Source: Bacteroides sp. | Lineage (GTDB): Bacteria > Bacteroidota > Bacteroidia > Bacteroidales > Muribaculaceae | Reading direction: 5' to 3' | DNA length: 64,000 nucleotides | Assembly (NCBI GenBank): GCA_014802325.1 | Contig: JAAVCK010000021.1 | Coordinates: 1-64,000 of the forward strand | In this document: piece by piece, positions 1 to 64,000 of the stretch | Numbering within the stretch: the stretch's first letter is position 1 | Layout of the letters: the number at the start of each line of letters is the position of its first letter | Program-made: the position numbers and the translations under genes | The notes under the pieces: generated by a model | What the model saw: only the letters and a program-made list of their open reading frames with translations | The model's database searches: none | What the model was told of the DNA's origin: nothing

Positions 1-1767
1 ATGGAAAAAATCTGCGAAAAAATGATATTCAAACCGGCATATCCGTATGTCGATGACGCTGTGGTTCATGGCGTAATGAGTAAGTTCAACCCCGGCGACC
101 GTATCCTGAAAGCCGGCACACAGTTACACCCGGCATGCTCACCTCTGAAGCATGACCTGCGCATGTTGCAGGACGTGGCTGTAAAGATGCGCGACGGTGT
201 GACAATCTATACTGACATATATCTTCCTGCCGATATGAAGGAGGGGGATAAAGTGCCAGTGCTTATAGCATGGAGCCCCTACGGCAAAACCGCCGGTACC
301 GCACCCCGCTACATCGGCCTGTTCAATATGCTCGGAATGGGTAACAAATGGAGCTCAGGTCTGACCAAGTTTGAGGGACCTGATCCCGATTACTGGTGTG
401 CACAGGGCTATGCTGTATGTAATCCCGACCCTCGTGGCATTGCACGTAGCGAGGGTGACATAACCATGATTGGTTCTCAGGAGGCATACGATGCATACGA
501 TTTGATTGAATGGCTCGCCACACAGGAATGGTGTAACGGTAAGACCGCTCTTACCGGCACAAGCTATCTCACTTTTTCGCAGTGGTTTATCGCCGCAACT
601 CAGCCACCACATCTTACCTGCATCGCGCCTCACGAAGGATTGCAGGATGCCTATCGCGACATCTGCTATGTCGGTGGTATTCCCGATCCGCACTTCCTCG
701 ACCGTTTGCAGGTTAATCATGTGAGTATGAGCGGTGCGCAGCGTGAGGATATGATTGATGAGATGTATGCTTATCCTCTTGCTTCTGCTGAGATATGGCA
801 GGACAAACGCGCCGACTGCTCTAAAATCAACATCCCGGCATTCGTCACGGCAAGCTACTCCAACACACTCCACACCATGGGAACGTTCCGTGCTTGGCGC
901 GCGCTGGGCACCGACAAGAAGTGGCTCCGAATCCACGACTCGCAGGAATGGCCTGACTACTACGATATGCACAACACCGAGGAGCGAAAGAAATTCTTTG
1001 ACCGCTACCTCAAGGATGAGCAGAACGGTTGGGAAGAGACTCCGGCAGTACGTTACGCCGTTCTCGATCTCGAAGGCGACAATAAGACCGGCATCGTGGC
1101 AGATGAATTCCCGTCCAAAGAGGCTGTCTACGAGAAACTTTACCTCGATGGCACTACGCGTTCACTTAAAGATGAAGCTCCTGAAAAAGAAATGGCTCTG
1201 CGCTACAGTCCCGATGGTCTGCCAGTGCGTGTATCATTCCAGAAAACTTTCGATAAGGCCACAAAATTCGTTGGTTATCCTAAAATCAAACTCTACACCG
1301 AGGTTGAAGGCTACGACGATATGGATGTATTTGTATGGGTTCAGAAGCTTGACAAACGTGGTAATATCCTCTCTGAATCAGTAGTTCCCAACAATGGAGC
1401 CGCTCTTCATGACTTCACTCAGGATGGAGCGTCGACCCTGCGATACAAAGGCGTGCACGGACGTCTTCGCGCTTCAATGCGTCATCTCGACCCCGAACGT
1501 TCAACCGATACATGCCCTTACTACTCATTCAGTCAGATTGACAAGCTTTCGGCAGGTCAGGTAGCAGAACTCGACATCATTCTAAGCCCTATCGGCATGG
1601 TGTTCTATCCCGGCGAGACGATGCGTGTCGTTGTTTCAACAAAAGATGAAATCGGCAGCATTATGCCCGGAACTCCCGGCTGTATCCCCGACAACAAGGG
1701 CACACACATCCTTCATGTCGGAGGTCAGTATCCGAGCTACATCCAGCTTCCGGTACTTCCCGAATAA
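1..1767 (+). CDS. CocE/NonD-family hydrolase (X-Pro dipeptidyl-peptidase S15 fold)
   Basis: The 588-residue product has the layout of CocE/NonD serine hydrolases, which cleave acyl esters or X-Pro peptides. It has an N-terminal alpha/beta-hydrolase core, a helical cap and a C-terminal jelly-roll (PepX_C). The nucleophile elbow is GTSYLT with Ser188. A family-typical DPRGIARSEG stretch lies near residue 143, and a likely catalytic His is in LRIHDSQEW (about 312). The C-terminal half carries GRLRASMR, common in this family. There is no signal peptide, so it is probably cytoplasmic. The window opens exactly at this ATG, so no upstream context is visible and an earlier start cannot be excluded, although the length suits the family. 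Substrate unknown. A hairpin separates it from the convergent araC gene. Confidence 0.85.
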   Translation: MEKICEKMIFKPAYPYVDDAVVHGVMSKFNPGDRILKAGTQLHPACSPLKHDLRMLQDVAVKMRDGVTIYTDIYLPADMKEGDKVPVLIAWSPYGKTAGTAPRYIGLFNMLGMGNKWSSGLTKFEGPDPDYWCAQGYAVCNPDPRGIARSEGDITMIGSQEAYDAYDLIEWLATQEWCNGKTALTGTSYLTFSQWFIAATQPPHLTCIAPHEGLQDAYRDICYVGGIPDPHFLDRLQVNHVSMSGAQREDMIDEMYAYPLASAEIWQDKRADCSKINIPAFVTASYSNTLHTMGTFRAWRALGTDKKWLRIHDSQEWPDYYDMHNTEERKKFFDRYLKDEQNGWEETPAVRYAVLDLEGDNKTGIVADEFPSKEAVYEKLYLDGTTRSLKDEAPEKEMALRYSPDGLPVRVSFQKTFDKATKFVGYPKIKLYTEVEGYDDMDVFVWVQKLDKRGNILSESVVPNNGAALHDFTQDGASTLRYKGVHGRLRASMRHLDPERSTDTCPYYSFSQIDKLSAGQVAELDIILSPIGMVFYPGETMRVVVSTKDEIGSIMPGTPGCIPDNKGTHILHVGGQYPSYIQLPVLPE

Positions 1768-1789
1768 ACAAACACGTCATAGAATCGAA

Positions 1790-1821
1790 AATGCTGCGTC
1801 AATTTGATTTGGCGCAGCATT
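1790..1821. terminator. Bidirectional hairpin between convergent genes
   Basis: AATGCTGCG and CGCAGCATT form a 9-bp stem that extends through TCAA/TTGG. It lies between the hydrolase stop and the convergent araC-type gene. The T-rich tail is weak, so it is a probable rather than certain terminator. Confidence 0.55.
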
Positions 1822-1845
1822 ATCGTTTTAAGAAAGTTAGTTTTA

Positions 1846-2664
1846 TCAGGATTCGTTTCTATAGTCGGTTGGTGACACCCCGGCATATCGTTTGAAATAT
1901 TTGCGGAATGTAAATTGTTCAGGAAAATTCAATTCGTTAGCAATTTCTTTGATACTCTTATCAGTCTGTTCGAGTAAGAGTTTCGCATAAGTCGTTGTGA
2001 CTGATGAAATCCACTCTGATGGCGACTTTCCTGTTGCCTCCCGAATTATAGCCGAAAAATGCCCGGTGGACAAATTTGCCTGCGATGCATACCGGCTCAC
2101 GGTTCGTTCAGTGTGATAATTCTCATGTAGAGAGAGGATAAACCGATAAGCAACATTACTGTTTCGTATTGATTCAAAGGATGTGTCAAATTTACTAATA
2201 TGATTGCTCACAACTTCAAGCATGGTTTCCACACATATCAGATTTATAAGATGAGTTAGAATCACCTGTTCTTCTGTTGACGTGCTCGCGGTAATTTTGC
2301 TCAATTTATCTTCGATGCGCCTATACTGTGATTTTGCGAAGATAAATTCTTCATCGCTTAATTGCCAGCAGGGGCTTTGGCTAACCTTCAGAGGAATACC
2401 GGTGTCGGCAATCAGTTTGAATACAGGATAGAATACTTTTAGCTCATTGACTAATGATATTCGCTCGAAATCAGCAGATGGATTGATTTCATATATCTGT
2501 ATCAATGGGGTGACAATAAATACACTGCCCTTCGCCAAATGATAGATATTGTCATTTATCCTGATGTCAGCTTCTCCTGCGGTACAGAGTACAAATCCTC
2601 CTTTGTTCCAATATTCGTGTAGTGGCTCACACGATTTTATATTTTCTCCAGTGATTGTTTTCAT
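1846..2664 (-). CDS. AraC-family transcriptional regulator
   Basis: The 272-residue protein has a cupin-like N-terminal sensor half. Its C-terminal double helix-turn-helix (about residues 175-270) is typical of AraC/XylS regulators, with LSTGHFSAIIREATGKSPSEW followed by SIKEIANELNFPEQFTFRKYFKRYAGVSPTDYR. It probably binds DNA as a local activator. It lies 28 nt downstream of the DUF5131 gene on the same strand and may share its transcript. Its neighbourhood is more AT-rich than the flanking genes. The ligand and targets cannot be read from the sequence. The family call is secure. Confidence 0.9.
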   Translation of the reverse strand: MKTITGENIKSCEPLHEYWNKGGFVLCTAGEADIRINDNIYHLAKGSVFIVTPLIQIYEINPSADFERISLVNELKVFYPVFKLIADTGIPLKVSQSPCWQLSDEEFIFAKSQYRRIEDKLSKITASTSTEEQVILTHLINLICVETMLEVVSNHISKFDTSFESIRNSNVAYRFILSLHENYHTERTVSRYASQANLSTGHFSAIIREATGKSPSEWISSVTTTYAKLLLEQTDKSIKEIANELNFPEQFTFRKYFKRYAGVSPTDYRNES

Positions 2665-2692
2665 TAAATAGTGTTTATCAAATATTATTTAT

Positions 2693-3436
2693 TCATTCAA
2701 ACATGCTTTCAAGTTCGTGTTGGATTTCTTCCGCACAAGCTATCTGCTTGTTCAGGTTCCACGCTCCTATGTTTATTCCATTACGTAAAAACATACTTCC
2801 GCATTGATGAAAATAAAACTCTATACCTCGAGATTTTGCTTCTATATACAGGTCTCTGACCCATTCCCAAAGAATTGGTCTGACTACTTGTCCGGGTGCC
2901 ATTTCACCTCCGACATTCACACATTTGATTAGTCCCGTATCAAGATATTTTCCAAGAGTAATGGGTGCTATCAGCGGTGAGCAAAAAACCTCGCGGTGCC
3001 TTAATGGGGCATCTAAAAAATATGGCTGGCGCTTGTCGGCCATTTCCTGATTTTCTATAGAAATGCTCATGTGAACATGATCCCAACCTTCACCCCAGTT
3101 CGGCGGTAAACAATGTTTTATCCGTTCCGGTCTCTTTGTTGTCAGTACAAAAATGCAGTCACTGCGTCTATGGATTGTTTCCCAAATCTCCCCTCTCCAA
3201 TCATCTGCTTCCTCAAGAAAGAAATCAGAAGAAAAACTTAGTTTTACAAGCGAGCCGGGAGGACAATTTTTTTCCTTCAACTCATAAGTAGTTTTTCCTT
3301 TCGTTATGACAGTCGTATCCCTACCGTAACGTTTATCCATATTGAAAACAAAACAGTTCTGACATCCCGGACTGCATTTATGACATCCATGCCAAGGATT
3401 CCAGGGAATAGCTTTTGATATTTGATCGTTTTGCAT
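2693..3436 (-). CDS. DUF5131 (phage Gp37/Gp68-like) protein with a radical-SAM-like Cys motif
   Basis: The protein opens with IPWNPWHGCHKCSPGCQNC, the family hallmark. CSPGCQNC matches the CxxxCxxC spacing that binds the 4Fe-4S cluster in radical SAM enzymes. A later stretch, FVLTTKRPERI, is typical of DUF5131 proteins. The ORF track starts at 3493, but the extra 19 residues look unlike the family. I prefer the ATG at 3436, giving 247 residues. No function is established. The family occurs in phages, plasmids and chromosomes, and radical SAM chemistry is inferred from the cysteines only. It sits between the HXXEE membrane protein and the AraC regulator on the same strand. Confidence 0.8.
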   Translation of the reverse strand: MQNDQISKAIPWNPWHGCHKCSPGCQNCFVFNMDKRYGRDTTVITKGKTTYELKEKNCPPGSLVKLSFSSDFFLEEADDWRGEIWETIHRRSDCIFVLTTKRPERIKHCLPPNWGEGWDHVHMSISIENQEMADKRQPYFLDAPLRHREVFCSPLIAPITLGKYLDTGLIKCVNVGGEMAPGQVVRPILWEWVRDLYIEAKSRGIEFYFHQCGSMFLRNGINIGAWNLNKQIACAEEIQHELESMFE

Positions 3437-3517
3437 TCTTCTATTAGTTGTCAAAGAGGCCGTGCCTATTTTTGACGACACAGCCTCACACATGTTATCC
3501 GGAGTAAATATACAAAT

Positions 3518-4132
3518 TTATTTTGCCCTCAGTCCCTCTTTTTTGATTTTTGGCACAAGGAAACCGAAACCATATATCATCATTGATGCCTGAGCGATTA
3601 TACCCACGATTATGCTGATGATGTTAACCTCAGTTGAAACAAGTTGATTTGAAAGGAAGTACCAAACTGTGTAAACACCGAACGGAATGTTTAACAGAAC
3701 GCTTGCAACAAGGCCAGGGTTATACTTGAAGCCGAAGATGAAGAACATTACAACATGGGCAAAAGCGTTAAGTGCCGAGTAATAAGCAACCCAAAGGCCC
3801 CATTCCACACCACAGTAGTTTGAGACTATGCCCATAAGAGGAAGCAGAATATATACGAGAGGGATGTTGATCCAGAACGATACCGCTTTGGTCATAGGAT
3901 ATTCATCCTTAACCGATTTCAGGGGCTTGCGGTTGAAGAACTTAAGGAATCCGCCGGGGCAGATATATTCTTCGAATTCATGTGCCCAATAGATAGGTGT
4001 CTGCATCCATATCAGGAACAGAGCATAGTTCACGTCCTTGACATACATCCAGATCAGGATTGCTGAATAGATAGCCAGAAAGGGCGTTGCCTTCATCCAG
4101 TTGTCATAAAGCCATTGCATTGTTTTTTTCAT
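3518..4132 (-). CDS. HXXEE-domain integral membrane protein
   Basis: This hydrophobic protein of about 204 residues has roughly six membrane segments. It carries the motif HEFEE near residue 51, matching the HXXEE domain, and a later NAFAHVVMF segment with a conserved-looking His. The family has been suggested to be membrane metal-dependent enzymes, but the function is unproven. The ORF track starts at a GTG at 4141; the ATG at 4132 is three codons inside it and starts MKKTMQW. A TAACTTTG box about 44 nt upstream makes this the likely first gene of a minus-strand unit with the DUF5131 and AraC genes. Confidence 0.8.
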   Translation of the reverse strand: MKKTMQWLYDNWMKATPFLAIYSAILIWMYVKDVNYALFLIWMQTPIYWAHEFEEYICPGGFLKFFNRKPLKSVKDEYPMTKAVSFWINIPLVYILLPLMGIVSNYCGVEWGLWVAYYSALNAFAHVVMFFIFGFKYNPGLVASVLLNIPFGVYTVWYFLSNQLVSTEVNIISIIVGIIAQASMMIYGFGFLVPKIKKEGLRAK

Positions 4133-4175
4133 AACCGTCACGTATAAATTGGTTTATATTTAAATTGATACTCTG

Positions 4176-4183
4176 CAAAGTTA
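4176..4183 (-). promoter_or_regulatory. -7 box for the HXXEE unit
   Basis: TAACTTTG on the minus strand fits the Bacteroidales -7 consensus TAnnTTTG and lies about 44 nt before the ATG at 4132. No convincing -33 TTG is visible. Confidence 0.5.
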
Positions 4184-4255
4184 CATGTATTTTTCAGATT
4201 ATCATAGGTTCACACGAGTCAATTATTGAGCAATATCGCAGATTGCGCTATACAT

Positions 4256-4422
4256 TTATCGCATATTCAATGCTTCTTGTTTATTTAATTTTCCTTTCAA
4301 ATCAGAAAAACATAGACATAGAATAGTAACTATACCCACTACAGTGGCAATCCCATATACATCTTTTATTCCTACCATGAGCGACTGCTGTTGTGGAAGG
4401 TAGAGTCATAGAGGTAGGAACT
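4256..4422 (-). pseudogene. C-terminal remnant of a DHA2 (EmrB/QacA)-type MFS transporter
   Basis: Reading the minus strand gives LPQQQSLMVGIKDVYGIA, then a hydrophobic helix TVVGIVTILCLCF and a short basic tail to a TAA stop. This resembles the last transmembrane segment of DHA2-family drug transporters. Just upstream, SSYLYDST appears in another frame, so the remnant is frameshifted, and stops precede it. No start or body remains. It was too short for the ORF track. The family assignment is from memory of the C-terminal pattern and needs a BLASTX search. Confidence 0.5.
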
Positions 4423-4596
4423 CACCATCAATTATTAGCGCGTAAAGGCCATTATTGGAAATTGGTTAAAAATCGACTTCATCGATCCAGTTGAAAATTA
4501 TTCGACTGTCGGGGCCAAGGCGAGCGGAGGGAGTTTTGGACACATTTATTTTGTTTTTTTGATAAAAATGTGAGTTATAATCTGTCGACATTGTAT
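4423..4596. other. Gene-free stretch before the sugar permease
   Basis: I see no ORF with coding character here. The short GC-rich tract around 4508-4550 differs in composition from the AT-rich surroundings and may be another decayed fragment, but I cannot assign it. Confidence 0.4.
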
Positions 4597-4604
4597 TATC
4601 TTTG
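4597..4604 (+). promoter_or_regulatory. -7 box for the FHS permease
   Basis: TATCTTTG fits TAnnTTTG and lies 44 nt upstream of the ATG at 4649. The -33 element is not clear. Confidence 0.55.
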
Positions 4605-4648
4605 CAATACTGAAATTATAAACATCTTAAATAAACTCATTTCCGAAA

Positions 4649-6022
4649 ATGAAAACTCAATCCACCAGCTCAGGAGGGAGCACACGTATCATCGCCATCA
4701 TAGTGATGTTTTTCGTGTATGCCATGATCTCCTTCGTCACCAATCTCGCCGCCCCTATCGGCACCATATGGGGACATCACTTCGAGGGCAACAATGTGCT
4801 CGGCATGATGGGCAACATGATGAACTTCCTGGCCTACCTCTTCATGGGTATACCGGCAGGAAATCTGCTGGTAAAAATCGGCTATAAGAAGACTACGCTC
4901 GCGGCTCTCGTCGTGGGTGTGATCGGTCTATTCATCCAGTATATCTCAGGCCGCGTGGGCGACGGTGTAGTTGTCGGCACGCTCGGCTCAATGACCGTAC
5001 ATCTGAATTATATCATCTATCTGCTCGGTGCATTTGTGTGCGGTTTCTGCGTGTGCATGCTCAACACCGTCTGCTGCCCGATGCTCAACCTGCTCGGCGG
5101 CGGCGGCAACAAGGGCAACCAGCTCCTCCAGAGCGCCGGCGCTTTCAACTCGCTGGCCGGCACGCTCACTCCCCTGCTTGTGGGTGTGCTGATCGGTCAG
5201 CTCACCAAGGAGACTTCGATGATCGAAGTGTCGCCCCTGCTCATCATCGGCATGGCTATCTTCGTGGTGGCCGGTGTGATTGTATATATGGTGCAGATTC
5301 CTGAGCCGGGCAACAATAACAGTAATGTGAAGAAAGTGGCTTATACCCATAGTCCGTGGAACTTCCGCCACACTGTGCTCGGAGTCATCGCCATCTTCTT
5401 CTATGTAGGTATCGAGGTGGGTATCCCCGGCACGCTCAACTTCTATCTTGCCGACCAGACTGCCCGCGGTGCAGGTGTGATAGGCGATGCATCGGCTATC
5501 GCAGGTGCTATCGTGGCTATCTACTGGCTTCTCATGCTCGTGGGCCGTTCGCTTTCGGCCGTGATAAGCTCGGTAGTGTCGACCCGCGCCCAGCTCCTCA
5601 CCGTTAGTTCGGTGGCCATAGTGCTCATCGTGATCTCGATCTGCATACCCAAAGAGGTCACCATCCCCGTACCCGAAGCCCTCTACTCGGGTGGTGCCAC
5701 AGTGCCCGTCAGCGCCATGCTTCTCATATTCTGCGGTCTCTGCACCTCTATCATGTGGGGCAGCATATTCAACCTGGCTGTGGAAGGCCTCGGCAAATAC
5801 ACCGCCCAGGCTTCAGGTATATTCATGATGATGGTAGTAGGCGGCGGTCTGATGCCTCTGCTTCAGAACTATATCGCCGACCTCGAAGGCTACATGACTT
5901 CTTACTGGCTCGTGGTAGCCATGCTGGCCTACATATTCTTCTACGCCCTTGCCGGCAGCAAGAATGTCAATACAGATATTCCCGTGCTCGAAGAAGACAC
6001 CATCGACCCCCGCAGTCTGTAA
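4649..6022 (+). CDS. MFS transporter, FHS-type sugar permease
   Basis: The 457-residue protein has about twelve membrane helices and resembles the FHS subgroup (L-fucose/glucose-galactose:H+ symporters) of the major facilitator superfamily. Visible features are FLAYLFMGIPAGNLLVKIGYKKT, which matches the loop between helices 2 and 3, and a second-half LLIFCGLCTSIMWGSIFNLAVEGLGKYTAQASG, typical of this group. It should import a monosaccharide across the inner membrane. No sugar-catabolic gene is adjacent, so the substrate is unknown. It stands alone between its own promoter and terminator. Confidence 0.88.
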   Translation: MKTQSTSSGGSTRIIAIIVMFFVYAMISFVTNLAAPIGTIWGHHFEGNNVLGMMGNMMNFLAYLFMGIPAGNLLVKIGYKKTTLAALVVGVIGLFIQYISGRVGDGVVVGTLGSMTVHLNYIIYLLGAFVCGFCVCMLNTVCCPMLNLLGGGGNKGNQLLQSAGAFNSLAGTLTPLLVGVLIGQLTKETSMIEVSPLLIIGMAIFVVAGVIVYMVQIPEPGNNNSNVKKVAYTHSPWNFRHTVLGVIAIFFYVGIEVGIPGTLNFYLADQTARGAGVIGDASAIAGAIVAIYWLLMLVGRSLSAVISSVVSTRAQLLTVSSVAIVLIVISICIPKEVTIPVPEALYSGGATVPVSAMLLIFCGLCTSIMWGSIFNLAVEGLGKYTAQASGIFMMMVVGGGLMPLLQNYIADLEGYMTSYWLVVAMLAYIFFYALAGSKNVNTDIPVLEEDTIDPRSL

Positions 6023-6044
6023 GTGATGATATAAAACTCATTCG

Positions 6045-6080
6045 TCAAGCCCCCGTAACCATAAGGTAGCGGGGGCTTGA
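6045..6080 (+). terminator. Hairpin after the FHS permease
   Basis: TCAAGCCCCCG and CGGGGGCTTGA form a perfect 11-bp stem around a 14-nt loop, 23 nt after the permease stop. There is no strong U-tract. Confidence 0.65.
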
Positions 6081-6108
6081 TGTGTGATTTGAGATAACGG
6101 TCACTTAG

Positions 6109-6663
6109 TTATACCCGATGATTACGCGAATTAATTCGTGCGCGATACATTTGCTCTTTCACACCGCCGTTTTTCATAAAATCGTCTTGCAGCCGTTCGA
6201 TCAGTTTGCGTAGAAACACGTCTGTCTGATGAATCAATGTTATGGCAATGTTGCAAATAGTTTCGTCGCCACGCAGCTCAATGGCCTTGCGGTAATACTC
6301 CGATTCGTTATGAGCGGAACACACCCTTCTACACTGAATACTCTTTTGACTTTTCACGTCCCACTTCTCCAGTCCGCGCACCCTTAGATAATCCTCATAA
6401 TCAAGGAGCAACTCCTGAAGACTGGCCCTCGCCACATTCATCAGTTTCAGCTCAGTCTCCGCGGAGGTAGTTCCGGCAGTAGACCCTTCGGCAATATTTT
6501 GCCGGCCACTGCGTGCAGCCTGAATCATCTGATCGACAGTGCGATCACCCTTGAGTAGATATTTATGTGCAAAATAATATGTGATATCATAGATGCACTC
6601 CGCCTTCTGAAAGGCAATCAACTTTCTGAAATTACCCTTCTGAGGGAGAAAAGTCTGCGTCAT
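6109..6663 (-). CDS. Four-helix-bundle protein (23S rRNA IVP-like, suffix-domain type)
   Basis: The 184-residue protein matches the four-helix-bundle family first seen in 23S rRNA intervening sequences. It shows LIAFQKAECIYDITYYFAHKYLLKGD early, then QMIQAARSGRQNIAEG, ELKLMNVARASLQELLLDYEDYL, and a C-terminal suffix with a further helical pair. The fold is related to Avd, the accessory protein of diversity-generating retroelements, but no reverse transcriptase or variable repeat lies nearby. The function of chromosomal copies is unknown; RNA or DNA binding is a guess. Eleven 9-bp tandem repeats lie immediately upstream of its start. Confidence 0.82.
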   Translation of the reverse strand: MTQTFLPQKGNFRKLIAFQKAECIYDITYYFAHKYLLKGDRTVDQMIQAARSGRQNIAEGSTAGTTSAETELKLMNVARASLQELLLDYEDYLRVRGLEKWDVKSQKSIQCRRVCSAHNESEYYRKAIELRGDETICNIAITLIHQTDVFLRKLIERLQDDFMKNGGVKEQMYRARINSRNHRV

Positions 6664-6690
6664 CGGTAGATAGTATTTGGAGGGGTTAGT

Positions 6691-6789
6691 AATTGGAGTA
6701 ATTGGTCTAATTGGTCCAATGGGTCCAATGGGTCCAATGGGTCCAATGGGTCCAATTGGTCCAATGGGTCTAATTGGACTAATTTGTCC
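6691..6789. repeat. Eleven tandem 9-bp repeats (AATKGGTCC)
   Basis: Eleven consecutive 9-nt units run without spacers. The core is four exact AATGGGTCC copies, flanked by AATTGGTCC, AATTGGTCT, AATTGGACT and similar variants. AATTGGTCC is nearly palindromic (TTGGnCCAA). The array starts 27 nt upstream of the four-helix-bundle gene and ends about 56 nt before the -7 box of the divergent tetR operon. It could be a protein-binding array or a slippage-prone microsatellite. Confidence 0.95.
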
Positions 6790-6821
6790 AATTAATCTTC
6801 TGCAAATATAATGATTTACAC

Positions 6822-6852
6822 TTGCACATTATAATAATTTGCGATACCTTTG
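6822..6852 (+). promoter_or_regulatory. Promoter of the tetR efflux operon
   Basis: TTG at 6822-6824, a 20-nt spacer and TACCTTTG at 6845-6852 make a good Bacteroidales promoter. The start site would fall near 6859, which favours the ATG at 6883 over the upstream TTG used by the ORF track. Confidence 0.7.
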
Positions 6853-6882
6853 CATTAACAGAATTGTTAATCAACCTTGTTA

Positions 6883-7512
6883 ATGACCGATAATACCTCA
6901 TCAGCAACTACTTGCGAGCGAATACTGGCGGCGGCTGAGGCTGAATTCTTCAGCAAAGGCTTTGCCGGGGCGCGCACCACATCCATAGCCGAGGCTGCGG
7001 GTGTGACCCACGCCATGCTCCACTATTATTACCGCACGAAGCAAAATCTTTTCCAGACTGTGATCGGCGGAAAGATGCAGCTGCTGCGCGATCTCATGCT
7101 CTCGTCGATAGGCGATCCCTCGATACCGCTTTTTGAGAAAATAAGCCGCTGCATAGAATATCACATAGACTTCATTATGGCCAATCCGCAGCTGCCGGGA
7201 CTGATGGTCAACGTGGTGCTCCGCGACGAACAGATGAGCGGCATGGCGTTTGACTCCATAGCCTCACGCGTCGACGAAGTTATAACATCGCTACAGCTCC
7301 AGATCGACGAGATGGCCCTCCGTGGCGAATGCCGGAGTGTGGATGCACGGATGCTTCTTATCGAAATTCTCACGCTCGACGTGATGCCTTTTATTATGGA
7401 TAAGGCTGTCGATATAATTATGGGCGGAATATTTGCGACCCACCGCGAAAAATTCGCATCACTGCTGAAAAAAGAAAATATAGATACCATACTTAGAAAA
7501 CTACGTCCATGA
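6883..7512 (+). CDS. TetR-family transcriptional regulator
   Basis: The 209-residue protein has an N-terminal TetR helix-turn-helix: ILAAAEAEFFSKGFAGARTTSIAEAAGVTHAMLHYYYRTKQNLF. A helical ligand-binding domain follows. The ORF track begins at a TTG (6877); I prefer the ATG two codons later because of the promoter position. The stop overlaps the next start (ATGA), so it is the first gene of the efflux operon. It probably represses that operon until a toxic compound or bile component is bound. The ligand is unknown. Confidence 0.9.
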   Translation: MTDNTSSATTCERILAAAEAEFFSKGFAGARTTSIAEAAGVTHAMLHYYYRTKQNLFQTVIGGKMQLLRDLMLSSIGDPSIPLFEKISRCIEYHIDFIMANPQLPGLMVNVVLRDEQMSGMAFDSIASRVDEVITSLQLQIDEMALRGECRSVDARMLLIEILTLDVMPFIMDKAVDIIMGGIFATHREKFASLLKKENIDTILRKLRP

Positions 7513-8786
7513 GACCGATCCTCACGCTTATCGCCGCCGTAGCGGCCCTCTCGGCCAGCGCCGGCATCACTCTCGACGAGTGCCTGACACGTGCCGAAGA
7601 AAACTATCCGGCCATAGCGGGCTACGACATCGCTTCGCGACAGACCGAAGTGGCTCTGAGCGACATCAACCGTGGCTGGCTGCCCAGACTGAATGTATAT
7701 GCTCAAGCCACGCTGCAAAACGATGGGCCTTCGTGGCCCGACGCGCTCAGCAACATGCTCGCGCAGATGAATCAGAATTTCCGCGGCCTGTCGCGATTTC
7801 AGTACAAGGCCGGAGTCGACGTGTCGCAGACCATATGGGACGGCGGCGCATCGCGGGCGGCTCGAAACGTACAGCGCGCCCAGGCCGACGTGAAGAACGC
7901 TTCGGTAGCCGTGGAGCTTTACGCGGTCAGGGAGCGGGTGGAAAACATATTTTTCGGCATACTGCTCATGGAGCAGCAGATCAAGCAGACCCGTGAATCG
8001 CTGACACTGCTCGAAGCCAACCACTCGCGGCTCGAAGCAATGGTGGCCGGCGGCACGGCCATGAAAAGCGACGCCGCTATGGTGGAGGCACAGATTCTCG
8101 CCACCGGCCAGAAACTCACCGAGGCCGAGGCTGCTCTCGACTCCTACCGCCGCATGCTCTCCATCTACACCGGCATGGAGATCGGCCCCACTCCGCTCGA
8201 CATGCCAGAAGCCGAGCTGCCTACCGACGATACACCCCTGCGCCCGGAGCTGAAACTGCTCGATTCGCGCTCGTCGCTCAACTCGGCACTACTCCGCAGC
8301 TCGGAGACATCCGTGATGCCACGCATCGGATTTTTCGCTCAGGCCTACTACGGCTATCCCGGACTCAACTACTTTCAGAGCATGGTGAACCGCGACATGT
8401 CGTTCAACATACTCGGCGGCGTGAAACTCTCGTGGAACATCGACTCTTTCTATACCCGCTCCAATTCTCGGCGCTCCACAGGACTTGACAACGAGTCGCT
8501 CCGCACTGACCGCGAGACATTTCTGCTCAACACCCGACTGCTATCCACACAGCAGCGCCGCAACATCGAAGCCCTGCGAAGCGTCATGGAGACCGACAGC
8601 CGCATCGTGCAACTCCGCACCGAAGTGCGCCTGGCGGCCGAGTCGCAACTCTCCAACGGAGTGATCGACACCACTGCTCTCCTGGCCAAGATCACCGATG
8701 AAAATCAAGCCCGACTCACCGAACAATATCACCGTATACAGCTTATCCAACAGATTTATCAACTCCGACATACACTCAACCGATGA
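7509..8786 (+). CDS. TolC-family outer membrane efflux protein
   Basis: The 425-residue protein begins with a signal peptide (MRPILTLIAAVAALSASA) followed by ITLDECLTRAEENYPAI, the usual first helix of mature TolC-type proteins. Long alternating helical repeats follow, including QAQADVKNASVAVELYAVRERVENIFFG-type coils. It should form the outer-membrane channel for the HlyD-like adaptor and ABC pump encoded just downstream. It overlaps its neighbours on both sides by 4 nt, so the genes are translationally coupled. Confidence 0.9.
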   Translation: MRPILTLIAAVAALSASAGITLDECLTRAEENYPAIAGYDIASRQTEVALSDINRGWLPRLNVYAQATLQNDGPSWPDALSNMLAQMNQNFRGLSRFQYKAGVDVSQTIWDGGASRAARNVQRAQADVKNASVAVELYAVRERVENIFFGILLMEQQIKQTRESLTLLEANHSRLEAMVAGGTAMKSDAAMVEAQILATGQKLTEAEAALDSYRRMLSIYTGMEIGPTPLDMPEAELPTDDTPLRPELKLLDSRSSLNSALLRSSETSVMPRIGFFAQAYYGYPGLNYFQSMVNRDMSFNILGGVKLSWNIDSFYTRSNSRRSTGLDNESLRTDRETFLLNTRLLSTQQRRNIEALRSVMETDSRIVQLRTEVRLAAESQLSNGVIDTTALLAKITDENQARLTEQYHRIQLIQQIYQLRHTLNR

Positions 8787-9673
8787 AACACGTAATCACT
8801 TACATCCTTCCGGCTCTTATGATTTCAGCCTCATGCTCGTCGACACCTGACTATGACGCCACCGGCATATTCGAGGCCACAACAGTGACACTCTCGGCGG
8901 AGACGTCGGGCAAAATCCTTAACCTCGGCGTGGCCGAAGGCGACACGGTACGCGCCGGGCAGACCGTAGCTGTGGTCGACACCGCCATTCTATCGCTCCA
9001 GTTGCTCCAGCTTGAGAGCCAGAAACTCTCGGCCGAAACCTCCGCGCCCGACATCAGCGCGCAGGCCGCATCACTTCGCTCACAGATCGCCCACCAAAAG
9101 CACGAGTGTGAGCGCTTCAGACGTCTGCTGGCCGACGGCGCCACCACTCAGAAGCAATATGATGATGCCACTGCCACCCTCACCGCCCTGCAAGGTCAGC
9201 TCGACGCACTCCTCTCGACACTGGGCAAAAACCGCTCATCGATATCCGACAACGCCACAGCCATACAGTTGCAAAAGGAGCAGATAGCCGAGCAGATAGC
9301 CCGTAGCACGGTAAGCTCCCCTATCGATGCCACCGTGATAGTGAAATATGCCGAGCCGGGTGAATTTGCCATGCCCGGACGTCAGCTCGTAAAACTTGCC
9401 GACCTCAACCACATATATCTCCGCAGCTACTTCACCGCATCGCAACTCGCCTCGATAAAAATCGGTCAGAAGGTGACAGTGATAGCCGACTTCGGCGGCG
9501 ACGAGCAGTATGAATATCCGGGTACCATCACATGGATAGCCGAGGAGAGCGAGTTTACACCAAAGTCAATACAGACGCGCGACTCACGCGCCAATCTCGT
9601 ATATGCCGTCAAGGTAGCCGTGAAAAACGACGGCCGGCTTAAGCTCGGCCAATATGGCGAAGTAAGATTATGA
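8783..9673 (+). CDS. HlyD/YbhG-family membrane fusion protein (lipoprotein)
   Basis: The 296-residue adaptor has a lipoprotein-type leader ending MISASCSS. A biotinyl-lipoyl-like segment follows (ATTVTLSAETSGKILNLGVAEGDTVRAGQTVAVVD), then a coiled-coil hairpin (about residues 80-170) and a return lipoyl/beta-barrel part with STVSSPIDATVIVKYAEPGEF. It should bridge the inner-membrane ABC permeases to the TolC channel through the periplasm. It overlaps both neighbouring genes by 4 nt. The order matches the ybhG-ybhF-ybhS-ybhR operon of Enterobacteria. Confidence 0.9.
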   Translation: MKHVITYILPALMISASCSSTPDYDATGIFEATTVTLSAETSGKILNLGVAEGDTVRAGQTVAVVDTAILSLQLLQLESQKLSAETSAPDISAQAASLRSQIAHQKHECERFRRLLADGATTQKQYDDATATLTALQGQLDALLSTLGKNRSSISDNATAIQLQKEQIAEQIARSTVSSPIDATVIVKYAEPGEFAMPGRQLVKLADLNHIYLRSYFTASQLASIKIGQKVTVIADFGGDEQYEYPGTITWIAEESEFTPKSIQTRDSRANLVYAVKVAVKNDGRLKLGQYGEVRL

Positions 9674-10587
9674 ACCCCGCCATCGTACTCGACAGCGTTA
9701 CGAAAAGCTACGGCAAACTGCGCGCCGTCGACGGCGTAAGCCTGAGCGTGGACAAAGGTGAGCTCTTCGGACTCATCGGTCCCGACGGGTCGGGCAAGTC
9801 GACCATCTACCGCATACTTGCCACCTTGATGCAGCCCGACAGCGGCCGCGCATCGGTACTCGGACTCGACACTGTGGCCCAATATAGCCGCCTGCGCCAT
9901 CTTATCGGCTATATGCCTGAGCGATTCTCGCTCTACGGCGACCTTACCGTAAAGGAAAATCTGGAGTTTTTCGCCACACTATTCGGTGTGACCGTAAGCG
10001 ACAGCTATGACCTCATCGCACCCGTGTTCAGTCAGCTTGCCCGCTTCCCGGACCGACTTGCCGGAAAACTTTCGGGCGGAATGAAGCAGAAACTCGCCCT
10101 GAGCTGCGCGCTTATCCACCGCCCCGAAGTGCTTCTGCTCGACGAGCCCACCACGGGCGTCGACGCCGTGTCGCGCAGCGAGTTCTGGGACATGCTCGGC
10201 CGGCTGCGCAGCAGCGGTATCACCATACTCGTATCCACATCCTATATGGACGAGGCCGCGAGATGTGACCGCATGGCCATGATCAACGGTGGCCGCATCC
10301 TTGCCACCGGTACCCCCGCCCAACTGGCATCGCGGCTCGACGGCCGGCTCTACAACGCAGTAGCCTCCGACATGTTCCGCCTGCTCGAAAAGCTCCGCAC
10401 ATGCCGTGGAGTTACCGACTGCTACACCTTCGGAGCCACGCTCCACGCCGTAGTGACCGACGAGTTCGACCCCGCAGCCACACAAGCCGAACTACAGGCC
10501 GAAGGCATCGCCGATGTTCGCATCTATCCGGCCACTCCCGATATAGAAGACACCTTCATCAGACTCACCAATGACACAGCACACTGA
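9670..10587 (+). CDS. ABC transporter ATP-binding protein (YbhF N-half-like)
   Basis: The 305-residue ATPase has a Walker A GPDGSGKST (about 37-45), a canonical signature LSGGMKQKL and a Walker B LLLDEPTTGVD. The Asp in GPDGSGKST replaces the usual Asn/Ala and is typical of the YbhF N-terminal half. A C-terminal region of about 80 residues resembles the accessory domain of CcmA-type ATPases. It pairs with the next gene, the equivalent of the YbhF C-terminal half; in E. coli these are one protein. The reading frames overlap by 17 nt. Confidence 0.9.
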   Translation: MNPAIVLDSVTKSYGKLRAVDGVSLSVDKGELFGLIGPDGSGKSTIYRILATLMQPDSGRASVLGLDTVAQYSRLRHLIGYMPERFSLYGDLTVKENLEFFATLFGVTVSDSYDLIAPVFSQLARFPDRLAGKLSGGMKQKLALSCALIHRPEVLLLDEPTTGVDAVSRSEFWDMLGRLRSSGITILVSTSYMDEAARCDRMAMINGGRILATGTPAQLASRLDGRLYNAVASDMFRLLEKLRTCRGVTDCYTFGATLHAVVTDEFDPAATQAELQAEGIADVRIYPATPDIEDTFIRLTNDTAH

Positions 10588-11329
10588 CACCGACAAAGCC
10601 ATTTCGATAAAAGGACTCACCAAGCGATTCGGCTCGTTCACAGCCGTCGACGGCATTACGTTTGACGTGTCGAAAGGAGAGATATTCGGTTTTCTGGGCG
10701 CCAACGGAGCCGGAAAGACCACAGCCATGCGCATGTTGTGCGGTCTGAGCGTGCCCACCGCCGGCGACGGCACTGTGGCCGGATATGACATCCTGACTCA
10801 GCCGGAGCTGATAAAGCGCCACATAGGTTATATGAGTCAGAAATTCTCGCTCTACGAAGAACTGACCGTTGACCAGAACCTGCGCCTCTTCGCCACTATC
10901 TACGGACTCAGCAGCAGCCGTACCGCCGAGCGCTCCGCAGCTCTCTACGCCGAACTCGAAATGACCGATATGCGCCGCGCACTCGTGCGCGACATACCCA
11001 CCGGCTGGAGACAGAAACTCGCATTTGCCGCCGCCACGATCCACGATCCCGCCATAGTGTTTCTCGATGAGCCTACGGGTGGAGTCGACCCCGTGACGCG
11101 ACGCCGCTTCTGGGAACTTATCTACCGGGCTTCGTCGCGGGGTATGACAGTGTTTGTCACAACCCACTATCTCGACGAGGCCGAATACTGCCACCGCATC
11201 TCCATGATGGTCGACGGCCGCATAGTGGCGCTCGACTCACCCGAGGCCCTGAAAAAGAAGTATAACGCCGCCACGATGGACGAGGTGTTCCGTATCCTCG
11301 CATCGCGCGCACAACGATCCGACGACTGA
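10571..11329 (+). CDS. ABC transporter ATP-binding protein (YbhF C-half-like)
   Basis: The 252-residue ATPase has Walker A GANGAGKTT and Walker B FLDEPTGGVDP. The ABC signature is degenerate: IPTGWRQKL replaces LSGGQ, a substitution also known from the second half of YbhF. One of the two ATP sites may therefore be weak, with asymmetric ATP use by this heterodimer. The start overlaps the previous gene by 17 nt and the stop lies 5 nt before the first permease gene. It energises drug or lipid efflux with the two permeases. Confidence 0.9.
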   Translation: MTQHTDTDKAISIKGLTKRFGSFTAVDGITFDVSKGEIFGFLGANGAGKTTAMRMLCGLSVPTAGDGTVAGYDILTQPELIKRHIGYMSQKFSLYEELTVDQNLRLFATIYGLSSSRTAERSAALYAELEMTDMRRALVRDIPTGWRQKLAFAAATIHDPAIVFLDEPTGGVDPVTRRRFWELIYRASSRGMTVFVTTHYLDEAEYCHRISMMVDGRIVALDSPEALKKKYNAATMDEVFRILASRAQRSDD

Positions 11330-11334
11330 AAGCC

Positions 11335-12387
11335 ATGTCAACGTTCACTTCATTAGTCAGAAAAGAATCGCTGCAGATCGTGCGCGACCGGCGCACCCTG
11401 ATAGTCACCATTTTCATACCTCTGCTGCTGTTGCTGCTTTTTGGATTTGCCATCTCCACGGAAGTCAACAACGTGAAAATCGTAGTGGTGGCCGACCGCC
11501 ACACGCCCTCCACACGCATCATCATGGAGCGGCTGAGCGTCAACAGCTACTTCTCTTTCGAGGGACTTGCGGCGCCCTCCGAGATCGACGACCTGCTGCG
11601 CAAGGGGAAAGCCGACGCCGCACTTGTCATAGCCACCGAGGCCGACGGGACGCAGCGCACGCAGATAATAGTCGACGCCTCCAACCCCACCATAGGGCGC
11701 ACGGCTGCGGCCTACATCAGCAGCGTCACGGCCTCATCCGGCAGCGCGAAGTCGCCCGTGATAGTGCGCACGCTCTACAATCCGCAGATGAAAAGCTCCT
11801 ACAACTTCGTGCCCGGCATCATGGGCATGATATTCATACTCATCTGCGCCATAATGACATCGGTGTCGATAGTTCGCGAGAAGGAGTCAGGCACCATGGA
11901 TCTGCTGCTGGTGTCGCCCATCAATCCGCGCACCATCATCTTCGGAAAGCTCACACCCTACTTCGCCGTGTCGTGCATCATTCTCACCATCATGCTCCTC
12001 ATATCCTACACGGTGCTCGACCTGCCGCTGTCGGCCTCGATATGGTCAGTGATAGGCGTCACCCTGCTCTACATAGTGGTGTCGCTCTCCATAGGTCTGC
12101 TTGTATCCACTCTGGCAGCTACTCAGGTCAACGCCCTCATCATCTCGGCCATGGTGTTCATGGTGCCGGTGATACTTTTCTCGGGCATGATCTATCCTAT
12201 AACCAACATGCCGGTGCCTCTGCAATACTTCTCGGCCATAATCCCCGCGCGGTGGTATGTCGAAGCCTTGCGCAAACTTATGATACAGCAGCTTCCGCTC
12301 AACTATGTGATAGAGGAAATAGCCGTGCTCACCGTTATGACGGTGCTGATACTCACCGTGGCAATACGAAAATTCAACTCCCGCTGA
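11335..12387 (+). CDS. ABC-2 type permease (YbhS-like)
   Basis: The 350-residue permease has one N-terminal membrane helix (LIVTIFIPLLLLLLFGFAI) and a periplasmic domain of about 130 residues. A C-terminal bundle of five helices starts near FVPGIMGMIFILICAIMTSVS. The motif VREKESGTMDLLLVSPI is the cytoplasmic coupling element of ABC-2 exporters. It should form the membrane pore with the following permease. One base separates its stop from the next start. Confidence 0.9.
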   Translation: MSTFTSLVRKESLQIVRDRRTLIVTIFIPLLLLLLFGFAISTEVNNVKIVVVADRHTPSTRIIMERLSVNSYFSFEGLAAPSEIDDLLRKGKADAALVIATEADGTQRTQIIVDASNPTIGRTAAAYISSVTASSGSAKSPVIVRTLYNPQMKSSYNFVPGIMGMIFILICAIMTSVSIVREKESGTMDLLLVSPINPRTIIFGKLTPYFAVSCIILTIMLLISYTVLDLPLSASIWSVIGVTLLYIVVSLSIGLLVSTLAATQVNALIISAMVFMVPVILFSGMIYPITNMPVPLQYFSAIIPARWYVEALRKLMIQQLPLNYVIEEIAVLTVMTVLILTVAIRKFNSR

Positions 12388-12388
12388 C

Positions 12389-13480
12389 ATGAATCTACGC
12401 ACACTTTTAGCCCTTCTGCGCAAGGAGCTCACTATCATGCGCCACGATCCGCTGGTACCGCGCATCATACTGATGATGCCGCTCATGGTCATGCTTGTGG
12501 CTCCGCTGGTGACCAATCTCGACGTGACCGGCGTAAACGTGGCCGTGGTCGACAATGACAGGTCGATGACCTCGCGGCGTATCGTGGCCGATCTTGCCTC
12601 GGTAACCGACATGAAGATTATCGACATAGCCCCTACCTACACTGACGCTATAATCGACATGGAGCACGGCGAAGCCGACGTAATCGTCACCATACCGCCG
12701 CACTTCGCACGCGACTTCTCGGCCATCGACATCGAAGCCAACGGTGTCAACGCCATGAAGGGAATGCTCGGCAGCCAGTATGTGAGCAACAGCATCGCCG
12801 GATCGCTGGCGGCCATAGCAGCCGAAAGCGGCCGACCGGCACCTGCAGCCACGAGTGTGATCAACCGCTTCAACCCCACGCTCAACTACCGCAACTATAT
12901 GATACCGGCCCTTATGGTGATACTGCTCATAGTGATCTGCGGCTTCCTGCCGGCGCTGAGCATAGTGCGCGAGAAAGAGACGGGAACCATCGAGGCCATG
13001 AACGTTACGCCCGTTAGCCGCTTCGTATTCGTATTGTCAAAACTTATCCCTTACTGGCTTGCCGGAATGCTCGTGATCACCGTAGGGTTGGTAGTGGGAC
13101 GCGCCGTCTACGGACTCGCCCCCGAAGGCAATATCGCCGCCATATATCTCGCCGCCATATTGCTGTCGCTCGTCATGTCGGGCATGGGGGTTATCGTGGC
13201 CAATTCGTCTGACACCATGCTGCAAAGCATCTTCGTGCTCTTCGCCTTCGTCATCATATTCCAGCTCATGGGTGGCCTCTTCACCCCCATCAGCTCCATG
13301 CCTGACTGGGCGCAGGCCATCACTTACGCTATTCCGCCCCGATATTTCATCGAGATACTCCGCGCCATCTATCTCAAGGGGGCCACAGTGGCTGATCTGT
13401 GGATGCAATACTCGATTTTAGGCTCGTTTGCCGTAGTGCTGTGCCTCCTCGCCGCTCTGACCTACCGAAAGCAGAATTAG
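12389..13480 (+). CDS. ABC-2 type permease (YbhR-like)
   Basis: The 363-residue permease has the same layout as its neighbour: an N-terminal helix, a periplasmic domain and five C-terminal helices. The coupling motif here is VREKETGTIEAMNVTPV. It is the last gene of the seven-gene efflux operon. No clear terminator follows; the ptb promoter begins about 20 nt downstream. Confidence 0.9.
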   Translation: MNLRTLLALLRKELTIMRHDPLVPRIILMMPLMVMLVAPLVTNLDVTGVNVAVVDNDRSMTSRRIVADLASVTDMKIIDIAPTYTDAIIDMEHGEADVIVTIPPHFARDFSAIDIEANGVNAMKGMLGSQYVSNSIAGSLAAIAAESGRPAPAATSVINRFNPTLNYRNYMIPALMVILLIVICGFLPALSIVREKETGTIEAMNVTPVSRFVFVLSKLIPYWLAGMLVITVGLVVGRAVYGLAPEGNIAAIYLAAILLSLVMSGMGVIVANSSDTMLQSIFVLFAFVIIFQLMGGLFTPISSMPDWAQAITYAIPPRYFIEILRAIYLKGATVADLWMQYSILGSFAVVLCLLAALTYRKQN

Positions 13481-13502
13481 TCTCCAAATTACTGAATTTT
13501 CT

Positions 13503-13532
13503 TGGAAATTAGGCCGGCTGTGATTATCTTTG
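13503..13532 (+). promoter_or_regulatory. Promoter of ptb-buk
   Basis: TTG at 13503-13505, a 19-nt spacer and TATCTTTG at 13525-13532 closely match the Bacteroidales -33/-7 consensus. The predicted start site (about 13538) lies on the TTG used by the ORF track, so translation should begin at the ATG at 13567. Confidence 0.8.
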
Positions 13533-13566
13533 TGAATTGCTAAGAATAAAAAGCCTGTCTGAAACC

Positions 13567-14475
13567 ATGATTACAAAACTCAGTGAAATAGTCGACGAAG
13601 CCCGCCGTCTCGGTCGCCGTCGTCTTGCCGTGGCCTACGGCAACGACAGTCATACACTCCTCGCCGTAAGCGATGCCTACCGCGAAGGACTTGTGAGTCC
13701 CACAGTGTTCGGTAACCGCGACACTATTCTCGCCACATGTGCTGCCGAGGGTATCGACCCGCAGATATTTGATATTGTCGACGAAGATAGCGACGTGCGC
13801 TGTGTGGCTCTCGCAGTAGATATGGTGGCTTCCGGCAAAGCTGATGTGCTCATGAAGGGTCTCGTATCGACCGACAAGTACATGCGCGGCATACTCAACA
13901 AAGATGCCGGCCTCTTCCCGCCCAAAGGCACTCTGAGCCACGTATCGGTGGTAGAGCTCCCCGGTCGTGACCGACTGCTGTGTATAGCCGACGTGGCTGT
14001 GATACCCCTTCCTGACTTCAAGCAGAAAACTCAACTTATAAAGTACCTGGCGCGGACAGCAGCTTCGCTTGGTGTGAAAAGACCCAAGATAGCATGCATA
14101 GCCCCATCGGAACAGGTACTTCCGTCGGTACTGTCGTCTACAGAGGCCGCCGTACTCGCCAAGATGGCCGACCGCGGCCAACTCGGTGACGTGATAGTCG
14201 ACGGACCTCTCTCGCTCGACGTGGCGCTGTATGCCGACGTAGCCGCTGAGAAAAAGGTGCAAGGCTCGGCTGTGGCAGGCGAGGCCGACTGCCTGCTGTT
14301 TCCCAACATCGAGTCGGGCAACGTGTTCTTTAAAGCCGCCACTCACATGGCCGGGGCTGAGATCGCCGCTCTGGTAGTGGGCACTAAAGTGCCTTGTGTG
14401 CTCACATCGCGCGGCGACACACCGCTCACCAAACTCTACTCGATAGCACTGGCCTGCCTTCTCACAAAAAAATAG
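13567..14475 (+). CDS. ptb: Phosphate butyryltransferase
   Basis: The 302-residue protein belongs to the phosphate acetyl/butyryltransferase family. It exchanges CoA for phosphate on butyryl-CoA (or branched acyl-CoA) to make the acyl phosphate. Recognisable stretches are VLMKGLVSTDKYMRGIL and a C-terminal NIESGNVFFKAATHMAGAEIAALVVGTKVPCVLTSR. The start was moved from the TTG at 13537 to the ATG because of the promoter position. It is followed after 9 nt by butyrate kinase, the usual partner, so the pair can make ATP from acyl-CoA. The real acyl chain cannot be told from sequence. Confidence 0.88.
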   Translation: MITKLSEIVDEARRLGRRRLAVAYGNDSHTLLAVSDAYREGLVSPTVFGNRDTILATCAAEGIDPQIFDIVDEDSDVRCVALAVDMVASGKADVLMKGLVSTDKYMRGILNKDAGLFPPKGTLSHVSVVELPGRDRLLCIADVAVIPLPDFKQKTQLIKYLARTAASLGVKRPKIACIAPSEQVLPSVLSSTEAAVLAKMADRGQLGDVIVDGPLSLDVALYADVAAEKKVQGSAVAGEADCLLFPNIESGNVFFKAATHMAGAEIAALVVGTKVPCVLTSRGDTPLTKLYSIALACLLTKK

Positions 14476-14484
14476 AATTTCACC

Positions 14485-15705
14485 ATGTCATATAAAGTCT
14501 TAGCCATCAATCCGGGCTCCACTTCCACCAAGATAGCCGTATATACCGACGACGAACCTACGTTCACCCAGTCTATTTCCCATTCCGCCGAGGATCTTGC
14601 CCGATTCAGTCAGGTGGTTGACCAGTTTGACTGGCGCAAGGAGCTTATCGAAAAAGCGCTTGCCGACAATGGCATAAAACTGTCAGATCTCTCGGCCGTA
14701 ATAGGCCGCGGAGGCCTCATCAATCCTGTGGAGAGTGGCGTATATGAGGTCAACGACGCGCTAATCCACGACCTGCGCAATGCCCGCATGCAGCATGCAT
14801 CGAATCTCGGTGGACTCATTGCCCGCGACATTGCCGACGAAATAGGCGTAAAAGCCTACATAGCCGACCCGGTGGTAGTAGACGAGATGATGCCCTACGC
14901 CCGTATCAGCGGAATGCCCGAACTACCTCGCACCTCAGTATTTCACGCGCTTAATCAGAAAGCCGTGGCAAGGCTGTATGCGCGCGAGTCTGACCGTAAA
15001 TACGAGGACTTGAATCTGATCGTATGCCACATGGGTGGCGGATGCACCGTCAGCGCTCATCGCCGCGGCCGTGTGATCGACACCACAAATGCCCTTGACG
15101 GATGCGGTCCCATATCGCCCGAGCGCTCCGGGTCGCTCCCGCCCGGCCCCCTGATCAAGCTCTGCTTCTCGGGCAAATACACCGAGGCCGAACTGATGCG
15201 TATGGTCCATGGTGCCGGCGGCCTTATGGCACATCTGGGCACAACGTCAGTCCCTGAAGTGCTCGACCGGATTCTCAACCGCGACCTCCACGCCATGCTC
15301 GTGCTCCGCGGCATGTGCTACTCTATTGCCAAAGAGATCGGAGCTATGTCTGTGGCTCTCAAAGGCGATGTCGACGCCATACTTATCACCGGTGGCATAG
15401 CCCACAGCAAGCGCGTCACCGACTTTATTGCCGGACACGTCGACTTCATAGCGCCGATATATGTATATCCCGGTGAAAACGAACTCAAGGCTCTGGCCGA
15501 AAACGCCCTCGCTGTGCTCCGCGGCGAGCGGCAGGCTCGCACTTATGTCAGCGAGGAATATGACGATCCGGCTCGACTCAACGACACTACACACACGTCG
15601 AAACTCCGCGACGCGCTGCTCGACTCCATCAATAATTCGGGCATTGCTCGTCAGTTCTCAGCCATTCGCAGCTACTTCCGCAGCGGAAAGCAGCCCAAAA
15701 ACTGA
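14485..15705 (+). CDS. buk: Butyrate kinase
   Basis: The protein is an acetokinase-superfamily enzyme that converts acyl phosphate and ADP to the free acid and ATP. Visible elements are the N-terminal phosphate loop INPGSTSTKIA, GRGGLINPVESGVYEVND, HMGGGCTVSAHRRGRVIDTTNA and LITGGIAHSKRV. At 406 residues it is about 45 longer than typical butyrate kinases (around 355-360). The excess is a charged C-terminal tail after LRGERQA that I do not recognise. It forms an operon with ptb. Confidence 0.9.
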   Translation: MSYKVLAINPGSTSTKIAVYTDDEPTFTQSISHSAEDLARFSQVVDQFDWRKELIEKALADNGIKLSDLSAVIGRGGLINPVESGVYEVNDALIHDLRNARMQHASNLGGLIARDIADEIGVKAYIADPVVVDEMMPYARISGMPELPRTSVFHALNQKAVARLYARESDRKYEDLNLIVCHMGGGCTVSAHRRGRVIDTTNALDGCGPISPERSGSLPPGPLIKLCFSGKYTEAELMRMVHGAGGLMAHLGTTSVPEVLDRILNRDLHAMLVLRGMCYSIAKEIGAMSVALKGDVDAILITGGIAHSKRVTDFIAGHVDFIAPIYVYPGENELKALAENALAVLRGERQARTYVSEEYDDPARLNDTTHTSKLRDALLDSINNSGIARQFSAIRSYFRSGKQPKN

Positions 15706-15738
15706 TTCCGGCCAAATACATCGTAGCGAAAAAATTTT

Positions 15739-15768
15739 ACCCGGGCCTACACGTCTGTAGGCCCGGGT
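15739..15768 (+). terminator. Terminator of ptb-buk
   Basis: ACCCGGGCCTACA and TGTAGGCCCGGGT form a perfect 13-bp stem with a 4-nt loop, 33 nt after the buk stop. A-rich sequence precedes it, so it may also act on minus-strand transcripts. Confidence 0.75.
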
Positions 15769-15798
15769 TGTAGTTAGGTATGTAAATAGAATTGATGA

Positions 15799-15969
15799 TT
15801 ATCTCGTATGGTCATGGTCTGACCGGCTTACGCCTACGGCCACCGGCTGTCGGCGGAGAGCGAGGAGTGAACGCACGTGGGAGATTGATGCTCCTATAAG
15901 GGTGATCGCTGCTACGGTGCCTGCGATGGCTACCCACATGATGGCTGAGGCTATAATCGAGGTTGTCAT
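15799..15969 (-). CDS. Small single-pass membrane protein, unknown function
   Basis: A 56-codon ORF, below the ORF-track cut-off, reads MTTSIIASAIMWVAIAGTVA, then a continuing hydrophobic helix, a basic segment (HVRSLLALRR) and a His/Asp-rich tail ending DHDHTR. One membrane helix followed by positive charges predicts an N-out orientation. Its codon use matches neighbouring genes. It lies downstream of glnN on the same strand beyond a hairpin. I do not recognise the family; conservation in relatives would decide whether it is real. Confidence 0.5.
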   Translation of the reverse strand: MTTSIIASAIMWVAIAGTVAAITLIGASISHVRSLLALRRQPVAVGVSRSDHDHTR

Positions 15970-16040
15970 ACCAGTTGTTGTTAGTTCGTTAGTTATGTCT
16001 TAATAACATCGCAGGGTTTGAAATGGTTCATCACATCATG

Positions 16041-16090
16041 AAAAAAATTGGACTGATCAGTCGGGAAATTCTAATCAGTCCAAATTTTTT
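16041..16090 (-). terminator. Terminator after glnN
   Basis: TTGGACTGAT and ATCAGTCCAA form a 10-bp stem flanked by A/T runs on both sides, so it can terminate in either direction. Its outer arm touches the glnN stop codon. Confidence 0.75.
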
Positions 16091-18278
16091 ATCGTATGAA
16101 GAGCAACTCGCGGTATTTGGGCAGAGGCCACATCTCGTTGTCGACCATCAGCTCCAGTTTGTCGATGTGGTGGCGTATGGTCTCAAGGCAAGGCGCTACA
16201 TTGAGTGAATAGGCCATTGCCTTCTCGCGCTCGTTGGTGATACGGTTGGCCTCCTTGCGTGCCTGCACCATGCGTGCCACCTCGGTCTTGATAAAGCGGC
16301 AGTGGTTCATGATGGTTTCCACTGTGTCGGCATCCATTTCCGAAAGCTCCTCACCTTTCTTACCGGGGAAGAGATTACGTATCTTCACCATATTGTCGAG
16401 CAGTATCGACATATAGCGGGTAGCCACGGGAAGGATATGGTTGATGGCAAGGTCGCCGAGCACACGGGCTTCGATCTGAATCTTCTTGGTATACATCTCC
16501 CACTTCACTTCATTGCGTGCTTCGAGTTCCACGGGGGTCATCACGCCGGTCTTGGTAAACATCTCTACCGACGAGGGGCGAAGGTAGGCATCAAACATCA
16601 GCACGGGATTGGTCTCGCAATCGAGTCCGCGGCGGGCAGCCTCGACTTTCCATTCATCGGAGTAACCGTTGCCGTCGAAATGTATGGGACTCGACTGCTG
16701 GAGTAGCGAGCGTATCTCAGCAAGGAGGGCGTGAGTAAGGTTTTCGCCGGCTTCGAGACGGGCATCCACCTTATTCTTAAATTCGGTAAGCTGTTCGGCC
16801 ACCGCGGCATTGAGGGCTATCATGGCCGAGGCGCAGTTGGCGCTCGAACCCACGGCGCGGAACTCAAAGCGGTTGCCGGTGAAAGCGAAGGGCGACGTGC
16901 GGTTGCGGTCGGTATTATCAATCATGAGCTGAGGTATCTGGGGAAGGTCGAGCGAAAGCTGTTCCTTTCCACCGATAGCCACGAGTTCGTCGTTATCTGA
17001 CTTCTCGATCTTCGAGAGGATTTCCGCAAGCTGAGAGCCTGTGAAGATTGAGATGATGGCAGGAGGTGCCTCGTTGGCGCCGAGACGATGGGTATTTGTA
17101 GCCGACATGATCGAAGCCTTCAGAAGGGCATTGTGGCGGTGAACGGCTGCCATAACGTTGGCCACAAAAGTGATAAACTGGAGATTGTCGGTAGGAGTCT
17201 TACCGGGGGCGAAAAGAAGAGTGCCGGTATCGGTCGAGAGGCTCCAGTTGTTATGCTTGCCAGAGCCATTGATGCCTGCGAAAGGCTTCTCGTGGAGCAG
17301 CACGCGGAAATTATGACGGCGTGCCACCTCGCCCATCACCGACATGATGAGCATGTTGTGGTCGTTGGCGAGGTTAGTTTCCTCATATATTGGTGCAAAC
17401 TCAAACTGGTTGGGTGCTACCTCATTATGGCGTGTCTTCAAGGGGATACCTAACTTATGAGCCTCGATTTCAAGATCAAGCATGAAAGCCTGCACTCGCG
17501 AGGGTATAGCACCAAAATAATGGTCGTCGAGCTGCTGGTTTTTTGCCGATTCATGACCCATGAGGGTGCGGCCGGTCATCACCAGGTCAGGACGGGCATC
17601 GTAGAGCGCTTCATCGACAAGGAAGTATTCCTGCTCCCATCCGAGATTAGACTGCACGTGTTTCACATCCTTGTCAAAGTATCGGGACACGGCAGTACCG
17701 GCCTTATCCACAGCTGCGAGCGCGCGGAGGAGCGGAGTCTTGTAGTCGAGCGATTCGCCGGTATATGAAATAAAGATGGTGGGAATACACAAGGTATTCT
17801 CCATTATGAATGCGGGCGATGAAATATCCCAGGCCGAGTAGCCGCGAGCCTCGAAGGTGTTGCGGATACCGCCGTTGGGGAAGCTCGACGCGTCGGGCTC
17901 CTGCTGCACGAGGAGTTTGCCTGAAAATTCTTCCACGATACCGCCCTTTCCGTTGTGTTCCACGAAAGCGTCATGTTTCTCGGCAGTCGTTTCGGTTAGA
18001 GGCTGAAACCAGTGTGTATAGTGGCGTGCACCATTGTCGATGGCCCACTGCTTCATGCCGGCGGCTACACTGTCGGCGATAGCTAAAGGCAGAGGTTTCT
18101 TATTGTCGATAGCATCGACAAGAGCACGATAGGTGTCGAGTGGAAGATACTCATACATTTTCGCGCGGTTAAACACATGTTCTCCGTAGTAGGTCTCGGG
18201 GCGTTCGGCAGGGATTTCCACCGGAACGGCCTTGCGGTTGGAGGCCTCTTCTACGACCTTGAATCTGAGACTTGACAT
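16089..18278 (-). CDS. glnN: Glutamine synthetase, type III
   Basis: The 729-residue protein is a type III glutamine synthetase, which makes glutamine from glutamate, ammonia and ATP in a double-ring dodecamer. The length is typical (about 700-730). Family stretches include RHNEVAPNQFEFAPIYEE, LLHEKPFAGINGSGKHNNWS and NRTSPFAFTGNRFEFRAVGS. These supply the glutamate- and ATP-binding residues. It lies 37 nt after dapL and probably belongs to a dapF-dapL-glnN transcript. That arrangement links nitrogen assimilation to the aminotransferase step of lysine/meso-DAP synthesis. Confidence 0.95.
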   Translation of the reverse strand: MSSLRFKVVEEASNRKAVPVEIPAERPETYYGEHVFNRAKMYEYLPLDTYRALVDAIDNKKPLPLAIADSVAAGMKQWAIDNGARHYTHWFQPLTETTAEKHDAFVEHNGKGGIVEEFSGKLLVQQEPDASSFPNGGIRNTFEARGYSAWDISSPAFIMENTLCIPTIFISYTGESLDYKTPLLRALAAVDKAGTAVSRYFDKDVKHVQSNLGWEQEYFLVDEALYDARPDLVMTGRTLMGHESAKNQQLDDHYFGAIPSRVQAFMLDLEIEAHKLGIPLKTRHNEVAPNQFEFAPIYEETNLANDHNMLIMSVMGEVARRHNFRVLLHEKPFAGINGSGKHNNWSLSTDTGTLLFAPGKTPTDNLQFITFVANVMAAVHRHNALLKASIMSATNTHRLGANEAPPAIISIFTGSQLAEILSKIEKSDNDELVAIGGKEQLSLDLPQIPQLMIDNTDRNRTSPFAFTGNRFEFRAVGSSANCASAMIALNAAVAEQLTEFKNKVDARLEAGENLTHALLAEIRSLLQQSSPIHFDGNGYSDEWKVEAARRGLDCETNPVLMFDAYLRPSSVEMFTKTGVMTPVELEARNEVKWEMYTKKIQIEARVLGDLAINHILPVATRYMSILLDNMVKIRNLFPGKKGEELSEMDADTVETIMNHCRFIKTEVARMVQARKEANRITNEREKAMAYSLNVAPCLETIRHHIDKLELMVDNEMWPLPKYRELLFIR

Positions 18279-18315
18279 AAATTCGTTCGGTTTTTGAGGA
18301 TTGTATGGTGTATTA

Positions 18316-19548
18316 TTATTTTACATTTTCGGCCATGCGTGCGGCGGCACGTATGGTGTTTTCACGGGTATTGAAAGCAGTGAGTCTGACGTAGCCTTCG
18401 CCCGACGGACCGAATCCGGCCCCCGGCGTGGTGACTATGCCGTGGCGGTGGAGAAGCTGAGTGAAAAATTCGCGCGAGGTCAGTCCGTCGGGAGTCTTAA
18501 CCCAAAGATACGGCGAGTCGACACCGCCCCACACTTTCAGTCCGCTCGCGCTGATGCTCTCGCGCAGCAGACGTGCATTTTCAAGATAATAGTTCACTCC
18601 GTCGGCCACACTCTTGCGCCCCTCGGGGGTATACAGAGCTGCTCCGGCACACTGCGACACATATGAAGCGCCGTTGAATTTCGTGGTCTGGCGGCGCAGC
18701 CACAGGCGGTGGAGGCTCACGGGATTACCGTCGCACTCAAGCCCCACAAGCGTATGGGGCATCACGGTATAGCCCAGTCTCAGACCGGTGAATCCGGCCG
18801 TCTTGGAGAAACTGCGAAACTCTATGGCCACTTCGCGCGCACCCGGCAACTCGTAGATGGAGCGGGGTACGTCGGCCGACGTGACATAAGCCTCGTAAGC
18901 GGCATCGAATATCAGCAGCGAACCGTGTTGGCGGCAATAGTCGACCCACGGCTGCAACTGCGCCCGTGTGAGCGTAGTGCCGGTAGGATTGTTGGGGTAG
19001 CAGAGATATATCACGTCGACTTTCTCCTCGGGCAGCCGGGGCACAAAGCCGTTGTCTTCAGTCACGGGGATATACACCAGCCGACTCCAGCGCCCGTCGG
19101 GGCCGAGTGTGCCGGCGCGGCCGGCCATCACCGACGTATCCACATATACGGGATACACCGGATCGGTCACCGCTACACGCGCGTCAGCCGATATTATATC
19201 GCCTATATTTCCTATATCGCTCTTGGCGCCGTCGCTTATGAAAATTTCGTCGGGGCTCACGTCGATGCCCCGCGAGCGATAGTCGCCTTCAGCTATGGCC
19301 TCACGTAGAAATCTGTGACCCTGCTCCGGACCGTAGCCGCGAAATGTCTCGGCGCGGCTCAGTCGCTCGGCCGCTTCGTGGATAGCCCGGATGGCCGGCT
19401 CGCAAAGTGGCTGCGTCACATCGCCTATGCCCATCCTTATTATATCCACCTCAGGATGGGCGGCAGCAAAATCGCTTACTATCCGGGCTATCTCGCTGAA
19501 GAGATAACTGCCCGGCAGCTTGCAATAGTCAGAATTTACCTTAAGCAT
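18316..19548 (-). CDS. dapL: LL-diaminopimelate aminotransferase
   Basis: The 410-residue PLP enzyme belongs to the class I/II aminotransferases. It carries out the single-step DapL conversion of tetrahydrodipicolinate and glutamate to LL-2,6-diaminopimelate, bypassing succinylated intermediates. The PLP lysine is in FRSFSKTAGFTGLRLGY. Other family marks are the N-terminal YLFSEIARIV and the IRMGIGDVTQPLCEP segment. It lies 48 nt after dapF, whose product epimerises the DapL product, so the two are consecutive enzymes from one transcript. Confidence 0.94.
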   Translation of the reverse strand: MLKVNSDYCKLPGSYLFSEIARIVSDFAAAHPEVDIIRMGIGDVTQPLCEPAIRAIHEAAERLSRAETFRGYGPEQGHRFLREAIAEGDYRSRGIDVSPDEIFISDGAKSDIGNIGDIISADARVAVTDPVYPVYVDTSVMAGRAGTLGPDGRWSRLVYIPVTEDNGFVPRLPEEKVDVIYLCYPNNPTGTTLTRAQLQPWVDYCRQHGSLLIFDAAYEAYVTSADVPRSIYELPGAREVAIEFRSFSKTAGFTGLRLGYTVMPHTLVGLECDGNPVSLHRLWLRRQTTKFNGASYVSQCAGAALYTPEGRKSVADGVNYYLENARLLRESISASGLKVWGGVDSPYLWVKTPDGLTSREFFTQLLHRHGIVTTPGAGFGPSGEGYVRLTAFNTRENTIRAAARMAENVK

Positions 19549-19596
19549 AATGTGTACCTGTGATTAATTTGAGTTGTATTGATATATATATTGAAA

Positions 19597-20484
19597 CTAT
19601 GTGTTACGTTTGTTTGCAGGTATTATATCCCGGTCAAGTTCATACTCGCCGGTAAATACTGTGGTGGCCGGGCCGGTCATCATCACATGGCCGTCAGGCG
19701 CTATCTCCACTTCAAGGTCGCCTCCAAGCAGATGCACGGTCACATTCCTGTCGGTCAGTCCGGCTTCATGACAAGCCACCACCGAGGCACACGCCCCCGT
19801 GCCGCAGGCCATAGTCTCGCCCGAACCGCGCTCCCACACTCTCATGGTGATTTCATCACGCGAATTTACTTCCACAAATTCTATATTGGCGCGGTCGGGC
19901 CACATGGCATGGCGCTCAAGCATCGGACCGAGCCGGTCAACGGGCGTAGACTCATCTACGCGATCCATCACCACCACACCATGAGGATTGCCCATCGACA
20001 CAGCCGACAGAAGCACCTCGCTGTCGCCTACCCTTACCGGCTGGCGACTCATGCGCTCGCCTGGGTAATCTACTCGCACAAGCGCTGGCTCCCATACGGG
20101 CAGCCCCATGTCCACAGTCACCTGCTCCACCTTATCGGTGGCAGGGTCTATAATAAGCGAAAGCACCTTGATACCGGCGAGGGTCTCAAGGTGTATCGGG
20201 TTTGCGTCAGAGAGTTTGAAGTCGTGAATGTACTTGGCTACGCATCGGCTACCGTTGCCACACATCTTAGCTTCGGAGCCGTCGGCGTTGAAGATGCGCA
20301 TCTTGAAGTCGGCTATGTCTGACGGCATGATGAGTATTATGCCGTCGCCGCCTACGCCGGTGTGTCGGTCGCTCATCAGGCGCGAGAGGGAGGGGAGGTC
20401 GACCGGACACGACTCCATACAGTTGATATAGATGTAGTCGTTGCCGATGCCATGCATCTTGGTGAAATGAACCTTTGATTTCAT
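19597..20484 (-). CDS. dapF: Diaminopimelate epimerase
   Basis: The protein converts LL-DAP to meso-DAP for peptidoglycan and lysine. The two catalytic cysteines are in NGSRCVAKY (about residue 80) and ACGTGACASVVA (about residue 220), and the N-terminus has the usual KMHGIGNDYIYI. The ORF track starts at 20508, but that codon lies at the predicted transcription start. The ATG at 20484 (MKSKVHFTKMHG) gives 295 residues and fits the family. It is the first gene of the dapF-dapL-glnN unit. Confidence 0.94.
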   Translation of the reverse strand: MKSKVHFTKMHGIGNDYIYINCMESCPVDLPSLSRLMSDRHTGVGGDGIILIMPSDIADFKMRIFNADGSEAKMCGNGSRCVAKYIHDFKLSDANPIHLETLAGIKVLSLIIDPATDKVEQVTVDMGLPVWEPALVRVDYPGERMSRQPVRVGDSEVLLSAVSMGNPHGVVVMDRVDESTPVDRLGPMLERHAMWPDRANIEFVEVNSRDEITMRVWERGSGETMACGTGACASVVACHEAGLTDRNVTVHLLGGDLEVEIAPDGHVMMTGPATTVFTGEYELDRDIIPANKRNT

Positions 20485-20512
20485 CGTCGGTCGATTGAAT
20501 ATATTCACCCCG

Positions 20513-20542
20513 CAAAGGTACTACTTTTTCTCGTAAATCCAA
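20513..20542 (-). promoter_or_regulatory. Promoter of dapF-dapL-glnN
   Basis: On the minus strand TTG (20542-20540), a 19-nt spacer and TACCTTTG (20520-20513) fit the -33/-7 consensus. Transcription should start near 20507. Confidence 0.75.
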
Positions 20543-20643
20543 CTATCGCCCCCAAAATAATTCCATCATACGTTTTTTAAAGCATCCTTCGGGAGGCAGA
20601 GCAACGGACGTCGATAAAATTTCCCCGTTCGGAAAAAATTTCG

Positions 20644-20651
20644 TACCTTTG
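20644..20651 (+). promoter_or_regulatory. -7 box directly before the lptF/G-type gene
   Basis: TACCTTTG ends 7 nt before the ATG at 20659, so the transcript would start almost on the initiation codon. The -33 region is not clear. Confidence 0.6.
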
Positions 20652-20658
20652 CGGCTCT

Positions 20659-22569
20659 ATGTTAGGACTCAAGCGAATGGACCGGTTCATGCTTCAGAGC
20701 TTTCTGCCTCTGTTTGTCATGACGTTTCTGATTTGCCTCTTCATCGTGCTGATGCAGTTTTTATGGCGCTTCATCGACGATCTTGTAGGCAAAGGGCTTG
20801 GTATTGAAGTAATTGCCGAGCTGTTTTTCTATGCGGCGCTCACCATGATTCCCATGGCTCTGCCGCTCGCCATACTGCTGGCTTCGCTTATGACGTTCGG
20901 CAATCTGGGCGAGCAGTTTGAACTCACGGCCATGAAAGCGGCGGGTGTGTCGCTGCTGCGTTCGATGATGCCGCTCACGGTGCTCATGGTGTTTATAGCC
21001 ATAGGTGCGTTTTTCTTCCAGAACAATGTGTTGCCCGTAGCGCAGACCAAGATGTGGACTCTTCTCTACTCGATGCGTCAGAAGTCGCCGGAGCTGGAGA
21101 TTCCCGAAGGGGTGTTTTATGATCAGGTGCCCGGCTATAACTTCTACGTGACCGAAAAAAATCAGGAGACCGGTATGCTCTACGGCATGATGATCTACGA
21201 TATATCAAAGGGTTTCGAGAACAGTTCGATAATACTGGCCGACTCCGGACGTCTGGCTTTCACGCCCGATAAGGAGCACTTGTATCTGAAGCTGTGGAAC
21301 GGAGAATCGTTTGAAAACCTCAAAGACGCCGCCACGGGTATGAAAAACGTGCCATACCGACGGGAATCGTTTGATGTCAAAGAGATTATGATGAGCTTCG
21401 ACGCCAACTTCAACCGTATGGACGAGCAGGGTATGCGCAGCCAGTATGTCGGAAAAAATTACTCTGAGCTACGCGCCACGATCGACTCCGTGTCGCGCAC
21501 CATCGACACACTCTCGCATCAATACGGCACGTCGCTTCGCGAAGAGCGCTTCTTCAATCTCTCGCGCACGGTAAGCGTGCCCACCGACTCGGGCATCGCC
21601 ACCCGCGTACGCGCTGATGTGGTGCTGACCGCTCCGCTCAACATCGACTCGATATTCCGCGGCGCCAACAGCGAGATGACACGCACATATCTCGAACAGG
21701 CCCTCAACAAGGCCCGGCGCATGAAGCAGGAATATGAATACCGCAGTTTCACGCTTCAGGACGACTGGAAAACCGTGCGCAAACACGGCATCGAACTTCA
21801 GAAGAAATTCACACTCTCGTTTGCCTGCATCATATTCTTCTTTATTGGTGCACCGCTCGGTGCCATCATACGCAAGGGTGGCCTCGGCATGCCGCTGGTA
21901 ATCTCGGTATTCCTCTTCATATTCTATTATATCATCGACAATACCGGCTACAAATTGGCTCGCGACGGAAAGTGGGAGGTATGGCAAGGCATGTGGCTCA
22001 GCGCGGCTGTGCTGCTGCCGCTCGGCATATTCCTCACCTATAAGGCAGTCAATGACTCGGCTGTATTCAACGCCGACGCCTACGCCAACCTTTTCCGAAA
22101 ATTCTTCGGTATCAATGAGGTGCGCAAAATCGAGATGAAGACCGTGATCATGGACGAAGTGGAGACTCCCGTGGCCCTCGACCGCCTTCGCACCCTGCGC
22201 TCCGAGCTTGAAGCCTACACGAAGTCGCAGCAGTTCAAGCCCGGCTATCTTGCCTACTGGACACGAGGCATCGACGTGGATCGGCTGCGCCGTCTGCGCG
22301 ACCGGCTCGAAGCCGACGTGGAATACCTCTCCAACTCACGCAACCGCAGCGTGATACTCAAACTTATGGATATGCCCGTGATTCGAGTCATGGCCCTCCT
22401 GCAACCCGGACGTCCGCGCTGGGCCGGCTGGATAGAAGCTGCCGTGGTGCCCCTGGCTCTCCCCTTGTGGCTTTACGGACGCCGCCTGCTGCGCGAAGTC
22501 AACCACGAGCTCACCACTGCCATCAATGTCACCTCTCAGATTATCGACATCATTTCCACCGATGAATAA
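20659..22569 (+). CDS. LptF/LptG-family lipopolysaccharide export permease
   Basis: The 636-residue protein has three N-terminal membrane helices (about residues 15-115) and a periplasmic beta-jellyroll domain. Three more helices (about 385-460) include FACIIFFFIGAPLGAIIRKGG, the family hallmark. A C-terminal extension of about 150 residues with two more hydrophobic stretches is usual in Bacteroidetes. It extracts lipopolysaccharide from the inner membrane with LptB. Whether it is LptF or LptG cannot be said. The ATG at 20659 is preferred because MLGLKRMDRFMLQSF matches the family N-terminus. It overlaps the next gene by 8 nt. Confidence 0.9.
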   Translation: MLGLKRMDRFMLQSFLPLFVMTFLICLFIVLMQFLWRFIDDLVGKGLGIEVIAELFFYAALTMIPMALPLAILLASLMTFGNLGEQFELTAMKAAGVSLLRSMMPLTVLMVFIAIGAFFFQNNVLPVAQTKMWTLLYSMRQKSPELEIPEGVFYDQVPGYNFYVTEKNQETGMLYGMMIYDISKGFENSSIILADSGRLAFTPDKEHLYLKLWNGESFENLKDAATGMKNVPYRRESFDVKEIMMSFDANFNRMDEQGMRSQYVGKNYSELRATIDSVSRTIDTLSHQYGTSLREERFFNLSRTVSVPTDSGIATRVRADVVLTAPLNIDSIFRGANSEMTRTYLEQALNKARRMKQEYEYRSFTLQDDWKTVRKHGIELQKKFTLSFACIIFFFIGAPLGAIIRKGGLGMPLVISVFLFIFYYIIDNTGYKLARDGKWEVWQGMWLSAAVLLPLGIFLTYKAVNDSAVFNADAYANLFRKFFGINEVRKIEMKTVIMDEVETPVALDRLRTLRSELEAYTKSQQFKPGYLAYWTRGIDVDRLRRLRDRLEADVEYLSNSRNRSVILKLMDMPVIRVMALLQPGRPRWAGWIEAAVVPLALPLWLYGRRLLREVNHELTTAINVTSQIIDIISTDE

Positions 22570-24538
22570 ATACCTTCTCTCGCTCGCCGCACTGCTCATA
22601 GCAGTCATGGCCGTCCACGCCAAAAAGCCGTTGACGGTAGAACCGTCATATGCATGGGAGGCGCGCGCACCGCTCGGCATAAGGTATCACGCCACCATCG
22701 ACACTCTGCTACATAATTACTACCTCACCGCTGTGCCTCAGGACTATTCTCCGGCCGTGGCTCTTACCGGTAATCTCGGCGGAGCTACCATGAACATGGT
22801 GTATATGGATCGCGAGCCGCAGAGCGATTTCTTTCCGCAGGATGCTCTTCGCCATTGGCTTCCGAGCCCCGACTCACACAAGTTTTACAACACCCGCATC
22901 CCCATGACCTTGGTGAGCTACCTCACCGGCGGAGGGCAGCAGACCTCGGCCGACCGTCTTACAGGTGTATTCTCGGGCAATGCCGGGCCTCGCTGGCAGG
23001 TGGGCGCGAATATCGACTTCATCTACTCCAAAGGTAGCTACAATTATCAGGCCGCAAAGTCACTCGTATGGGGTCTGTCGACCTCCTATATGGGCGACCG
23101 ATATGAATTGCAGGCTTTTTTTAATCACCACAATGTAGTCAACAAGGAAAACGGCGGTATCACCGACGACCTCTACATCATCGACCCGGCACAGCTCCAG
23201 GGTGGTGTGTCGACCATCGAGCCTAAGTCGATACCCACATATCTCTCGGCAGCGCACAACCGTGTCAAAGGCTCTGACCTGATGATCAACAACCGCTACA
23301 AGGTGGGATTCTGGGACGAGACCCGCGACGAGAACGACTCGGTAATAGCCCGCACCTACGTGCCGGTGACAAGTTTCATATGGACGCTCCAGTACAACGA
23401 CGGCAAACATAAGTTTATCAACACCAGCGCATCAGAAGATCAGTCATACTGGCCCAATCACTACCAGGGGCTGACGGGCACAAACGAAAGCGGCAGCTAC
23501 AGCAAACTGTCAAACACTTTAGGCGTGGCGCTCCTCGAAGGCTTTAACCGCTGGGCCAAGGCCGGTATCACCTTATATGGCCGCCACACTCTGCTCCGAT
23601 ATCATCAGATGCCCGACACCATGCCTCTTACCGCAGCCGACGGTCGTCCCGAAGATCTGACACCGTGGCCTTTCGACTACCGGCTGCCCGAAAAGTATTC
23701 CGACAATAATATACATGTGGGCGGACGACTCACCAAGCAGAAGGGCGCGATACTGACCTACGACGCCGGCGTGGAATTCGGCCTACTCGGCCGATGTCTG
23801 GGCGATGTGGTGGTGGACGGTAACATTTCAACCCGCTTCCCGCTGCTGCGCGACACTGTGACCATCACAGCCTACGGAGATTTCAAAAATCAGGCTCCCC
23901 CATATCTCACCGAAGTATATCAGAGCAATCACTACGTGTGGCACAACGATTTCAGTAAGATACGCACCTACCGCGTAGGCGGCTCGCTCGACTTCCCATT
24001 CACCCGCACCCGCATCGACATAGGTATCGAGAATATTCAAAACCACATATATTTCGGTCCGGAAGGCACTCCGGTACAATATGGCGGCAACGTGCAGATA
24101 TTCTCGGCCAGACTCGAACAGAATTTCAAACTCGGTATACTCCACCTCTACAACCGGGCCGTATTTCAGACCAGCACACGCGAGGAGGTGATACCGCTCC
24201 CGAAATTCGCCATTTACTCCAATCTATATCTGCTTTTCCGCGTGGCGCGCGTGCTTCACGTGCAGATGGGTGTCGACTGCGACTACTACACGGCATATTA
24301 CGCACCCGAATATCAGCCTGCCACCATGACATTCCGCAATCAGCGCGAAATCAAGTGCGGCAACTACCCCTTTATGAATGTCTACGCCAACTTCAAGCTG
24401 TCGAAAGCCCGCTTCTTCGTGCTATATTCACACTTCAACCGCGGCCTCATAGGCGGCAACAATTATTTCTCAATGCCCCACTACCCGATGAATCCGTCGC
24501 AGTTCAGGGTGGGCGTATCGATTGACTTCGCCAACTGA
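22562..24538 (+). CDS. Putative porin (PF14121-like outer-membrane beta-barrel)
   Basis: The 658-residue protein has a clear signal peptide (MNKYLLSLAALLIAVMAVHA) and no plug domain. The rest is rich in amphipathic beta-strands ending with the C-terminal strand FRVGVSIDFAN, as in Bacteroidetes putative porins. The ORF track start (22526) lies well inside lptF/G. The ATG at 22562, whose signal peptide is complete, is used instead and overlaps the lptF/G stop. Its substrate is unknown. Coupling to an LPS exporter suggests an envelope role. Confidence 0.82.
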   Translation: MNKYLLSLAALLIAVMAVHAKKPLTVEPSYAWEARAPLGIRYHATIDTLLHNYYLTAVPQDYSPAVALTGNLGGATMNMVYMDREPQSDFFPQDALRHWLPSPDSHKFYNTRIPMTLVSYLTGGGQQTSADRLTGVFSGNAGPRWQVGANIDFIYSKGSYNYQAAKSLVWGLSTSYMGDRYELQAFFNHHNVVNKENGGITDDLYIIDPAQLQGGVSTIEPKSIPTYLSAAHNRVKGSDLMINNRYKVGFWDETRDENDSVIARTYVPVTSFIWTLQYNDGKHKFINTSASEDQSYWPNHYQGLTGTNESGSYSKLSNTLGVALLEGFNRWAKAGITLYGRHTLLRYHQMPDTMPLTAADGRPEDLTPWPFDYRLPEKYSDNNIHVGGRLTKQKGAILTYDAGVEFGLLGRCLGDVVVDGNISTRFPLLRDTVTITAYGDFKNQAPPYLTEVYQSNHYVWHNDFSKIRTYRVGGSLDFPFTRTRIDIGIENIQNHIYFGPEGTPVQYGGNVQIFSARLEQNFKLGILHLYNRAVFQTSTREEVIPLPKFAIYSNLYLLFRVARVLHVQMGVDCDYYTAYYAPEYQPATMTFRNQREIKCGNYPFMNVYANFKLSKARFFVLYSHFNRGLIGGNNYFSMPHYPMNPSQFRVGVSIDFAN

Positions 24539-24566
24539 CCTACAACATCACCTTATATCTCATACC

Positions 24567-25388
24567 ATGGCCCGACAACTTCCACCTCTCAATCCGCGCC
24601 TGCGCTGGATACTCCCGGCTCTGCTCGTTATGGCGGTAGGCGTGATGATAATGGCACGCACGTGCACTCGCGAGTTTCCACCTTCACGCAGCGATTTCTT
24701 TCCCGCTTCGGGCGACACGCTCAACATAGCCATCGACTACTCACCTATGTCGCTTTACCGCTACGACGACACGCTTGGCGGCTTCAACTACGATCTGGTA
24801 CGCATGGTGGGCGACAGCCTGCGACGCCCGCTGAAGTTCCACCCCATAGTATCGCTTGCCAAGGCAGTAGAAGGCCTCTCGGCCGGTCGCTACGACATCA
24901 TCGTGGCGCCTACACCCGTCACAGCGTCCTATCGCTCGCGTTATCGCTTTACCGAACCTGTCTACGTTGACCGTCAGGTACTCGTCACGCTCGATACCAC
25001 TATCACCTCGCAGCTCAATCTCGCAGGGCAGCACATACGCGTGATGGCCGGCTCGCCTGTAGCCGACCGACTTGCCAACCTCTCTCGCGAGATAGGCGAA
25101 TCAATCTATGTGGAACTCGACTCGGTCAACGGACCCGAACAGCTGTTTATCCTCGCCGCGTCGGGTGAAATACCCATGGCTGTGGTAGATCTTCACACCG
25201 CACGGCTCATGACATCGCGTTATCCGGCCATCGACCTGTCGACCGCTGTGTCGTTCAATCAATTTCAGTCATGGATCATGCTCCCCGACAGCGCCGACGC
25301 CACAGCGCCCGCCATCGACTCTACGCTGCGCATCATCAAGCAGTCGCCATTATACCCCGCACTTCTCCGCCGCTACGGCCTGGAATAG
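24567..25388 (+). CDS. Membrane-anchored type 3 solute-binding protein
   Basis: The 273-residue protein has an N-terminal membrane anchor (WILPALLVMAVGVMIMA) and then an SBP_bac_3 domain. That domain shows LNIAIDYSPMSLYRYDDTLGGFNYDLVRMVGDSL and GRYDIIVAPTPVTASYRSRYRFTEPVYVDRQVLV. It resembles the binding half of MltF-type proteins but lacks a transglycosylase domain. No ABC permease is nearby, so it may sense rather than transport. The start was moved from 24522 to the ATG at 24567 to avoid overlapping the porin. Confidence 0.8.
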   Translation: MARQLPPLNPRLRWILPALLVMAVGVMIMARTCTREFPPSRSDFFPASGDTLNIAIDYSPMSLYRYDDTLGGFNYDLVRMVGDSLRRPLKFHPIVSLAKAVEGLSAGRYDIIVAPTPVTASYRSRYRFTEPVYVDRQVLVTLDTTITSQLNLAGQHIRVMAGSPVADRLANLSREIGESIYVELDSVNGPEQLFILAASGEIPMAVVDLHTARLMTSRYPAIDLSTAVSFNQFQSWIMLPDSADATAPAIDSTLRIIKQSPLYPALLRRYGLE

Positions 25389-25391
25389 ACC

Positions 25392-26300
25392 TCAACCCAG
25401 CATCATAAACGCCAGCCGGTAAAGCAATGGCACTGCCGCCGGCGACGTCAGCGAGGCTTTCGCTTCCGGAAATGTGGAGCGCCAAGCCTTAATATCCACG
25501 GGCATGCGCAAATAGCCGCCCTTGGCATAAAATTTCAGAGCGGTAAGAAATTCGCTGTATTTTTCACTCAATCCTCTCTCAGCCATCCACTCCTGCACAC
25601 GTAGCGTGATGGCCGAGCGATCGGCCACTGTGGCCTCGCGCGCGAAGGTCGAAAGAGTTGGTCGCGCCGGGTCAATCACATATCGATACCATCCGTCAGT
25701 CACCACCTTGATATCAGGTGCGAGAGCATACATTCTCGATGTCATGCCAAGATCTTCCCAGCGATTAAGCCCGTCAAACCATCGCAGCCCGTTGTCGGCT
25801 ACGAACTTCCGCTTTATCAGTTTATTGCATAGCGAGAATGACTTTACATGCACCGGCAACCGGTTGAGATCATAATCTTCAGGTATAGCCACACGGCTGA
25901 CTTTTTCGGCGCCGTCGGTGGTAAAGAATGGAGCGGCTACAATATCGGCATCGCAGCTTTCTGCCTCACTGAGTGCTGCAAGCATCGGCATAGCATCGAC
26001 ATAATCGTCACTGTCTACCACTGCTATATACCTGCCCCGAGCCTCGTCAAAAAGGCGGTTGCGTGTGGAGGCCAAACCTAAATTACGCTCGTTTTTCAGC
26101 ACACGTGTGTAAGGAGCAAGAGCCTCGGCATCAGTGGCAAGGGCACGTGCTATGGCCTTATCCACCCCGTCGGGCGAACAGTCGTCGGCCATCAATATCT
26201 CCACACCATGCCCGGCCAGGGGCACAAGCGATTTAAGCAAACGACCCACGAGCGAGGCCGTGCCGTAACACGGAATTAGTACCGAGAGTCGCACGGACAA
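25392..26300 (-). CDS. Glycosyltransferase family 2
   Basis: A GT-A fold transferase. It begins LSVLIPCYGTASLVGRLLKS, has MADDCSPDG and NLGLASTRNRLFDEARGRYIAVVDSDDYV, whose DSDD is the metal/nucleotide-sugar motif. The ORF-track ATG (26348) lies 47 nt inside the upstream gene. A TTG at 26300 or GTG at 26294 directly after that gene's stop is more likely; I use the TTG. The acceptor and sugar are unknown. It follows the beta-barrel gene and nadE on the same strand and is convergent with the solute-binding-protein gene, 3 nt apart. Confidence 0.85.
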   Translation of the reverse strand: MSVRLSVLIPCYGTASLVGRLLKSLVPLAGHGVEILMADDCSPDGVDKAIARALATDAEALAPYTRVLKNERNLGLASTRNRLFDEARGRYIAVVDSDDYVDAMPMLAALSEAESCDADIVAAPFFTTDGAEKVSRVAIPEDYDLNRLPVHVKSFSLCNKLIKRKFVADNGLRWFDGLNRWEDLGMTSRMYALAPDIKVVTDGWYRYVIDPARPTLSTFAREATVADRSAITLRVQEWMAERGLSEKYSEFLTALKFYAKGGYLRMPVDIKAWRSTFPEAKASLTSPAAVPLLYRLAFMMLG

Positions 26301-26301
26301 A

Positions 26302-26835
26302 TCAGAATACGTAACTGATTCCGAGATAGAACAGTCCGGTATTTGCATGGCGTATCCAGTTGAACTTGCCTTCGAGCGACAGTCTCAGCGTGGGCCGCAC
26401 ATACCACTCGAATCCGGCTCCTACATCAAGACCGAAATTATTGTCGCGCGACGACACATCCTCGCCCGGGGCCATTTCTTCCACCGAGTCAAATTTCGGC
26501 CGCCCATGATGCCACGAAGCGTAGTTGAGTCCGAGCAGATGATAGAAATATACCGTCCGCGCCGAGTTGAGCGCTACCGGGCCGTGATAATCCAGACAAA
26601 ACATCAGGCCGTCAACATCCTTGTGGTCGAATATATAGTCCACACTCGGAGCCAGACGGAAGTGGCGGCTGAATGCATATTGAAAACTCACCCCGGCAAG
26701 CGCCGAAGTATTATATGTGGCATATCCACCGTGAAATCCGAGCGATTTCTGACCTTTCTCTATCTGGGCTTCGGCCGTGAACGTCACCGACGCCATGAGA
26801 GCGAAAATGATAAATATATTGCGTAGAAATTTCAT
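26302..26835 (-). CDS. Outer-membrane beta-barrel protein
   Basis: The 177-residue protein has a signal peptide (ending TFTAEAQ) and a small barrel of alternating strands: GFHGGYATYNTSALAGVSFQYAF, FRLAPSVDYIF, LDVGAGFEWYVRPTLRLSLEGKFNW and the terminal FYLGISYVF. It resembles OmpA/OmpW-size barrels without a peptidoglycan-binding domain. The ORF track starts at a TTG; the ATG at 26835 is better. It begins 3 nt after the nadE stop, so the two genes are co-transcribed. Function unknown. Confidence 0.8.
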   Translation of the reverse strand: MKFLRNIFIIFALMASVTFTAEAQIEKGQKSLGFHGGYATYNTSALAGVSFQYAFSRHFRLAPSVDYIFDHKDVDGLMFCLDYHGPVALNSARTVYFYHLLGLNYASWHHGRPKFDSVEEMAPGEDVSSRDNNFGLDVGAGFEWYVRPTLRLSLEGKFNWIRHANTGLFYLGISYVF

Positions 26836-26837
26836 AG

Positions 26838-28781
26838 TCAATCTGATAATCCGTTAAGAGCGGCAGCCTCCTCACGCCATAAAGCCACCGAAGCGTCCGA
26901 CGGCATGCGCCAGTCGCCGCGGGGCGAGAGACATACGCTACCCACCTTAGGCCCGTCGGGCATACATGAGCGCTTGAATTGCTGCGAGAAGAAGCGGCGG
27001 TAAAACACCTGCATCCACTTCACTATCTCCTCACGCGGATATGCGCTCCCCAAAGCCTTGAGGGCGAGACGGTAGATGCGGCGCGGACGGAATCCGTAGC
27101 GCAACACGTAGTAGAGCACGAAATCGTGAAGCTCATAAGGGCCCACGAGGTCTTCTGTCTTCTGTGTGATATTGCCGTGCTCATCGGCGGGAATCAGCTC
27201 GGGGCTGATGGGAGTGGCGCAAATATCGAGCAGCGCTTCGCGTACATCATCTTCGGCATGCGAGGCAAACCATTCCACCAGATAGCGGACCAGTGTCTTC
27301 GGCACGCCTGCATTTACGCCATACATCGACATGTGGTCGCCATTGTAAGTAGCCCAGCCGAGGGCGAGTTCGGAGAGGTCGCCCGTACCGAGCACTATAC
27401 CGCCCGTCTGGTTGGCCACGTCCATGAGTATCTGCGTGCGCTCGCGCGCCTGAGAGTTTTCATAGGTCACGTCGTGCACCGCCGGATCGTGGCCTATATC
27501 CTCGAAGTGGCGGTTGACGGCGGCTGCTATCGAAATCTCGCGTGAGGTGACACCGAGACGCTCCATCAGCAGCACAGCATTTGAATGCGTGCGCTTAGTG
27601 GTGCCGAATCCCGGCATGGTGATACCCGTGATACCTTTGCGGTCGATACCGAGACGGTCAAAGGCCTTTACGGCCACAAGCAGCGCGAGAGTTGAGTCAA
27701 GGCCACCCGATATGCCCACGGTCAGATTATTGCAGTGTATCGCGGCAAGCCGTCGGGCCAGCGCAGCCACCTGTATATTGACGATCTCCTCGCAGCGGGC
27801 ATCGACTATCTTGCCGTCGGCGGGCACGAACGGGCGCGCAGCCACCTCGCGGTATTTCAGGTCGGCAATACAATCGTAATTATAGTCGGCAAAGCTGCTT
27901 TCACAGCGCTCCACCCCGAGCCTGTCGGCACAGTCTGTAAAAGTCATATTGTGAAGTCGGCCGCGGTCTATAGCCTCTATGTCAACGTCGGCTATCACCA
28001 CCTTCTCGTCGCCGCTCCAGCGGGGAGCCTCGGCAAGCAGACGTCCGTTTTCGGCTATGAGAGCCTTGCCGTCGAAGGTCAGGTCGGTGGACGATTCGCC
28101 CCACCCTGCCGACGAATAGGCATATGCTGCGACGAGCCGTGCGCTCTGCTGCACCACAAGATCGCGCAGATAGTCATATTTTCCTATCAGATCGTCGCTG
28201 GCCGAGAGATTGAATATCACGCGGGCACCCTTGAGAGCCATGGCACACGACGGTGGGACGGGCGACCAGAGATCTTCGCATATCTCTATGCCTACCACCG
28301 TGCCGTGGCTGAGGTATGTGCTTTCCGATGAAAGCAGGGCCGTCACTCCATCGCCGAGGGCCACGTCAATGGATTGACCCTTGGGAAGAGGACGCCACCA
28401 GCGGCGCTCGTAAAATTCATTGTAGTTCGGGATATAACTCTTGGCCGTCAGAGCAACGGTGCCTTGCGATATGAAGGCGGCACAGTTGTAAAGCGCGCCT
28501 GAAGCCACTACCGGCACTCCCACTATGAAATCCATCAGTGTGGACCGGCTGTAGTCAACGAGTCTGAGCAGACCCATACGGGCGGCATCGAGCAAGGTAG
28601 ATGTGTGAAACAGGTCGCCGCACGTGTAACCCGTCACTCCAAGTTCGGGCATCACTGCTATCTCCACGTCCTCGGCTTCAAGCCGACGCAACATGGAGAT
28701 AATATGCTCGACGTTGTAGTCCACGTCGGCAACATTGACGGCCGGAACGGCCGAAGCTATTCTGAGAAATCCCTCTTTCAT
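26838..28781 (-). CDS. nadE: Glutamine-dependent NAD+ synthetase
   Basis: The 647-residue protein fuses an N-terminal CN-hydrolase glutaminase to a C-terminal NAD synthetase. The glutaminase triad is visible as Glu46 in MPELGVTGY, a Lys in AKSYIPNYNEFYERRWW and a Cys in GIEICEDLW. The synthetase P-loop is GISGGLDSTLALLVA. It amidates nicotinate adenine dinucleotide using glutamine-derived ammonia and ATP. The length is normal for the fused type. It is the first gene of a unit with the beta-barrel and GT2 genes. Confidence 0.96.
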   Translation of the reverse strand: MKEGFLRIASAVPAVNVADVDYNVEHIISMLRRLEAEDVEIAVMPELGVTGYTCGDLFHTSTLLDAARMGLLRLVDYSRSTLMDFIVGVPVVASGALYNCAAFISQGTVALTAKSYIPNYNEFYERRWWRPLPKGQSIDVALGDGVTALLSSESTYLSHGTVVGIEICEDLWSPVPPSCAMALKGARVIFNLSASDDLIGKYDYLRDLVVQQSARLVAAYAYSSAGWGESSTDLTFDGKALIAENGRLLAEAPRWSGDEKVVIADVDIEAIDRGRLHNMTFTDCADRLGVERCESSFADYNYDCIADLKYREVAARPFVPADGKIVDARCEEIVNIQVAALARRLAAIHCNNLTVGISGGLDSTLALLVAVKAFDRLGIDRKGITGITMPGFGTTKRTHSNAVLLMERLGVTSREISIAAAVNRHFEDIGHDPAVHDVTYENSQARERTQILMDVANQTGGIVLGTGDLSELALGWATYNGDHMSMYGVNAGVPKTLVRYLVEWFASHAEDDVREALLDICATPISPELIPADEHGNITQKTEDLVGPYELHDFVLYYVLRYGFRPRRIYRLALKALGSAYPREEIVKWMQVFYRRFFSQQFKRSCMPDGPKVGSVCLSPRGDWRMPSDASVALWREEAAALNGLSD

Positions 28782-28798
28782 GTAAAGAAATTTTTCCT

Positions 28799-28806
28799 CA
28801 AAAATA
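28799..28806 (-). promoter_or_regulatory. -7 box for nadE
   Basis: TATTTTTG on the minus strand matches TAnnTTTG and lies about 18 nt before the nadE ATG, implying a leader of roughly 10 nt. Confidence 0.5.
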
Positions 28807-29004
28807 ATACATTTTTTTCATTCATCCGTAAAAATAATCACCTATTATTATGTATTCATCCCCCGGACCTGCTTAGCCGTCAACACTGAGGCCGCAATAC
28901 CGGATAATCACAAATTTTCGTTTTTTTCCGATTATGATGTAACTTTTTGAAATTCCCGAAGTCAAATAAATATACTGATTAAAAAAATCCCTCATATCTA
29001 CAAC

Positions 29005-29961
29005 ATGAAACGTATATATTTTACACTCGCCGCAGCAGTGCTGACCGCCACAGTCTCATCGGCGGCCACACGCCTTATCAAAGTACCCGTGGAAGTGAAA
29101 GGCATCTCCACCGAAACCACTCTCAATGTCACCGTAAAGCAGTCTGACGCGCCGGCCAAAGTCACTGTCACCGGACCTGACAAAGCTATCGTCAACGAGA
29201 TCAACGCTACCGTGACCGGAGCTAACCTCCGCATCCATACCACCCACAAGCCGGTAAAGGGCACGAATTACGGCGAGCGCTATAAGAACATCACCATTGT
29301 CTACGAAGGTGCGCTTCCGTCGGACTACCAGGCCTCGTCGAGCGGTAAGATCAAGGTAGTCAACCCGCTCTCTAAGGATGGTGACGTTAACATCTCTGTG
29401 TCATCGAGCGGCGACGTAGAAATCCCTTCGGTTTCCTGCTCCACACTGCGTCTGGCCGGGAGTTCGAGCGGCGATATCGATATAGTCAATGTCAGCGCCA
29501 AGGCAATTAATATTGGAGCATCATCGAGCGCCGACGTGGAAATCTCGAATGTAAAATGCACGGAATTGAACATGTCAGTATCGTCGAGCGCCGACATCGA
29601 CATAAAAAATCTCGTCGCTGACAACACCAACGCCTCAGTATCGTCAAGCGCCAAAGTCGAAATCGACAATGTTATCGGCAAAAGCCTCAATCTCAATGCA
29701 TCGTCAAGCTCTGAAGTAGATATCGACAAGTGCTCGGTAACTTCCGTCACGGCTATATCTTCATCCAATGCCGACATCAACCTCCATTCACTCAAAACAG
29801 AAACTCTTATCACCAACGCATCATCAGGCAGCGACATAACTATCAGCGGATCAGCAAGCAACGCCACTCTCAGTGCGTCGAGCGGCGGATCGGTAGTTCG
29901 CAAGAAATTCTCTTGCCCCTCTCCTACCATCTCGGCGTCGTCAGGCGGTAAAGTAAAATAA
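29005..29961 (+). CDS. Head-GIN (DUF2807) repeat protein, secreted
   Basis: The 318-residue protein has a signal peptide (ending TVSSAAT) and an N-terminal strand region. About nine repeats of roughly 20 residues follow, each beginning SSS(G/A/N)D(V/I)(E/D)I, as in the beta-helical DUF2807 fold. The repeats drift toward SSGGS/SSGGK at the end. Such proteins are often called putative autotransporter adhesins in Bacteroidetes, but there is no translocator domain here and the function is unproven. It is probably periplasmic or surface-exposed. No operon partner is visible. Confidence 0.8.
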   Translation: MKRIYFTLAAAVLTATVSSAATRLIKVPVEVKGISTETTLNVTVKQSDAPAKVTVTGPDKAIVNEINATVTGANLRIHTTHKPVKGTNYGERYKNITIVYEGALPSDYQASSSGKIKVVNPLSKDGDVNISVSSSGDVEIPSVSCSTLRLAGSSSGDIDIVNVSAKAINIGASSSADVEISNVKCTELNMSVSSSADIDIKNLVADNTNASVSSSAKVEIDNVIGKSLNLNASSSSEVDIDKCSVTSVTAISSSNADINLHSLKTETLITNASSGSDITISGSASNATLSASSGGSVVRKKFSCPSPTISASSGGKVK

Positions 29962-29984
29962 TTTGCAAAAATTTGTTAATACTC

Positions 29985-30015
29985 TTTGCGGTTACAAAAT
30001 TATGTCTTAACTTTG
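29985..30015 (+). promoter_or_regulatory. Promoter of the tRNA-Arg pair
   Basis: TTTG at 29985-29988, a 19-nt spacer and TAACTTTG at 30008-30015 form a near-ideal Bacteroidales promoter 11 nt before the first tRNA. Confidence 0.8.
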
Positions 30016-30026
30016 CATCCGCAAAC

Positions 30027-30100
30027 GGCTCATTAGCTCAACTGAATAGAGCATCTGACTACGGATCAGAAGGTTACAGGTTTGAATCCTGTATGAGTCA
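30027..30100 (+). tRNA. tRNA-Arg (ACG), copy 1
   Basis: A 74-nt cloverleaf can be drawn. The acceptor stem is GGCTCAT/ATGAGTC (one G-T pair). The D arm is GCTC/GAGC, the anticodon stem TCTGA/TCAGA with loop CTACGGA (anticodon ACG), and the T arm ACAGG/CCTGT with loop TTTGAAT. CCA is not encoded. A34 would be edited to inosine by TadA to read CGN codons. Confidence 0.96.
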
Positions 30101-30114
30101 CAAAGACATAACCC

Positions 30115-30188
30115 GGCTCATTAGCTCAACTGAATAGAGCATCTGACTACGGATCAGAAGGTTACAGGTTTGAATCCTGTATGAGTCA
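30115..30188 (+). tRNA. tRNA-Arg (ACG), copy 2
   Basis: An identical 74-nt copy of the preceding tRNA, 14 nt downstream. It presumably shares the same promoter and primary transcript. CCA is again not encoded. Confidence 0.96.
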
Positions 30189-30198
30189 CACAAGCTCG

Positions 30199-30237
30199 TC
30201 CGGCCTCGGAATTTCCGATAGCCGGATTGCTTTTTTT
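30199..30237 (+). terminator. Terminator of the tRNA operon
   Basis: TCCGGC/GCCGGA with an inner TCGGA/TCCGA forms a two-part hairpin followed by a TTTTTTT run. This is a classic intrinsic terminator directly after tRNA copy 2. Confidence 0.85.
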
Positions 30238-30263
30238 ACCCGATATCATTTTTGCGCTCAGCC

Positions 30264-30395
30264 GATATCAGGGCTGGAAGCCCGTCGTTGTACTTAACCG
30301 CGGGTGAAGCCCGCGGACAAGTGCCACTGACAACATGAGCTGCGGAGCTGCGATGTCGTTTTCTCCACGGGCTTGCACCCGTGGTTATCGACAAC
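30264..30395 (+). repeat. Composite palindromic repeat element, copy A
   Basis: Ordered blocks are AGGGCTGGAAGCCCG, AACCGCGGGTGAAGCCCGCGG, GAGCTGCGGAGCTGCGA and ACGGGCTTGCACCCGTGG, each a small hairpin. The same blocks recur in reverse orientation at 35838-36013. No ORF of coding character covers them. Confidence 0.85.
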
Positions 30396-30443
30396 CTCGT
30401 GCCTTCGGCACTCCATCCCACGCCGCAGTCGCACACCAACCAC

Positions 30444-30474
30444 CGCCGGACGCTCCCCGGTGAGCGTCCCTACA
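30444..30474. repeat. GGGCGCTCC-type palindromic repeat, copy 1
   Basis: CGCCGGACGCTCCCCGGTGAGCGTCCCTACA is a diverged, inverted member of a roughly 30-bp palindrome family with three more copies at 41724-41910. Confidence 0.75.
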
Positions 30475-30518
30475 AGAGTCACCTTACCGTCCGGAAAATA
30501 TCTACTGACCCATTTTCA

Positions 30519-30550
30519 TTTGCTTATCATAAAATTATGGCCTAATTTTG
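30519..30550 (+). promoter_or_regulatory. Promoter of the phosphate-porin-like gene
   Basis: TTTG at 30519-30522, a 20-nt spacer and TAATTTTG at 30543-30550. The start site would lie near 30556, about 33 nt before the chosen ATG. Confidence 0.7.
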
Positions 30551-30588
30551 CACCGTTTTTCAGTTTCCAAGCAATTTCAGTGTCACAT

Positions 30589-31596
30589 ATGCGCCACTTC
30601 ATCACCCTACTGCTCTTTATTACGTCAGCCGCCGCGGCGGTAGCCGACTCTATACCGACCTTTTCTTACATGCCTCAGATCAGCGGCACTTTGCGCGCGC
30701 GCTGGGAGGACGACCTCACCGACGGCGAGTCGCGTTTTCAGGTGCGCAACGCCCGCCTCAGCATTCAGGGTGATGTAGCTCCCGAAATATCATATTTCTT
30801 TCAGACCGACCTGTGCGACCGCGGCAAGATGAAGATACTCGACGCCTACGGACAGCTGGGCATCATCAAGGGCCTCAACCTCCGCGCCGGCCAGTTTCGC
30901 ATGCCTATGGGTGTGGAGACATTCCGACACCCGGCCAACTACATTTTCGCTAACCGCTCCACGGTGGGCAAGACATGCAACTACCGCGCCGTGGGCGCAC
31001 GTCTGCACTATCAGCTGCCGAAGCTGCCGCTTATGATTGAAGCCGGCGTGTTCAGTCCGTGGGCCATAGGCGATCACGACAAGTGGTCGAAAGCGATGAC
31101 ATTCGGATCCAAGGTCCAGTATTATCTCGGCGAATGGACATTCACCACCGGCTTTCAGTCTGTCAAGCCGGCTGAGCTGCGCATGAATTATTTCGATCTC
31201 TCCGTGGCGTGGCATTCGGCGCGCTGGCAGGTGGAAGCGGAATATCTGAGCAAGCATTATCTCCACACCGTCCTTGACCATACTGATCTGTGGTGTGTAT
31301 TTGGCAGCTACTCCATGCCGGTCAAGGCGGGAATATTCAACTATCTGTCATTTCAGGGCCGCTGGGACGGCTCCACGGCCGGATCAGACGGCACTACCGC
31401 CGACGACAGCGGTCTGCCGGCCATAACCGACGCTGCGCGCAACCGCATCACGGCCGGCGCCACAATATCCTATCGCCGCACACGTGTGTGGGTGGATCTG
31501 CGTGTGAATTACGAGACGGTATTTTATCACCACGACTTTACACCGGCCACCGGTCAGGGCGACCGACTTTTGGCCGAGATGGTGATACATTTCTGA
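30589..31596 (+). CDS. Phosphate-selective porin O/P-like outer-membrane protein
   Basis: The 335-residue protein has a signal peptide (MRHFITLLLFITSAAAAVA). An OprO/OprP-type barrel follows, with FQVRNARLSIQGDVAPEISYFFQTDL, AYGQLGIIKGLNLRAGQFRMPMG and a terminal aromatic strand LLAEMVIHF. The ORF-track start at 30373 lies in palindromic repeat DNA before the promoter; the ATG at 30589 heads a proper signal peptide. Phosphate or polyphosphate uptake is only a family expectation. It stands alone and is convergent with xseA. Confidence 0.85.
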   Translation: MRHFITLLLFITSAAAAVADSIPTFSYMPQISGTLRARWEDDLTDGESRFQVRNARLSIQGDVAPEISYFFQTDLCDRGKMKILDAYGQLGIIKGLNLRAGQFRMPMGVETFRHPANYIFANRSTVGKTCNYRAVGARLHYQLPKLPLMIEAGVFSPWAIGDHDKWSKAMTFGSKVQYYLGEWTFTTGFQSVKPAELRMNYFDLSVAWHSARWQVEAEYLSKHYLHTVLDHTDLWCVFGSYSMPVKAGIFNYLSFQGRWDGSTAGSDGTTADDSGLPAITDAARNRITAGATISYRRTRVWVDLRVNYETVFYHHDFTPATGQGDRLLAEMVIHF

Positions 31597-31626
31597 TTAC
31601 CGCGCTCCTGCACTCAAGCGCCTGAT

Positions 31627-32934
31627 CTACTCAGCGCTTACAGATTTGACCGTACCCGAAGCCAAGGTAGTGGTAAGCACGGTGCCCGGCGCTATCTGCG
31701 ACGCATCGGTCACGGCATGCCCGTCGACACGTGTGATCGAATAGCCGCGGTTGAGAGTGGCCGCCGGCGAAAGCACTCCCACCAGACGTTCGAGCGAGTC
31801 AAGCTGAGTGGACTTTCGCGAAACCGCTGCAGTAAGAGCCGAGCCAAGACGCTGGTGCGCACCGTCGAGCCGCGACTGCCACGGCCTGAGCGCACCCGAC
31901 GAGGCCGATATGACCCGCAGCGAAAGTCTGTCAAGCGATGCCCGCGCATTGCCCACCGCCACACCGGGCAGGAAAGGCAATCGCGAGCCCAAATATGCTA
32001 ATTGCTCCGACGCCTGCGAGAGTATGCGCCCCGCAGCAAGTGTGATGGCACGTGCGGCCGTGTCCACGCGGTCGAGCAACTCTTCAGCCTGACCTATGAG
32101 CCACTGTGCAGCCGCCGTAGGAGTCTTCACACGCATATTGGCCACATAGTCGAGCACAGTCACGTCGCGCTCATGGCCTATGCCCACTATCACGGGAAGC
32201 GGAAACTGGGCTATATTGGCGGCAAGCTCATAGTTTTCAAAAGATGCCAGGTCGCTCGTGGCGCCGCCTCCGCGTATTATCACCACACAGTCCCATTGAT
32301 CTTCAGCCGCGGCAATCTCATCGAGCGCGGCTATTATCGACGCCGGAGCCTGCGTGCCCTGCATCACAGCACCGAACAGAGCTGTAGTGAAAGTTATCCG
32401 ACGTGGATTTTCCGCCAGATGACGCATGAAATCGCCGTAGCCGGCCGCACCTTCGGCCGACACCACTGCCACACGCAGAGCGGGCACATTCCATACTATC
32501 TCGCGATTAAGATTTATCACGCCCTCAGCCGTAAGGCGCGCCAGTATCTCCCGGCGCAGTCTTACGAGGTCGCCCATCGTATAGGCCGGGTCTATATCAG
32601 TGATATTGAGCGAGAATCCATAGGCGGGATGATAATTAGCCGTGACCTTCACCATCACCTTCATGCCGCTGTCAAGCCGAGTGCCGGTGGCCATGAAGAA
32701 GTCGGCGTCGAGACGCTGGAACGTGCTACGCCATATAGTGGCACGCGCCCGCGCAATAGTCTCGCCCGTCGAGGGATGTTTCTGTATAAGTTCGAGATAG
32801 CAATGTCCGTTGCGGCGCAGGTCGCTTGTCTCGGCTGTCACCCAGGCGCTGCGCAACGAAGGCGCTGAGGCCACCACCTCGGCTATAAGATTATTGAACT
32901 GCTCAAGTGTGAGCGCGGTAGTATTCAGGCTCAT
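31627..32934 (-). CDS. xseA: Exodeoxyribonuclease VII large subunit
   Basis: The 435-residue protein has the N-terminal OB-fold of XseA, with WVTAETSDLRRNGHCYLELIQKH. The catalytic region includes RVAVVSAEGAAGYGDFMRHL and the conserved VVIIRGGGATSDLASFENYELA. The terminal NRGYSITRVDGHAVTDASQI is typical. It degrades single-stranded DNA from either end as a complex with XseB. The start overlaps the DUF3256 stop (ATGA). No xseB-like small ORF follows before the convergent porin gene. Confidence 0.94.
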   Translation of the reverse strand: MSLNTTALTLEQFNNLIAEVVASAPSLRSAWVTAETSDLRRNGHCYLELIQKHPSTGETIARARATIWRSTFQRLDADFFMATGTRLDSGMKVMVKVTANYHPAYGFSLNITDIDPAYTMGDLVRLRREILARLTAEGVINLNREIVWNVPALRVAVVSAEGAAGYGDFMRHLAENPRRITFTTALFGAVMQGTQAPASIIAALDEIAAAEDQWDCVVIIRGGGATSDLASFENYELAANIAQFPLPVIVGIGHERDVTVLDYVANMRVKTPTAAAQWLIGQAEELLDRVDTAARAITLAAGRILSQASEQLAYLGSRLPFLPGVAVGNARASLDRLSLRVISASSGALRPWQSRLDGAHQRLGSALTAAVSRKSTQLDSLERLVGVLSPAATLNRGYSITRVDGHAVTDASQIAPGTVLTTTLASGTVKSVSAE

Positions 32935-33566
32935 CGGTCGAGCACAAACCGCTTGCCATTCCAGGTATACGACAGTGTCGGACGGAGATACGGGCTCACT
33001 ATGTCGTATATATCCTCATCAAGGAAACGGTTGAGATTATTGACCAGCAGCAGTTTTCCGGTCGAAGGGTCGTAGTTGTACGATGCCAGCATGAATGGCA
33101 CCTGCATCTCCACCTCGGCCTTATTGGCTTTGCCTTCGGGGGTAAGCCAGTCGTCTATACGGGGTTTGGCGAAATAGTTGCCGTCGGGCAGAGCGTTCCA
33201 GTCAGCGTCGAAAAATGCTATCGAGCTGTCGAGTCCGGGCGCAGCCACGGTGGAGATCACCGCCACCACCTGACCGCTACCTGCATCGAGCACCACGATC
33301 TGGGCTGTCGACGAGTCGGTCATCTTCACACTGAGCGCCTTGTCGCTAAGCGAGGTGACAGCCGACTGACCCTTGAGATTGTTGGTCGACGTATTGCTCA
33401 TGCCGCTGTTGAAATAATCTATCATATCCATGCGGGTGGAGCTGTCGAGCAGCGGAAACACCGTGTTGGGGGCGGTGGTAAATGCTTCGGAAGCGGTGAT
33501 CTGCCCCATCAGGGCGAGCGTACCTGCCAGCAAGCCTGCCGCTGAAACTATTATTCGGTTCTTCAT
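32931..33566 (-). CDS. DUF3256 family secreted protein
   Basis: The 211-residue protein has a signal peptide (MKNRIIVSAAGLLAGTLALMGQ) and a body typical of DUF3256. It includes FTTAPNTVFPLLDSSTRMDMIDYFNSG and a C-terminal SYTWNGKRFVLDR. The family is confined to Bacteroidetes and has no known function. The ORF-track start at 33698 lies inside the upstream helicase gene; the ATG at 33566 gives the intact signal peptide. It is co-directional with the helicase (49 nt upstream) and overlaps xseA, so the three form an operon. Confidence 0.85.
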   Translation of the reverse strand: MKNRIIVSAAGLLAGTLALMGQITASEAFTTAPNTVFPLLDSSTRMDMIDYFNSGMSNTSTNNLKGQSAVTSLSDKALSVKMTDSSTAQIVVLDAGSGQVVAVISTVAAPGLDSSIAFFDADWNALPDGNYFAKPRIDDWLTPEGKANKAEVEMQVPFMLASYNYDPSTGKLLLVNNLNRFLDEDIYDIVSPYLRPTLSYTWNGKRFVLDR

Positions 33567-33615
33567 ACGCGTATATAATTTATACATATATAACGTGACG
33601 CAGGCCGAAATCGTA

Positions 33616-35310
33616 TTATTTCTTCGACTTTTTCGTGGCGATGCGGGCGTAGTCGCGGTCGGGCACGGCGATTTCGCTGTGGATGCGCTTGCCCACAAAC
33701 TCAGCTCCGGTGAGAGCCCCCACTACCTTGCGGGCCTCCGACTTCTTTACGTCAAACAGCGTATAGCCGGGCAGCAGGTCGATTCGACCCACGTCGACAC
33801 GCTTGCCACGCACTAGATGATTGAGCATATCTATCAGATTGCCGGCATAGAAGCCGTCGCGCTTACCCACATTTACATATATTCGCTCCATGCCACGCTC
33901 GGCAGTGCGGCGGTCTTTCTCGGCGTCGCTGCGCGGCTCGCCTTTCTTCGACTCCTTGCGCGACTTCTTCGAGGGCTTCTCGTCGATGAAATCAATAGTA
34001 GGAGCATCCTTGTAGTAATCGAGCAGTCGGTTGAATTCGAGCGAGATGACACGCTTGAGCAGATCTTCCTGACTCAGCCAGCTCAGCTTGCGGCTTATAC
34101 CGGGCAGATAGCGCATTATCTCGTCGTCGTTCACCTCCACGCGCTCCAGACGGTCAGCCAGATTATAAAGCTGCTTTTCGATGATATGCTGAGGAGTCGG
34201 CACATCCTTGCGCTCGAAAGTCTTGCCTATTATGCGCTCTATCTCACGCAGTTTGCTCTTTTCGCGCGAGTGGATTATGGCTACCGACACACCACTCTTG
34301 CCTGCTCGGCCGGTACGTCCGGAGCGGTGGGTATACACGGCTGCATCCTCGGGCAGTCCGTAGTTGATCACATGCGTCAGATCGTCCACGTCAAGGCCGC
34401 GGGCCGCCACGTCGGTAGCCACAAGCATAGTGACCACGCGGTCGCGGAACTTCTTCATCACGATGTCGCGCTGCTGCTGCGAGAGGTCGCCGTGAAGAGC
34501 CTCGGCATTATAGCCGTCTTTTATCAGTTTGTCGGCCACCTCCTGCGTGTCGCGGCGGGTGCGGCAGAATATTATGGCGTAGATACCGGGCGAATTGTCG
34601 GCTATACGTTTCAGTGCAAGGTATTTGTCCTTGGCATGAACCATGTAGTAGACATGACGCACGTTCTGCGCGCCTTCGTTGCGCGTGCCCACCACTATTT
34701 CCTCATAATCTTTCATATAGCGTTTGGCTATCTTGAGAATATCGGAGGGCATAGTGGCCGAGAACATCAGCATCTTGCGGTCTTCGGGCACGTACGACAG
34801 TATCTCCTCAATCGAATCGAGAAATCCCATGTTGAGCATTTCGTCGGCCTCATCGAGCACCACGGTGTTCACATGATCGAGCTTGACCACACCGCGCTTT
34901 ATCAGGTCGATAAGACGACCGGGGGTAGCCACGATGATCTGCACGCCCTCGCGCAGGGCGCGTATCTGGCTCTCGATGCTCGAACCGCCATATACGGGGA
35001 GCACCTTCACGTCGCGTATGAATTTTGAAAAATCGGCAAGATCCGACGCAATTTGCAGACACAGCTCGCGCGTAGGCGACAATATCAGCGCCTGAGGACG
35101 TCGCTCGTCGGGATTGATGCGCTGGAGCACCGGCAGTCCGAACGCAGCGGTCTTACCAGTACCGGTCTGAGCCAGAGCCACTATATCTTTTGCATCACCG
35201 AGCAGACGGGGAATCACGCGCTCCTGCACGGGCATTGGTTGTACAAATCCAAGGTCTTCGATGGCCCGACGCAATGGCTCGGCCACACCTAATTCTTCAA
35301 AAGTCTTCAT
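33616..35310 (-). CDS. DEAD-box RNA helicase with DbpA-type RNA-binding domain
   Basis: The 564-residue helicase carries the Q motif (GFVQPMPVQERVIP), motif I AQTGTGKT, PTRELCLQ, DEAD, SAT, and motif VI HRSGRTGRAG. A basic Lys/Arg linker precedes a C-terminal DbpA/CsdA-like RNA-binding fold (IYVNVGKRDGFYAGNLIDMLN). It probably acts in ribosome assembly or RNA decay, especially in the cold. The ORF-track start (35331) is a TTG inside the -7 box; the ATG at 35310 (MKTFEELG) is correct. First gene of an operon with DUF3256 and xseA. Confidence 0.93.
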   Translation of the reverse strand: MKTFEELGVAEPLRRAIEDLGFVQPMPVQERVIPRLLGDAKDIVALAQTGTGKTAAFGLPVLQRINPDERRPQALILSPTRELCLQIASDLADFSKFIRDVKVLPVYGGSSIESQIRALREGVQIIVATPGRLIDLIKRGVVKLDHVNTVVLDEADEMLNMGFLDSIEEILSYVPEDRKMLMFSATMPSDILKIAKRYMKDYEEIVVGTRNEGAQNVRHVYYMVHAKDKYLALKRIADNSPGIYAIIFCRTRRDTQEVADKLIKDGYNAEALHGDLSQQQRDIVMKKFRDRVVTMLVATDVAARGLDVDDLTHVINYGLPEDAAVYTHRSGRTGRAGKSGVSVAIIHSREKSKLREIERIIGKTFERKDVPTPQHIIEKQLYNLADRLERVEVNDDEIMRYLPGISRKLSWLSQEDLLKRVISLEFNRLLDYYKDAPTIDFIDEKPSKKSRKESKKGEPRSDAEKDRRTAERGMERIYVNVGKRDGFYAGNLIDMLNHLVRGKRVDVGRIDLLPGYTLFDVKKSEARKVVGALTGAEFVGKRIHSEIAVPDRDYARIATKKSKK

Positions 35311-35328
35311 ATATCGTAAAATTTTTTC

Positions 35329-35336
35329 CAAAATTA
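35329..35336 (-). promoter_or_regulatory. -7 box for the DEAD-box helicase operon
   Basis: TAATTTTG on the minus strand matches TAnnTTTG and lies about 19 nt before the chosen ATG. Confidence 0.65.
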
Positions 35337-35569
35337 ATGTATATTGTTATAACTCCCCACATACGGTAAAAGTTTTTCATCATAACATTGAACTGATATA
35401 AACTCATTGAACTTTTCGCTCGGAGCCGATTCTATTAAAAGCGTGAGGCTGTGTCGAAATAGACTTTTTCAAAGCAGCTATAAGCGTCCGGCGGACGCTG
35501 AATTAATAGTAGCCCGGGTCGCCGAAGCTCTGTGTAGGCGCCCCGGGGTTAAATGTAGAAATAAAAAAA

Positions 35570-35632
35570 GGCGTCCGATAGGCCGCCGAATAAAACTCAA
35601 TAAGCTATATAATCGGCGGCCTGACGGACGCC
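35570..35632. repeat. Long hairpin (two-part 17-bp stem)
   Basis: GGCGTCCG/CGGACGCC and the inner GGCCGCCGA/TCGGCGGCC pair perfectly, separated by 3-nt internal loops, around a 23-nt AT-rich loop. Confidence 0.85.
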
Positions 35633-35699
35633 AAAGTTTACAGGTCAATGGCCGGCGACGCCTCCGCATAGCTACGGCGGCGCCGGTTACGAATAACTC

Positions 35700-35723
35700 A
35701 ATGCCCTGCGGGCATTCTTTTTT
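35700..35723 (+). terminator. Intrinsic terminator-like hairpin
   Basis: AATGCCC/GGGCATT with a 3-nt loop is followed by CTTTTTTTATTTTT. No plus-strand gene precedes it closely; it may end a non-coding transcript or be part of the repeat cluster. Confidence 0.65.
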
Positions 35724-35758
35724 TATTTTTATACATCCCCGTACTTGAACTCGTCGCG

Positions 35759-35781
35759 GTACAACCGCGGGGCGGTTGTAC
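35759..35781. repeat. GTACAACCGC inverted repeat
   Basis: GTACAACCGC and GCGGTTGTAC form a perfect 10-bp stem with a GGG loop. A diverged AACCAC/GTGGTT hairpin follows at about 35801. Confidence 0.75.
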
Positions 35782-35837
35782 AATAGTGTCTCGATTGTAC
35801 AACCACTCCGTGGTTGATTTGGCATTGGTTTTTATAC

Positions 35838-36013
35838 CGCGGGTGCAAGCCCGCGGTTATGCGCACCTCTGATCACGTGAGCTGCGGAGCTGCGATGTTG
35901 TAGGACATGCTCGCACGACGTCGCAGCTCCGCAGCTCTCTATGGGGCATCTCACCTGTCCGCGGGCTTCACCCGCGGTTACTTACAACATCGGGCTTCCA
36001 GCCCTGATTTTCA
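35838..36013 (-). repeat. Composite palindromic repeat element, copy B (inverted, expanded)
   Basis: The blocks are CCGCGGGTGCAAGCCCGCGG, GAGCTGCGGAGCTGCGA (twice, facing each other), CCGCGGGCTTCACCCGCGG and CGGGCTTCCAGCCCTGA. They run in the reverse order and orientation of copy A at 30264. The doubled GCTGCGG block makes this copy about 45 bp longer. Confidence 0.85.
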
Positions 36014-36028
36014 TTAACTCCGCAACAC

Positions 36029-36052
36029 AAAAGCCACGTAGTGGCTTTTTTT
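36029..36052. terminator. Bidirectional intrinsic terminator-like hairpin
   Basis: AAAAGCCAC and GTGGCTTTT form a perfect 9-bp stem with a GTA loop and a T-run. Confidence 0.65.
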
Positions 36053-36167
36053 GACTCGCACCCGTGGGCGCTCGGTTTTTGCTCCGCCGGAGGCTCGCCG
36101 GTGAGCTATACTTCTGTGGGTAAAGGTTAGCATGCGTACCGCCGTGGCGCACTTATAGCAACAGCCC

Positions 36168-36209
36168 GAAAAAAGCGTCGGCCACGCGGAATCACTCCGG
36201 GTGGCCGAC
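36168..36209 (-). terminator. Terminator of the bspA-like gene
   Basis: On the minus strand GTCGGCCAC and GTGGCCGAC form a 9-bp stem followed by GCTTTTTTC, about 40 nt after the stop codon. Confidence 0.8.
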
Positions 36210-36248
36210 TAAGGTATGCTTGTTATATAGGGATAGTTAAGTCATGAT

Positions 36249-39200
36249 CTACAGCAAAATCTTAACACTCATGCCGTTGGTGACTACGATATAGACACCG
36301 CGGGCGAGGCCTTTGATGCGGCCGTCTTCGCTTCGGGCCGCGAGGCGGCCGTCGATGGTGTATACATCTGCTGCACCGGCGGTCACGATCTCACCGTTGA
36401 TGACCTTGACGGCATTATCTTCGCCATTCACGGAGGCAATTCCGGTAGTGGTCGACGATACAATCACAGTACATTCGGCCTTGACATTGCCGCAAGTGGC
36501 GGTGATAGTGGCCTCGCCCTCACCTACAGCGGTCACCACACCATCCTCTCCGACAGTGGCTACGGCTTCATCGCTTGAAGTCCAGGTGATGGTGGGGTCA
36601 GTGGTATCGACGGGAGTTACGGTAGCGGTGAGTTCCACAGTGTCGCCCACGGTAAGTTCTTCCACTTCAGAGCTAAGAATGATACCCTCGGCCGGGATTG
36701 CTTTCTTGCTTACAGTCACCGCGCACTCGGCATTGATGCCGTTGACAGTGATTGCCATGATCACCGTTGAGCCATCAGTATGAGCTGTCACAAGGCCATT
36801 CTCGTCGACAGTAGCGACCTCGGTGTTGCTTGAAGACCATGTAATAGTCTTGTCTGTCGCATTTTCAGGATCATACGACACTACAAGCTGCAGAGTATCC
36901 TCAGGATAGAGAGTTGCTTCGGTGTGGTTGAGACTGATCGCGGTGATTTCTACCGTAGGTACAGGCACCACGGTGATCTCGCACTCATCTTCCTCTCCAT
37001 TTCCGGCAGTTGCGGTGATGATTGCATTGCCCGGCTTGAGTGTGGTGACAAGGCCGTCGGCACCTACAGTCGCTACGGATTCGTCGCTTGTAGTCCAGGT
37101 GATAGTCTTGTCGGTAGCGTCGGTCGGCTCGAAAGTGACTTCGAGTTGCAGCGTGCCACCGGCTTCGATGGTCATTTCGTGGTAATTCAGCGTGATTGTT
37201 TCGACTTCGAATTCAGAATCATTCACCTGCACCGTATATGAAAAGCCTGAATAGAGGCTTCGTGCCACGATATTGCAGGTAGGCTTTGCTGGAACGGGGT
37301 CGGGCTCGGGTTCGCCGCCTTCTTCGACTCCTTCTTCGCCACCTCCGGTTTCGCCGCCTTCACCGGTGGAATCTACATCTGAGGCAAGTAATGCCGGATT
37401 GACCTCTTCACCCTCTTCGGGCTGCTCCACCTCGCCCATGATGGTTACGAGGCCGTTCTGATCCACGGTGGCCACTTCAGGGTCGGTCGAGTACCAGTAA
37501 ATAGTCGGGAAATCAAGGTCGTCACCCTCAAGCTGAGCCGAGAGCTGGAATGTTTCGCCCGGCTCGCCTATGACGTAACGCTCCTCGCTGTGGGTCATGC
37601 CCGTAGGCGCATCCATCAGTACATAGTTTTTGAAGTTAGCCCATCCTACTTTTGACTTCTTGTAGAGCCTTGAGGCCTCCTTGCCCTGCACGTGTACAGT
37701 TGCGTTATAGTTGGCGAAGGAGTTGCTCTTGATAGCAGGGGGAGTCTGAGCCGTAATGTAAATATCGGTAAGCTCGGTTCCGTCAAAGGCATTCGCTCCG
37801 ATATAGGTACAGTCCTCGCCTATAGCTAAGGTGGAGAGCGAGCTGTTCTGGAACGCATTCGTGCCGATATACGAAACCGTAGGCGCGAGCACTACGTCGG
37901 TCAGGCGGTCGCAGCCATAGAAGGCGTAAGCTCCGATCTCGTTCACGGAAGCCGGTGCATGATAGTCGCCCTCCAGGTCGGTGCGGACGAAGAGGATAGT
38001 TTCAAGCCCCTCGCCATATACCACGCCATCTTTATAGTTGGCGCTCTCGGGATTGAACGCCACCGCAAGGGCTGTCGTGAAGGGATTGGTCATGGTCGAC
38101 GGATATGCGGCCTTGATGATGTTGGTGCAGCCGTCAAACGGATTATTCGTGCCCGTGGGCAAGATGGCCGAACATCCCACGAACACTGATTTCAGACCAA
38201 GGCAGCTGCTGAATGCCTTATTGCCCACAGTCTTGATATTTTCCGCGAGGAAGAGTGCTTCCAGTCCCGCGCCTGTGAAGGCATTGGCCTGGATGGTAGT
38301 GACGGATGTGGGGAAATCAATGGATTTCAGCGCCGTACAGCCGTTGAATGCGCTCTGTCCTACGGTAACCAGTCCCTCGGAAAGACTCACCGAAGAAAGC
38401 GCCGTGCAGTTCTGGAACGCGTAATTCGGAATAGTAGTGATTTTTTCAGGAATATTTATAGCCTCCAACGCCGCGCAGCCATAGAAGGCATTCGTGCCGA
38501 GAGTGGCGAGATTATCAGGGAGCGTGATATTGTTGAGTTTCTTGCAATTATAGAACGCCGAGCCGTTGATGGCGGTAAGAGTCTCGGGAAGGGTCACCTC
38601 TGACAACGCACTGCAACCGTAGAATGCACTTGACCCTATGCTCGTGATGCCGCCGGGCAACTTCGCTGAAGTCAGGCAGCTGCAGTTATAGAACAGCGCG
38701 CCCGGAAGCTCGGTAATATTCGCGACGATCTTCAACGAAGGAATTTTCGAGCAGCCGGAGAAGGCATAGGTTCCCAGCGAAGTGACTGATGCAGGGATTG
38801 TTAATTCCGACGCGATTCCTCTACAGTTGTAGAATGCATAATTTCCGATATTTTCGAGTGATGAAGGTAATGACAAGCTTGGGATATTGTTGCAATTCTG
38901 AAATGCATAATTGCCGATCGAAGTCACCTTTTCGGGGATGACCAAATCGGAAACGATCCCCGTGCAGCCGTCGAAAGCATAGTTACCGATAGTTTCTACT
39001 GAAGCCGGCAATGACAGCGATGCGAGCTTGGTGAGCTTCTGGAAAGCATAGTCACCGATCGAAGTCACCGTGGATGGGATAGTCACCGTTTCAAGGCCTG
39101 TGCAGCCGACAAAAGCACTGCATCCGATCGTGGTGACGGTATTAGGCACTTCAAATTCAGTTTCGCTATAGTCGGGCATCATGGCCACCAGAATGCTGTT

Positions 39201-41111
39201 ATCGCCGTTATACACTAAATCCCCCTCAATATGCACGCCCGTAAGATTCTCATAGGGCGTATAAGCGACATAAGCAGTGGTGGGTACATTCGTGAAACTC
39301 GGCTTTGACTTCGTAGACGGATACATAAATTTCTTTATGTTGGTACAATCCTGGAATGAGTTAGATGTCGAACCATACGTAACATTCCGTCCAACCATTA
39401 CAAATTGCAAGCTCTTAACTCCGGCAAAAGCATAACTTCCAATAGTTTTGATATCAGGTAAAAAGAGACAGGTTAATTCTTGAATATTTGTATTATTAAA
39501 AGCATAATTACCGATATTCTCTAATTGAGTAGGCAAGTTTACCGAAGTAAGATTGCTGGCATTATAAAAAGCATAATCACCGATCGAAGTCACGGAAGAA
39601 GGGATTGTCACCGATTCAAGGCCGGTACATTGTTGAAAAATTCCCTTCCCAATTATCTCCAATTGAGGCAAGTCTATCGAAGTAAGATTGGTGGCATTAT
39701 AAAAAGCATAATCACCGATTGAAGTCACGGAGACGGGGATTGTCACCGATTCAAGGCCGGTGCAGCCGCCAAAAGCACCGCTTCCGATCGTGGTGACAGT
39801 ATTAGGCACTTCAAATTCCGCTTCGCTATAGTCGGGCATCAAAGCCACCAGAATGTTGCCATCGGTGCTGTACACCAAATCGCCCTCTATCTTCACACTC
39901 ATAAGATTCTTATCGGGCGTATAAGGTACATAAGCAGTGGTGGGCACATTCGAAAAACTCGGCTTCGACGTTGTGGCCGGATACATATACTTCTTTATGT
40001 TGGTACATTCCTCGAATGAGTAAGATGGCACACCATACGTCCCATACCTAATATTTGATCCAACCATTACAAATTGTAAGCTTTTAACTCCGGAAAAAGC
40101 ATAATATTCAATGTTTTTAATTTTAGGCAAAACGAGAGAGGTTAAGTTTTGAATATTTGTATTCTGAAAAGCTGCACGGCCGATTATCTCTAATCCAGCA
40201 GGCAATTCTACCGAAGTAAGATTGGAGGCGTAATTAAAAGCATATTCACCAATTTCAACTACTGATTCGGGTATTACAATTTGCTCAAGTCTGCCATTAC
40301 TCCTTGCTGCATATTGATCAATTTTTGTGACGGTATCAGGGAACTTGACTTTTTGAACTAAATCAGAGATACAATACACAGTAGTTTTATCGGAATTGTA
40401 TAATATTCCATCCTCATATACTACTTCATCGGCGTTATATTGAAAGAAATATGAAGGAGAAAAATTCTTATTAAATGGCCAAGTTACTGTTGATGGATAG
40501 AATACAAATGTTGGGGGATAATTAGGTGCAGACGTATCAAAGGCGTTTGAACTTATTGAAACATCACCCGATAGAATGAGAAGTTTGTCTACATTCATAC
40601 TTGTAAAGGCATAGTTTTTAATTGTTTTAACAGAAGCAGGAATGGTTAGACTACTTAACTTACAACTATTAAAAGCGTTAACACCAATAGTTGTCACACC
40701 CTCCGGAATCCGGATGTAAGTTAAATTAGTACAGGATTGGAATGTATAGTCCGCAATCTCTGTTAACGACGTGCTTAACTGACAGGAAGCCAAGGCCGAG
40801 CAGGACGAAAAACAAGAATTACCTACCGAGGTGATAGTATTGGGCATGACCACCGATTCTATCACCGTGTTATTTTGGAAAACCTTGTCTGCGATGGAGG
40901 TGACGGTGTAGGTGGTGCCGGAGTCGGGATCGGTGACAGTTTCTGGAATAACGACTGCGCCTGTAGCCGAAGCGCCGCCACCTGTAAGGGCGCAGGTAGT
41001 GCCGTCGGAATTTGGAGTGTATTCAAGAGTGTTACCTTCATGTTCGAAGGTAAAGGCCATACCCGGAAGGGCAATGAGCAGGCCCAAAAGTGCGAGTAAT
41101 AGTTTTTTCAT
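36249..41111 (-). CDS. BspA-like leucine-rich-repeat surface protein with Ig-like (Big_2) domains
   Basis: The 1620-residue protein has a signal peptide (MKKLLLALLGLLIALPGMA). About 1,100 residues of LRR_5 repeats follow, with a unit like LESVTIPSSVTSIGDYAFYNAS of about 23 residues. A Big_2-like stretch is interrupted by a Glu/Gly-rich linker; three full Big_2 domains (each with TITWTSSDEAVATVGEDGVVT-type strands) come next. A short tail, VYTIDGRLAA...GLARGVYIV, resembles a type IX secretion sorting signal. It is probably a surface adhesin. Residues about 250-700 are a tandem duplication. The coding DNA for the N-terminal third is clearly more AT-rich than the rest, suggesting a mosaic origin. 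Confidence 0.9.
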   Translation of the reverse strand: MKKLLLALLGLLIALPGMAFTFEHEGNTLEYTPNSDGTTCALTGGGASATGAVVIPETVTDPDSGTTYTVTSIADKVFQNNTVIESVVMPNTITSVGNSCFSSCSALASCQLSTSLTEIADYTFQSCTNLTYIRIPEGVTTIGVNAFNSCKLSSLTIPASVKTIKNYAFTSMNVDKLLILSGDVSISSNAFDTSAPNYPPTFVFYPSTVTWPFNKNFSPSYFFQYNADEVVYEDGILYNSDKTTVYCISDLVQKVKFPDTVTKIDQYAARSNGRLEQIVIPESVVEIGEYAFNYASNLTSVELPAGLEIIGRAAFQNTNIQNLTSLVLPKIKNIEYYAFSGVKSLQFVMVGSNIRYGTYGVPSYSFEECTNIKKYMYPATTSKPSFSNVPTTAYVPYTPDKNLMSVKIEGDLVYSTDGNILVALMPDYSEAEFEVPNTVTTIGSGAFGGCTGLESVTIPVSVTSIGDYAFYNATNLTSIDLPQLEIIGKGIFQQCTGLESVTIPSSVTSIGDYAFYNASNLTSVNLPTQLENIGNYAFNNTNIQELTCLFLPDIKTIGSYAFAGVKSLQFVMVGRNVTYGSTSNSFQDCTNIKKFMYPSTKSKPSFTNVPTTAYVAYTPYENLTGVHIEGDLVYNGDNSILVAMMPDYSETEFEVPNTVTTIGCSAFVGCTGLETVTIPSTVTSIGDYAFQKLTKLASLSLPASVETIGNYAFDGCTGIVSDLVIPEKVTSIGNYAFQNCNNIPSLSLPSSLENIGNYAFYNCRGIASELTIPASVTSLGTYAFSGCSKIPSLKIVANITELPGALFYNCSCLTSAKLPGGITSIGSSAFYGCSALSEVTLPETLTAINGSAFYNCKKLNNITLPDNLATLGTNAFYGCAALEAINIPEKITTIPNYAFQNCTALSSVSLSEGLVTVGQSAFNGCTALKSIDFPTSVTTIQANAFTGAGLEALFLAENIKTVGNKAFSSCLGLKSVFVGCSAILPTGTNNPFDGCTNIIKAAYPSTMTNPFTTALAVAFNPESANYKDGVVYGEGLETILFVRTDLEGDYHAPASVNEIGAYAFYGCDRLTDVVLAPTVSYIGTNAFQNSSLSTLAIGEDCTYIGANAFDGTELTDIYITAQTPPAIKSNSFANYNATVHVQGKEASRLYKKSKVGWANFKNYVLMDAPTGMTHSEERYVIGEPGETFQLSAQLEGDDLDFPTIYWYSTDPEVATVDQNGLVTIMGEVEQPEEGEEVNPALLASDVDSTGEGGETGGGEEGVEEGGEPEPDPVPAKPTCNIVARSLYSGFSYTVQVNDSEFEVETITLNYHEMTIEAGGTLQLEVTFEPTDATDKTITWTTSDESVATVGADGLVTTLKPGNAIITATAGNGEEDECEITVVPVPTVEITAISLNHTEATLYPEDTLQLVVSYDPENATDKTITWSSSNTEVATVDENGLVTAHTDGSTVIMAITVNGINAECAVTVSKKAIPAEGIILSSEVEELTVGDTVELTATVTPVDTTDPTITWTSSDEAVATVGEDGVVTAVGEGEATITATCGNVKAECTVIVSSTTTGIASVNGEDNAVKVINGEIVTAGAADVYTIDGRLAARSEDGRIKGLARGVYIVVTNGMSVKILL
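39082..40215 (-). repeat. Tandem duplication inside the bspA-like gene, period about 660-670 bp
   Basis: The segment starting at 39082 (GTCACCG, AGGCCTGTGCAGCC) recurs 660 nt later at 39742 with high identity, through GTCGGGCAT, GCAGTGGTGGG and TTCTTTATGTTGGTACA landmarks. Both copies encode the same order of LRR units and a VPTTAYV.YTP linker. A smaller 135-bp duplication (about 39544 and 39679) lies within it. Confidence 0.85.
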
Positions 41112-41536
41112 CGCTGCAAAAGGTATTAGTATGCCTTAAGATTCCCCTCCTCAGCAAGTTACAGATAGGTTAATAAAAAAAGAAAAGCGTAGGAATCTGT
41201 ATCTGTTGCCGTCCTACACTCTGAGGCTTCTCGCATTGCCCTATTCTTGTCGGACGGCAACGCAGAAGCCCACGCCAGTATATGCAATCTATGCTCCGGC
41301 AAGATCTCTCACGAGCTCCTATGCCGAAGACAAGGTATTACATTACCACGGGCATCTACCGTTGCTCCTCCTTGACAAGAATATGAAAAGTTTGCGAGAC
41401 ATTTCAGAGTGTCAAGAATCAGCGCGGATAAACGCTTTTTTATGTATTTAAATACATCCCACCCTACGAAACCCCTTCCCGGAGGTTGGTTCCGATAAGG
41501 AGCCTTACCCTACTGGCGTGGTCCGCAGTGCGGTCT
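41112..41536 (-). other. Long leader of the bspA-like gene, possibly an attenuator
   Basis: A strong promoter at 41543-41573 would give a leader of about 425 nt. It contains a CTTGACA/TGTCAAG hairpin (41371-41417), a 10-bp GTTGCCGTCC/GGACGGCAAC stem (41205-41261), and a GTAGGA/TCCTAC stem (41189-41217) directly before a TTTTCTTTTTTT tract. The last two stems share bases. A 16-bp perfect palindrome, ATGTATTTAAATACAT, lies at 41442-41457. The plus-strand ORF 41206-41451 is antisense to this and not believed. Confidence 0.5.
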
Positions 41537-41542
41537 GCACCG

Positions 41543-41573
41543 CAAATGTAATCAAAAAAAATTATTTCACAAA
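41543..41573 (-). promoter_or_regulatory. Strong -33/-7 promoter upstream of the bspA-like gene
   Basis: Minus strand: TTTG (41573-41570), a 19-nt spacer, then TACATTTG (41550-41543), an excellent consensus match. A second, weaker box (TACCTTTTG, 41125-41117) lies directly before the ATG. Confidence 0.75.
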
Positions 41574-41723
41574 ATCCCCCGGAAAATTTTCCCACCCGCG
41601 CGCGGCGCGATGCCTTGCTTTGATCAATGAAGACTGAGGTAACTCCGTCTGTCTCACCCATCAATATCAAGCGAGACACACCCCTCGGGGCGCCCCGTTA
41701 TTTTAGTGTATATACGACACTCC

Positions 41724-41752
41724 TGTAGGGGCGCTTCATAGGAGCGCCCGGC
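41724..41752. repeat. GGGCGCTCC-type palindromic repeat, copy 2
   Basis: TGTAGGGGCGCTTCATAGGAGCGCCCGGC: GGGCGCT and AGCGCCC arms around a short centre. Same family as 30444-30474. Confidence 0.8.
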
Positions 41753-41814
41753 CGCGCAAAATGGTAATTTAATACCCCCGCACACACAGGCTGCCGTTGC
41801 CGCTCACCATTCCC

Positions 41815-41844
41815 CGCCGGGCGCTCCGGTGGAGCGCCCCTACA
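41815..41844. repeat. GGGCGCTCC-type palindromic repeat, copy 3
   Basis: CGCCGGGCGCTCCGGTGGAGCGCCCCTACA, in the opposite orientation to copies 2 and 4. Confidence 0.8.
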
Positions 41845-41880
41845 ACCAACACCCAACAACATTCATCATTATAATAAACC

Positions 41881-41910
41881 CGTAGGAGCGCTTCATAGGA
41901 GCACCCGGCG
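41881..41910. repeat. GGGCGCTCC-type palindromic repeat, copy 4
   Basis: CGTAGGAGCGCTTCATAGGAGCACCCGGCG, same orientation as copy 2 with a few substitutions. Confidence 0.8.
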
Positions 41911-41999
41911 AGGAATACCGGATCACTTTGCCGCCCCGCTATGATAATTCTTAAATGTTAATTTGTAATGAATTTAAATCAGTTAAACGATATTTTTGC

Positions 42000-42007
42000 T
42001 ATATTTG
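42000..42007 (+). promoter_or_regulatory. -7 box of the polysaccharide locus
   Basis: TATATTTG matches TAnnTTTG and lies 47 nt before the upxY-like ATG, leaving a short leader where an UpxY protein would act. The -33 element is weak. Confidence 0.6.
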
Positions 42008-42054
42008 CACTTGAATGCCCTCTTTGATTTCGAAGATGGGTTTCATAGTAAGGT

Positions 42055-42624
42055 ATGCTGAAGACAATTGAGCCTCGATTTGGTTCGTCGGTCAATGTGA
42101 CTGACGATAGCGAAGCATGCCCGAAATCCTGGATAGCCCTCTACACGCGGCCCAGAAGCGAGAAGAAAGTCAGGGCTTACCTTGACAGCATAGGTATGGA
42201 AAATTACCTTCCGGTTCAATATCAGTTAAGACAGTGGTCGGACAGGAAGAAGCTGGTCGAGGTAGTGGTAATCCCTATGATAATATTCGTATCGGTAGAT
42301 AGACCCGATAGTTTTAGACAACCGGCCAATCCGCTGATCATAAAGCCATTATATCAAATAGGAGATGGTAAGAAACTTGCAGTGATACCCGACAGTCAGA
42401 TCGAGCAGCTCAAGTTTATCCTGGGACAGCAGGACTATCCGGTGACTTTCGATCCCGACATTTTCAAGGTCAATGACAAAGTCAGGGTGGTGAGAGGCCC
42501 GTTGATGGGATTGACAGGAGAGATCGTAAACTATGATGACAGATATTTAGAGCTTGCAGTCCCGATTGGAATCAGAGGGGCCGCCAGACTCAGTATAGAA
42601 AAAATTAATGTAGAAGTGCTTTGA
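42055..42624 (+). CDS. UpxY-family (NusG-like) transcription antiterminator
   Basis: The 189-residue protein has an N-terminal NusG-type domain (SWIALYTRPRSEKKVRAYLDSIGMENYLPV) and a C-terminal KOW motif (VNDKVRVVRGPLMGLTGEI). This is the layout of UpxY proteins, which are usually encoded first in Bacteroidales capsule operons and let RNA polymerase read through the leader of their own locus. No UpxZ partner follows. Its position, a promoter and short leader ahead of glycan genes, fits that role. The product is longer than bare NusG domains only by an N-terminal tail of about 25 residues. Confidence 0.88.
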   Translation: MLKTIEPRFGSSVNVTDDSEACPKSWIALYTRPRSEKKVRAYLDSIGMENYLPVQYQLRQWSDRKKLVEVVVIPMIIFVSVDRPDSFRQPANPLIIKPLYQIGDGKKLAVIPDSQIEQLKFILGQQDYPVTFDPDIFKVNDKVRVVRGPLMGLTGEIVNYDDRYLELAVPIGIRGAARLSIEKINVEVL

Positions 42625-42652
42625 TTTTGCCAACTAACAGAATATCAATACA

Positions 42653-43255
42653 ATGAAACATCAGTTTTTAATGCTAATTGCAGCCATCTGCCTGTCAGGT
42701 GGAAAGGTACACGCGCAGACCTCGGAAACAGTGAATCCCGGGCATGCATTCCAAGTTTCAGCTTTTGCCGGAGCCAACAGTCAGACTTCCAAAGATTTTG
42801 GAGTAGAGGGTGTATGGAAAAAGAATATCCATACCAATCTCTTCATCAACTGCGGTCTGTCATTGGGTATGGACTATACCAACACAGTCAATAAGTATAG
42901 CAACAAGCGCAATATGCTTGAGGTAGGCGTTCCGGTTCAGCTCGAATGGAGCAAACTTTCATTTGGCAAGAGTTCATTCTATGGCCTTGTAGGTTTTTCA
43001 CCGGTATTTTATTCGACCCTGAGCGCCAGGGCCTGGAGCGCTTCAAGCAACGCCATGATAAAGGATGCTAAAAAATCAGGCTGTGTCATCGCTCCCACTA
43101 TAGAGGCCGGCGGCAATATTCCGTTGCAGAACACCCTCATCCGCATCGGTGTATTTTACAAATCCAAAATTAACTGCACTCCCGACGGATATAACGTATA
43201 CCGCCACGTGGGAGGTCTCAACTTCATAGGTCTGAAGGCTGGCGTTATATTCTGA
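42653..43255 (+). CDS. Secreted beta-barrel-like protein, unknown function
   Basis: The 200-residue protein has a signal peptide (ending KVHAQ) and alternating strands such as FQVSAFAGANSQTSKDFGVEGVW, LFINCGLSLGMDYT, LEVGVPVQLEWS and a terminal FIGLKAGVIF. It looks like a small outer-membrane barrel. It sits between upxY and the flippase on one transcript, so it may be part of polysaccharide export or attachment, but no known export family (Wza, Wzi) is recognisable. Confidence 0.65.
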   Translation: MKHQFLMLIAAICLSGGKVHAQTSETVNPGHAFQVSAFAGANSQTSKDFGVEGVWKKNIHTNLFINCGLSLGMDYTNTVNKYSNKRNMLEVGVPVQLEWSKLSFGKSSFYGLVGFSPVFYSTLSARAWSASSNAMIKDAKKSGCVIAPTIEAGGNIPLQNTLIRIGVFYKSKINCTPDGYNVYRHVGGLNFIGLKAGVIF

Positions 43256-43266
43256 TCAGCCACGAT

Positions 43267-44802
43267 TTGAGTATCTTCAACCGGTCGACGTCAACTTCAC
43301 TCATCGCCAGAAATACCCTGATGCTTTACATCAGGATGTTTCTGGTAATGGGCGTTTCGCTATATACATCGCGCATAGTCCTCAGCCAACTGGGCGCGGT
43401 GGACTACGGTATATACGGTGTGGTGGGAGGCATAATCGTGATGCTGTCGTTTCTTAACGGAGCGATGTCGATGTCCACAGTCCGCTTCCTGTCATTCGCC
43501 CTCGGGAAGGATGATACGGAGCGGGCGGGACGGATATTCCGTACGGCGATAGCCATCCACGTCATCCTGTCGCTGATAATCGTGCTGTCGGCTGAAACGC
43601 TCGGATTGTGGTTTCTGAATCATTATATGAGGATTCCCCACGATCAGCTTTCGGCCGCCAACATGGTGTTTCAATGTACGGTGGTTTCTTTTGTATTTGC
43701 CATCCTCCGCACTCCGCTCAGCGCCGTGATCGTGGCCCGCGAACGGATGGAAGTATTTGCTGTCATGGGCGTTCTGGAGGTAGTGTTGAAGCTGATAGTC
43801 GCACTGTCGCTCACTTTACTGACGGCTGATAAACTTGAGGCGTACGCACTTCTCAATCTGGCTACCGCAGCCATTCTGACTGTGGCACATCTCATATATT
43901 GCAGGCGACACTTCCCCGAATGCCGGTCAATCCGCGCCGTATATGATAAAGAGCTGTTCCGACCCATGACCGGATTCATGTCATGGAGCACGATCGGTAT
44001 GCTCTCGTGGGTGGGGAAAAGTCAGGGCTGCAACATTTTGCTGAATCTATTCTTCGGGCCGACGGTAAACGCCGCCTACGGTCTCTCATCTCAGGTAAAC
44101 ACCGCCATCAACGGTTTTGTACAAAATTTCACTACGGCTATCAACCCTCGGATCACCAAGACATTTTCAGCCAACGATATCAGACATACCGAAAGCCTCA
44201 TCATATACGGATGTAAATTTTCCTTTTACCTGCTGCTGATAGTATCGTTCCCTATTCTGATGGCCACCGAACCTATTCTCACTTTCTGGCTCGGAGACTA
44301 TCCCGCCTATACACCCGTGTTCATCAAATTAGTATTGATCATCTCTCAGATTGAAAGTTTCAACTATTGCATAGGCGCAGCGATAAGAGCTACAGGCCGG
44401 GTGAAGGTTTATGAAATCGCTATTGGCGGCATCCAGCTGCTCAGTCTCCCCGTGGCCTATATACTATTGCGCCACGCGATGCCGCCGCAATCGGTCTTTG
44501 TCGTTATCGCGCTACTTTCATGCATCGCGCTGGCAGTCAGGCTGAGGCTGCTTAAGATGTATATTCCCGAAATTTCAATTTCCGGAATTTTACACTCGGT
44601 ATTTTTACCATCGGGACTGATTTCAGCAGTATGCGCTCTGCTTTACGCCGGCTACCGTCATCTGGAATTGATCACAACTTTCAATCCGATAATCACCATA
44701 GCGGGAAGTATGGCGACAGTGATCATTCTTGAGATCGGTATCGGGCTGAACGGAAAAGAACGTAAGAGCATCTTTCAGACTGTGGTCAAAAGGATTGCAT
44801 GA
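43267..44802 (+). CDS. Polysaccharide flippase (Wzx-like, MOP superfamily)
   Basis: The 511-residue protein has about 12-14 membrane helices. The family start is ARNTLMLYIRMFLVMGVSLYTSRIVLSQLGAVDYGIYGVVGG. It should flip the lipid-linked repeat unit across the inner membrane. The start is a TTG at 43267; the first in-frame ATG (43321) would cut into the first helix. It begins 11 nt after the barrel gene and is followed at once by the NodB-like lipoprotein gene. Confidence 0.9.
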   Translation: MSIFNRSTSTSLIARNTLMLYIRMFLVMGVSLYTSRIVLSQLGAVDYGIYGVVGGIIVMLSFLNGAMSMSTVRFLSFALGKDDTERAGRIFRTAIAIHVILSLIIVLSAETLGLWFLNHYMRIPHDQLSAANMVFQCTVVSFVFAILRTPLSAVIVARERMEVFAVMGVLEVVLKLIVALSLTLLTADKLEAYALLNLATAAILTVAHLIYCRRHFPECRSIRAVYDKELFRPMTGFMSWSTIGMLSWVGKSQGCNILLNLFFGPTVNAAYGLSSQVNTAINGFVQNFTTAINPRITKTFSANDIRHTESLIIYGCKFSFYLLLIVSFPILMATEPILTFWLGDYPAYTPVFIKLVLIISQIESFNYCIGAAIRATGRVKVYEIAIGGIQLLSLPVAYILLRHAMPPQSVFVVIALLSCIALAVRLRLLKMYIPEISISGILHSVFLPSGLISAVCALLYAGYRHLELITTFNPIITIAGSMATVIILEIGIGLNGKERKSIFQTVVKRIA

Positions 44803-44803
44803 G

Positions 44804-45694
44804 ATGCGTCGAGATTTAATAATCCTTGCGGCGGTGTTGATTACATCCCTCATGTGCTCATGCGGCAGAGACCGCCGAGGCGAAGTCACAGGTGGCAACA
44901 AAGTGGTACACCTCAGTATCGACGATGTCGAGGTGTTTGGCGACCTGATCAGGCATCAGCAGGATTACGACTCTCTGTTCCAACATCCTTTCATGGCTTT
45001 TCTGCAGGAATTGCACAGCGGATATGGTATGCGTGTCACACTCTACACATACGAATCTTTCGGCGACATATACCGTGACGACTCTACCCGCATTGAGGAT
45101 ATGCCGCAGAAATACAAGAGTGATTTCCGGAGGGCATCTGATTGGCTGAGAATAGGTTTTCACAGTCCACGAGCCAAATTCGACTCCATTGTCACGGTAA
45201 CGGAATTCAGGGATTCATATAATAATGTAAACTCGGCGATCGCTCGATTTGCCGACTCCTCAATGATTGCCTCTACACTTAGGCTCCACTATTTCTTTGC
45301 GCCTGATTCGCTATTGAAAGTGTTGACAGGTGTCAGGACTCTCCTCTGTGCCGACGATAAAGACCGCTTATCATATAATCTCACGACTTCTGAAGCCAAG
45401 ACCGTGTGGAATCGAGTGAGAATCACAAAGAACGATATTTCGTACATAAGGACCGATTTAAGGATTGACGGCAATCCCGGAGTACTCGATGACTTGAGAC
45501 ATCCCGGGACTGGTGACACGCTCGTGGTGTTCACCCACGAGTGGGAACTATGGCATAATCCCGAAACCGACAGCACCCGGGGCATAGCCGGAAAAATCAA
45601 AATCCTTACTTCAGAGTGCGTAAATAAAGTGTTATTTAAAGAAACCGTCAAACGTCTCTATGAATACGGATATGACTTCTCCTTCCTCGAATAG
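44804..45694 (+). CDS. Lipoprotein with a polysaccharide-deacetylase (NodB)-like fold
   Basis: The 296-residue protein has a lipoprotein leader (ILAAVLITSLMCSC). Its motifs resemble NodB deacetylases: VVHLSIDDVEVFGDL (like TFDDG), LRIGFHSPRA (metal His) and VVFTHEWELW (catalytic His motif). The usual HxxxH is reduced, so activity is uncertain. The ORF track starts at a TTG; the ATG at 44804, one base after the flippase stop, is better. It likely acts in the periplasm on the polysaccharide. It overlaps the radical SAM gene by 35 nt. Confidence 0.65.
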   Translation: MRRDLIILAAVLITSLMCSCGRDRRGEVTGGNKVVHLSIDDVEVFGDLIRHQQDYDSLFQHPFMAFLQELHSGYGMRVTLYTYESFGDIYRDDSTRIEDMPQKYKSDFRRASDWLRIGFHSPRAKFDSIVTVTEFRDSYNNVNSAIARFADSSMIASTLRLHYFFAPDSLLKVLTGVRTLLCADDKDRLSYNLTTSEAKTVWNRVRITKNDISYIRTDLRIDGNPGVLDDLRHPGTGDTLVVFTHEWELWHNPETDSTRGIAGKIKILTSECVNKVLFKETVKRLYEYGYDFSFLE

Positions 45695-46808
45695 AGACAG
45701 GCTGAAAAGATATTTCGATGTTTACGTGCCGGTGACCGCATGTAATCTCCGGTGCAGTTATTGCTACATCACTCAGCTTCATGTCGCGGCCAAAGAGGTG
45801 AAGCCTCTCAAATACAGCATTTCTCACATCCGCAAGGCGCTTTCACTTGACCGTATGGGAGGAAAGTGCTTGCTGAGCCTATGCGCCGGAGGTGAAACTC
45901 TATTGGCTCCATATATAGTGGAACTGACGCGTGAACTGCTTGATGAGGGTCATTATGTCATGCTTGTCACTAACGGGCTGCCGACCGCGTGTATCAAGGA
46001 ATTGACAGAAAATATACCGCCTGAGTTGCAAAAGCATCTGATACTTAAGATTTCCTTTCACTTTATGGAACTGAAATCAAGAGGTCTGATTGACAAATAT
46101 TTTGCCAACATCCGTATGATCGAGCGCAGCGGCATTTCGTTTACAGTCGAGCTCACACCCTCCGACGACGCAATCCCATATATCGATGAAATTAAAGACG
46201 TGTGCCTTAAAAACTTAGGTGCGCTATGCCATGTCACGGTAGCGCGGGAGGAAAGCAAGCCCGGGATTCCTATACTAACTGCGCTCTCTCGCGAGGATTA
46301 TATCAAGGTGTGGGGGCAGTTTGACTCCCCGCTGTTCGATTTCAAGATGAAGATATTCGGACAATCGCGTAAGGAATTCTGCTATAATGGTCTTTGGGGA
46401 GGATGCATAAATCTTGAGACCGGATCTATTTCGAAATGTTACCGTTTGAGACCGACGGGAATTTTTGACAATACTTCGGCTCCCATTGATTTCTGCCCGG
46501 TGGGGAAATGTGAAAAGGCTCACTGCTACAACGGCCATGTATGGCTTTCGCTCGGGATGATTCCCGAACTCGACACTCCCGTATATACGGAGTTGCGCGA
46601 CCGTGTCACAGCTGATGGAAGACACTGGGTAGGACAGGAGATGCGCCTGTTTCTCAGCCAGAAGTTAGCGGATAATAACGAGCAGCTTTCAGCTCGCTCC
46701 CGACAGCAGTTAATACTCAGAAATAGCTTCGATAATGTGCTCTTTTCGCTGAGAAGACGCATTTCCGGAATCATCCACAGATGGCGACAACTTTTGATGA
46801 AAAAATAA
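45660..46808 (+). CDS. Radical SAM protein with a C-terminal Cys-rich (SPASM-like) region
   Basis: The 382-residue protein has the CxxxCxxC motif as CNLRCSYC (Cys28, 32, 35), followed by GGETLL, the SAM-binding GGE element. A Cys-rich C-terminal part (FCYNGLWGGC, SKCYRL, FCPVGKC, AHC) resembles the extra iron-sulfur sites of SPASM/twitch enzymes. No peptide precursor is nearby. It could modify a sugar or lipid intermediate, but there is no recognised match. Starts at 45660 or at the ATG at 45672; overlaps the next gene by 28 nt. Confidence 0.82.
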   Translation: MNTDMTSPSSNRDRLKRYFDVYVPVTACNLRCSYCYITQLHVAAKEVKPLKYSISHIRKALSLDRMGGKCLLSLCAGGETLLAPYIVELTRELLDEGHYVMLVTNGLPTACIKELTENIPPELQKHLILKISFHFMELKSRGLIDKYFANIRMIERSGISFTVELTPSDDAIPYIDEIKDVCLKNLGALCHVTVAREESKPGIPILTALSREDYIKVWGQFDSPLFDFKMKIFGQSRKEFCYNGLWGGCINLETGSISKCYRLRPTGIFDNTSAPIDFCPVGKCEKAHCYNGHVWLSLGMIPELDTPVYTELRDRVTADGRHWVGQEMRLFLSQKLADNNEQLSARSRQQLILRNSFDNVLFSLRRRISGIIHRWRQLLMKK

Positions 46809-47755
46809 AGCAGCTCAGGCGATCGGTCACCGATTCCATAAAGCCTCTGTTAAGTGAAAGGGTCATTATTGCCGATGCTCCATATTACGAAAATATTGGA
46901 GACGTGCTTATATGGCGAGGCGCAACGGATTTCCTTCAAGAAAATGATATAAAACTCCTGAATACCTACGGAGCGGGGTTCTTCCCCTTCCCTACTCTTG
47001 ATAAAGACGTCACAATCTTACTGACGGGGGGAGGCAACTTCGGAGACCTATGGCGTGATTTTCAGGAATATCGACTTGAAATCATTGCCCGATATTCCGG
47101 GAATAGGATTGTCATGCTTCCGCAATCAGTATGCTTTCAGGATAAGGGCTTGATCGAAAAAGACGCTGACCTGATGGCCCGGCATCCCGACCTGCATCTC
47201 TTTGCCCGTGATCAGGCAAGCTACGACATTCTGTCAAGACACTTCAGCCGAAATCATATCTATCTTGCACCTGATATGGCATTCTGCATCGACTCCCTGC
47301 TTTTGGAGCAGCATCGGAATCATGAGGAGGAGAAGACTCTTTTTCTACTTCGATCCGATAAAGAACTTCCCGAGGGCACGCCGCGGGCTTTGCAAGAGGC
47401 CGATGTGACATCTGATTGGCCTAAGCCTGCGAATCTTGATTTATTAATACGAAATCTCAAGAGAGGGCGGAGAATCTCAAGAGAGCTGCGACGCCGCGGC
47501 ATTCGCCTGAGACCTCTTGACAGTGTAATCGGATTTTTTGGCAACAGATTCATCCGCGATTCTTTGACCGGACGGGGGTGTGAGTTCCTGCGACCATTCT
47601 CGCGCATTGTCACCACACGTCTTCACACTATGATTCTGTCAGTACTTCTCCACAAGCCAGTGGAATATATTGACAATACCTATGGCAAATTATCAGCCTT
47701 TGCCGCGACTTGGCTTCACGATCTACCTGAGGTAAAAGCCTATGGAAGAGATTAA
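46781..47755 (+). CDS. Polysaccharide pyruvyl transferase family protein
   Basis: The 324-residue protein has the family landmarks YYENIGDVLIWRGATDFL, LLTGGGNFGDLWRDFQEYR and IVTTRLHTMILSVLLHKPVEYID. Members transfer pyruvate from phosphoenolpyruvate to sugar hydroxyls, forming acidic ketals; some instead act as glycosyltransferase-like proteins. It would give the polysaccharide a negative charge. It overlaps the radical SAM gene upstream (28 nt) and the first GT2 gene downstream (14 nt). Confidence 0.88.
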   Translation: MATTFDEKIKQLRRSVTDSIKPLLSERVIIADAPYYENIGDVLIWRGATDFLQENDIKLLNTYGAGFFPFPTLDKDVTILLTGGGNFGDLWRDFQEYRLEIIARYSGNRIVMLPQSVCFQDKGLIEKDADLMARHPDLHLFARDQASYDILSRHFSRNHIYLAPDMAFCIDSLLLEQHRNHEEEKTLFLLRSDKELPEGTPRALQEADVTSDWPKPANLDLLIRNLKRGRRISRELRRRGIRLRPLDSVIGFFGNRFIRDSLTGRGCEFLRPFSRIVTTRLHTMILSVLLHKPVEYIDNTYGKLSAFAATWLHDLPEVKAYGRD

Positions 47756-48713
47756 AGTATCCGTAATCATTCCAATTTTCGGCGTGGAGCCGTATATTGA
47801 GAGATGCGCACGCTCTCTGCTGGGACAGACTATGCGTAGCGGCATCGAATTTATATTCGTCGATGACTGTACCCCCGACAGGAGTATTGAGATCCTGCGT
47901 AAAACTCTTAAAGAATATCCCGAACGATATGCTCAGGTAACGATACTGACTCATTCCGCCAATAAAGGATTGGCCGCTGCACGCAAAACCGGAGTTAGCG
48001 CCGCAAGGGGAGAATACATCATTCATTGCGACAGCGATGACTGGGTGGAGCCGGATATGTGCTGGCTTATGTATCAAGAGGCGAAACTCACCGACTCCGA
48101 CATTGTGGTCTGCAACTATATAAATGAATACGAAGGCTCTTCCGAGACTGTGATTCAGGATTTTAACCCTTCCAAGCGTAATCAGATTATTGATTTGCTG
48201 AATTGGCGAATGCATTGCATGGTATGGCTGAGGATATTCCGCCGCTCATTTTATGTTACATTCGCAATGGACACCCCGAATATCAACCGTGGCGAAGATT
48301 TCCCGGTTTCGTTACTTGCGCACGTGCTGAGCTCGCGCGTGAGCTATTTAAGGGCGCCGCTATATCACTATAACCGTACAAATCAAGAATCAATGACTCA
48401 GCGTCACACCCGGAAGGATTATGACGATGCCGTGGAGTCGTGGAGCTATATCAGAGACTTTATCACCTCTTTGCCCGAGGATAAAGAGGTGAGGTCCGCC
48501 CTAAACCGTCAGCTTTCCAGAGTCAGGAACAAAATGCTGAGGTACAAGGAGATTTATGACATGACACGGTGGCGAACCTTATGGCCTGAACTGAAACTTG
48601 AGGATTGCAGAAACTTTCGGTCAAAGGTATTGGTGGCAATGGCGCGATTGAGAATGGATTTTATATTGAGGTTATTGCTTAAAGACAATGCCTCCGGCAT
48701 AAATCAGTTTTAG
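47742..48713 (+). CDS. Glycosyltransferase family 2 (first of three)
   Basis: The 323-residue GT-A enzyme starts VSVIIPIFGVEPYIERCARSLLGQTM, then FVDDCTPDRS, NKGLAAARKTGVSAARGEYI and the DSDDW metal motif. A C-terminal helical region follows. It should add one sugar to the lipid-linked repeat unit at the inner face of the inner membrane. The N-terminal half is closely similar to the next two genes, suggesting tandem duplication. The sugar is unknown. Confidence 0.9.
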   Translation: MEEIKVSVIIPIFGVEPYIERCARSLLGQTMRSGIEFIFVDDCTPDRSIEILRKTLKEYPERYAQVTILTHSANKGLAAARKTGVSAARGEYIIHCDSDDWVEPDMCWLMYQEAKLTDSDIVVCNYINEYEGSSETVIQDFNPSKRNQIIDLLNWRMHCMVWLRIFRRSFYVTFAMDTPNINRGEDFPVSLLAHVLSSRVSYLRAPLYHYNRTNQESMTQRHTRKDYDDAVESWSYIRDFITSLPEDKEVRSALNRQLSRVRNKMLRYKEIYDMTRWRTLWPELKLEDCRNFRSKVLVAMARLRMDFILRLLLKDNASGINQF

Positions 48714-48714
48714 A

Positions 48715-49728
48715 ATGGAAAATATTGCTATATCAGTGATTGTCCCGGTGTATGGCGTTGAAAAATTCATCGAAAGGTGTGCGCGCTCAATTTTCGGGCA
48801 GACCATGACCGACGGGGTGGAATTTATCTTTGTGAATGACTGCGCGACAGACCGCAGCCTCGAAGTGCTGACAGCCATTATTGATGAATATCCGCCTCTC
48901 AGTTCGCAAATAAAAATAATAAATCATCTCTGCAACCGAGGTCTTGCAGCTGCCCGCAAGACGGGTCTCGAAGCTGCCCGGGGTGAATATATTCTCAATC
49001 TGGACAGCGATGACTATTTTGAGCGTGATATGCTTGAGGTGATGTATAAGGCAGCCAAGGATACGAATGCCGACGTTGTTGTGTCAGACTATTTTATGAC
49101 AACCAAAAAAGGGGATCGATATCAGGAATGCCCCCTCTACGACACCAGGGAAGCTATCTTAAGGAGTATCATAACTCCTTGGCGATATGGTAACAAAACA
49201 ATAGGGCCAAGCGTATGGAACAAACTCATCAGGAGAAATCTCTACACTGACCACAGCATAATCCCAATCGAGGGAATAAACTATGGTGAGGATTTCATCA
49301 TATCCATGCAGATTTTGTATTATGCGGACGTAATCACAAAAGTTGACCGTGCATTCGTGCATTACAATAAGCTGAATTCCGACTCATATACTCAAGATAA
49401 GTCGGCCTCGAATTGCCGCCAGAGATTGAAAGCAACAGAAACCGTGGCCGGCTTCCTTGCCCGGAAAGGATGTGTATTTGACGAGGAGTTTGACGAACGG
49501 AGATTCTGTGAAAAAATGATTGCCGTAACCAATTGCGATTCAGCCGATCTCGGGGAGTTTCTCCCGATGTATCCGTGGCTCGATTATGAGAAACACAAGC
49601 AGCTTATAGCGCGACACTGGCGGCTTCCCTATAAATTCGCGCTGCAAGGCGACAGGACGATGTTCGTTTTCCTGCGCAATCTGCTATTACCAATCCGAAG
49701 AATATATCGATTCATATATGACCGCTGA
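48715..49728 (+). CDS. Glycosyltransferase family 2 (second of three)
   Basis: The 337-residue GT-A enzyme has IAISVIVPVYGVEKFIERCARSIFGQTMTDGVEFIFVNDC, NRGLAAARKTGLEAARGEYILNLDSDDYF and GEDFIISMQILYYAD. It begins 1 nt after its paralogue's stop. Its C-terminal half differs from the first and third copies, as expected if each recognises a different acceptor or sugar. It overlaps the third copy by 11 nt. Confidence 0.9.
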   Translation: MENIAISVIVPVYGVEKFIERCARSIFGQTMTDGVEFIFVNDCATDRSLEVLTAIIDEYPPLSSQIKIINHLCNRGLAAARKTGLEAARGEYILNLDSDDYFERDMLEVMYKAAKDTNADVVVSDYFMTTKKGDRYQECPLYDTREAILRSIITPWRYGNKTIGPSVWNKLIRRNLYTDHSIIPIEGINYGEDFIISMQILYYADVITKVDRAFVHYNKLNSDSYTQDKSASNCRQRLKATETVAGFLARKGCVFDEEFDERRFCEKMIAVTNCDSADLGEFLPMYPWLDYEKHKQLIARHWRLPYKFALQGDRTMFVFLRNLLLPIRRIYRFIYDR

Positions 49729-50725
49729 ACCTAATATATCAGTTCTTGTACCTGTCTACATGGTTGAGCGCCACATCGGCCGTTGCGTCCGCTCTCTTTT
49801 CGAACAGACGATGACCGATGGAGTGGAATATATTTTCGTTAATGACTCCACCAAAGATCGGAGCATGGATATTCTCCTTGAGCTTCTGGCCCGATACCCT
49901 TCCAGACAGTCACAGGTAAGGGTGATAAACCACCGAGAGAATTTGGGACTTGCCGCGGCAAGGATTACTGCACTCGATCTTGCCAGAGGAGAATATGTGA
50001 TAAATCTTGACAGCGATGATTTCTTCGAACATGATATGCTCGAATGTATGTATGACGCCGCAAAGAGAAATAATGCTGATGTCGTCGTCGCGGATTATTA
50101 TTTGTACTACAAAAGGCGGGAAATATATATTTTCTGTCATATCGACAGTGATAAGGACCGGCTTGTCGGAAATCTCATTTGCGATAATGGAGGGTGCGGG
50201 CGAATGGTATGGAATAAATTGATAAAACGCGACTTATATGAGAAATATTCCGTGAGACCTTTGCCCGGCTTGAATATCGGAGAAGATATGATAGTGACTG
50301 CACGGCTCTTATTTCATGCCGCTTCGATATGCAAGGTTGACAGGGCGTTCGCCCACTATAACAAAAGCAATCTCGACACCTACACTTCCTCCCCCCGATA
50401 TCAGGAAATATTGAAGCGCTTCATTGTATGCGATTTTCTATCGGATTTTTTCGGCGGGCAGTCGCGTGAAATATCAGAAGCCATCAATCGTCATCGCTTC
50501 CAGATCAAAGCCTTGGCTCTTACCTACTCACCCCGCGGGACTCAACATCAGGTTCTTTCCTATCATCCTCAACTGACGTATGATAAATATTATCAGGAGC
50601 TGGCGTGGTATTGGCGATTTCCGCTAAGATTAGGATTCAACGGCTACCTGAGGTCCTTTAACGTGATCAGATACATACTCTTTAAATTCCGGACAATATA
50701 TCGATATTGTCGCGACTTACGCTAA
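49718..50725 (+). CDS. Glycosyltransferase family 2 (third of three)
   Basis: The 335-residue GT-A enzyme has ISVLVPVYMVERHIGRCVRSLFEQTMTDGVEYIFVND, NLGLAAARITALDLARGEYVINLDSDDFF and GEDMIVTARLLFHA. Copies two and three share VDRAF.HYNKSN-type residues around the middle, and the ends both finish FRTIYRY/IRRIYRF. The next gene starts 105 nt downstream, and that gap holds nothing I recognise. Confidence 0.9.
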   Translation: MTAEPNISVLVPVYMVERHIGRCVRSLFEQTMTDGVEYIFVNDSTKDRSMDILLELLARYPSRQSQVRVINHRENLGLAAARITALDLARGEYVINLDSDDFFEHDMLECMYDAAKRNNADVVVADYYLYYKRREIYIFCHIDSDKDRLVGNLICDNGGCGRMVWNKLIKRDLYEKYSVRPLPGLNIGEDMIVTARLLFHAASICKVDRAFAHYNKSNLDTYTSSPRYQEILKRFIVCDFLSDFFGGQSREISEAINRHRFQIKALALTYSPRGTQHQVLSYHPQLTYDKYYQELAWYWRFPLRLGFNGYLRSFNVIRYILFKFRTIYRYCRDLR

Positions 50726-50830
50726 CCCTATATGACATCATTATCCTGACTTATGCCTGTTCACCGGTGACCGGAATGTCAGATCGAGAAAACAATCTTC
50801 ATTTCTTCGGTCTAAGAAACGCACTATGAG

Positions 50831-52111
50831 ATGACCCCAATCGTAAGCATGACTTTAATGAGCATCAAGCGGTTACTGATCTTGATTTTCCCGGTCAGCG
50901 TAATCGTTGATTTGATATCAGGCTTTTGCACTGTTCAGCTCCACACATACATACCCATAGGTCAGGCTTACAGGTTCATCATAATGGCTGCTATAATATA
51001 TATGCTGCTAAAAAGAGCAAGACCCTTGCTCGCATGGATGATACTGTGCCCGATTTCGTTCTTCTTACTTGCATCTTCTTTCTGGATAATTATACACGGA
51101 TTTGAACCTGACAACGGTTTCAGCCCTGCAATAGAGATCGAGAGTTTCAGCAAGATCCTATATTTCATGCTCGTTATCACATTCTTTATTTTATATCGTG
51201 AAGAAATCGGATTGCTTGATCCGCTGAAGATAATTTCAAATTACGGAATGATAATTTCTTCGGCCGTGCTTATTTCGTTCCTGACCGGATTCGGAAACAG
51301 CACCTACGGGACTGACTATGGATTCGGCTCCAAGAGCTATTTCAAGGCGGGAAATGATCTTGGATTAACAATCCTGTACTCTGCGGTAGTAAGTAGTCTA
51401 TATATGATTTCGGGTTTCGATTGGAAACGCATGGTCAAGCTACTGATTATCTCATCAGCTGTCATTTTGATCGGAAGCCGTGTAGGCCTTGTAGGAATTT
51501 TACTTTGGCTCACCATACTGGTGTGTTACATTGTGTTTATCTATCGACCCGCTGACCGCAGGATACGCCGACGATTCCGTCATTATAGACCGATAATCTT
51601 CACATGCTACATTCTCAGCGTGAGCGGAGTGATTTATTATCTGCTGTCAGTTTTCGACAGCTACATGCTGTTCAAGTACACAAGCGTCGGCCTGCGTACC
51701 GCGCGCAGCCTTCTTACTGATCCTGCGGAGGTGTACATCAGCAAATTCGAATGGTATGAAGCGGTATTCGGCAAAGGCATGGCGGCCCTCTATTATTTCG
51801 TTGCACATTCAGTCAGATTTCGGGCCGACTACCGCATGGTGGAAGCTGATTTTCACGAATTGCTTGGCGGTTACGGCATCATCGGATTTATCTTGATCCT
51901 CTCGCCGTTTGTCTACTTCATGTTTAAGGCTCTGACACGATACTTTTCACATCCCGATTTCACACTCTTCGCTATACTTTTCGTGACCGGATCTTTTCTT
52001 GCCGTGGCCTTCACGGCAGGACACTGCCTCCGCAACCCGATGGTCGCACCAATCTACGCCTACATCGTATCTCAATTGTATTATGGGAAAGAACGTCCTG
52101 TTGATAAATAA
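50831..52111 (+). CDS. O-antigen/capsule polymerase-like (Wzy-type) membrane protein
   Basis: The 426-residue protein is strongly hydrophobic with about ten membrane helices and a large periplasmic loop (about residues 270-350). That loop carries FGKGMAALYYF, and ADFHELLGGYGIIGFILIL follows it, resembling Wzy/WaaL-superfamily proteins where such an H-x-L-L-G stretch precedes a late helix. It would join repeat units in the periplasm. Such polymerases diverge strongly in sequence, so the call rests on topology and context. Its end overlaps the next gene by 29 nt. Confidence 0.8.
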   Translation: MTPIVSMTLMSIKRLLILIFPVSVIVDLISGFCTVQLHTYIPIGQAYRFIIMAAIIYMLLKRARPLLAWMILCPISFFLLASSFWIIIHGFEPDNGFSPAIEIESFSKILYFMLVITFFILYREEIGLLDPLKIISNYGMIISSAVLISFLTGFGNSTYGTDYGFGSKSYFKAGNDLGLTILYSAVVSSLYMISGFDWKRMVKLLIISSAVILIGSRVGLVGILLWLTILVCYIVFIYRPADRRIRRRFRHYRPIIFTCYILSVSGVIYYLLSVFDSYMLFKYTSVGLRTARSLLTDPAEVYISKFEWYEAVFGKGMAALYYFVAHSVRFRADYRMVEADFHELLGGYGIIGFILILSPFVYFMFKALTRYFSHPDFTLFAILFVTGSFLAVAFTAGHCLRNPMVAPIYAYIVSQLYYGKERPVDK

Positions 52112-53144
52112 CGGCTATCCTTCTGAGCGGCATCCCCAATACACTACTTACATCAGGAGCATTGAGGATTGCCTCATCGCTTCGGGCCTGAATGTCGAAA
52201 AGCTGGTAATCAGATACGACCGTCACATCACGCCCCTGTATAAACTCTACAAATATTTCCTATTCTGGATTAAGTGCCTCACAATCCGTACCGACTGCGA
52301 CACCATCTACATCAACCATCTGCCATTTGCATTGCCAATAATCCTTAACCCCTCGTTAGCTCGTAAAAAGCTGATAGTCCATTGGCATGGCAATGACCTT
52401 GCAGGCTACAACAAGTTCGTAAAATTTGCCTCCCGGTTTCTCGGCCGGTTCGTCTCCAAGGCTCACAATATCGTACCGTCACTTTATTCCGGCCAAGAAC
52501 TGACGGCTCGCTACGGTAATCACGGTCTGCGCGTTTCGGTGAGCCCGAGCGGTGGAGTAGACATATCAAATTTTTCTCCCGCCAAGACTATCCGGAAAAA
52601 GTTTGTGATCAGTTATGCGAGTGAACTGAAAAGAGAGAAAGGCATCGGCATATTCCTCTATCTGATCAACAACAGGAAGGAGATCGAGCGGCTTACAGGG
52701 CGCTCCATTGAATTTCACTACGTCAAATATGGCTCCGAACTCGCCGGCTATCTTCCCGTGCTCGATCAGTATGATAAAAATATAGTGAAAGGCTTCGACA
52801 AGATGCTGAAAGATGATGTGCCGGCATTTCTGAATTCTACCGATCTGCTTGTTTTTCCTTCACTCCGCGACAGCCTCGGATTAACGGCTCTCGAAGCTAT
52901 GAGTTGCGGAGTGCCGGTCGTGGCTCACAATATCTGTGCTTTCCCCGAATATATAAAGTCAGGAGTATCAGGTGAACTCGTAGAGTTAAAAGACTCTGAA
53001 AGTGAGCAAAACAGGGAGTTTTTGGACATGGTGGTGAAAGTTGTCAATAATAGAGATTCCTATACCCCAAGACAGATAGTTGAGGCTAACTATTCGCGAG
53101 CCTCGGTGATTTCTTTTTACCGTAAATTATTTGAAACCTTATGA
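52083..53144 (+). CDS. Glycosyltransferase family 4-like
   Basis: The 353-residue GT-B enzyme begins MGKNVLLINNGYPSERHPQY, has YASELKREKGIGIFL (donor-binding region) and the C-terminal FPSLRDSLGLTALEAMSCGVPVVAH, the nucleotide-sugar E-x7-E-like motif. It transfers one sugar with retained configuration. The ORF-track start (51999) lies within the polymerase gene in another frame; the ATG at 52083 fits the family. It overlaps the next gene by 4 nt. Confidence 0.9.
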   Translation: MGKNVLLINNGYPSERHPQYTTYIRSIEDCLIASGLNVEKLVIRYDRHITPLYKLYKYFLFWIKCLTIRTDCDTIYINHLPFALPIILNPSLARKKLIVHWHGNDLAGYNKFVKFASRFLGRFVSKAHNIVPSLYSGQELTARYGNHGLRVSVSPSGGVDISNFSPAKTIRKKFVISYASELKREKGIGIFLYLINNRKEIERLTGRSIEFHYVKYGSELAGYLPVLDQYDKNIVKGFDKMLKDDVPAFLNSTDLLVFPSLRDSLGLTALEAMSCGVPVVAHNICAFPEYIKSGVSGELVELKDSESEQNREFLDMVVKVVNNRDSYTPRQIVEANYSRASVISFYRKLFETL

Positions 53145-54352
53145 ACCAAGCAGTAGTGTCGCTTTCGAAACTTCAAAAATACTGCGAGGCGGAGGATTTC
53201 AAGGGTTGGGATCCATTCGATGGACTCAATTCGCGGATATTCAATGCCCTGCCTATGCTGAAAAGGTCAGCGCTATGCCGCTTGATTATGATACAGCTGT
53301 TCAAGCGGAATCCCGTTAATCTAAGGAGAATCGCTGCAGTACCCAAGCAGTATAATCCCAAAGCTATCGCATTATTTCTTTCAGGCTATTGCAATCTTTA
53401 TCATGCGATTGAATCGGCACCGGAACTGCAAAATGCTTTCGGGCAAAAACAGACAGTGAGATTAACGATTGACAGACTTGCGCGCCTATTGCTGTCGCTA
53501 CGTTCGAAAGGCGACTATCACGGTGCCTGCTGGGGCTATAACTTCGACTGGCAGTCAAGAAGGGCATTCCTTTTTCCGGCTCATACTCCTGTGGTAGTAG
53601 TCACGGCATTCAGCGCATCGGCCCTTTTCGATGCCTATGAAATAACGGGTGAGAAGGAATATCTCGATGTGGCTTTGTCGTCAGCGCGATTTGTAATCGA
53701 CGACCTTCACCGCACTCCTTTCGGGCGCGGGTTTCTGTTCTCCTACTCCCCGCTCCCCGGAAATGATACGGTATTCAATGCCTCCCTCCTCGGAGTAAAG
53801 ATTCTATGCCTCTGCTATAAATATACCGGAAATCCCGAATACCGCCACATTGCCTCGCAGGTAGTGCAAGCCGCGTGTGATGGTCAACGTCCTGACGGAG
53901 GATGGGTGTATGGATTGCGTCCCGTGCAGTCTTGGATCGATTCATTCCATACAGGCTATAACCTTGACGCTTTGAATACTTACAGGACTCTGACGGGCGA
54001 CAGAACGTTTGACTCCAACATTGAGAGAGGATTGGATTTCTATATCAATAATTTCTTCAAGGAGGATGGAACTCCAAAGTATTATCATGACAGGACTTAT
54101 CCGATAGACATTCACTCACCCGCCCAACTATTGGTGACACTTTCCAATATGAATCAACTGTCTCGTTACTGCTGCCTGGCGGACAAGATAGTGGACTGGA
54201 CTATCAGGAACATGCAGGATAAGAAAGGATATTTTTACTACCAGATAAAACCGCTTATAAGTAGTAAAATCTCATATATGAGATGGAGTAATGCATTTAT
54301 GTTTAACGCATTATCTAATTACGTCAAAAAATATTATTGTAATAACGAATAG
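53141..54352 (+). CDS. (alpha/alpha)6-toroid protein of the polysaccharide locus
   Basis: The 403-residue protein has repeated helical hairpins with GDYHGACWGYNFDWQSRRAF, ASLLGVKILCLCYKYTGNPEYRHIA and DGGWVYG, as in six-hairpin glycosidase-like proteins. Similar proteins in Bacteroides capsule loci are often mislabelled delta-aminolevulinic acid dehydratase. Lyase, hydrolase or epimerase activity is possible; no catalytic residue can be fixed. There is no signal peptide, so it is cytoplasmic. It is the last gene of the locus; a promoter for murB follows. Confidence 0.65.
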   Translation: MNQAVVSLSKLQKYCEAEDFKGWDPFDGLNSRIFNALPMLKRSALCRLIMIQLFKRNPVNLRRIAAVPKQYNPKAIALFLSGYCNLYHAIESAPELQNAFGQKQTVRLTIDRLARLLLSLRSKGDYHGACWGYNFDWQSRRAFLFPAHTPVVVVTAFSASALFDAYEITGEKEYLDVALSSARFVIDDLHRTPFGRGFLFSYSPLPGNDTVFNASLLGVKILCLCYKYTGNPEYRHIASQVVQAACDGQRPDGGWVYGLRPVQSWIDSFHTGYNLDALNTYRTLTGDRTFDSNIERGLDFYINNFFKEDGTPKYYHDRTYPIDIHSPAQLLVTLSNMNQLSRYCCLADKIVDWTIRNMQDKKGYFYYQIKPLISSKISYMRWSNAFMFNALSNYVKKYYCNNE

Positions 54353-54429
54353 TGTGAATCTAATCTGGCGAAAAGTCAACATATTGAACTGATTTTACTC
54401 CAATCACGCCGGGTGTCGAAATTATTGCT

Positions 54430-54437
54430 TATATTTG
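54430..54437 (+). promoter_or_regulatory. -7 box for murB-murA
   Basis: TATATTTG matches TAnnTTTG and lies 24 nt before the murB ATG. The -33 element is not obvious. Confidence 0.6.
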
Positions 54438-54461
54438 TAGTCGTAACCGATATACAACCCG

Positions 54462-55457
54462 ATGATCACTATTCAGGAAAACTTATCGCTCGCCCCGCTC
54501 CACACCATGGGGCTTGACGTGAGATGCCGACGGTATATTAAATTCAATAATGCCGCCGACCTCAGCCGTGTGCGCACAATGCTGTCGCCCGACGAGCCTC
54601 TGCTCATAATGGGTGCCGGCAGCAACCTTCTTTTCACCAAGGATTTCGACGGCACGATTCTGTACCCCGACATCAGATATATAAAATTCTCAGGATGCGA
54701 CGTCACAGCCGGTGCAGGCGTAACGATGGACCACCTTATTAAGGAGGCCTGCCATCGCGGACTATGGGGTATGGAAAACCTGTCGGGAATTCCCGGCACG
54801 GTGGGAGCATCGGTAGTGCAGAATGTGGGGGCCTACGGAGTAGAGGCCGGCGACCTTGTCAAGACGGTGTATCTCTACGATCTCGCAACAGGATTTCATG
54901 AGCGCATGGAGGCGGACGACTGCAAGTTTGGCTACCGCGACTCGGTATTCAAGCACCTCACGGGCAAGGTGATACTCGGTGTCACCTATCGCCTGTCGCC
55001 CTACGCCAACCCCCGTCTCGACTACGGAAATCTGCGCCAAATGGTGAGCGATATACCCATGCTTCGCCCCATAGACGTGAGGCGCACCGTAATGGAAGTG
55101 CGCGACTCCAAGCTACCGCGACCCGAGATCACAGGCAGCGCCGGAAGTTTTTTCAAGAATCCGGTCATATCCCGCGAAGATTTCGAGGCGCTGAAAACCC
55201 GCTTGGGTAATGACACGATACCGCATTTCGACCAACCCGACGGCATAAAGATTCCCGCAGCGTGGCTCATAGATAAGGCCGGCTGCAAGGGCATGACCTC
55301 AGGCGGTGCCTCCGTATGGCAGAGTCAGCCGCTCGTGATAGTCAATGCCGATGGCAACGCGACACCCTCCGATATTCTCGACCTCGAAAAAGCCGTGGTG
55401 AAAGCCGTGGAAGAATTCAGCGGTATCACCCTTATTCCCGAAGTTCAACACATCTAA
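54462..55457 (+). CDS. murB: UDP-N-acetylenolpyruvoylglucosamine reductase
   Basis: The 331-residue flavoenzyme reduces UDP-GlcNAc-enolpyruvate to UDP-MurNAc with NADPH. The FAD-binding region shows PLLIMGAGSNLLF and ENLSGIPGTVGASVVQNVGAYGVE; the catalytic Ser is in SAGSFFKNP and the Glu in LIPEVQ near the C-terminus. The GSFFKNP form and the length are of the E. coli type. It lies 16 nt before murA, which makes its substrate, so the two form one operon running against the usual pathway order. Confidence 0.95.
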   Translation: MITIQENLSLAPLHTMGLDVRCRRYIKFNNAADLSRVRTMLSPDEPLLIMGAGSNLLFTKDFDGTILYPDIRYIKFSGCDVTAGAGVTMDHLIKEACHRGLWGMENLSGIPGTVGASVVQNVGAYGVEAGDLVKTVYLYDLATGFHERMEADDCKFGYRDSVFKHLTGKVILGVTYRLSPYANPRLDYGNLRQMVSDIPMLRPIDVRRTVMEVRDSKLPRPEITGSAGSFFKNPVISREDFEALKTRLGNDTIPHFDQPDGIKIPAAWLIDKAGCKGMTSGGASVWQSQPLVIVNADGNATPSDILDLEKAVVKAVEEFSGITLIPEVQHI

Positions 55458-55473
55458 TATATAATCACAGAAA

Positions 55474-56784
55474 TTGAGCACCTACATAATTGAAGGCGGT
55501 CATCGCCTCCACGGTTCCATCCAGCCTCAGGGCGCAAAAAACGAAGCTCTTCAGGTGATAAGCGCAACGCTCCTCACCCCCGAGCCCGTAATCATCCATA
55601 ACGTCCCCGACATTCTTGATGTCACCAACCTCATAGGCCTGCTCGTGGCGATGGGTGTGAAAGTGGAGAAATTGGCTCCGGGCAGTTACCGCTTTCAGGC
55701 CGACGATCTTAACGAAGAATATATATCGAGCACTGACTTCGTGGCCCGCTGCGCATCGCTTCGCGGCTCGGTGCTGGTGGTGGGTCCGCTGCTGGCCCGC
55801 ACCGGTCAGGCTTATTTTGCCAAACCGGGCGGCGACAAGATCGGACGCCGCCGAGTGGACACCCACATAGCCGGATTCATAAAACTCGGAGCTATGATAT
55901 GCTACAACGAGGAGCGTCAGGCCTACTATCTTGTGGCCGTCAATCATCTTAAAGGATGCTATATGCTTCTCGACGAGGCCTCGGTGACCGGTACGGCCAA
56001 CATCATCATGGCTGCCGCCACAGCCGAAGGCGTCACTACTATCTACAATGCTGCTTGCGAGCCGTATATTCAGCAGCTCTGCCGCATGCTGGGCCGTATG
56101 GGTGTGAAGATCGAGGGCATCGGCAGCAATCTGCTCCGCATCCACGGCACTGACCGCCTGCACGGCACCGAGCACACCGTGCTCCCCGACATGATAGAGG
56201 TAGGTTCGTTTATAGGCATGGCCGCGCTTACGGGTAGCGATCTTACCATCACCGACGTATCGCCCGAAAATCTCGGTATAATTCCCGATGCATTCCGCCG
56301 TCTGGGCATAAACCTCACAGTGACCGACAGCGATATCATTGTGCCCGCGCAGGACACCTACGAAATCGAAAACAATCTTGACGGATCTATTCCCACCATA
56401 GCCGACGCCCCGTGGCCCGGCCTGACGCCCGACCTGCTCAGTGTGCTCCTTGTCACAGCCACGCAATGCAAGGGCAGTGTGCTCGTACACCAGAAAATGT
56501 TTGAGTCACGTCTGTTTTTTGTAGACCGGCTTATCGACATGGGCGCGCAGATCATGCTCTGCGACCCTCACCGCGCCGTTGTGATAGGTCTCGACCACCG
56601 TTTTCCCCTGAGAGCCAACCGAATGCTGTCGCCCGACATACGTGCCGGTATAGCCATGCTCATAGCCGCCATGTCGGCCAACGGCGTAAGCCAGATCGAC
56701 AACATTGACCAGATAGATCGCGGATATCAATCGATAGATACCCGACTTAACTCGATAGGTGCCTGCATCCACCGCCGCGATTAA
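55474..56784 (+). CDS. murA: UDP-N-acetylglucosamine 1-carboxyvinyltransferase
   Basis: The 436-residue enzyme transfers enolpyruvate from PEP to UDP-GlcNAc, the first committed step of peptidoglycan synthesis. The start is a TTG, giving STYIIEGGHRLHGSIQPQGAKNE, which carries the family's N-terminal lysine. In the active-site loop the residue that is Cys in E. coli (target of fosfomycin) is Asp: KPGGDKIGRRRVDTH. Such an Asp predicts intrinsic fosfomycin resistance. The second domain has LPDMIEVGSFIGMAA and GYQSIDTRL. Confidence 0.95.
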   Translation: MSTYIIEGGHRLHGSIQPQGAKNEALQVISATLLTPEPVIIHNVPDILDVTNLIGLLVAMGVKVEKLAPGSYRFQADDLNEEYISSTDFVARCASLRGSVLVVGPLLARTGQAYFAKPGGDKIGRRRVDTHIAGFIKLGAMICYNEERQAYYLVAVNHLKGCYMLLDEASVTGTANIIMAAATAEGVTTIYNAACEPYIQQLCRMLGRMGVKIEGIGSNLLRIHGTDRLHGTEHTVLPDMIEVGSFIGMAALTGSDLTITDVSPENLGIIPDAFRRLGINLTVTDSDIIVPAQDTYEIENNLDGSIPTIADAPWPGLTPDLLSVLLVTATQCKGSVLVHQKMFESRLFFVDRLIDMGAQIMLCDPHRAVVIGLDHRFPLRANRMLSPDIRAGIAMLIAAMSANGVSQIDNIDQIDRGYQSIDTRLNSIGACIHRRD

Positions 56785-56829
56785 CATATTGTAAGTCTGC
56801 ACATATCATTCTTACAAATAACGTTAAAT

Positions 56830-56867
56830 ACCCGCCCCGCGATTAAACTTTAAGTCGCGGGGCGGGT
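56830..56867 (+). terminator. Terminator of murB-murA
   Basis: ACCCGCCCCGCGA and TCGCGGGGCGGGT form a perfect 13-bp stem with a 12-nt AT-rich loop, 45 nt after murA. The U-tract is poor. Confidence 0.7.
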
Positions 56868-56962
56868 CATATCTACGTAAGCCGCCCGAAAGGAGGCCTG
56901 CGAAACCGAAAACGATAAAAAATAAAAACTGAAAATATAAACTTCTAAAAACTGAAAGAATT

Positions 56963-57484
56963 ATGAAAAAGACTATTTTAAGCCTCGCTGTATTATTTGC
57001 AACCTCATTCTCGTTCTCAGCCTTAGCTCAGGCTACCGCCGAAGGTGCTTCCTGCTCCGGCGACAAGACCGAATGCTGCGAGACCGTTCTCTTCGAGGGT
57101 ATTACCCTCACCCCCGACCAGCAGACCAAGATTCAGGAGCTCAACGCTTCGCGTGCTCAGGCTGCTAAGGTAAAGAAAGAAGCTGCAAAGCAGAAAAAGG
57201 AAGCTGCCAAAGCCGACCGCAAGGCTAAAGCCGAAGCCAAGAAGGCCGACCGCAAGGACTATCTCAATAGCGTAAAGAGCGTGCTCACTCCCGACCAGTA
57301 TGTCATCTTCCTCGAAAATGCCTACGTCAACGCTCCCGCCCGCATGGGCAAGCCTGACGGCAAGATTGGCAAAGCCCCCAAAGGCGACATGAAAGCATTC
57401 GGTGGCAAAAAAGGCAAGATGGTAGGCAAAAATGGTAAAATCGAAAGCCGCATGAAAGCCAAGGCCGAAGCCGAAAACAAGTAA
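56963..57484 (+). CDS. Spy/CpxP-like secreted protein with a Lys-rich tail
   Basis: The 173-residue protein has a signal peptide (ending FSALAQ). Two LTPDQ motifs (GITLTPDQQTKIQELN, SVLTPDQYVIFLENAYV) mark LTxxQ periplasmic chaperones of the Spy/CpxP type. Between them is a long Lys/Ala coil (VKKEAAKQKKEAAKADRKAKAEAKKADRKD), and the C-terminus is strongly basic and Gly/Lys-rich. The extra positive charge is unusual for Spy. A CSGDKTECC cluster precedes the first motif, so a metal role is possible. It is a single-gene unit ended by a hairpin. Confidence 0.75.
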   Translation: MKKTILSLAVLFATSFSFSALAQATAEGASCSGDKTECCETVLFEGITLTPDQQTKIQELNASRAQAAKVKKEAAKQKKEAAKADRKAKAEAKKADRKDYLNSVKSVLTPDQYVIFLENAYVNAPARMGKPDGKIGKAPKGDMKAFGGKKGKMVGKNGKIESRMKAKAEAENK

Positions 57485-57518
57485 ACATACATCCTTTATA
57501 CAATCTCTCTCTTTTAAT

Positions 57519-57556
57519 AGCGGAGCTACCCCCCTCATCCGGGCGGCAGCTCCGCT
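57519..57556 (+). terminator. Terminator of the Spy-like gene
   Basis: AGCGGAGCT and AGCTCCGCT form a 9-bp stem with a 20-nt loop, followed by TGTTTAATC. Confidence 0.7.
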
Positions 57557-57674
57557 TGTTTAATCTGCGTAATCTGCGCTTCGCCACTACATTTTTGCTA
57601 TTCTAAAACTTTTTCGTAACTTTACAGCCTCAAAAAGCCCCCCGACCGGGAGCATAATATCACGCCCGACTATA

Positions 57675-58421
57675 ATGAACCGACATTTCACACTTCATCT
57701 CACGGCACTCCTGCTCATGCTGCTGTGCTTTGCAAGTCCCGCTGCCGCCCAGGAGCGCTTCTCGCGCGGCATAGAGATGAACAAGTTCATCCCCAAGGGC
57801 CAGTGGATCACCGGCGTCAACGTAAGTTACACCCAGAGCGATCAGGACAATTACCAGTTTCTCATCATCGAAAACATCAAAGGCGACACTTACTCGTTTA
57901 AGGTCAGCCCCATGCTGCTCTATGCCTTTCAGGACAATCTGGCACTGGGCGGACGATTCTCCTACTCGCGCTCACGCACTCACCTCGACAATGCAAGCCT
58001 GATCCTCGACTCCGAGACGAGCTACGACATTAACAATCTCTACTCCATCAGCCACAACTATTCAGGCTACGTGGCGTTTCGCAACTACATTTCGCTCGGC
58101 AACTCCATGAGGTTTGCCTTCTTCAATGAGCTCCAGCTCAGCATAGGAGGCGGACAGTCAAAGCTCATCAACGGTAAGGGCGACGACATCACCGGTACGT
58201 ATCAGCGCTCGTTTGACATAGGTGTAGGACTCACTCCCGGTATGATGATGTTTCTCAACAACTATTCAGCCATAGAAGTGAGCATCGGCGTGCTCGGCTT
58301 CGACTACTCCAGTTCGAAAGCCACCACCGATCAGATCTACGTGGCTCACACCGACTATAAGAGCGCCAACTTTAAAATCAACCTCTTTTCAATCTCCTTC
58401 GGAGTGGTATTCTATCTATGA
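57675..58421 (+). CDS. Outer-membrane beta-barrel protein (paralogue 1)
   Basis: The 248-residue protein has a signal peptide (ending SPAAAQ). About eight to ten strands follow, including FIPKGQWITGVNVSYTQSDQ, LALGGRFSYSRSR, MRFAFFNELQLSIGGG and the terminal FSISFGVVFYL. It shares GIEMNKFIPKGQW/LFNFLFIPRGQW, YSRSR/YSRGE and FNELQLSIG/FNEVELGVG motifs with the next gene. It has no plug domain and its function is unknown. It overlaps the next ORF by 4 nt, and the operon continues through the PCMD lipoprotein. Confidence 0.8.
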   Translation: MNRHFTLHLTALLLMLLCFASPAAAQERFSRGIEMNKFIPKGQWITGVNVSYTQSDQDNYQFLIIENIKGDTYSFKVSPMLLYAFQDNLALGGRFSYSRSRTHLDNASLILDSETSYDINNLYSISHNYSGYVAFRNYISLGNSMRFAFFNELQLSIGGGQSKLINGKGDDITGTYQRSFDIGVGLTPGMMMFLNNYSAIEVSIGVLGFDYSSSKATTDQIYVAHTDYKSANFKINLFSISFGVVFYL

Positions 58422-59401
58422 CACCTCAGCATCTCCACCGCATATTGGCCACACTGCTGGTGTCGGTAGCCGCCACACTCGGACTGTCGGCAGCCGAGCC
58501 GTTTGACTCGTTTTCATTTCTCGACGGGCCCGACACCTCTACGGCTTTACCCACAGTGTGCCCCGCCGACTCCATGACTCCCGGACCCGTGACAATAGAG
58601 GCACCCGACTCACTGCCCCGACGCCGCAACGGCAAGATAGTGATAGCCGACATCGACCCCGAGATTCTCAACCGCCGCGTGATAGTAGGCCGCGATACGG
58701 TCAACTTCATCATACCCCAGCGCAATTACGGACGCTATGACCGTGGCCTGTTCAATTTCCTGTTCATACCCCGCGGCCAGTGGCAATTCGGCCTCACGGC
58801 TTCATACGGACAGCTCTCCACCGAAGACGTGCAGATACTCTCCGTGCTCAATAATCTCAATCTCAAGGGCACGCTCTATACCCTCAAGCCCACCGTGAGC
58901 TATTTCTTCGGCCATAATCAGAGTATCGGTCTGCGATTCACATACTCGCGCGGCGAACTCGACCTGACCGGTCTGTCGGTAGACATCGACGACGATATGA
59001 GCTTCTCGCTCAGCGGTGTAAGCTACTACTCCAATTCCTACACCGGCTCGGTATTCTACCGCAACTATGTGGGCCTGAGCGAACAAAAGCGCTTTGCCGT
59101 GTTCAATGAAGTGGAGTTGGGTGTGGGCAGCGGTGCTTCGCGCTTCAAGCGACTCTATAACGGCGAGCCGCGCGACACCCGCACCATGACCACTAAACTC
59201 GGTCTGAACTTCTCGCCGGGCGTGTGTGTGTTTATCATGGACAATGTGTGCTTCAATGTGTCGTTCGGTGTATTCGGCCTTCATATTACCCACGAGCGGC
59301 AGGTGACCGACGGCGTGGAGGAAGGCTCGCGCACTTCGTCGGGTGCCAACTTCCGCTTCAACTTGTTTAACATTAACTTCGGATTAGGTGTCAACATTTA
59401 A
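58418..59401 (+). CDS. Outer-membrane beta-barrel protein (paralogue 2, extended N-terminus)
   Basis: The 327-residue protein has a signal peptide (ending LGLSA). A linker of about 100 residues, rich in Pro, Asp and Ser, precedes a barrel homologous to the preceding gene and ending FNINFGLGVNI. The linker, absent in paralogue 1, could contact another envelope component. It overlaps paralogue 1 by 4 nt and the following gene by 14 nt, indicating translational coupling in the same operon. Confidence 0.8.
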   Translation: MTPQHLHRILATLLVSVAATLGLSAAEPFDSFSFLDGPDTSTALPTVCPADSMTPGPVTIEAPDSLPRRRNGKIVIADIDPEILNRRVIVGRDTVNFIIPQRNYGRYDRGLFNFLFIPRGQWQFGLTASYGQLSTEDVQILSVLNNLNLKGTLYTLKPTVSYFFGHNQSIGLRFTYSRGELDLTGLSVDIDDDMSFSLSGVSYYSNSYTGSVFYRNYVGLSEQKRFAVFNEVELGVGSGASRFKRLYNGEPRDTRTMTTKLGLNFSPGVCVFIMDNVCFNVSFGVFGLHITHERQVTDGVEEGSRTSSGANFRFNLFNINFGLGVNI

Positions 59402-60971
59402 ATCATTCGTGCGGGCATTCGCCGCCATCGCGTGTGGAGTCATGCTGATGCAGGGCTGTATAAAAAACGATATACCCTATCCCCGCATACGTCCGCAGTT
59501 TCTGAGTTTCGAAGTGCTCGACGAGCTCCAGCCCGCAGCCATCGACACAATCAACTCCACCATAACACTCTATCTCGACGAGACCGCCGACCCGACAGAT
59601 GTGGTGGTGAAGGAATTTTTCCTCACCCCGGCCGGAGCTGTATGGAATGACTCGGTGGCATTTCTCAACGGCATAGATCTTTCTTCGCCCGTCACCACCA
59701 CCGTGGCGCTCTATCAGACCTACTCGTGGGAAGTGACCGCCGTGCAGAATATCGAGCGATACTTTACGGTGGAAAATCAGGTAGGCACGTCGACCATCGA
59801 CGCTGTGGCTCACCGCGTCATAGCCTATGTCACCGACCGCACTCCGCTCGACGCCGTAAAAGTCACGTCGATAAAACTCGCCGGCCCTGAGGCCGTGATG
59901 GAGCCGTCGCTCGAAGGCACCACCGTGGACTTCAACGGACCCGTGACGGTGGATGTGACCGAACACGGCCGCACCGTGCGCTGGACCATATATATCACCG
60001 CCACCGAATCCACCGTCACCACTGACCGTGTCGACGCATGGTCGCAGGTGGCTTGGGTCTACGGCACAGCCGAGGCCGGAAAAGACAACGGCGTGGAATA
60101 CCGCAAAGCCGGCTCTGAAGAATGGATACGTGTGCCCGAGGCCGACGTGACCCACAATGGCGGCTCGTTCACCGCATGCATTTCACCCCTCGACCCGCTG
60201 TCGGACTACCAGGCGCGCACCTACTCCGGCTCTGACTACGGTGAAGTGGTCGATTTCACCACCTACGGTACAGCTCAGCTCCCCAACAGCTCGCTCGACG
60301 AGTGGTGGCTCGACGGCAAGGTGTGGAATCCCTGGGCCGAAGGCTCCACCTCGTTCTGGGACACGGGTAATAAAGGTGCTTCCACTCTGGGACCGAGCAA
60401 TACCCAGCCCTCCGACGACACTCCTACCGGCACCGGACGCTCGGCCTGTCTTGAAACCCGATTCGTAGGTATAGGTATGCTCGGCAAACTCGCTGCCGGC
60501 AATCTCTTTGCGGGCAGCTACGTTCGCACCGACGGCACCAACGGTATTCTCAGCTTCGGACGCGACTTCACCTTCCGCCCTACACGCCTTAACTGCTGGG
60601 TGAAATACCACTCTGCTCCAATCAGCTCCACCACCGAAGGATTCGGTGACCTTAAGGATCGCCCCGATACGGCTGTGGTGTGGATAGCCCTCATTGACTC
60701 ACCCGAACCGTTCGAGATACGCACCAATCCCAAAAACAGGCAGCTCTTCGACCCCGACGGCCCTGAGGTAGTGGGTTATGGCATGATGCAACTTGGCCGT
60801 GATTATCTCGAATGGGAGAAAATTTCAGTGCCCGTGAACTATAAGTCGACTTCGCGCGTTCCTAAGTATGTATTGGTTGTCGCTTCCGCCTCAAAATACG
60901 GCGATTATTTCACCGGAGGCAATGGATCTATCCTTTACATCGACGATTTCTCACTCGACTATTTTTATTAA
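59388..60971 (+). CDS. PCMD-domain lipoprotein
   Basis: The 527-residue protein starts at a GTG and has a lipoprotein leader (AIACGVMLMQGCIKND). Two Ig-like segments (about residues 35-215) precede a C-terminal PCMD (putative carbohydrate metabolism) domain with LDEWWLDGKVWNPWAEG, ARTY and ILYIDDFSLDYFY. The domain has a carbohydrate-binding-module-like jelly-roll form, but its ligand is unproven. It is coupled to two barrel proteins upstream and followed after 3 nt by the DUF4923 gene, suggesting a surface complex. Confidence 0.8.
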   Translation: MSTFKSFVRAFAAIACGVMLMQGCIKNDIPYPRIRPQFLSFEVLDELQPAAIDTINSTITLYLDETADPTDVVVKEFFLTPAGAVWNDSVAFLNGIDLSSPVTTTVALYQTYSWEVTAVQNIERYFTVENQVGTSTIDAVAHRVIAYVTDRTPLDAVKVTSIKLAGPEAVMEPSLEGTTVDFNGPVTVDVTEHGRTVRWTIYITATESTVTTDRVDAWSQVAWVYGTAEAGKDNGVEYRKAGSEEWIRVPEADVTHNGGSFTACISPLDPLSDYQARTYSGSDYGEVVDFTTYGTAQLPNSSLDEWWLDGKVWNPWAEGSTSFWDTGNKGASTLGPSNTQPSDDTPTGTGRSACLETRFVGIGMLGKLAAGNLFAGSYVRTDGTNGILSFGRDFTFRPTRLNCWVKYHSAPISSTTEGFGDLKDRPDTAVVWIALIDSPEPFEIRTNPKNRQLFDPDGPEVVGYGMMQLGRDYLEWEKISVPVNYKSTSRVPKYVLVVASASKYGDYFTGGNGSILYIDDFSLDYFY

Positions 60972-60974
60972 ATT

Positions 60975-61694
60975 ATGAAAAGAATTTTCACCATTCTCTT
61001 TGCGGCGGTTGTCATGATGACTGGCTCGCAAGCCTCGGCTCAGTTCAACCTTGGTAATATTCTCGGTAAAGTAACAGGTAATCAGGAAACTACCGCAGAA
61101 AGTAATGATTCCACCGGCTCAGCGGCAGCCAATACCGGCTCCGGTCTGGGAGGCCTGATCAAAGGCGTCACCGACGCTATCGGCCTCACTTCGAGCGACG
61201 TCGATGTAAAAGACATGGTTGGCACATGGAGCTACTCCGGTCCGGCCGTTGTGTTCAAGAGCGACAATCTTCTTCTCAAAGCCGGCGGCGCTGCTGCTTC
61301 GGCCACTGTAGAAAACAAACTTAAAGATTACTATAAAATAGCCGGCTTCGAGAGCCTCAAACTCACCATCGAATCTGACTCTACATTTACCTTCAAGGTG
61401 AAATCCATCCCTCTGCAGGGTACTATAACCCGCAACACCGAGACGGGCAACTTCTACTTCACATTCAAGGCATTCAAAAAGATCAGCCTCGGCAAGATGG
61501 AAGCCTACGTGTCGATCAGCGGTGGAAAGACCATGTCACTCACATTCGACGTGAGCGGTCTGCTCAAGATTGTGGAAAAGGCCGGAAGCATCACCGGCAA
61601 CTCTACCCTCAAGGGTGTGACCGAACTGCTCAACCAGTATGAGGGCCTTACGGCAGGATGGAAACTCACCAAAACGGCCGACACTCAGAAATAA
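60975..61694 (+). CDS. DUF4923 family secreted protein
   Basis: The 239-residue protein has a signal peptide (ending SQASAQ). A FNLGNILGKVTGN segment and a Gly/Ser-rich linker precede the DUF4923 body: DMVGTWSYSGPAVVFKSDNLL, LTIESDSTFTFKVKSIPLQGTI and MSLTFDVSGLLKIVEKAG. The fold seems lipocalin-like; function unknown. It ends the barrel-barrel-PCMD operon and is followed by a clear hairpin. Confidence 0.82.
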   Translation: MKRIFTILFAAVVMMTGSQASAQFNLGNILGKVTGNQETTAESNDSTGSAAANTGSGLGGLIKGVTDAIGLTSSDVDVKDMVGTWSYSGPAVVFKSDNLLLKAGGAAASATVENKLKDYYKIAGFESLKLTIESDSTFTFKVKSIPLQGTITRNTETGNFYFTFKAFKKISLGKMEAYVSISGGKTMSLTFDVSGLLKIVEKAGSITGNSTLKGVTELLNQYEGLTAGWKLTKTADTQK

Positions 61695-61732
61695 CCCTAC
61701 CCCCTCCCGGGTAAGCTGAAATAATCGAATAT

Positions 61733-61773
61733 ATATAGCCCGCGCAGCCATCAGTCGGCCACGCGGGCTATAT
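61733..61773 (+). terminator. Terminator of the PCMD/DUF4923 operon
   Basis: ATATAGCCCGCG and CGCGGGCTATAT form a perfect 12-bp stem with a 17-nt loop, about 40 nt after the DUF4923 stop. Confidence 0.75.
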
Positions 61774-61872
61774 TAATTTGCATCAGGTATCGGAAGACAC
61801 GGGGCAATAATCCGCCTGTTGCGTTAACATAATTTCACACAGCCATTACTATTTACCGCCCACCCTCGGGAG

Positions 61873-61880
61873 TAAATTTG
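61873..61880 (+). promoter_or_regulatory. -7 box for the 65-aa gene
   Basis: TAAATTTG matches TAnnTTTG and lies 49 nt before the ATG at 61930. Confidence 0.55.
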
Positions 61881-61929
61881 CATCGTAAACATTCAAGCAA
61901 CTATTCACCTCTCAATAATCAATCCGACT

Positions 61930-62127
61930 ATGACCTCAGCTTTTACCATCTCGCCCCGCGTGATCCACACCATCAGCTCACTTCCGGCCGAAGACCGCGA
62001 CGTGATCACCACCGCTCTTGCGCGCGAACTGATATTGGGTGTCGACGTGACGACATCACTGTCGCCCATACAGGCCATACTCTATGCGATAGTGCGCCAA
62101 TACGTGCGGCAGGACTCCGTTCAGTGA
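61930..62127 (+). CDS. Small conserved-looking protein, unknown function
   Basis: The 65-residue protein reads FTISPRVIHTISSLPAEDRD, then VITTALARELILGVDVTTSLSPIQAILYAIVRQYVRQD. It is likely helical, with no signal peptide or membrane helix. A -7 box at a sensible distance and normal codon use support it as real. Its end overlaps the convergent YitT-like gene by 7 nt. I do not recognise a named family, though similar short proteins seem frequent in Bacteroidales. Confidence 0.6.
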   Translation: MTSAFTISPRVIHTISSLPAEDRDVITTALARELILGVDVTTSLSPIQAILYAIVRQYVRQDSVQ

Positions 62128-62855
62128 GTGTGTCGGTAGATATACCGGGCCAGACCGTAGATATAGCGGCGGAATCCCGGACGATAACATAGCAGCCGAT
62201 CCATCCAGCCCATGCGGGGCTGAAAGAATTTTACGGCCATCCCTACATATATCATGGCGAACAGTGTGCCTGTGCCCACTACATTAAACAGCCACGCACC
62301 GAAATACACATATCCCAGCGCCACGGCCATCACCACCAGAGCCACATCTACAAAAATCTTCACCCGCGCAAACGGCTTGCCGGTAACACGGCTTATAGCC
62401 ACCGGCAGTCCTTCGCCGGGCATAGTCACTGATCCGCAGCGCAACTCCATGGCTATGCCCACGGCCAGCACCGTGCATCCGGCCGCCTGCGCTGCCATCT
62501 GCCACGGAAGCGTAGCGGGGACAAACATGGCGGTCAGGCTCATGTTGACATCGAGAAGGAAGCCGAACACAAATCCTATCACGAGCTGAAACAGCTGCAC
62601 GGCCTGAAACTTGCGGCGAAGCAGCAATATCTGTAATCCCACGAGCACACCGTTCATCACATATGTATACTCGCCTATGGTCCACGCCGGAGCCTCGCCG
62701 GCCGCCCCTGCAAGAGTCATTACAAACGGTATAGTGGAGATGACGCTGCTCCCCAGTGCCGACCGCACACACATAGCTACTCCGAGCGTCATTACAAACA
62801 GTGAGACAAGCAACAACACATGTTGCCACACGAATCCTATTACTTTTTCTTTCAT
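62121..62855 (-). CDS. YitT/YczE-like membrane protein (DUF6198 type)
   Basis: The 244-residue protein has about five membrane helices, with the family-like start FVMTLGVAMCVRSALGSSVISTIPFVMTL and MPGEGLPVAISRVTGKPFARVKIFVDV. Such proteins resemble the YczE/YyaS/YitT group of unknown function, perhaps transporters. It is a single gene with its own promoter, divergent from the M48 protease gene. The -7 boxes of the two genes lie about 30 nt apart, so they could share a regulator. Confidence 0.8.
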   Translation of the reverse strand: MKEKVIGFVWQHVLLLVSLFVMTLGVAMCVRSALGSSVISTIPFVMTLAGAAGEAPAWTIGEYTYVMNGVLVGLQILLLRRKFQAVQLFQLVIGFVFGFLLDVNMSLTAMFVPATLPWQMAAQAAGCTVLAVGIAMELRCGSVTMPGEGLPVAISRVTGKPFARVKIFVDVALVVMAVALGYVYFGAWLFNVVGTGTLFAMIYVGMAVKFFQPRMGWMDRLLCYRPGFRRYIYGLARYIYRHTH

Positions 62856-62876
62856 TGTACCTTAAAAAACTCACCG

Positions 62877-62884
62877 CAAAGTTA
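62877..62884 (-). promoter_or_regulatory. -7 box for the YitT-like gene
   Basis: TAACTTTG on the minus strand, about 22 nt before the ATG at 62855. Confidence 0.6.
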
Positions 62885-62906
62885 GGCAAAAATCAGCAGA
62901 GTTGAT

Positions 62907-62914
62907 TAACTTTG
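62907..62914 (+). promoter_or_regulatory. -7 box for the M48 protease gene
   Basis: TAACTTTG lies 31 nt before the ATG at 62945 and overlaps the TTG codon the ORF track used as start, so that start is ruled out. Confidence 0.65.
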
Positions 62915-62944
62915 CATAAAATTCAACCTAAGTTCAGTTTCACA

Positions 62945-63745
62945 ATGAAGAATTCTTTATTACGTATTATGGGCGTACTCATGCTCATGGCATGTGTTGC
63001 CCCCGCCTACGCTCAGTTCAATCTGGGCAAGGCTATCAATGCTGCCGGAAAGGCCGCCAAGGCTTTCACGCTCACTGACGCACAGATGGCCGAATATGTC
63101 AAGGAATCGGTCGACTGGATGGACAAGAACAACCCCGTGCTCGACGAAGACAACCCCTACACCCAGCGTCTGCGCCGTCTGACCGAAGGTATCACCGACG
63201 CCGACGGCATACCCTTGAACTTCAAGGTATACGATGTGATCGACATCAACGCATTTGCTTGCCCCGACGGCAGTGTGAGAGTATTCTCATCGCTTATGGA
63301 CATCATGAACGACGACGAGCTCATGGGAGTGATAGGCCATGAGATAGGCCACGTGATGAAGCATCACTCTAAAAATCAGTTTAAGCACGAGCTCCTCACC
63401 GGCGCCCTCAAAGACGCCGTGGCATCTACCGGAGGTAAGGCCGCTCAGCTCACCGAGTCGCAGCTCGGCACACTCGGCCAGTCGCTCATGAGTGCCAAAT
63501 ATTCGCAGAAGCAGGAAAAGGAAGCCGACGACTGCGGCTATGATTTCCTCGTGTCGAAGGGTCGTAATCCCTGGGGCATCGTGATGTCGTTTGAGAAACT
63601 CCAGTCGATGGAAGGCGACAACAAGCAGAGCTACATCAACAAGATGTTCTCGTCGCACCCCGAGACCAAGGCCCGCATCGAGGCCATGACCAAGCGCTGC
63701 GTCAAGGACGGTTTCGAGCGCCCCGAAGCCACACCGGCCGAGTGA
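62945..63745 (+). CDS. M48-family zinc metalloprotease
   Basis: The 266-residue protein has an N-terminal leader (VLMLMACVAPAYAQ; the LMAC could be a lipobox) and the zinc motif HEIGH. The third ligand region is KQEKEADDCGYDFL, and SSHPETKARI follows as in Bacteroidetes M48 proteases. It is probably a periplasmic quality-control protease. The mature N-terminus FNLGKAINAAGKAAKAF resembles the DUF4923 start FNLGNILGK, perhaps a shared envelope signal. The start is the ATG at 62945. Confidence 0.9.
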   Translation: MKNSLLRIMGVLMLMACVAPAYAQFNLGKAINAAGKAAKAFTLTDAQMAEYVKESVDWMDKNNPVLDEDNPYTQRLRRLTEGITDADGIPLNFKVYDVIDINAFACPDGSVRVFSSLMDIMNDDELMGVIGHEIGHVMKHHSKNQFKHELLTGALKDAVASTGGKAAQLTESQLGTLGQSLMSAKYSQKQEKEADDCGYDFLVSKGRNPWGIVMSFEKLQSMEGDNKQSYINKMFSSHPETKARIEAMTKRCVKDGFERPEATPAE

Positions 63746-63780
63746 CGTCAGAATTAAAAAAACTCTATCACCACTTTTAC

Positions 63781-63809
63781 AGGGGACTTGCTCGCAAGCC
63801 CCTTTTTTT
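63781..63809 (+). terminator. Intrinsic terminator after the M48 protease gene
   Basis: AGGGGACTTGC and GCAAGCCCCT form a stem with one bulged A, directly followed by TTTTTTT. Confidence 0.9.
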
Positions 63810-63854
63810 GTGCATTTTCATGCCACGGATAGTGATAGGTAGCGTTTTTTTGAT

Positions 63855-63862
63855 TATCTTTG
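63855..63862 (+). promoter_or_regulatory. -7 box for the last, truncated gene
   Basis: TATCTTTG matches TAnnTTTG and lies 62 nt before the ATG at 63925. Confidence 0.6.
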
Positions 63863-63924
63863 CGAAAGAAACAAGAAAATCGCAGGAACACTTTCTGCAA
63901 AAAACATATCCGAATACTATCACC

Positions 63925-64000
63925 ATGAGTCGCTCCAATTCCTTAGGAAAGCACAGCACAACAATATGGTATCACCTCGCCGCGTTGCTCATAGTAGTGG
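63925..64000 (+). CDS. Truncated CDS at the window end, N-terminal membrane segment
   Basis: Only 25 codons are visible: MSRSNSLGKHSTTIWYHLAALLIVV and onward. A polar N-terminus followed by a hydrophobic helix suggests a signal anchor. The upstream -7 box and terminator support a real gene start. Identity cannot be assigned; PASTA-domain or similar anchored proteins start this way, but that is a guess. Confidence 0.45.
   Translation, partial: MSRSNSLGKHSTTIWYHLAALLIVV

Follow-up and report, generated by a model that had tools for sequence, protein, structure and literature searches.

What does a radical SAM enzyme do in a bacterial capsule locus, where its gene lies between those for a flippase and a polysaccharide pyruvyltransferase and overlaps the gene for a lipoprotein? 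SPASM/Twitch enzymes often modify peptides, and the original prediction, made from the sequence of a 64,000-nucleotide stretch of DNA from a Muribaculaceae bacterium (Bacteroides sp., contig JAAVCK010000021.1, positions 1 to 64,000; hereinafter, the window), envisaged instead that the radical chemistry targets a sugar or lipid carrier, with the lipoprotein as a periplasmic, deacetylase-like partner. Such chemistry is still the best reading of the sequence data, although the analysis described here assigns the enzyme to a different class and gives it a different main partner.

Organization of the locus

The locus follows the UpxY-type capsule pattern, with the transcription antiterminator gene in the first position followed by genes for a flippase, glycosyltransferases and a polymerase (Table 1); neither an initiating phosphoglycosyltransferase nor a nucleotide-sugar gene is present between positions 42055 and 54352. 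No sugar-modifying enzyme other than the pyruvyltransferase and a GH88-like protein accompanies the radical SAM enzyme in the locus. Pfam searches verified the identity of both genes reported to flank the pair, the flippase and the pyruvyltransferase, and the two ORFs indeed overlap by 35 nt. Because the only possible starts of the radical SAM gene ahead of the protein core are ATG 45660 and ATG 45672, the overlap with the lipoprotein gene amounts to either 35 or 23 nt. A second overlap, absent from the original prediction, connects the radical SAM gene with the pyruvyltransferase gene. Across the loci compared, 16 of the 30 neighboring pairs of NodB-like and radical SAM genes overlap, and 9 more are separated by no more than 30 nt. 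The overlap in the window suggests translational coupling of the lipoprotein and radical SAM genes.

Table 1. Features of the polysaccharide locus in the window
Feature	Coordinates	Strand	Evidence
UpxY-family transcription antiterminator, head of locus	42055..42624	+	NCBIfam NF033644, 127 bits vs cut-off 100
Outer-membrane beta-barrel-like protein	42653..43255	+	Weak Pfam OMP_b-brl, under cut-off; neighbor cluster 11
MATE/Wzx-type flippase	43267..44802	+	Pfam MatE 7.8e-9
NodB-like lipoprotein, unnamed family, 296 aa	44804..45694	+	Predicted fold, conservation
Lipoprotein/radical SAM ORF overlap, 35 nt	45660..45694	+	Sequence
Radical SAM enzyme, predicted Twitch-type C-terminus, unnamed family, 382 aa	45660..46808	+	Pfam Radical_SAM 5.3e-8
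CX3CX2C radical SAM cluster motif (C28, C32, C35)	45741..45764	+	Invariant 68/68
Predicted single auxiliary-cluster motif C241-X13-G255-X4-C260 + C284-X4-C289	46380..46526	+	Four Cys, fixed spacing, invariant 68/68
Basic C-terminal tail of radical SAM enzyme, net charge +8	46674..46805	+	Mostly one predicted helix (345-381)
Radical SAM/pyruvyltransferase ORF overlap, 28 nt	46781..46808	+	Sequence
Polysaccharide pyruvyltransferase (PF04230)	46781..47755	+	Pfam 7.7e-28, 98.6 bits vs cut-off 25.3
Family 2 glycosyltransferase	47742..48713	+	Pfam 4.5e-30
Family 2 glycosyltransferase	48715..49728	+	Neighbor cluster shared with 47742..48713 glycosyltransferase
Family 2 glycosyltransferase	49718..50725	+	Neighbor cluster shared with 47742..48713 glycosyltransferase
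Wzy / O-antigen ligase-like membrane protein	50831..52111	+	Pfam O-antigen_lig 1.7e-23
Family 4 glycosyltransferase	52083..53144	+	Pfam Glycos_transf_1 5.4e-18
GH88-like protein	53141..54352	+	Pfam Glyco_hydro_88 1.6e-8

The gene for the barrel-like outer-membrane protein, located between the UpxY and flippase genes, also precedes the flippase gene in about 10 related loci. The GH88-like protein at the end of the locus yields weak matches to glucuronyl C5-epimerases and has no obvious signal peptide; instead of being a hydrolase, it may modify glycans in the cytoplasm. Just upstream of the locus, the other strand (36249-41111) encodes a 1620-aa protein with repeated leucine-rich-like and bacterial Ig-like segments.

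The radical SAM enzyme and the NodB-like lipoprotein

The enzyme belongs to the radical SAM superfamily, as indicated by a Pfam match over the cut-off, the CX3CX2C motif in all 68 relatives, and a partial TIM barrel in the AlphaFold model (pLDDT 93.6). The window protein reached the cut-off of none of the named NCBIfam radical SAM models (viperin, HpnH, STM4011, NirJ, MoaA, RiPP maturases), the best match being to viperin (35 bits, compared to a cut-off of 180), and the 68 relatives produced equally scattered weak matches (best E-value 3e-13, from E-values only). The rank of viperin, which is also weakly matched by 66 of the 68 relatives, could point to a prokaryotic viperin-like antiviral enzyme residing in the capsule locus by chance, but this is exceedingly improbable: the match is far under the cut-off and confined to residues 26-107, whereas the C-terminal auxiliary cluster site is invariant across the family, which occurs in the context of glycan loci. 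A sequence search against solved structures gave no useful match for either the radical SAM or the NodB-like protein, and the NodB-like profile retrieved chance matches only. The idea of a phage family was rejected because viral sequences gave just 12 radical SAM matches (23-34%), all weak and generic.

Foldseek comparison of the radical SAM model retrieved SPASM/Twitch enzymes, with TM-scores that were modest overall (0.4-0.5), including the peptide-acting SuiB, anSME and SkfB along with the sugar- or nucleotide-acting BlsE, DesII, MoaA and viperin. The SPASM motif, CX9-15GX4C-gap-CX2CX5CX3C-gap-C, comprises seven Cys and two auxiliary clusters (PMC6231123). This full motif is not found in the 68 relatives, in which the invariant part is limited to four Cys, those of the first half of the motif (CX13GX4C in 67 of the 68) and of CX4C. 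Because the four invariant Cys represent the first half of the SPASM motif only, the protein is classified from its sequence as Twitch-type, with a predicted single auxiliary cluster, so that the label 'SPASM-like' given in the original prediction should be replaced by Twitch: all 68 relatives have one four-Cys auxiliary site. An extra Cys (Cys75), directly preceding the GGE motif, is invariant among the 68 relatives as well. Furthermore, the C-terminal tail is basic, with a median charge of +8 compared to 0 elsewhere in the protein and a charge of at least +3 in 69 of 69 sequences; its amphipathicity is weakly above that of shuffled sequences (median p 0.2).

A four-Cys auxiliary site and a single Twitch domain are also characteristic of BtrN, the radical SAM dehydrogenase of the butirosin pathway (PMC9012708, PMC6231123). 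The BtrN site is an auxiliary [4Fe-4S] site, and the enzyme oxidizes an aminocyclitol, a sugar-like alcohol, by two electrons (PMC9012708). However, BtrN ranks low among the fold matches (4m7t, E = 2e-3), and its substrate, in an antibiotic pathway, is a free cyclitol. BlsE and DesII, whose radical chemistry targets a sugar linked to a nucleoside or nucleotide, are among the fold matches of the window enzyme but share a low identity with it (11-15%) and likewise come from antibiotic pathways; in addition, the second cluster motif proposed for BlsE is CXCX2C (PMC3715490), as opposed to C-X18-C ... C-X4-C in the window enzyme.

The lipoprotein falls into no Pfam or NCBIfam family, and a Pfam search with 24 NodB-like members yielded one weak match to Polysacc_deac_1. 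According to the AlphaFold model (pLDDT 88), the protein adopts a NodB-like fold, with CE4 esterases and ArnD as the top Foldseek matches (probability 1.00, E = 8.7e-6, i.e., about 1e-5; TM by query 0.43-0.49). The original designation of the lipoprotein as NodB-like is thus borne out by the predicted fold but not by Pfam and NCBIfam, to which the family is invisible. The residues conserved in the family are H36-x-S38-x-D40-D41, H71, H120, R160, T217 and H245. When these residues are assigned by eye to the NodB motifs, with motif roles taken from PMC10967932, the Asp-Asp of CE4 (MT1) is kept in 23 of the 23 sequences with letters at this site, one MT2 His (H120) is kept, an Arg is invariant and the His of a THEW motif could represent MT5; there is no counterpart to the second metal His or to the MT3 Pro. 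Hydrolase activity is uncertain because the missing residue is the second His of the His-His-Asp metal site. The retained motifs, like the fold, are shared with CE4/NodB esterases and with ArnD, which also acts on a sugar in envelope assembly (PMC10967932). The family nevertheless departs from these enzymes in the two missing residues, the missing Pfam match and the unusual conserved H36 and H71, and ArnD, unlike the unnamed lipoprotein, has a family of its own.

The window lipoprotein has a hydrophobic N-terminus with a Cys (a lipobox, as judged by eye), and most family members have a hydrophobic N-terminus, whereas several have none, with a stop codon just upstream. The periplasmic location originally attributed to the lipoprotein thus does not hold for every relative, as several have no signal and one is fused to the cytoplasmic radical SAM enzyme. 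Given that signals are missing in several members and that the flippase-fused domains described below would lie outside, the side of the membrane on which the NodB-like domain works seems to differ between organisms. In a genome that gave no radical SAM match, a secreted relative with a twin-arginine-like signal (L136:1064-2230) is the neighbor of a xylose-isomerase-like gene, so the NodB-like family extends beyond polysaccharide synthesis.

Partners of the radical SAM gene across genomes

One genome per species was scanned, which yielded 163 radical SAM relatives, and the best 80 loci were studied; partner counts refer to 79 loci with a callable gene, the window included, from nine phylum-level groups, with genes called by a simple ORF rule and neighbor clusters built automatically. 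The near-constant partner of the radical SAM gene is the pyruvyltransferase gene, which in 72 of the 79 loci is either fused to it or no more than three genes away, and in 60 is adjacent or fused; in 3 of the 7 remaining loci, a probable fragment of it, recognized by eye, lies at a contig end. The pyruvyltransferase gene is found one position downstream of the radical SAM gene in 43 loci and one position upstream in 16; on a quick, approximate tree, the order has changed at least 9 times. Because adjacency outlasts rearrangement, these observations point to a functional link rather than to inheritance of one operon. The NxGD, GGG and RxH motifs of the pyruvyltransferase are invariant in 64 relatives. 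The neighborhoods include glycosyltransferase clusters in 69 of the 79 loci and a flippase or ABC exporter cluster in 51, and the arrangement that had been regarded as an oddity of a capsule locus turns out to be a module represented in nine phylum-level groups. Carriers of the radical SAM gene include the cultured species Bacteroides bouchesdurhonensis (L074), which lacks a NodB-like gene in the neighborhood, and Odoribacter lunatus (L073). In several loci, the radical SAM gene is adjoined by fusions of a family 2 glycosyltransferase with PF04230 (cluster 18, e.g., L090:5833-7818), and one locus contains a tandem pair of divergent radical SAM copies followed by NodB-like and pyruvyltransferase genes (L083:1455-3899).

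As originally noted for the window, there is no sign of a precursor peptide: any given short ORF is shared by at most two of the 79 loci, and the median gap between the radical SAM gene and its same-strand neighbors is 5 nt upstream and an overlap downstream. Homologs were found in polysaccharide loci and not beside ribosomal-peptide precursors. The presence of SuiB and SkfB among the best fold matches would fit a RiPP maturase with a precursor that is unusual or encoded elsewhere, but we consider this very unlikely because the loci lack both a recurrent small ORF and gaps large enough to hold one, the context is glycan assembly throughout, and the window protein scores under every RiPP NCBIfam cut-off and has no N-terminal RRE-like extension, its core beginning at about residue 17 in the model.

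The role of main partner that had been assigned to the lipoprotein is not upheld. A NodB-like gene is located within three genes of the radical SAM gene in 38 of the 79 loci and none is nearby in the other 41, with at least 18 changes between presence and absence on the quick, approximate tree. The strongest distance correlations are those of NodB-like proteins with flippases (r = 0.94, 18 loci) and with radical SAM proteins (0.80, 31 loci), both values including shared ancestry. Gene fusions connect the same set of proteins. A locus from an Akkermansia MAG (L112) encodes a single 764-aa protein with PF04230 and Radical_SAM domains, and a Helicobacter bilis isolate (L123) encodes a 612-aa protein that combines a NodB-like N-terminus with a radical SAM domain. 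In three other loci (L080, L111 and L116), the NodB-like domain is fused to the C-terminus of the flippase via an extra hydrophobic segment, and the positive-inside pattern, with the topology assessed by eye, would put this domain outside. Taken together, the fusions join the same four functions pairwise, each being a single draft sequence in which an assembly error is possible.

Within a set of 247 Muribaculaceae genomes, the pyruvyltransferase subfamily is present in 23, the radical SAM gene in 18 and the NodB-like gene in 13. The distribution is nested: the NodB-like gene is accompanied by the radical SAM gene in each of its 13 genomes, and the pyruvyltransferase is found in 17 of the 18 genomes with the radical SAM gene, the lone exception (G022) showing a fragment at a contig end. 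The hypergeometric P values are 2e-20 for the co-occurrence of radical SAM and pyruvyltransferase genes and 6e-18 for that of radical SAM and NodB-like genes, in agreement with the expectation that the latter pair would co-occur; both values ignore relatedness and overstate independence because the genomes are related. The nesting suggests that each later gene (pyruvyltransferase, then radical SAM, then NodB-like) depends on the earlier one, without fixing the order of the reactions. Across the order, the module is rare, with the radical SAM gene in 5 of 393 genomes, the NodB-like gene in 3 and both in 2. The radical SAM gene is optional, as it is missing from some pyruvyltransferase loci, where no consistent replacement was detected: the genes differ between loci, and one pair has no Pfam family. 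In two such loci (L129:5455-6276 and L130:7637-8455, minus strand), the radical SAM slot is filled by a gene whose product has an NCCxCEKC motif and no Pfam family; a small unassigned ORF lies ahead of it.

The co-occurrence of the NodB-like and radical SAM genes bears on another possibility, namely, that the radical SAM protein is a maturase of the anSME kind that oxidizes a residue of the NodB-like protein prior to its export. This would account for the carriage of a radical SAM gene by every Muribaculaceae genome with a NodB-like gene, for the fusion in Helicobacter bilis and for the conserved Ser38 beside the Asp pair, and anSME is among the fold matches. Nonetheless, such a maturase appears quite improbable because the constant partner is the pyruvyltransferase, the 41 loci mentioned above have no NodB-like gene nearby, 5 of the 18 Muribaculaceae radical SAM carriers, with near-complete genomes, contain no NodB-like match anywhere at E <= 1e-5, and the secreted relative L136, from a genome in which nothing matched the radical SAM protein, retains the Ser.

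A proposed role in glycan tailoring

A role in glycan tailoring is well supported by the genomic context. As the overall explanation we favor, with moderate confidence, a glycan-tailoring module in a Wzx/Wzy-type surface-polysaccharide locus that modifies the lipid-linked unit alongside pyruvylation. CsaB and WcfO, two characterized pyruvyltransferases, use phosphoenolpyruvate as the donor and lipid-linked disaccharides as acceptors (PMC6801904, PMC13063421); the pyruvyltransferase of the window belongs to the same family, PF04230, and WcfO comes from a Bacteroides capsule locus. Fusion or adjacency of the radical SAM and pyruvyltransferase genes, together with the basic tail, would be most simply explained if both enzymes act on the same lipid-linked unit. 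It is less likely, although deserving consideration, that the substrate of the radical SAM enzyme is, as for DesII, a free nucleotide sugar that has yet to be transferred, and that the adjacency reflects the modular, cassette-like assembly of capsule genes: DesII and BlsE are among the fold matches and other sugar-modifying enzymes are scarce in the window locus, but the pyruvyltransferase fusion, the adjacency maintained despite reordering and the basic tail would then be unexplained.

The sequences show how the genes are organized and fused, which motifs and predicted folds the proteins have, and that the partnership is conserved and the occurrence nested. For the favored modification of the lipid-linked unit, we infer the following scheme, including its substrate, reaction, order of steps, cluster content, membrane contact and catalysis by the radical SAM and NodB-like proteins. 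The radical SAM enzyme would act in the cytoplasm, next to the pyruvyltransferase, on a repeat unit still attached to the polyprenyl carrier, probably being held at the membrane by its basic tail. The 5'-deoxyadenosyl radical that it generates would abstract a hydrogen atom, either from the sugar or from the attached pyruvyl group, and an electron would probably be passed to the four-Cys auxiliary cluster, as in BtrN. The net result would be a two-electron oxidation, e.g., a dehydrogenation or a decarboxylation; oxidation of the sugar or pyruvyl group is proposed because such a cluster goes with two-electron oxidation in BtrN. The flippase would then export the modified unit, and the NodB-like lipoprotein, where present, may hydrolyze a group off the product, usually after export, outside the membrane. 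More tentatively, with the chances somewhat against it, this widespread Twitch radical SAM family might act directly on pyruvylated polyprenyl-linked units, for example, by converting the ketal or sugar into a new residue, with the NodB-like protein completing the modification after export.

In the literature searched, no radical SAM enzyme was tied to a pyruvyltransferase or a NodB-like partner in polysaccharide assembly, which is weak evidence given the thin coverage of subscription journals, and the word 'radical' is absent from a review on pyruvylation (PMC6801904). The components are of known kinds, whereas their combination and both subfamilies appear to be undescribed. To our knowledge, very few enzymes of pyruvylation have been characterized, and we know of neither a characterized pyruvyltransferase with a radical SAM partner nor a pyruvyltransferase partner of BtrN.

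Capsules mediate host recognition and phage adsorption, and from the conserved pyruvyltransferase/radical SAM/NodB-like trio of gut bacteria, one would predict that these structures carry a sugar residue still to be discovered. The unnamed radical SAM and NodB-like families, both tied to pyruvylation, gain a concrete functional proposal, which suggests that bacteria tailor their surface sugars by radical chemistry. If the proposal is correct, radical chemistry on pyruvylated, polyprenyl-linked units would represent a new kind of step in the assembly of surface polysaccharides.
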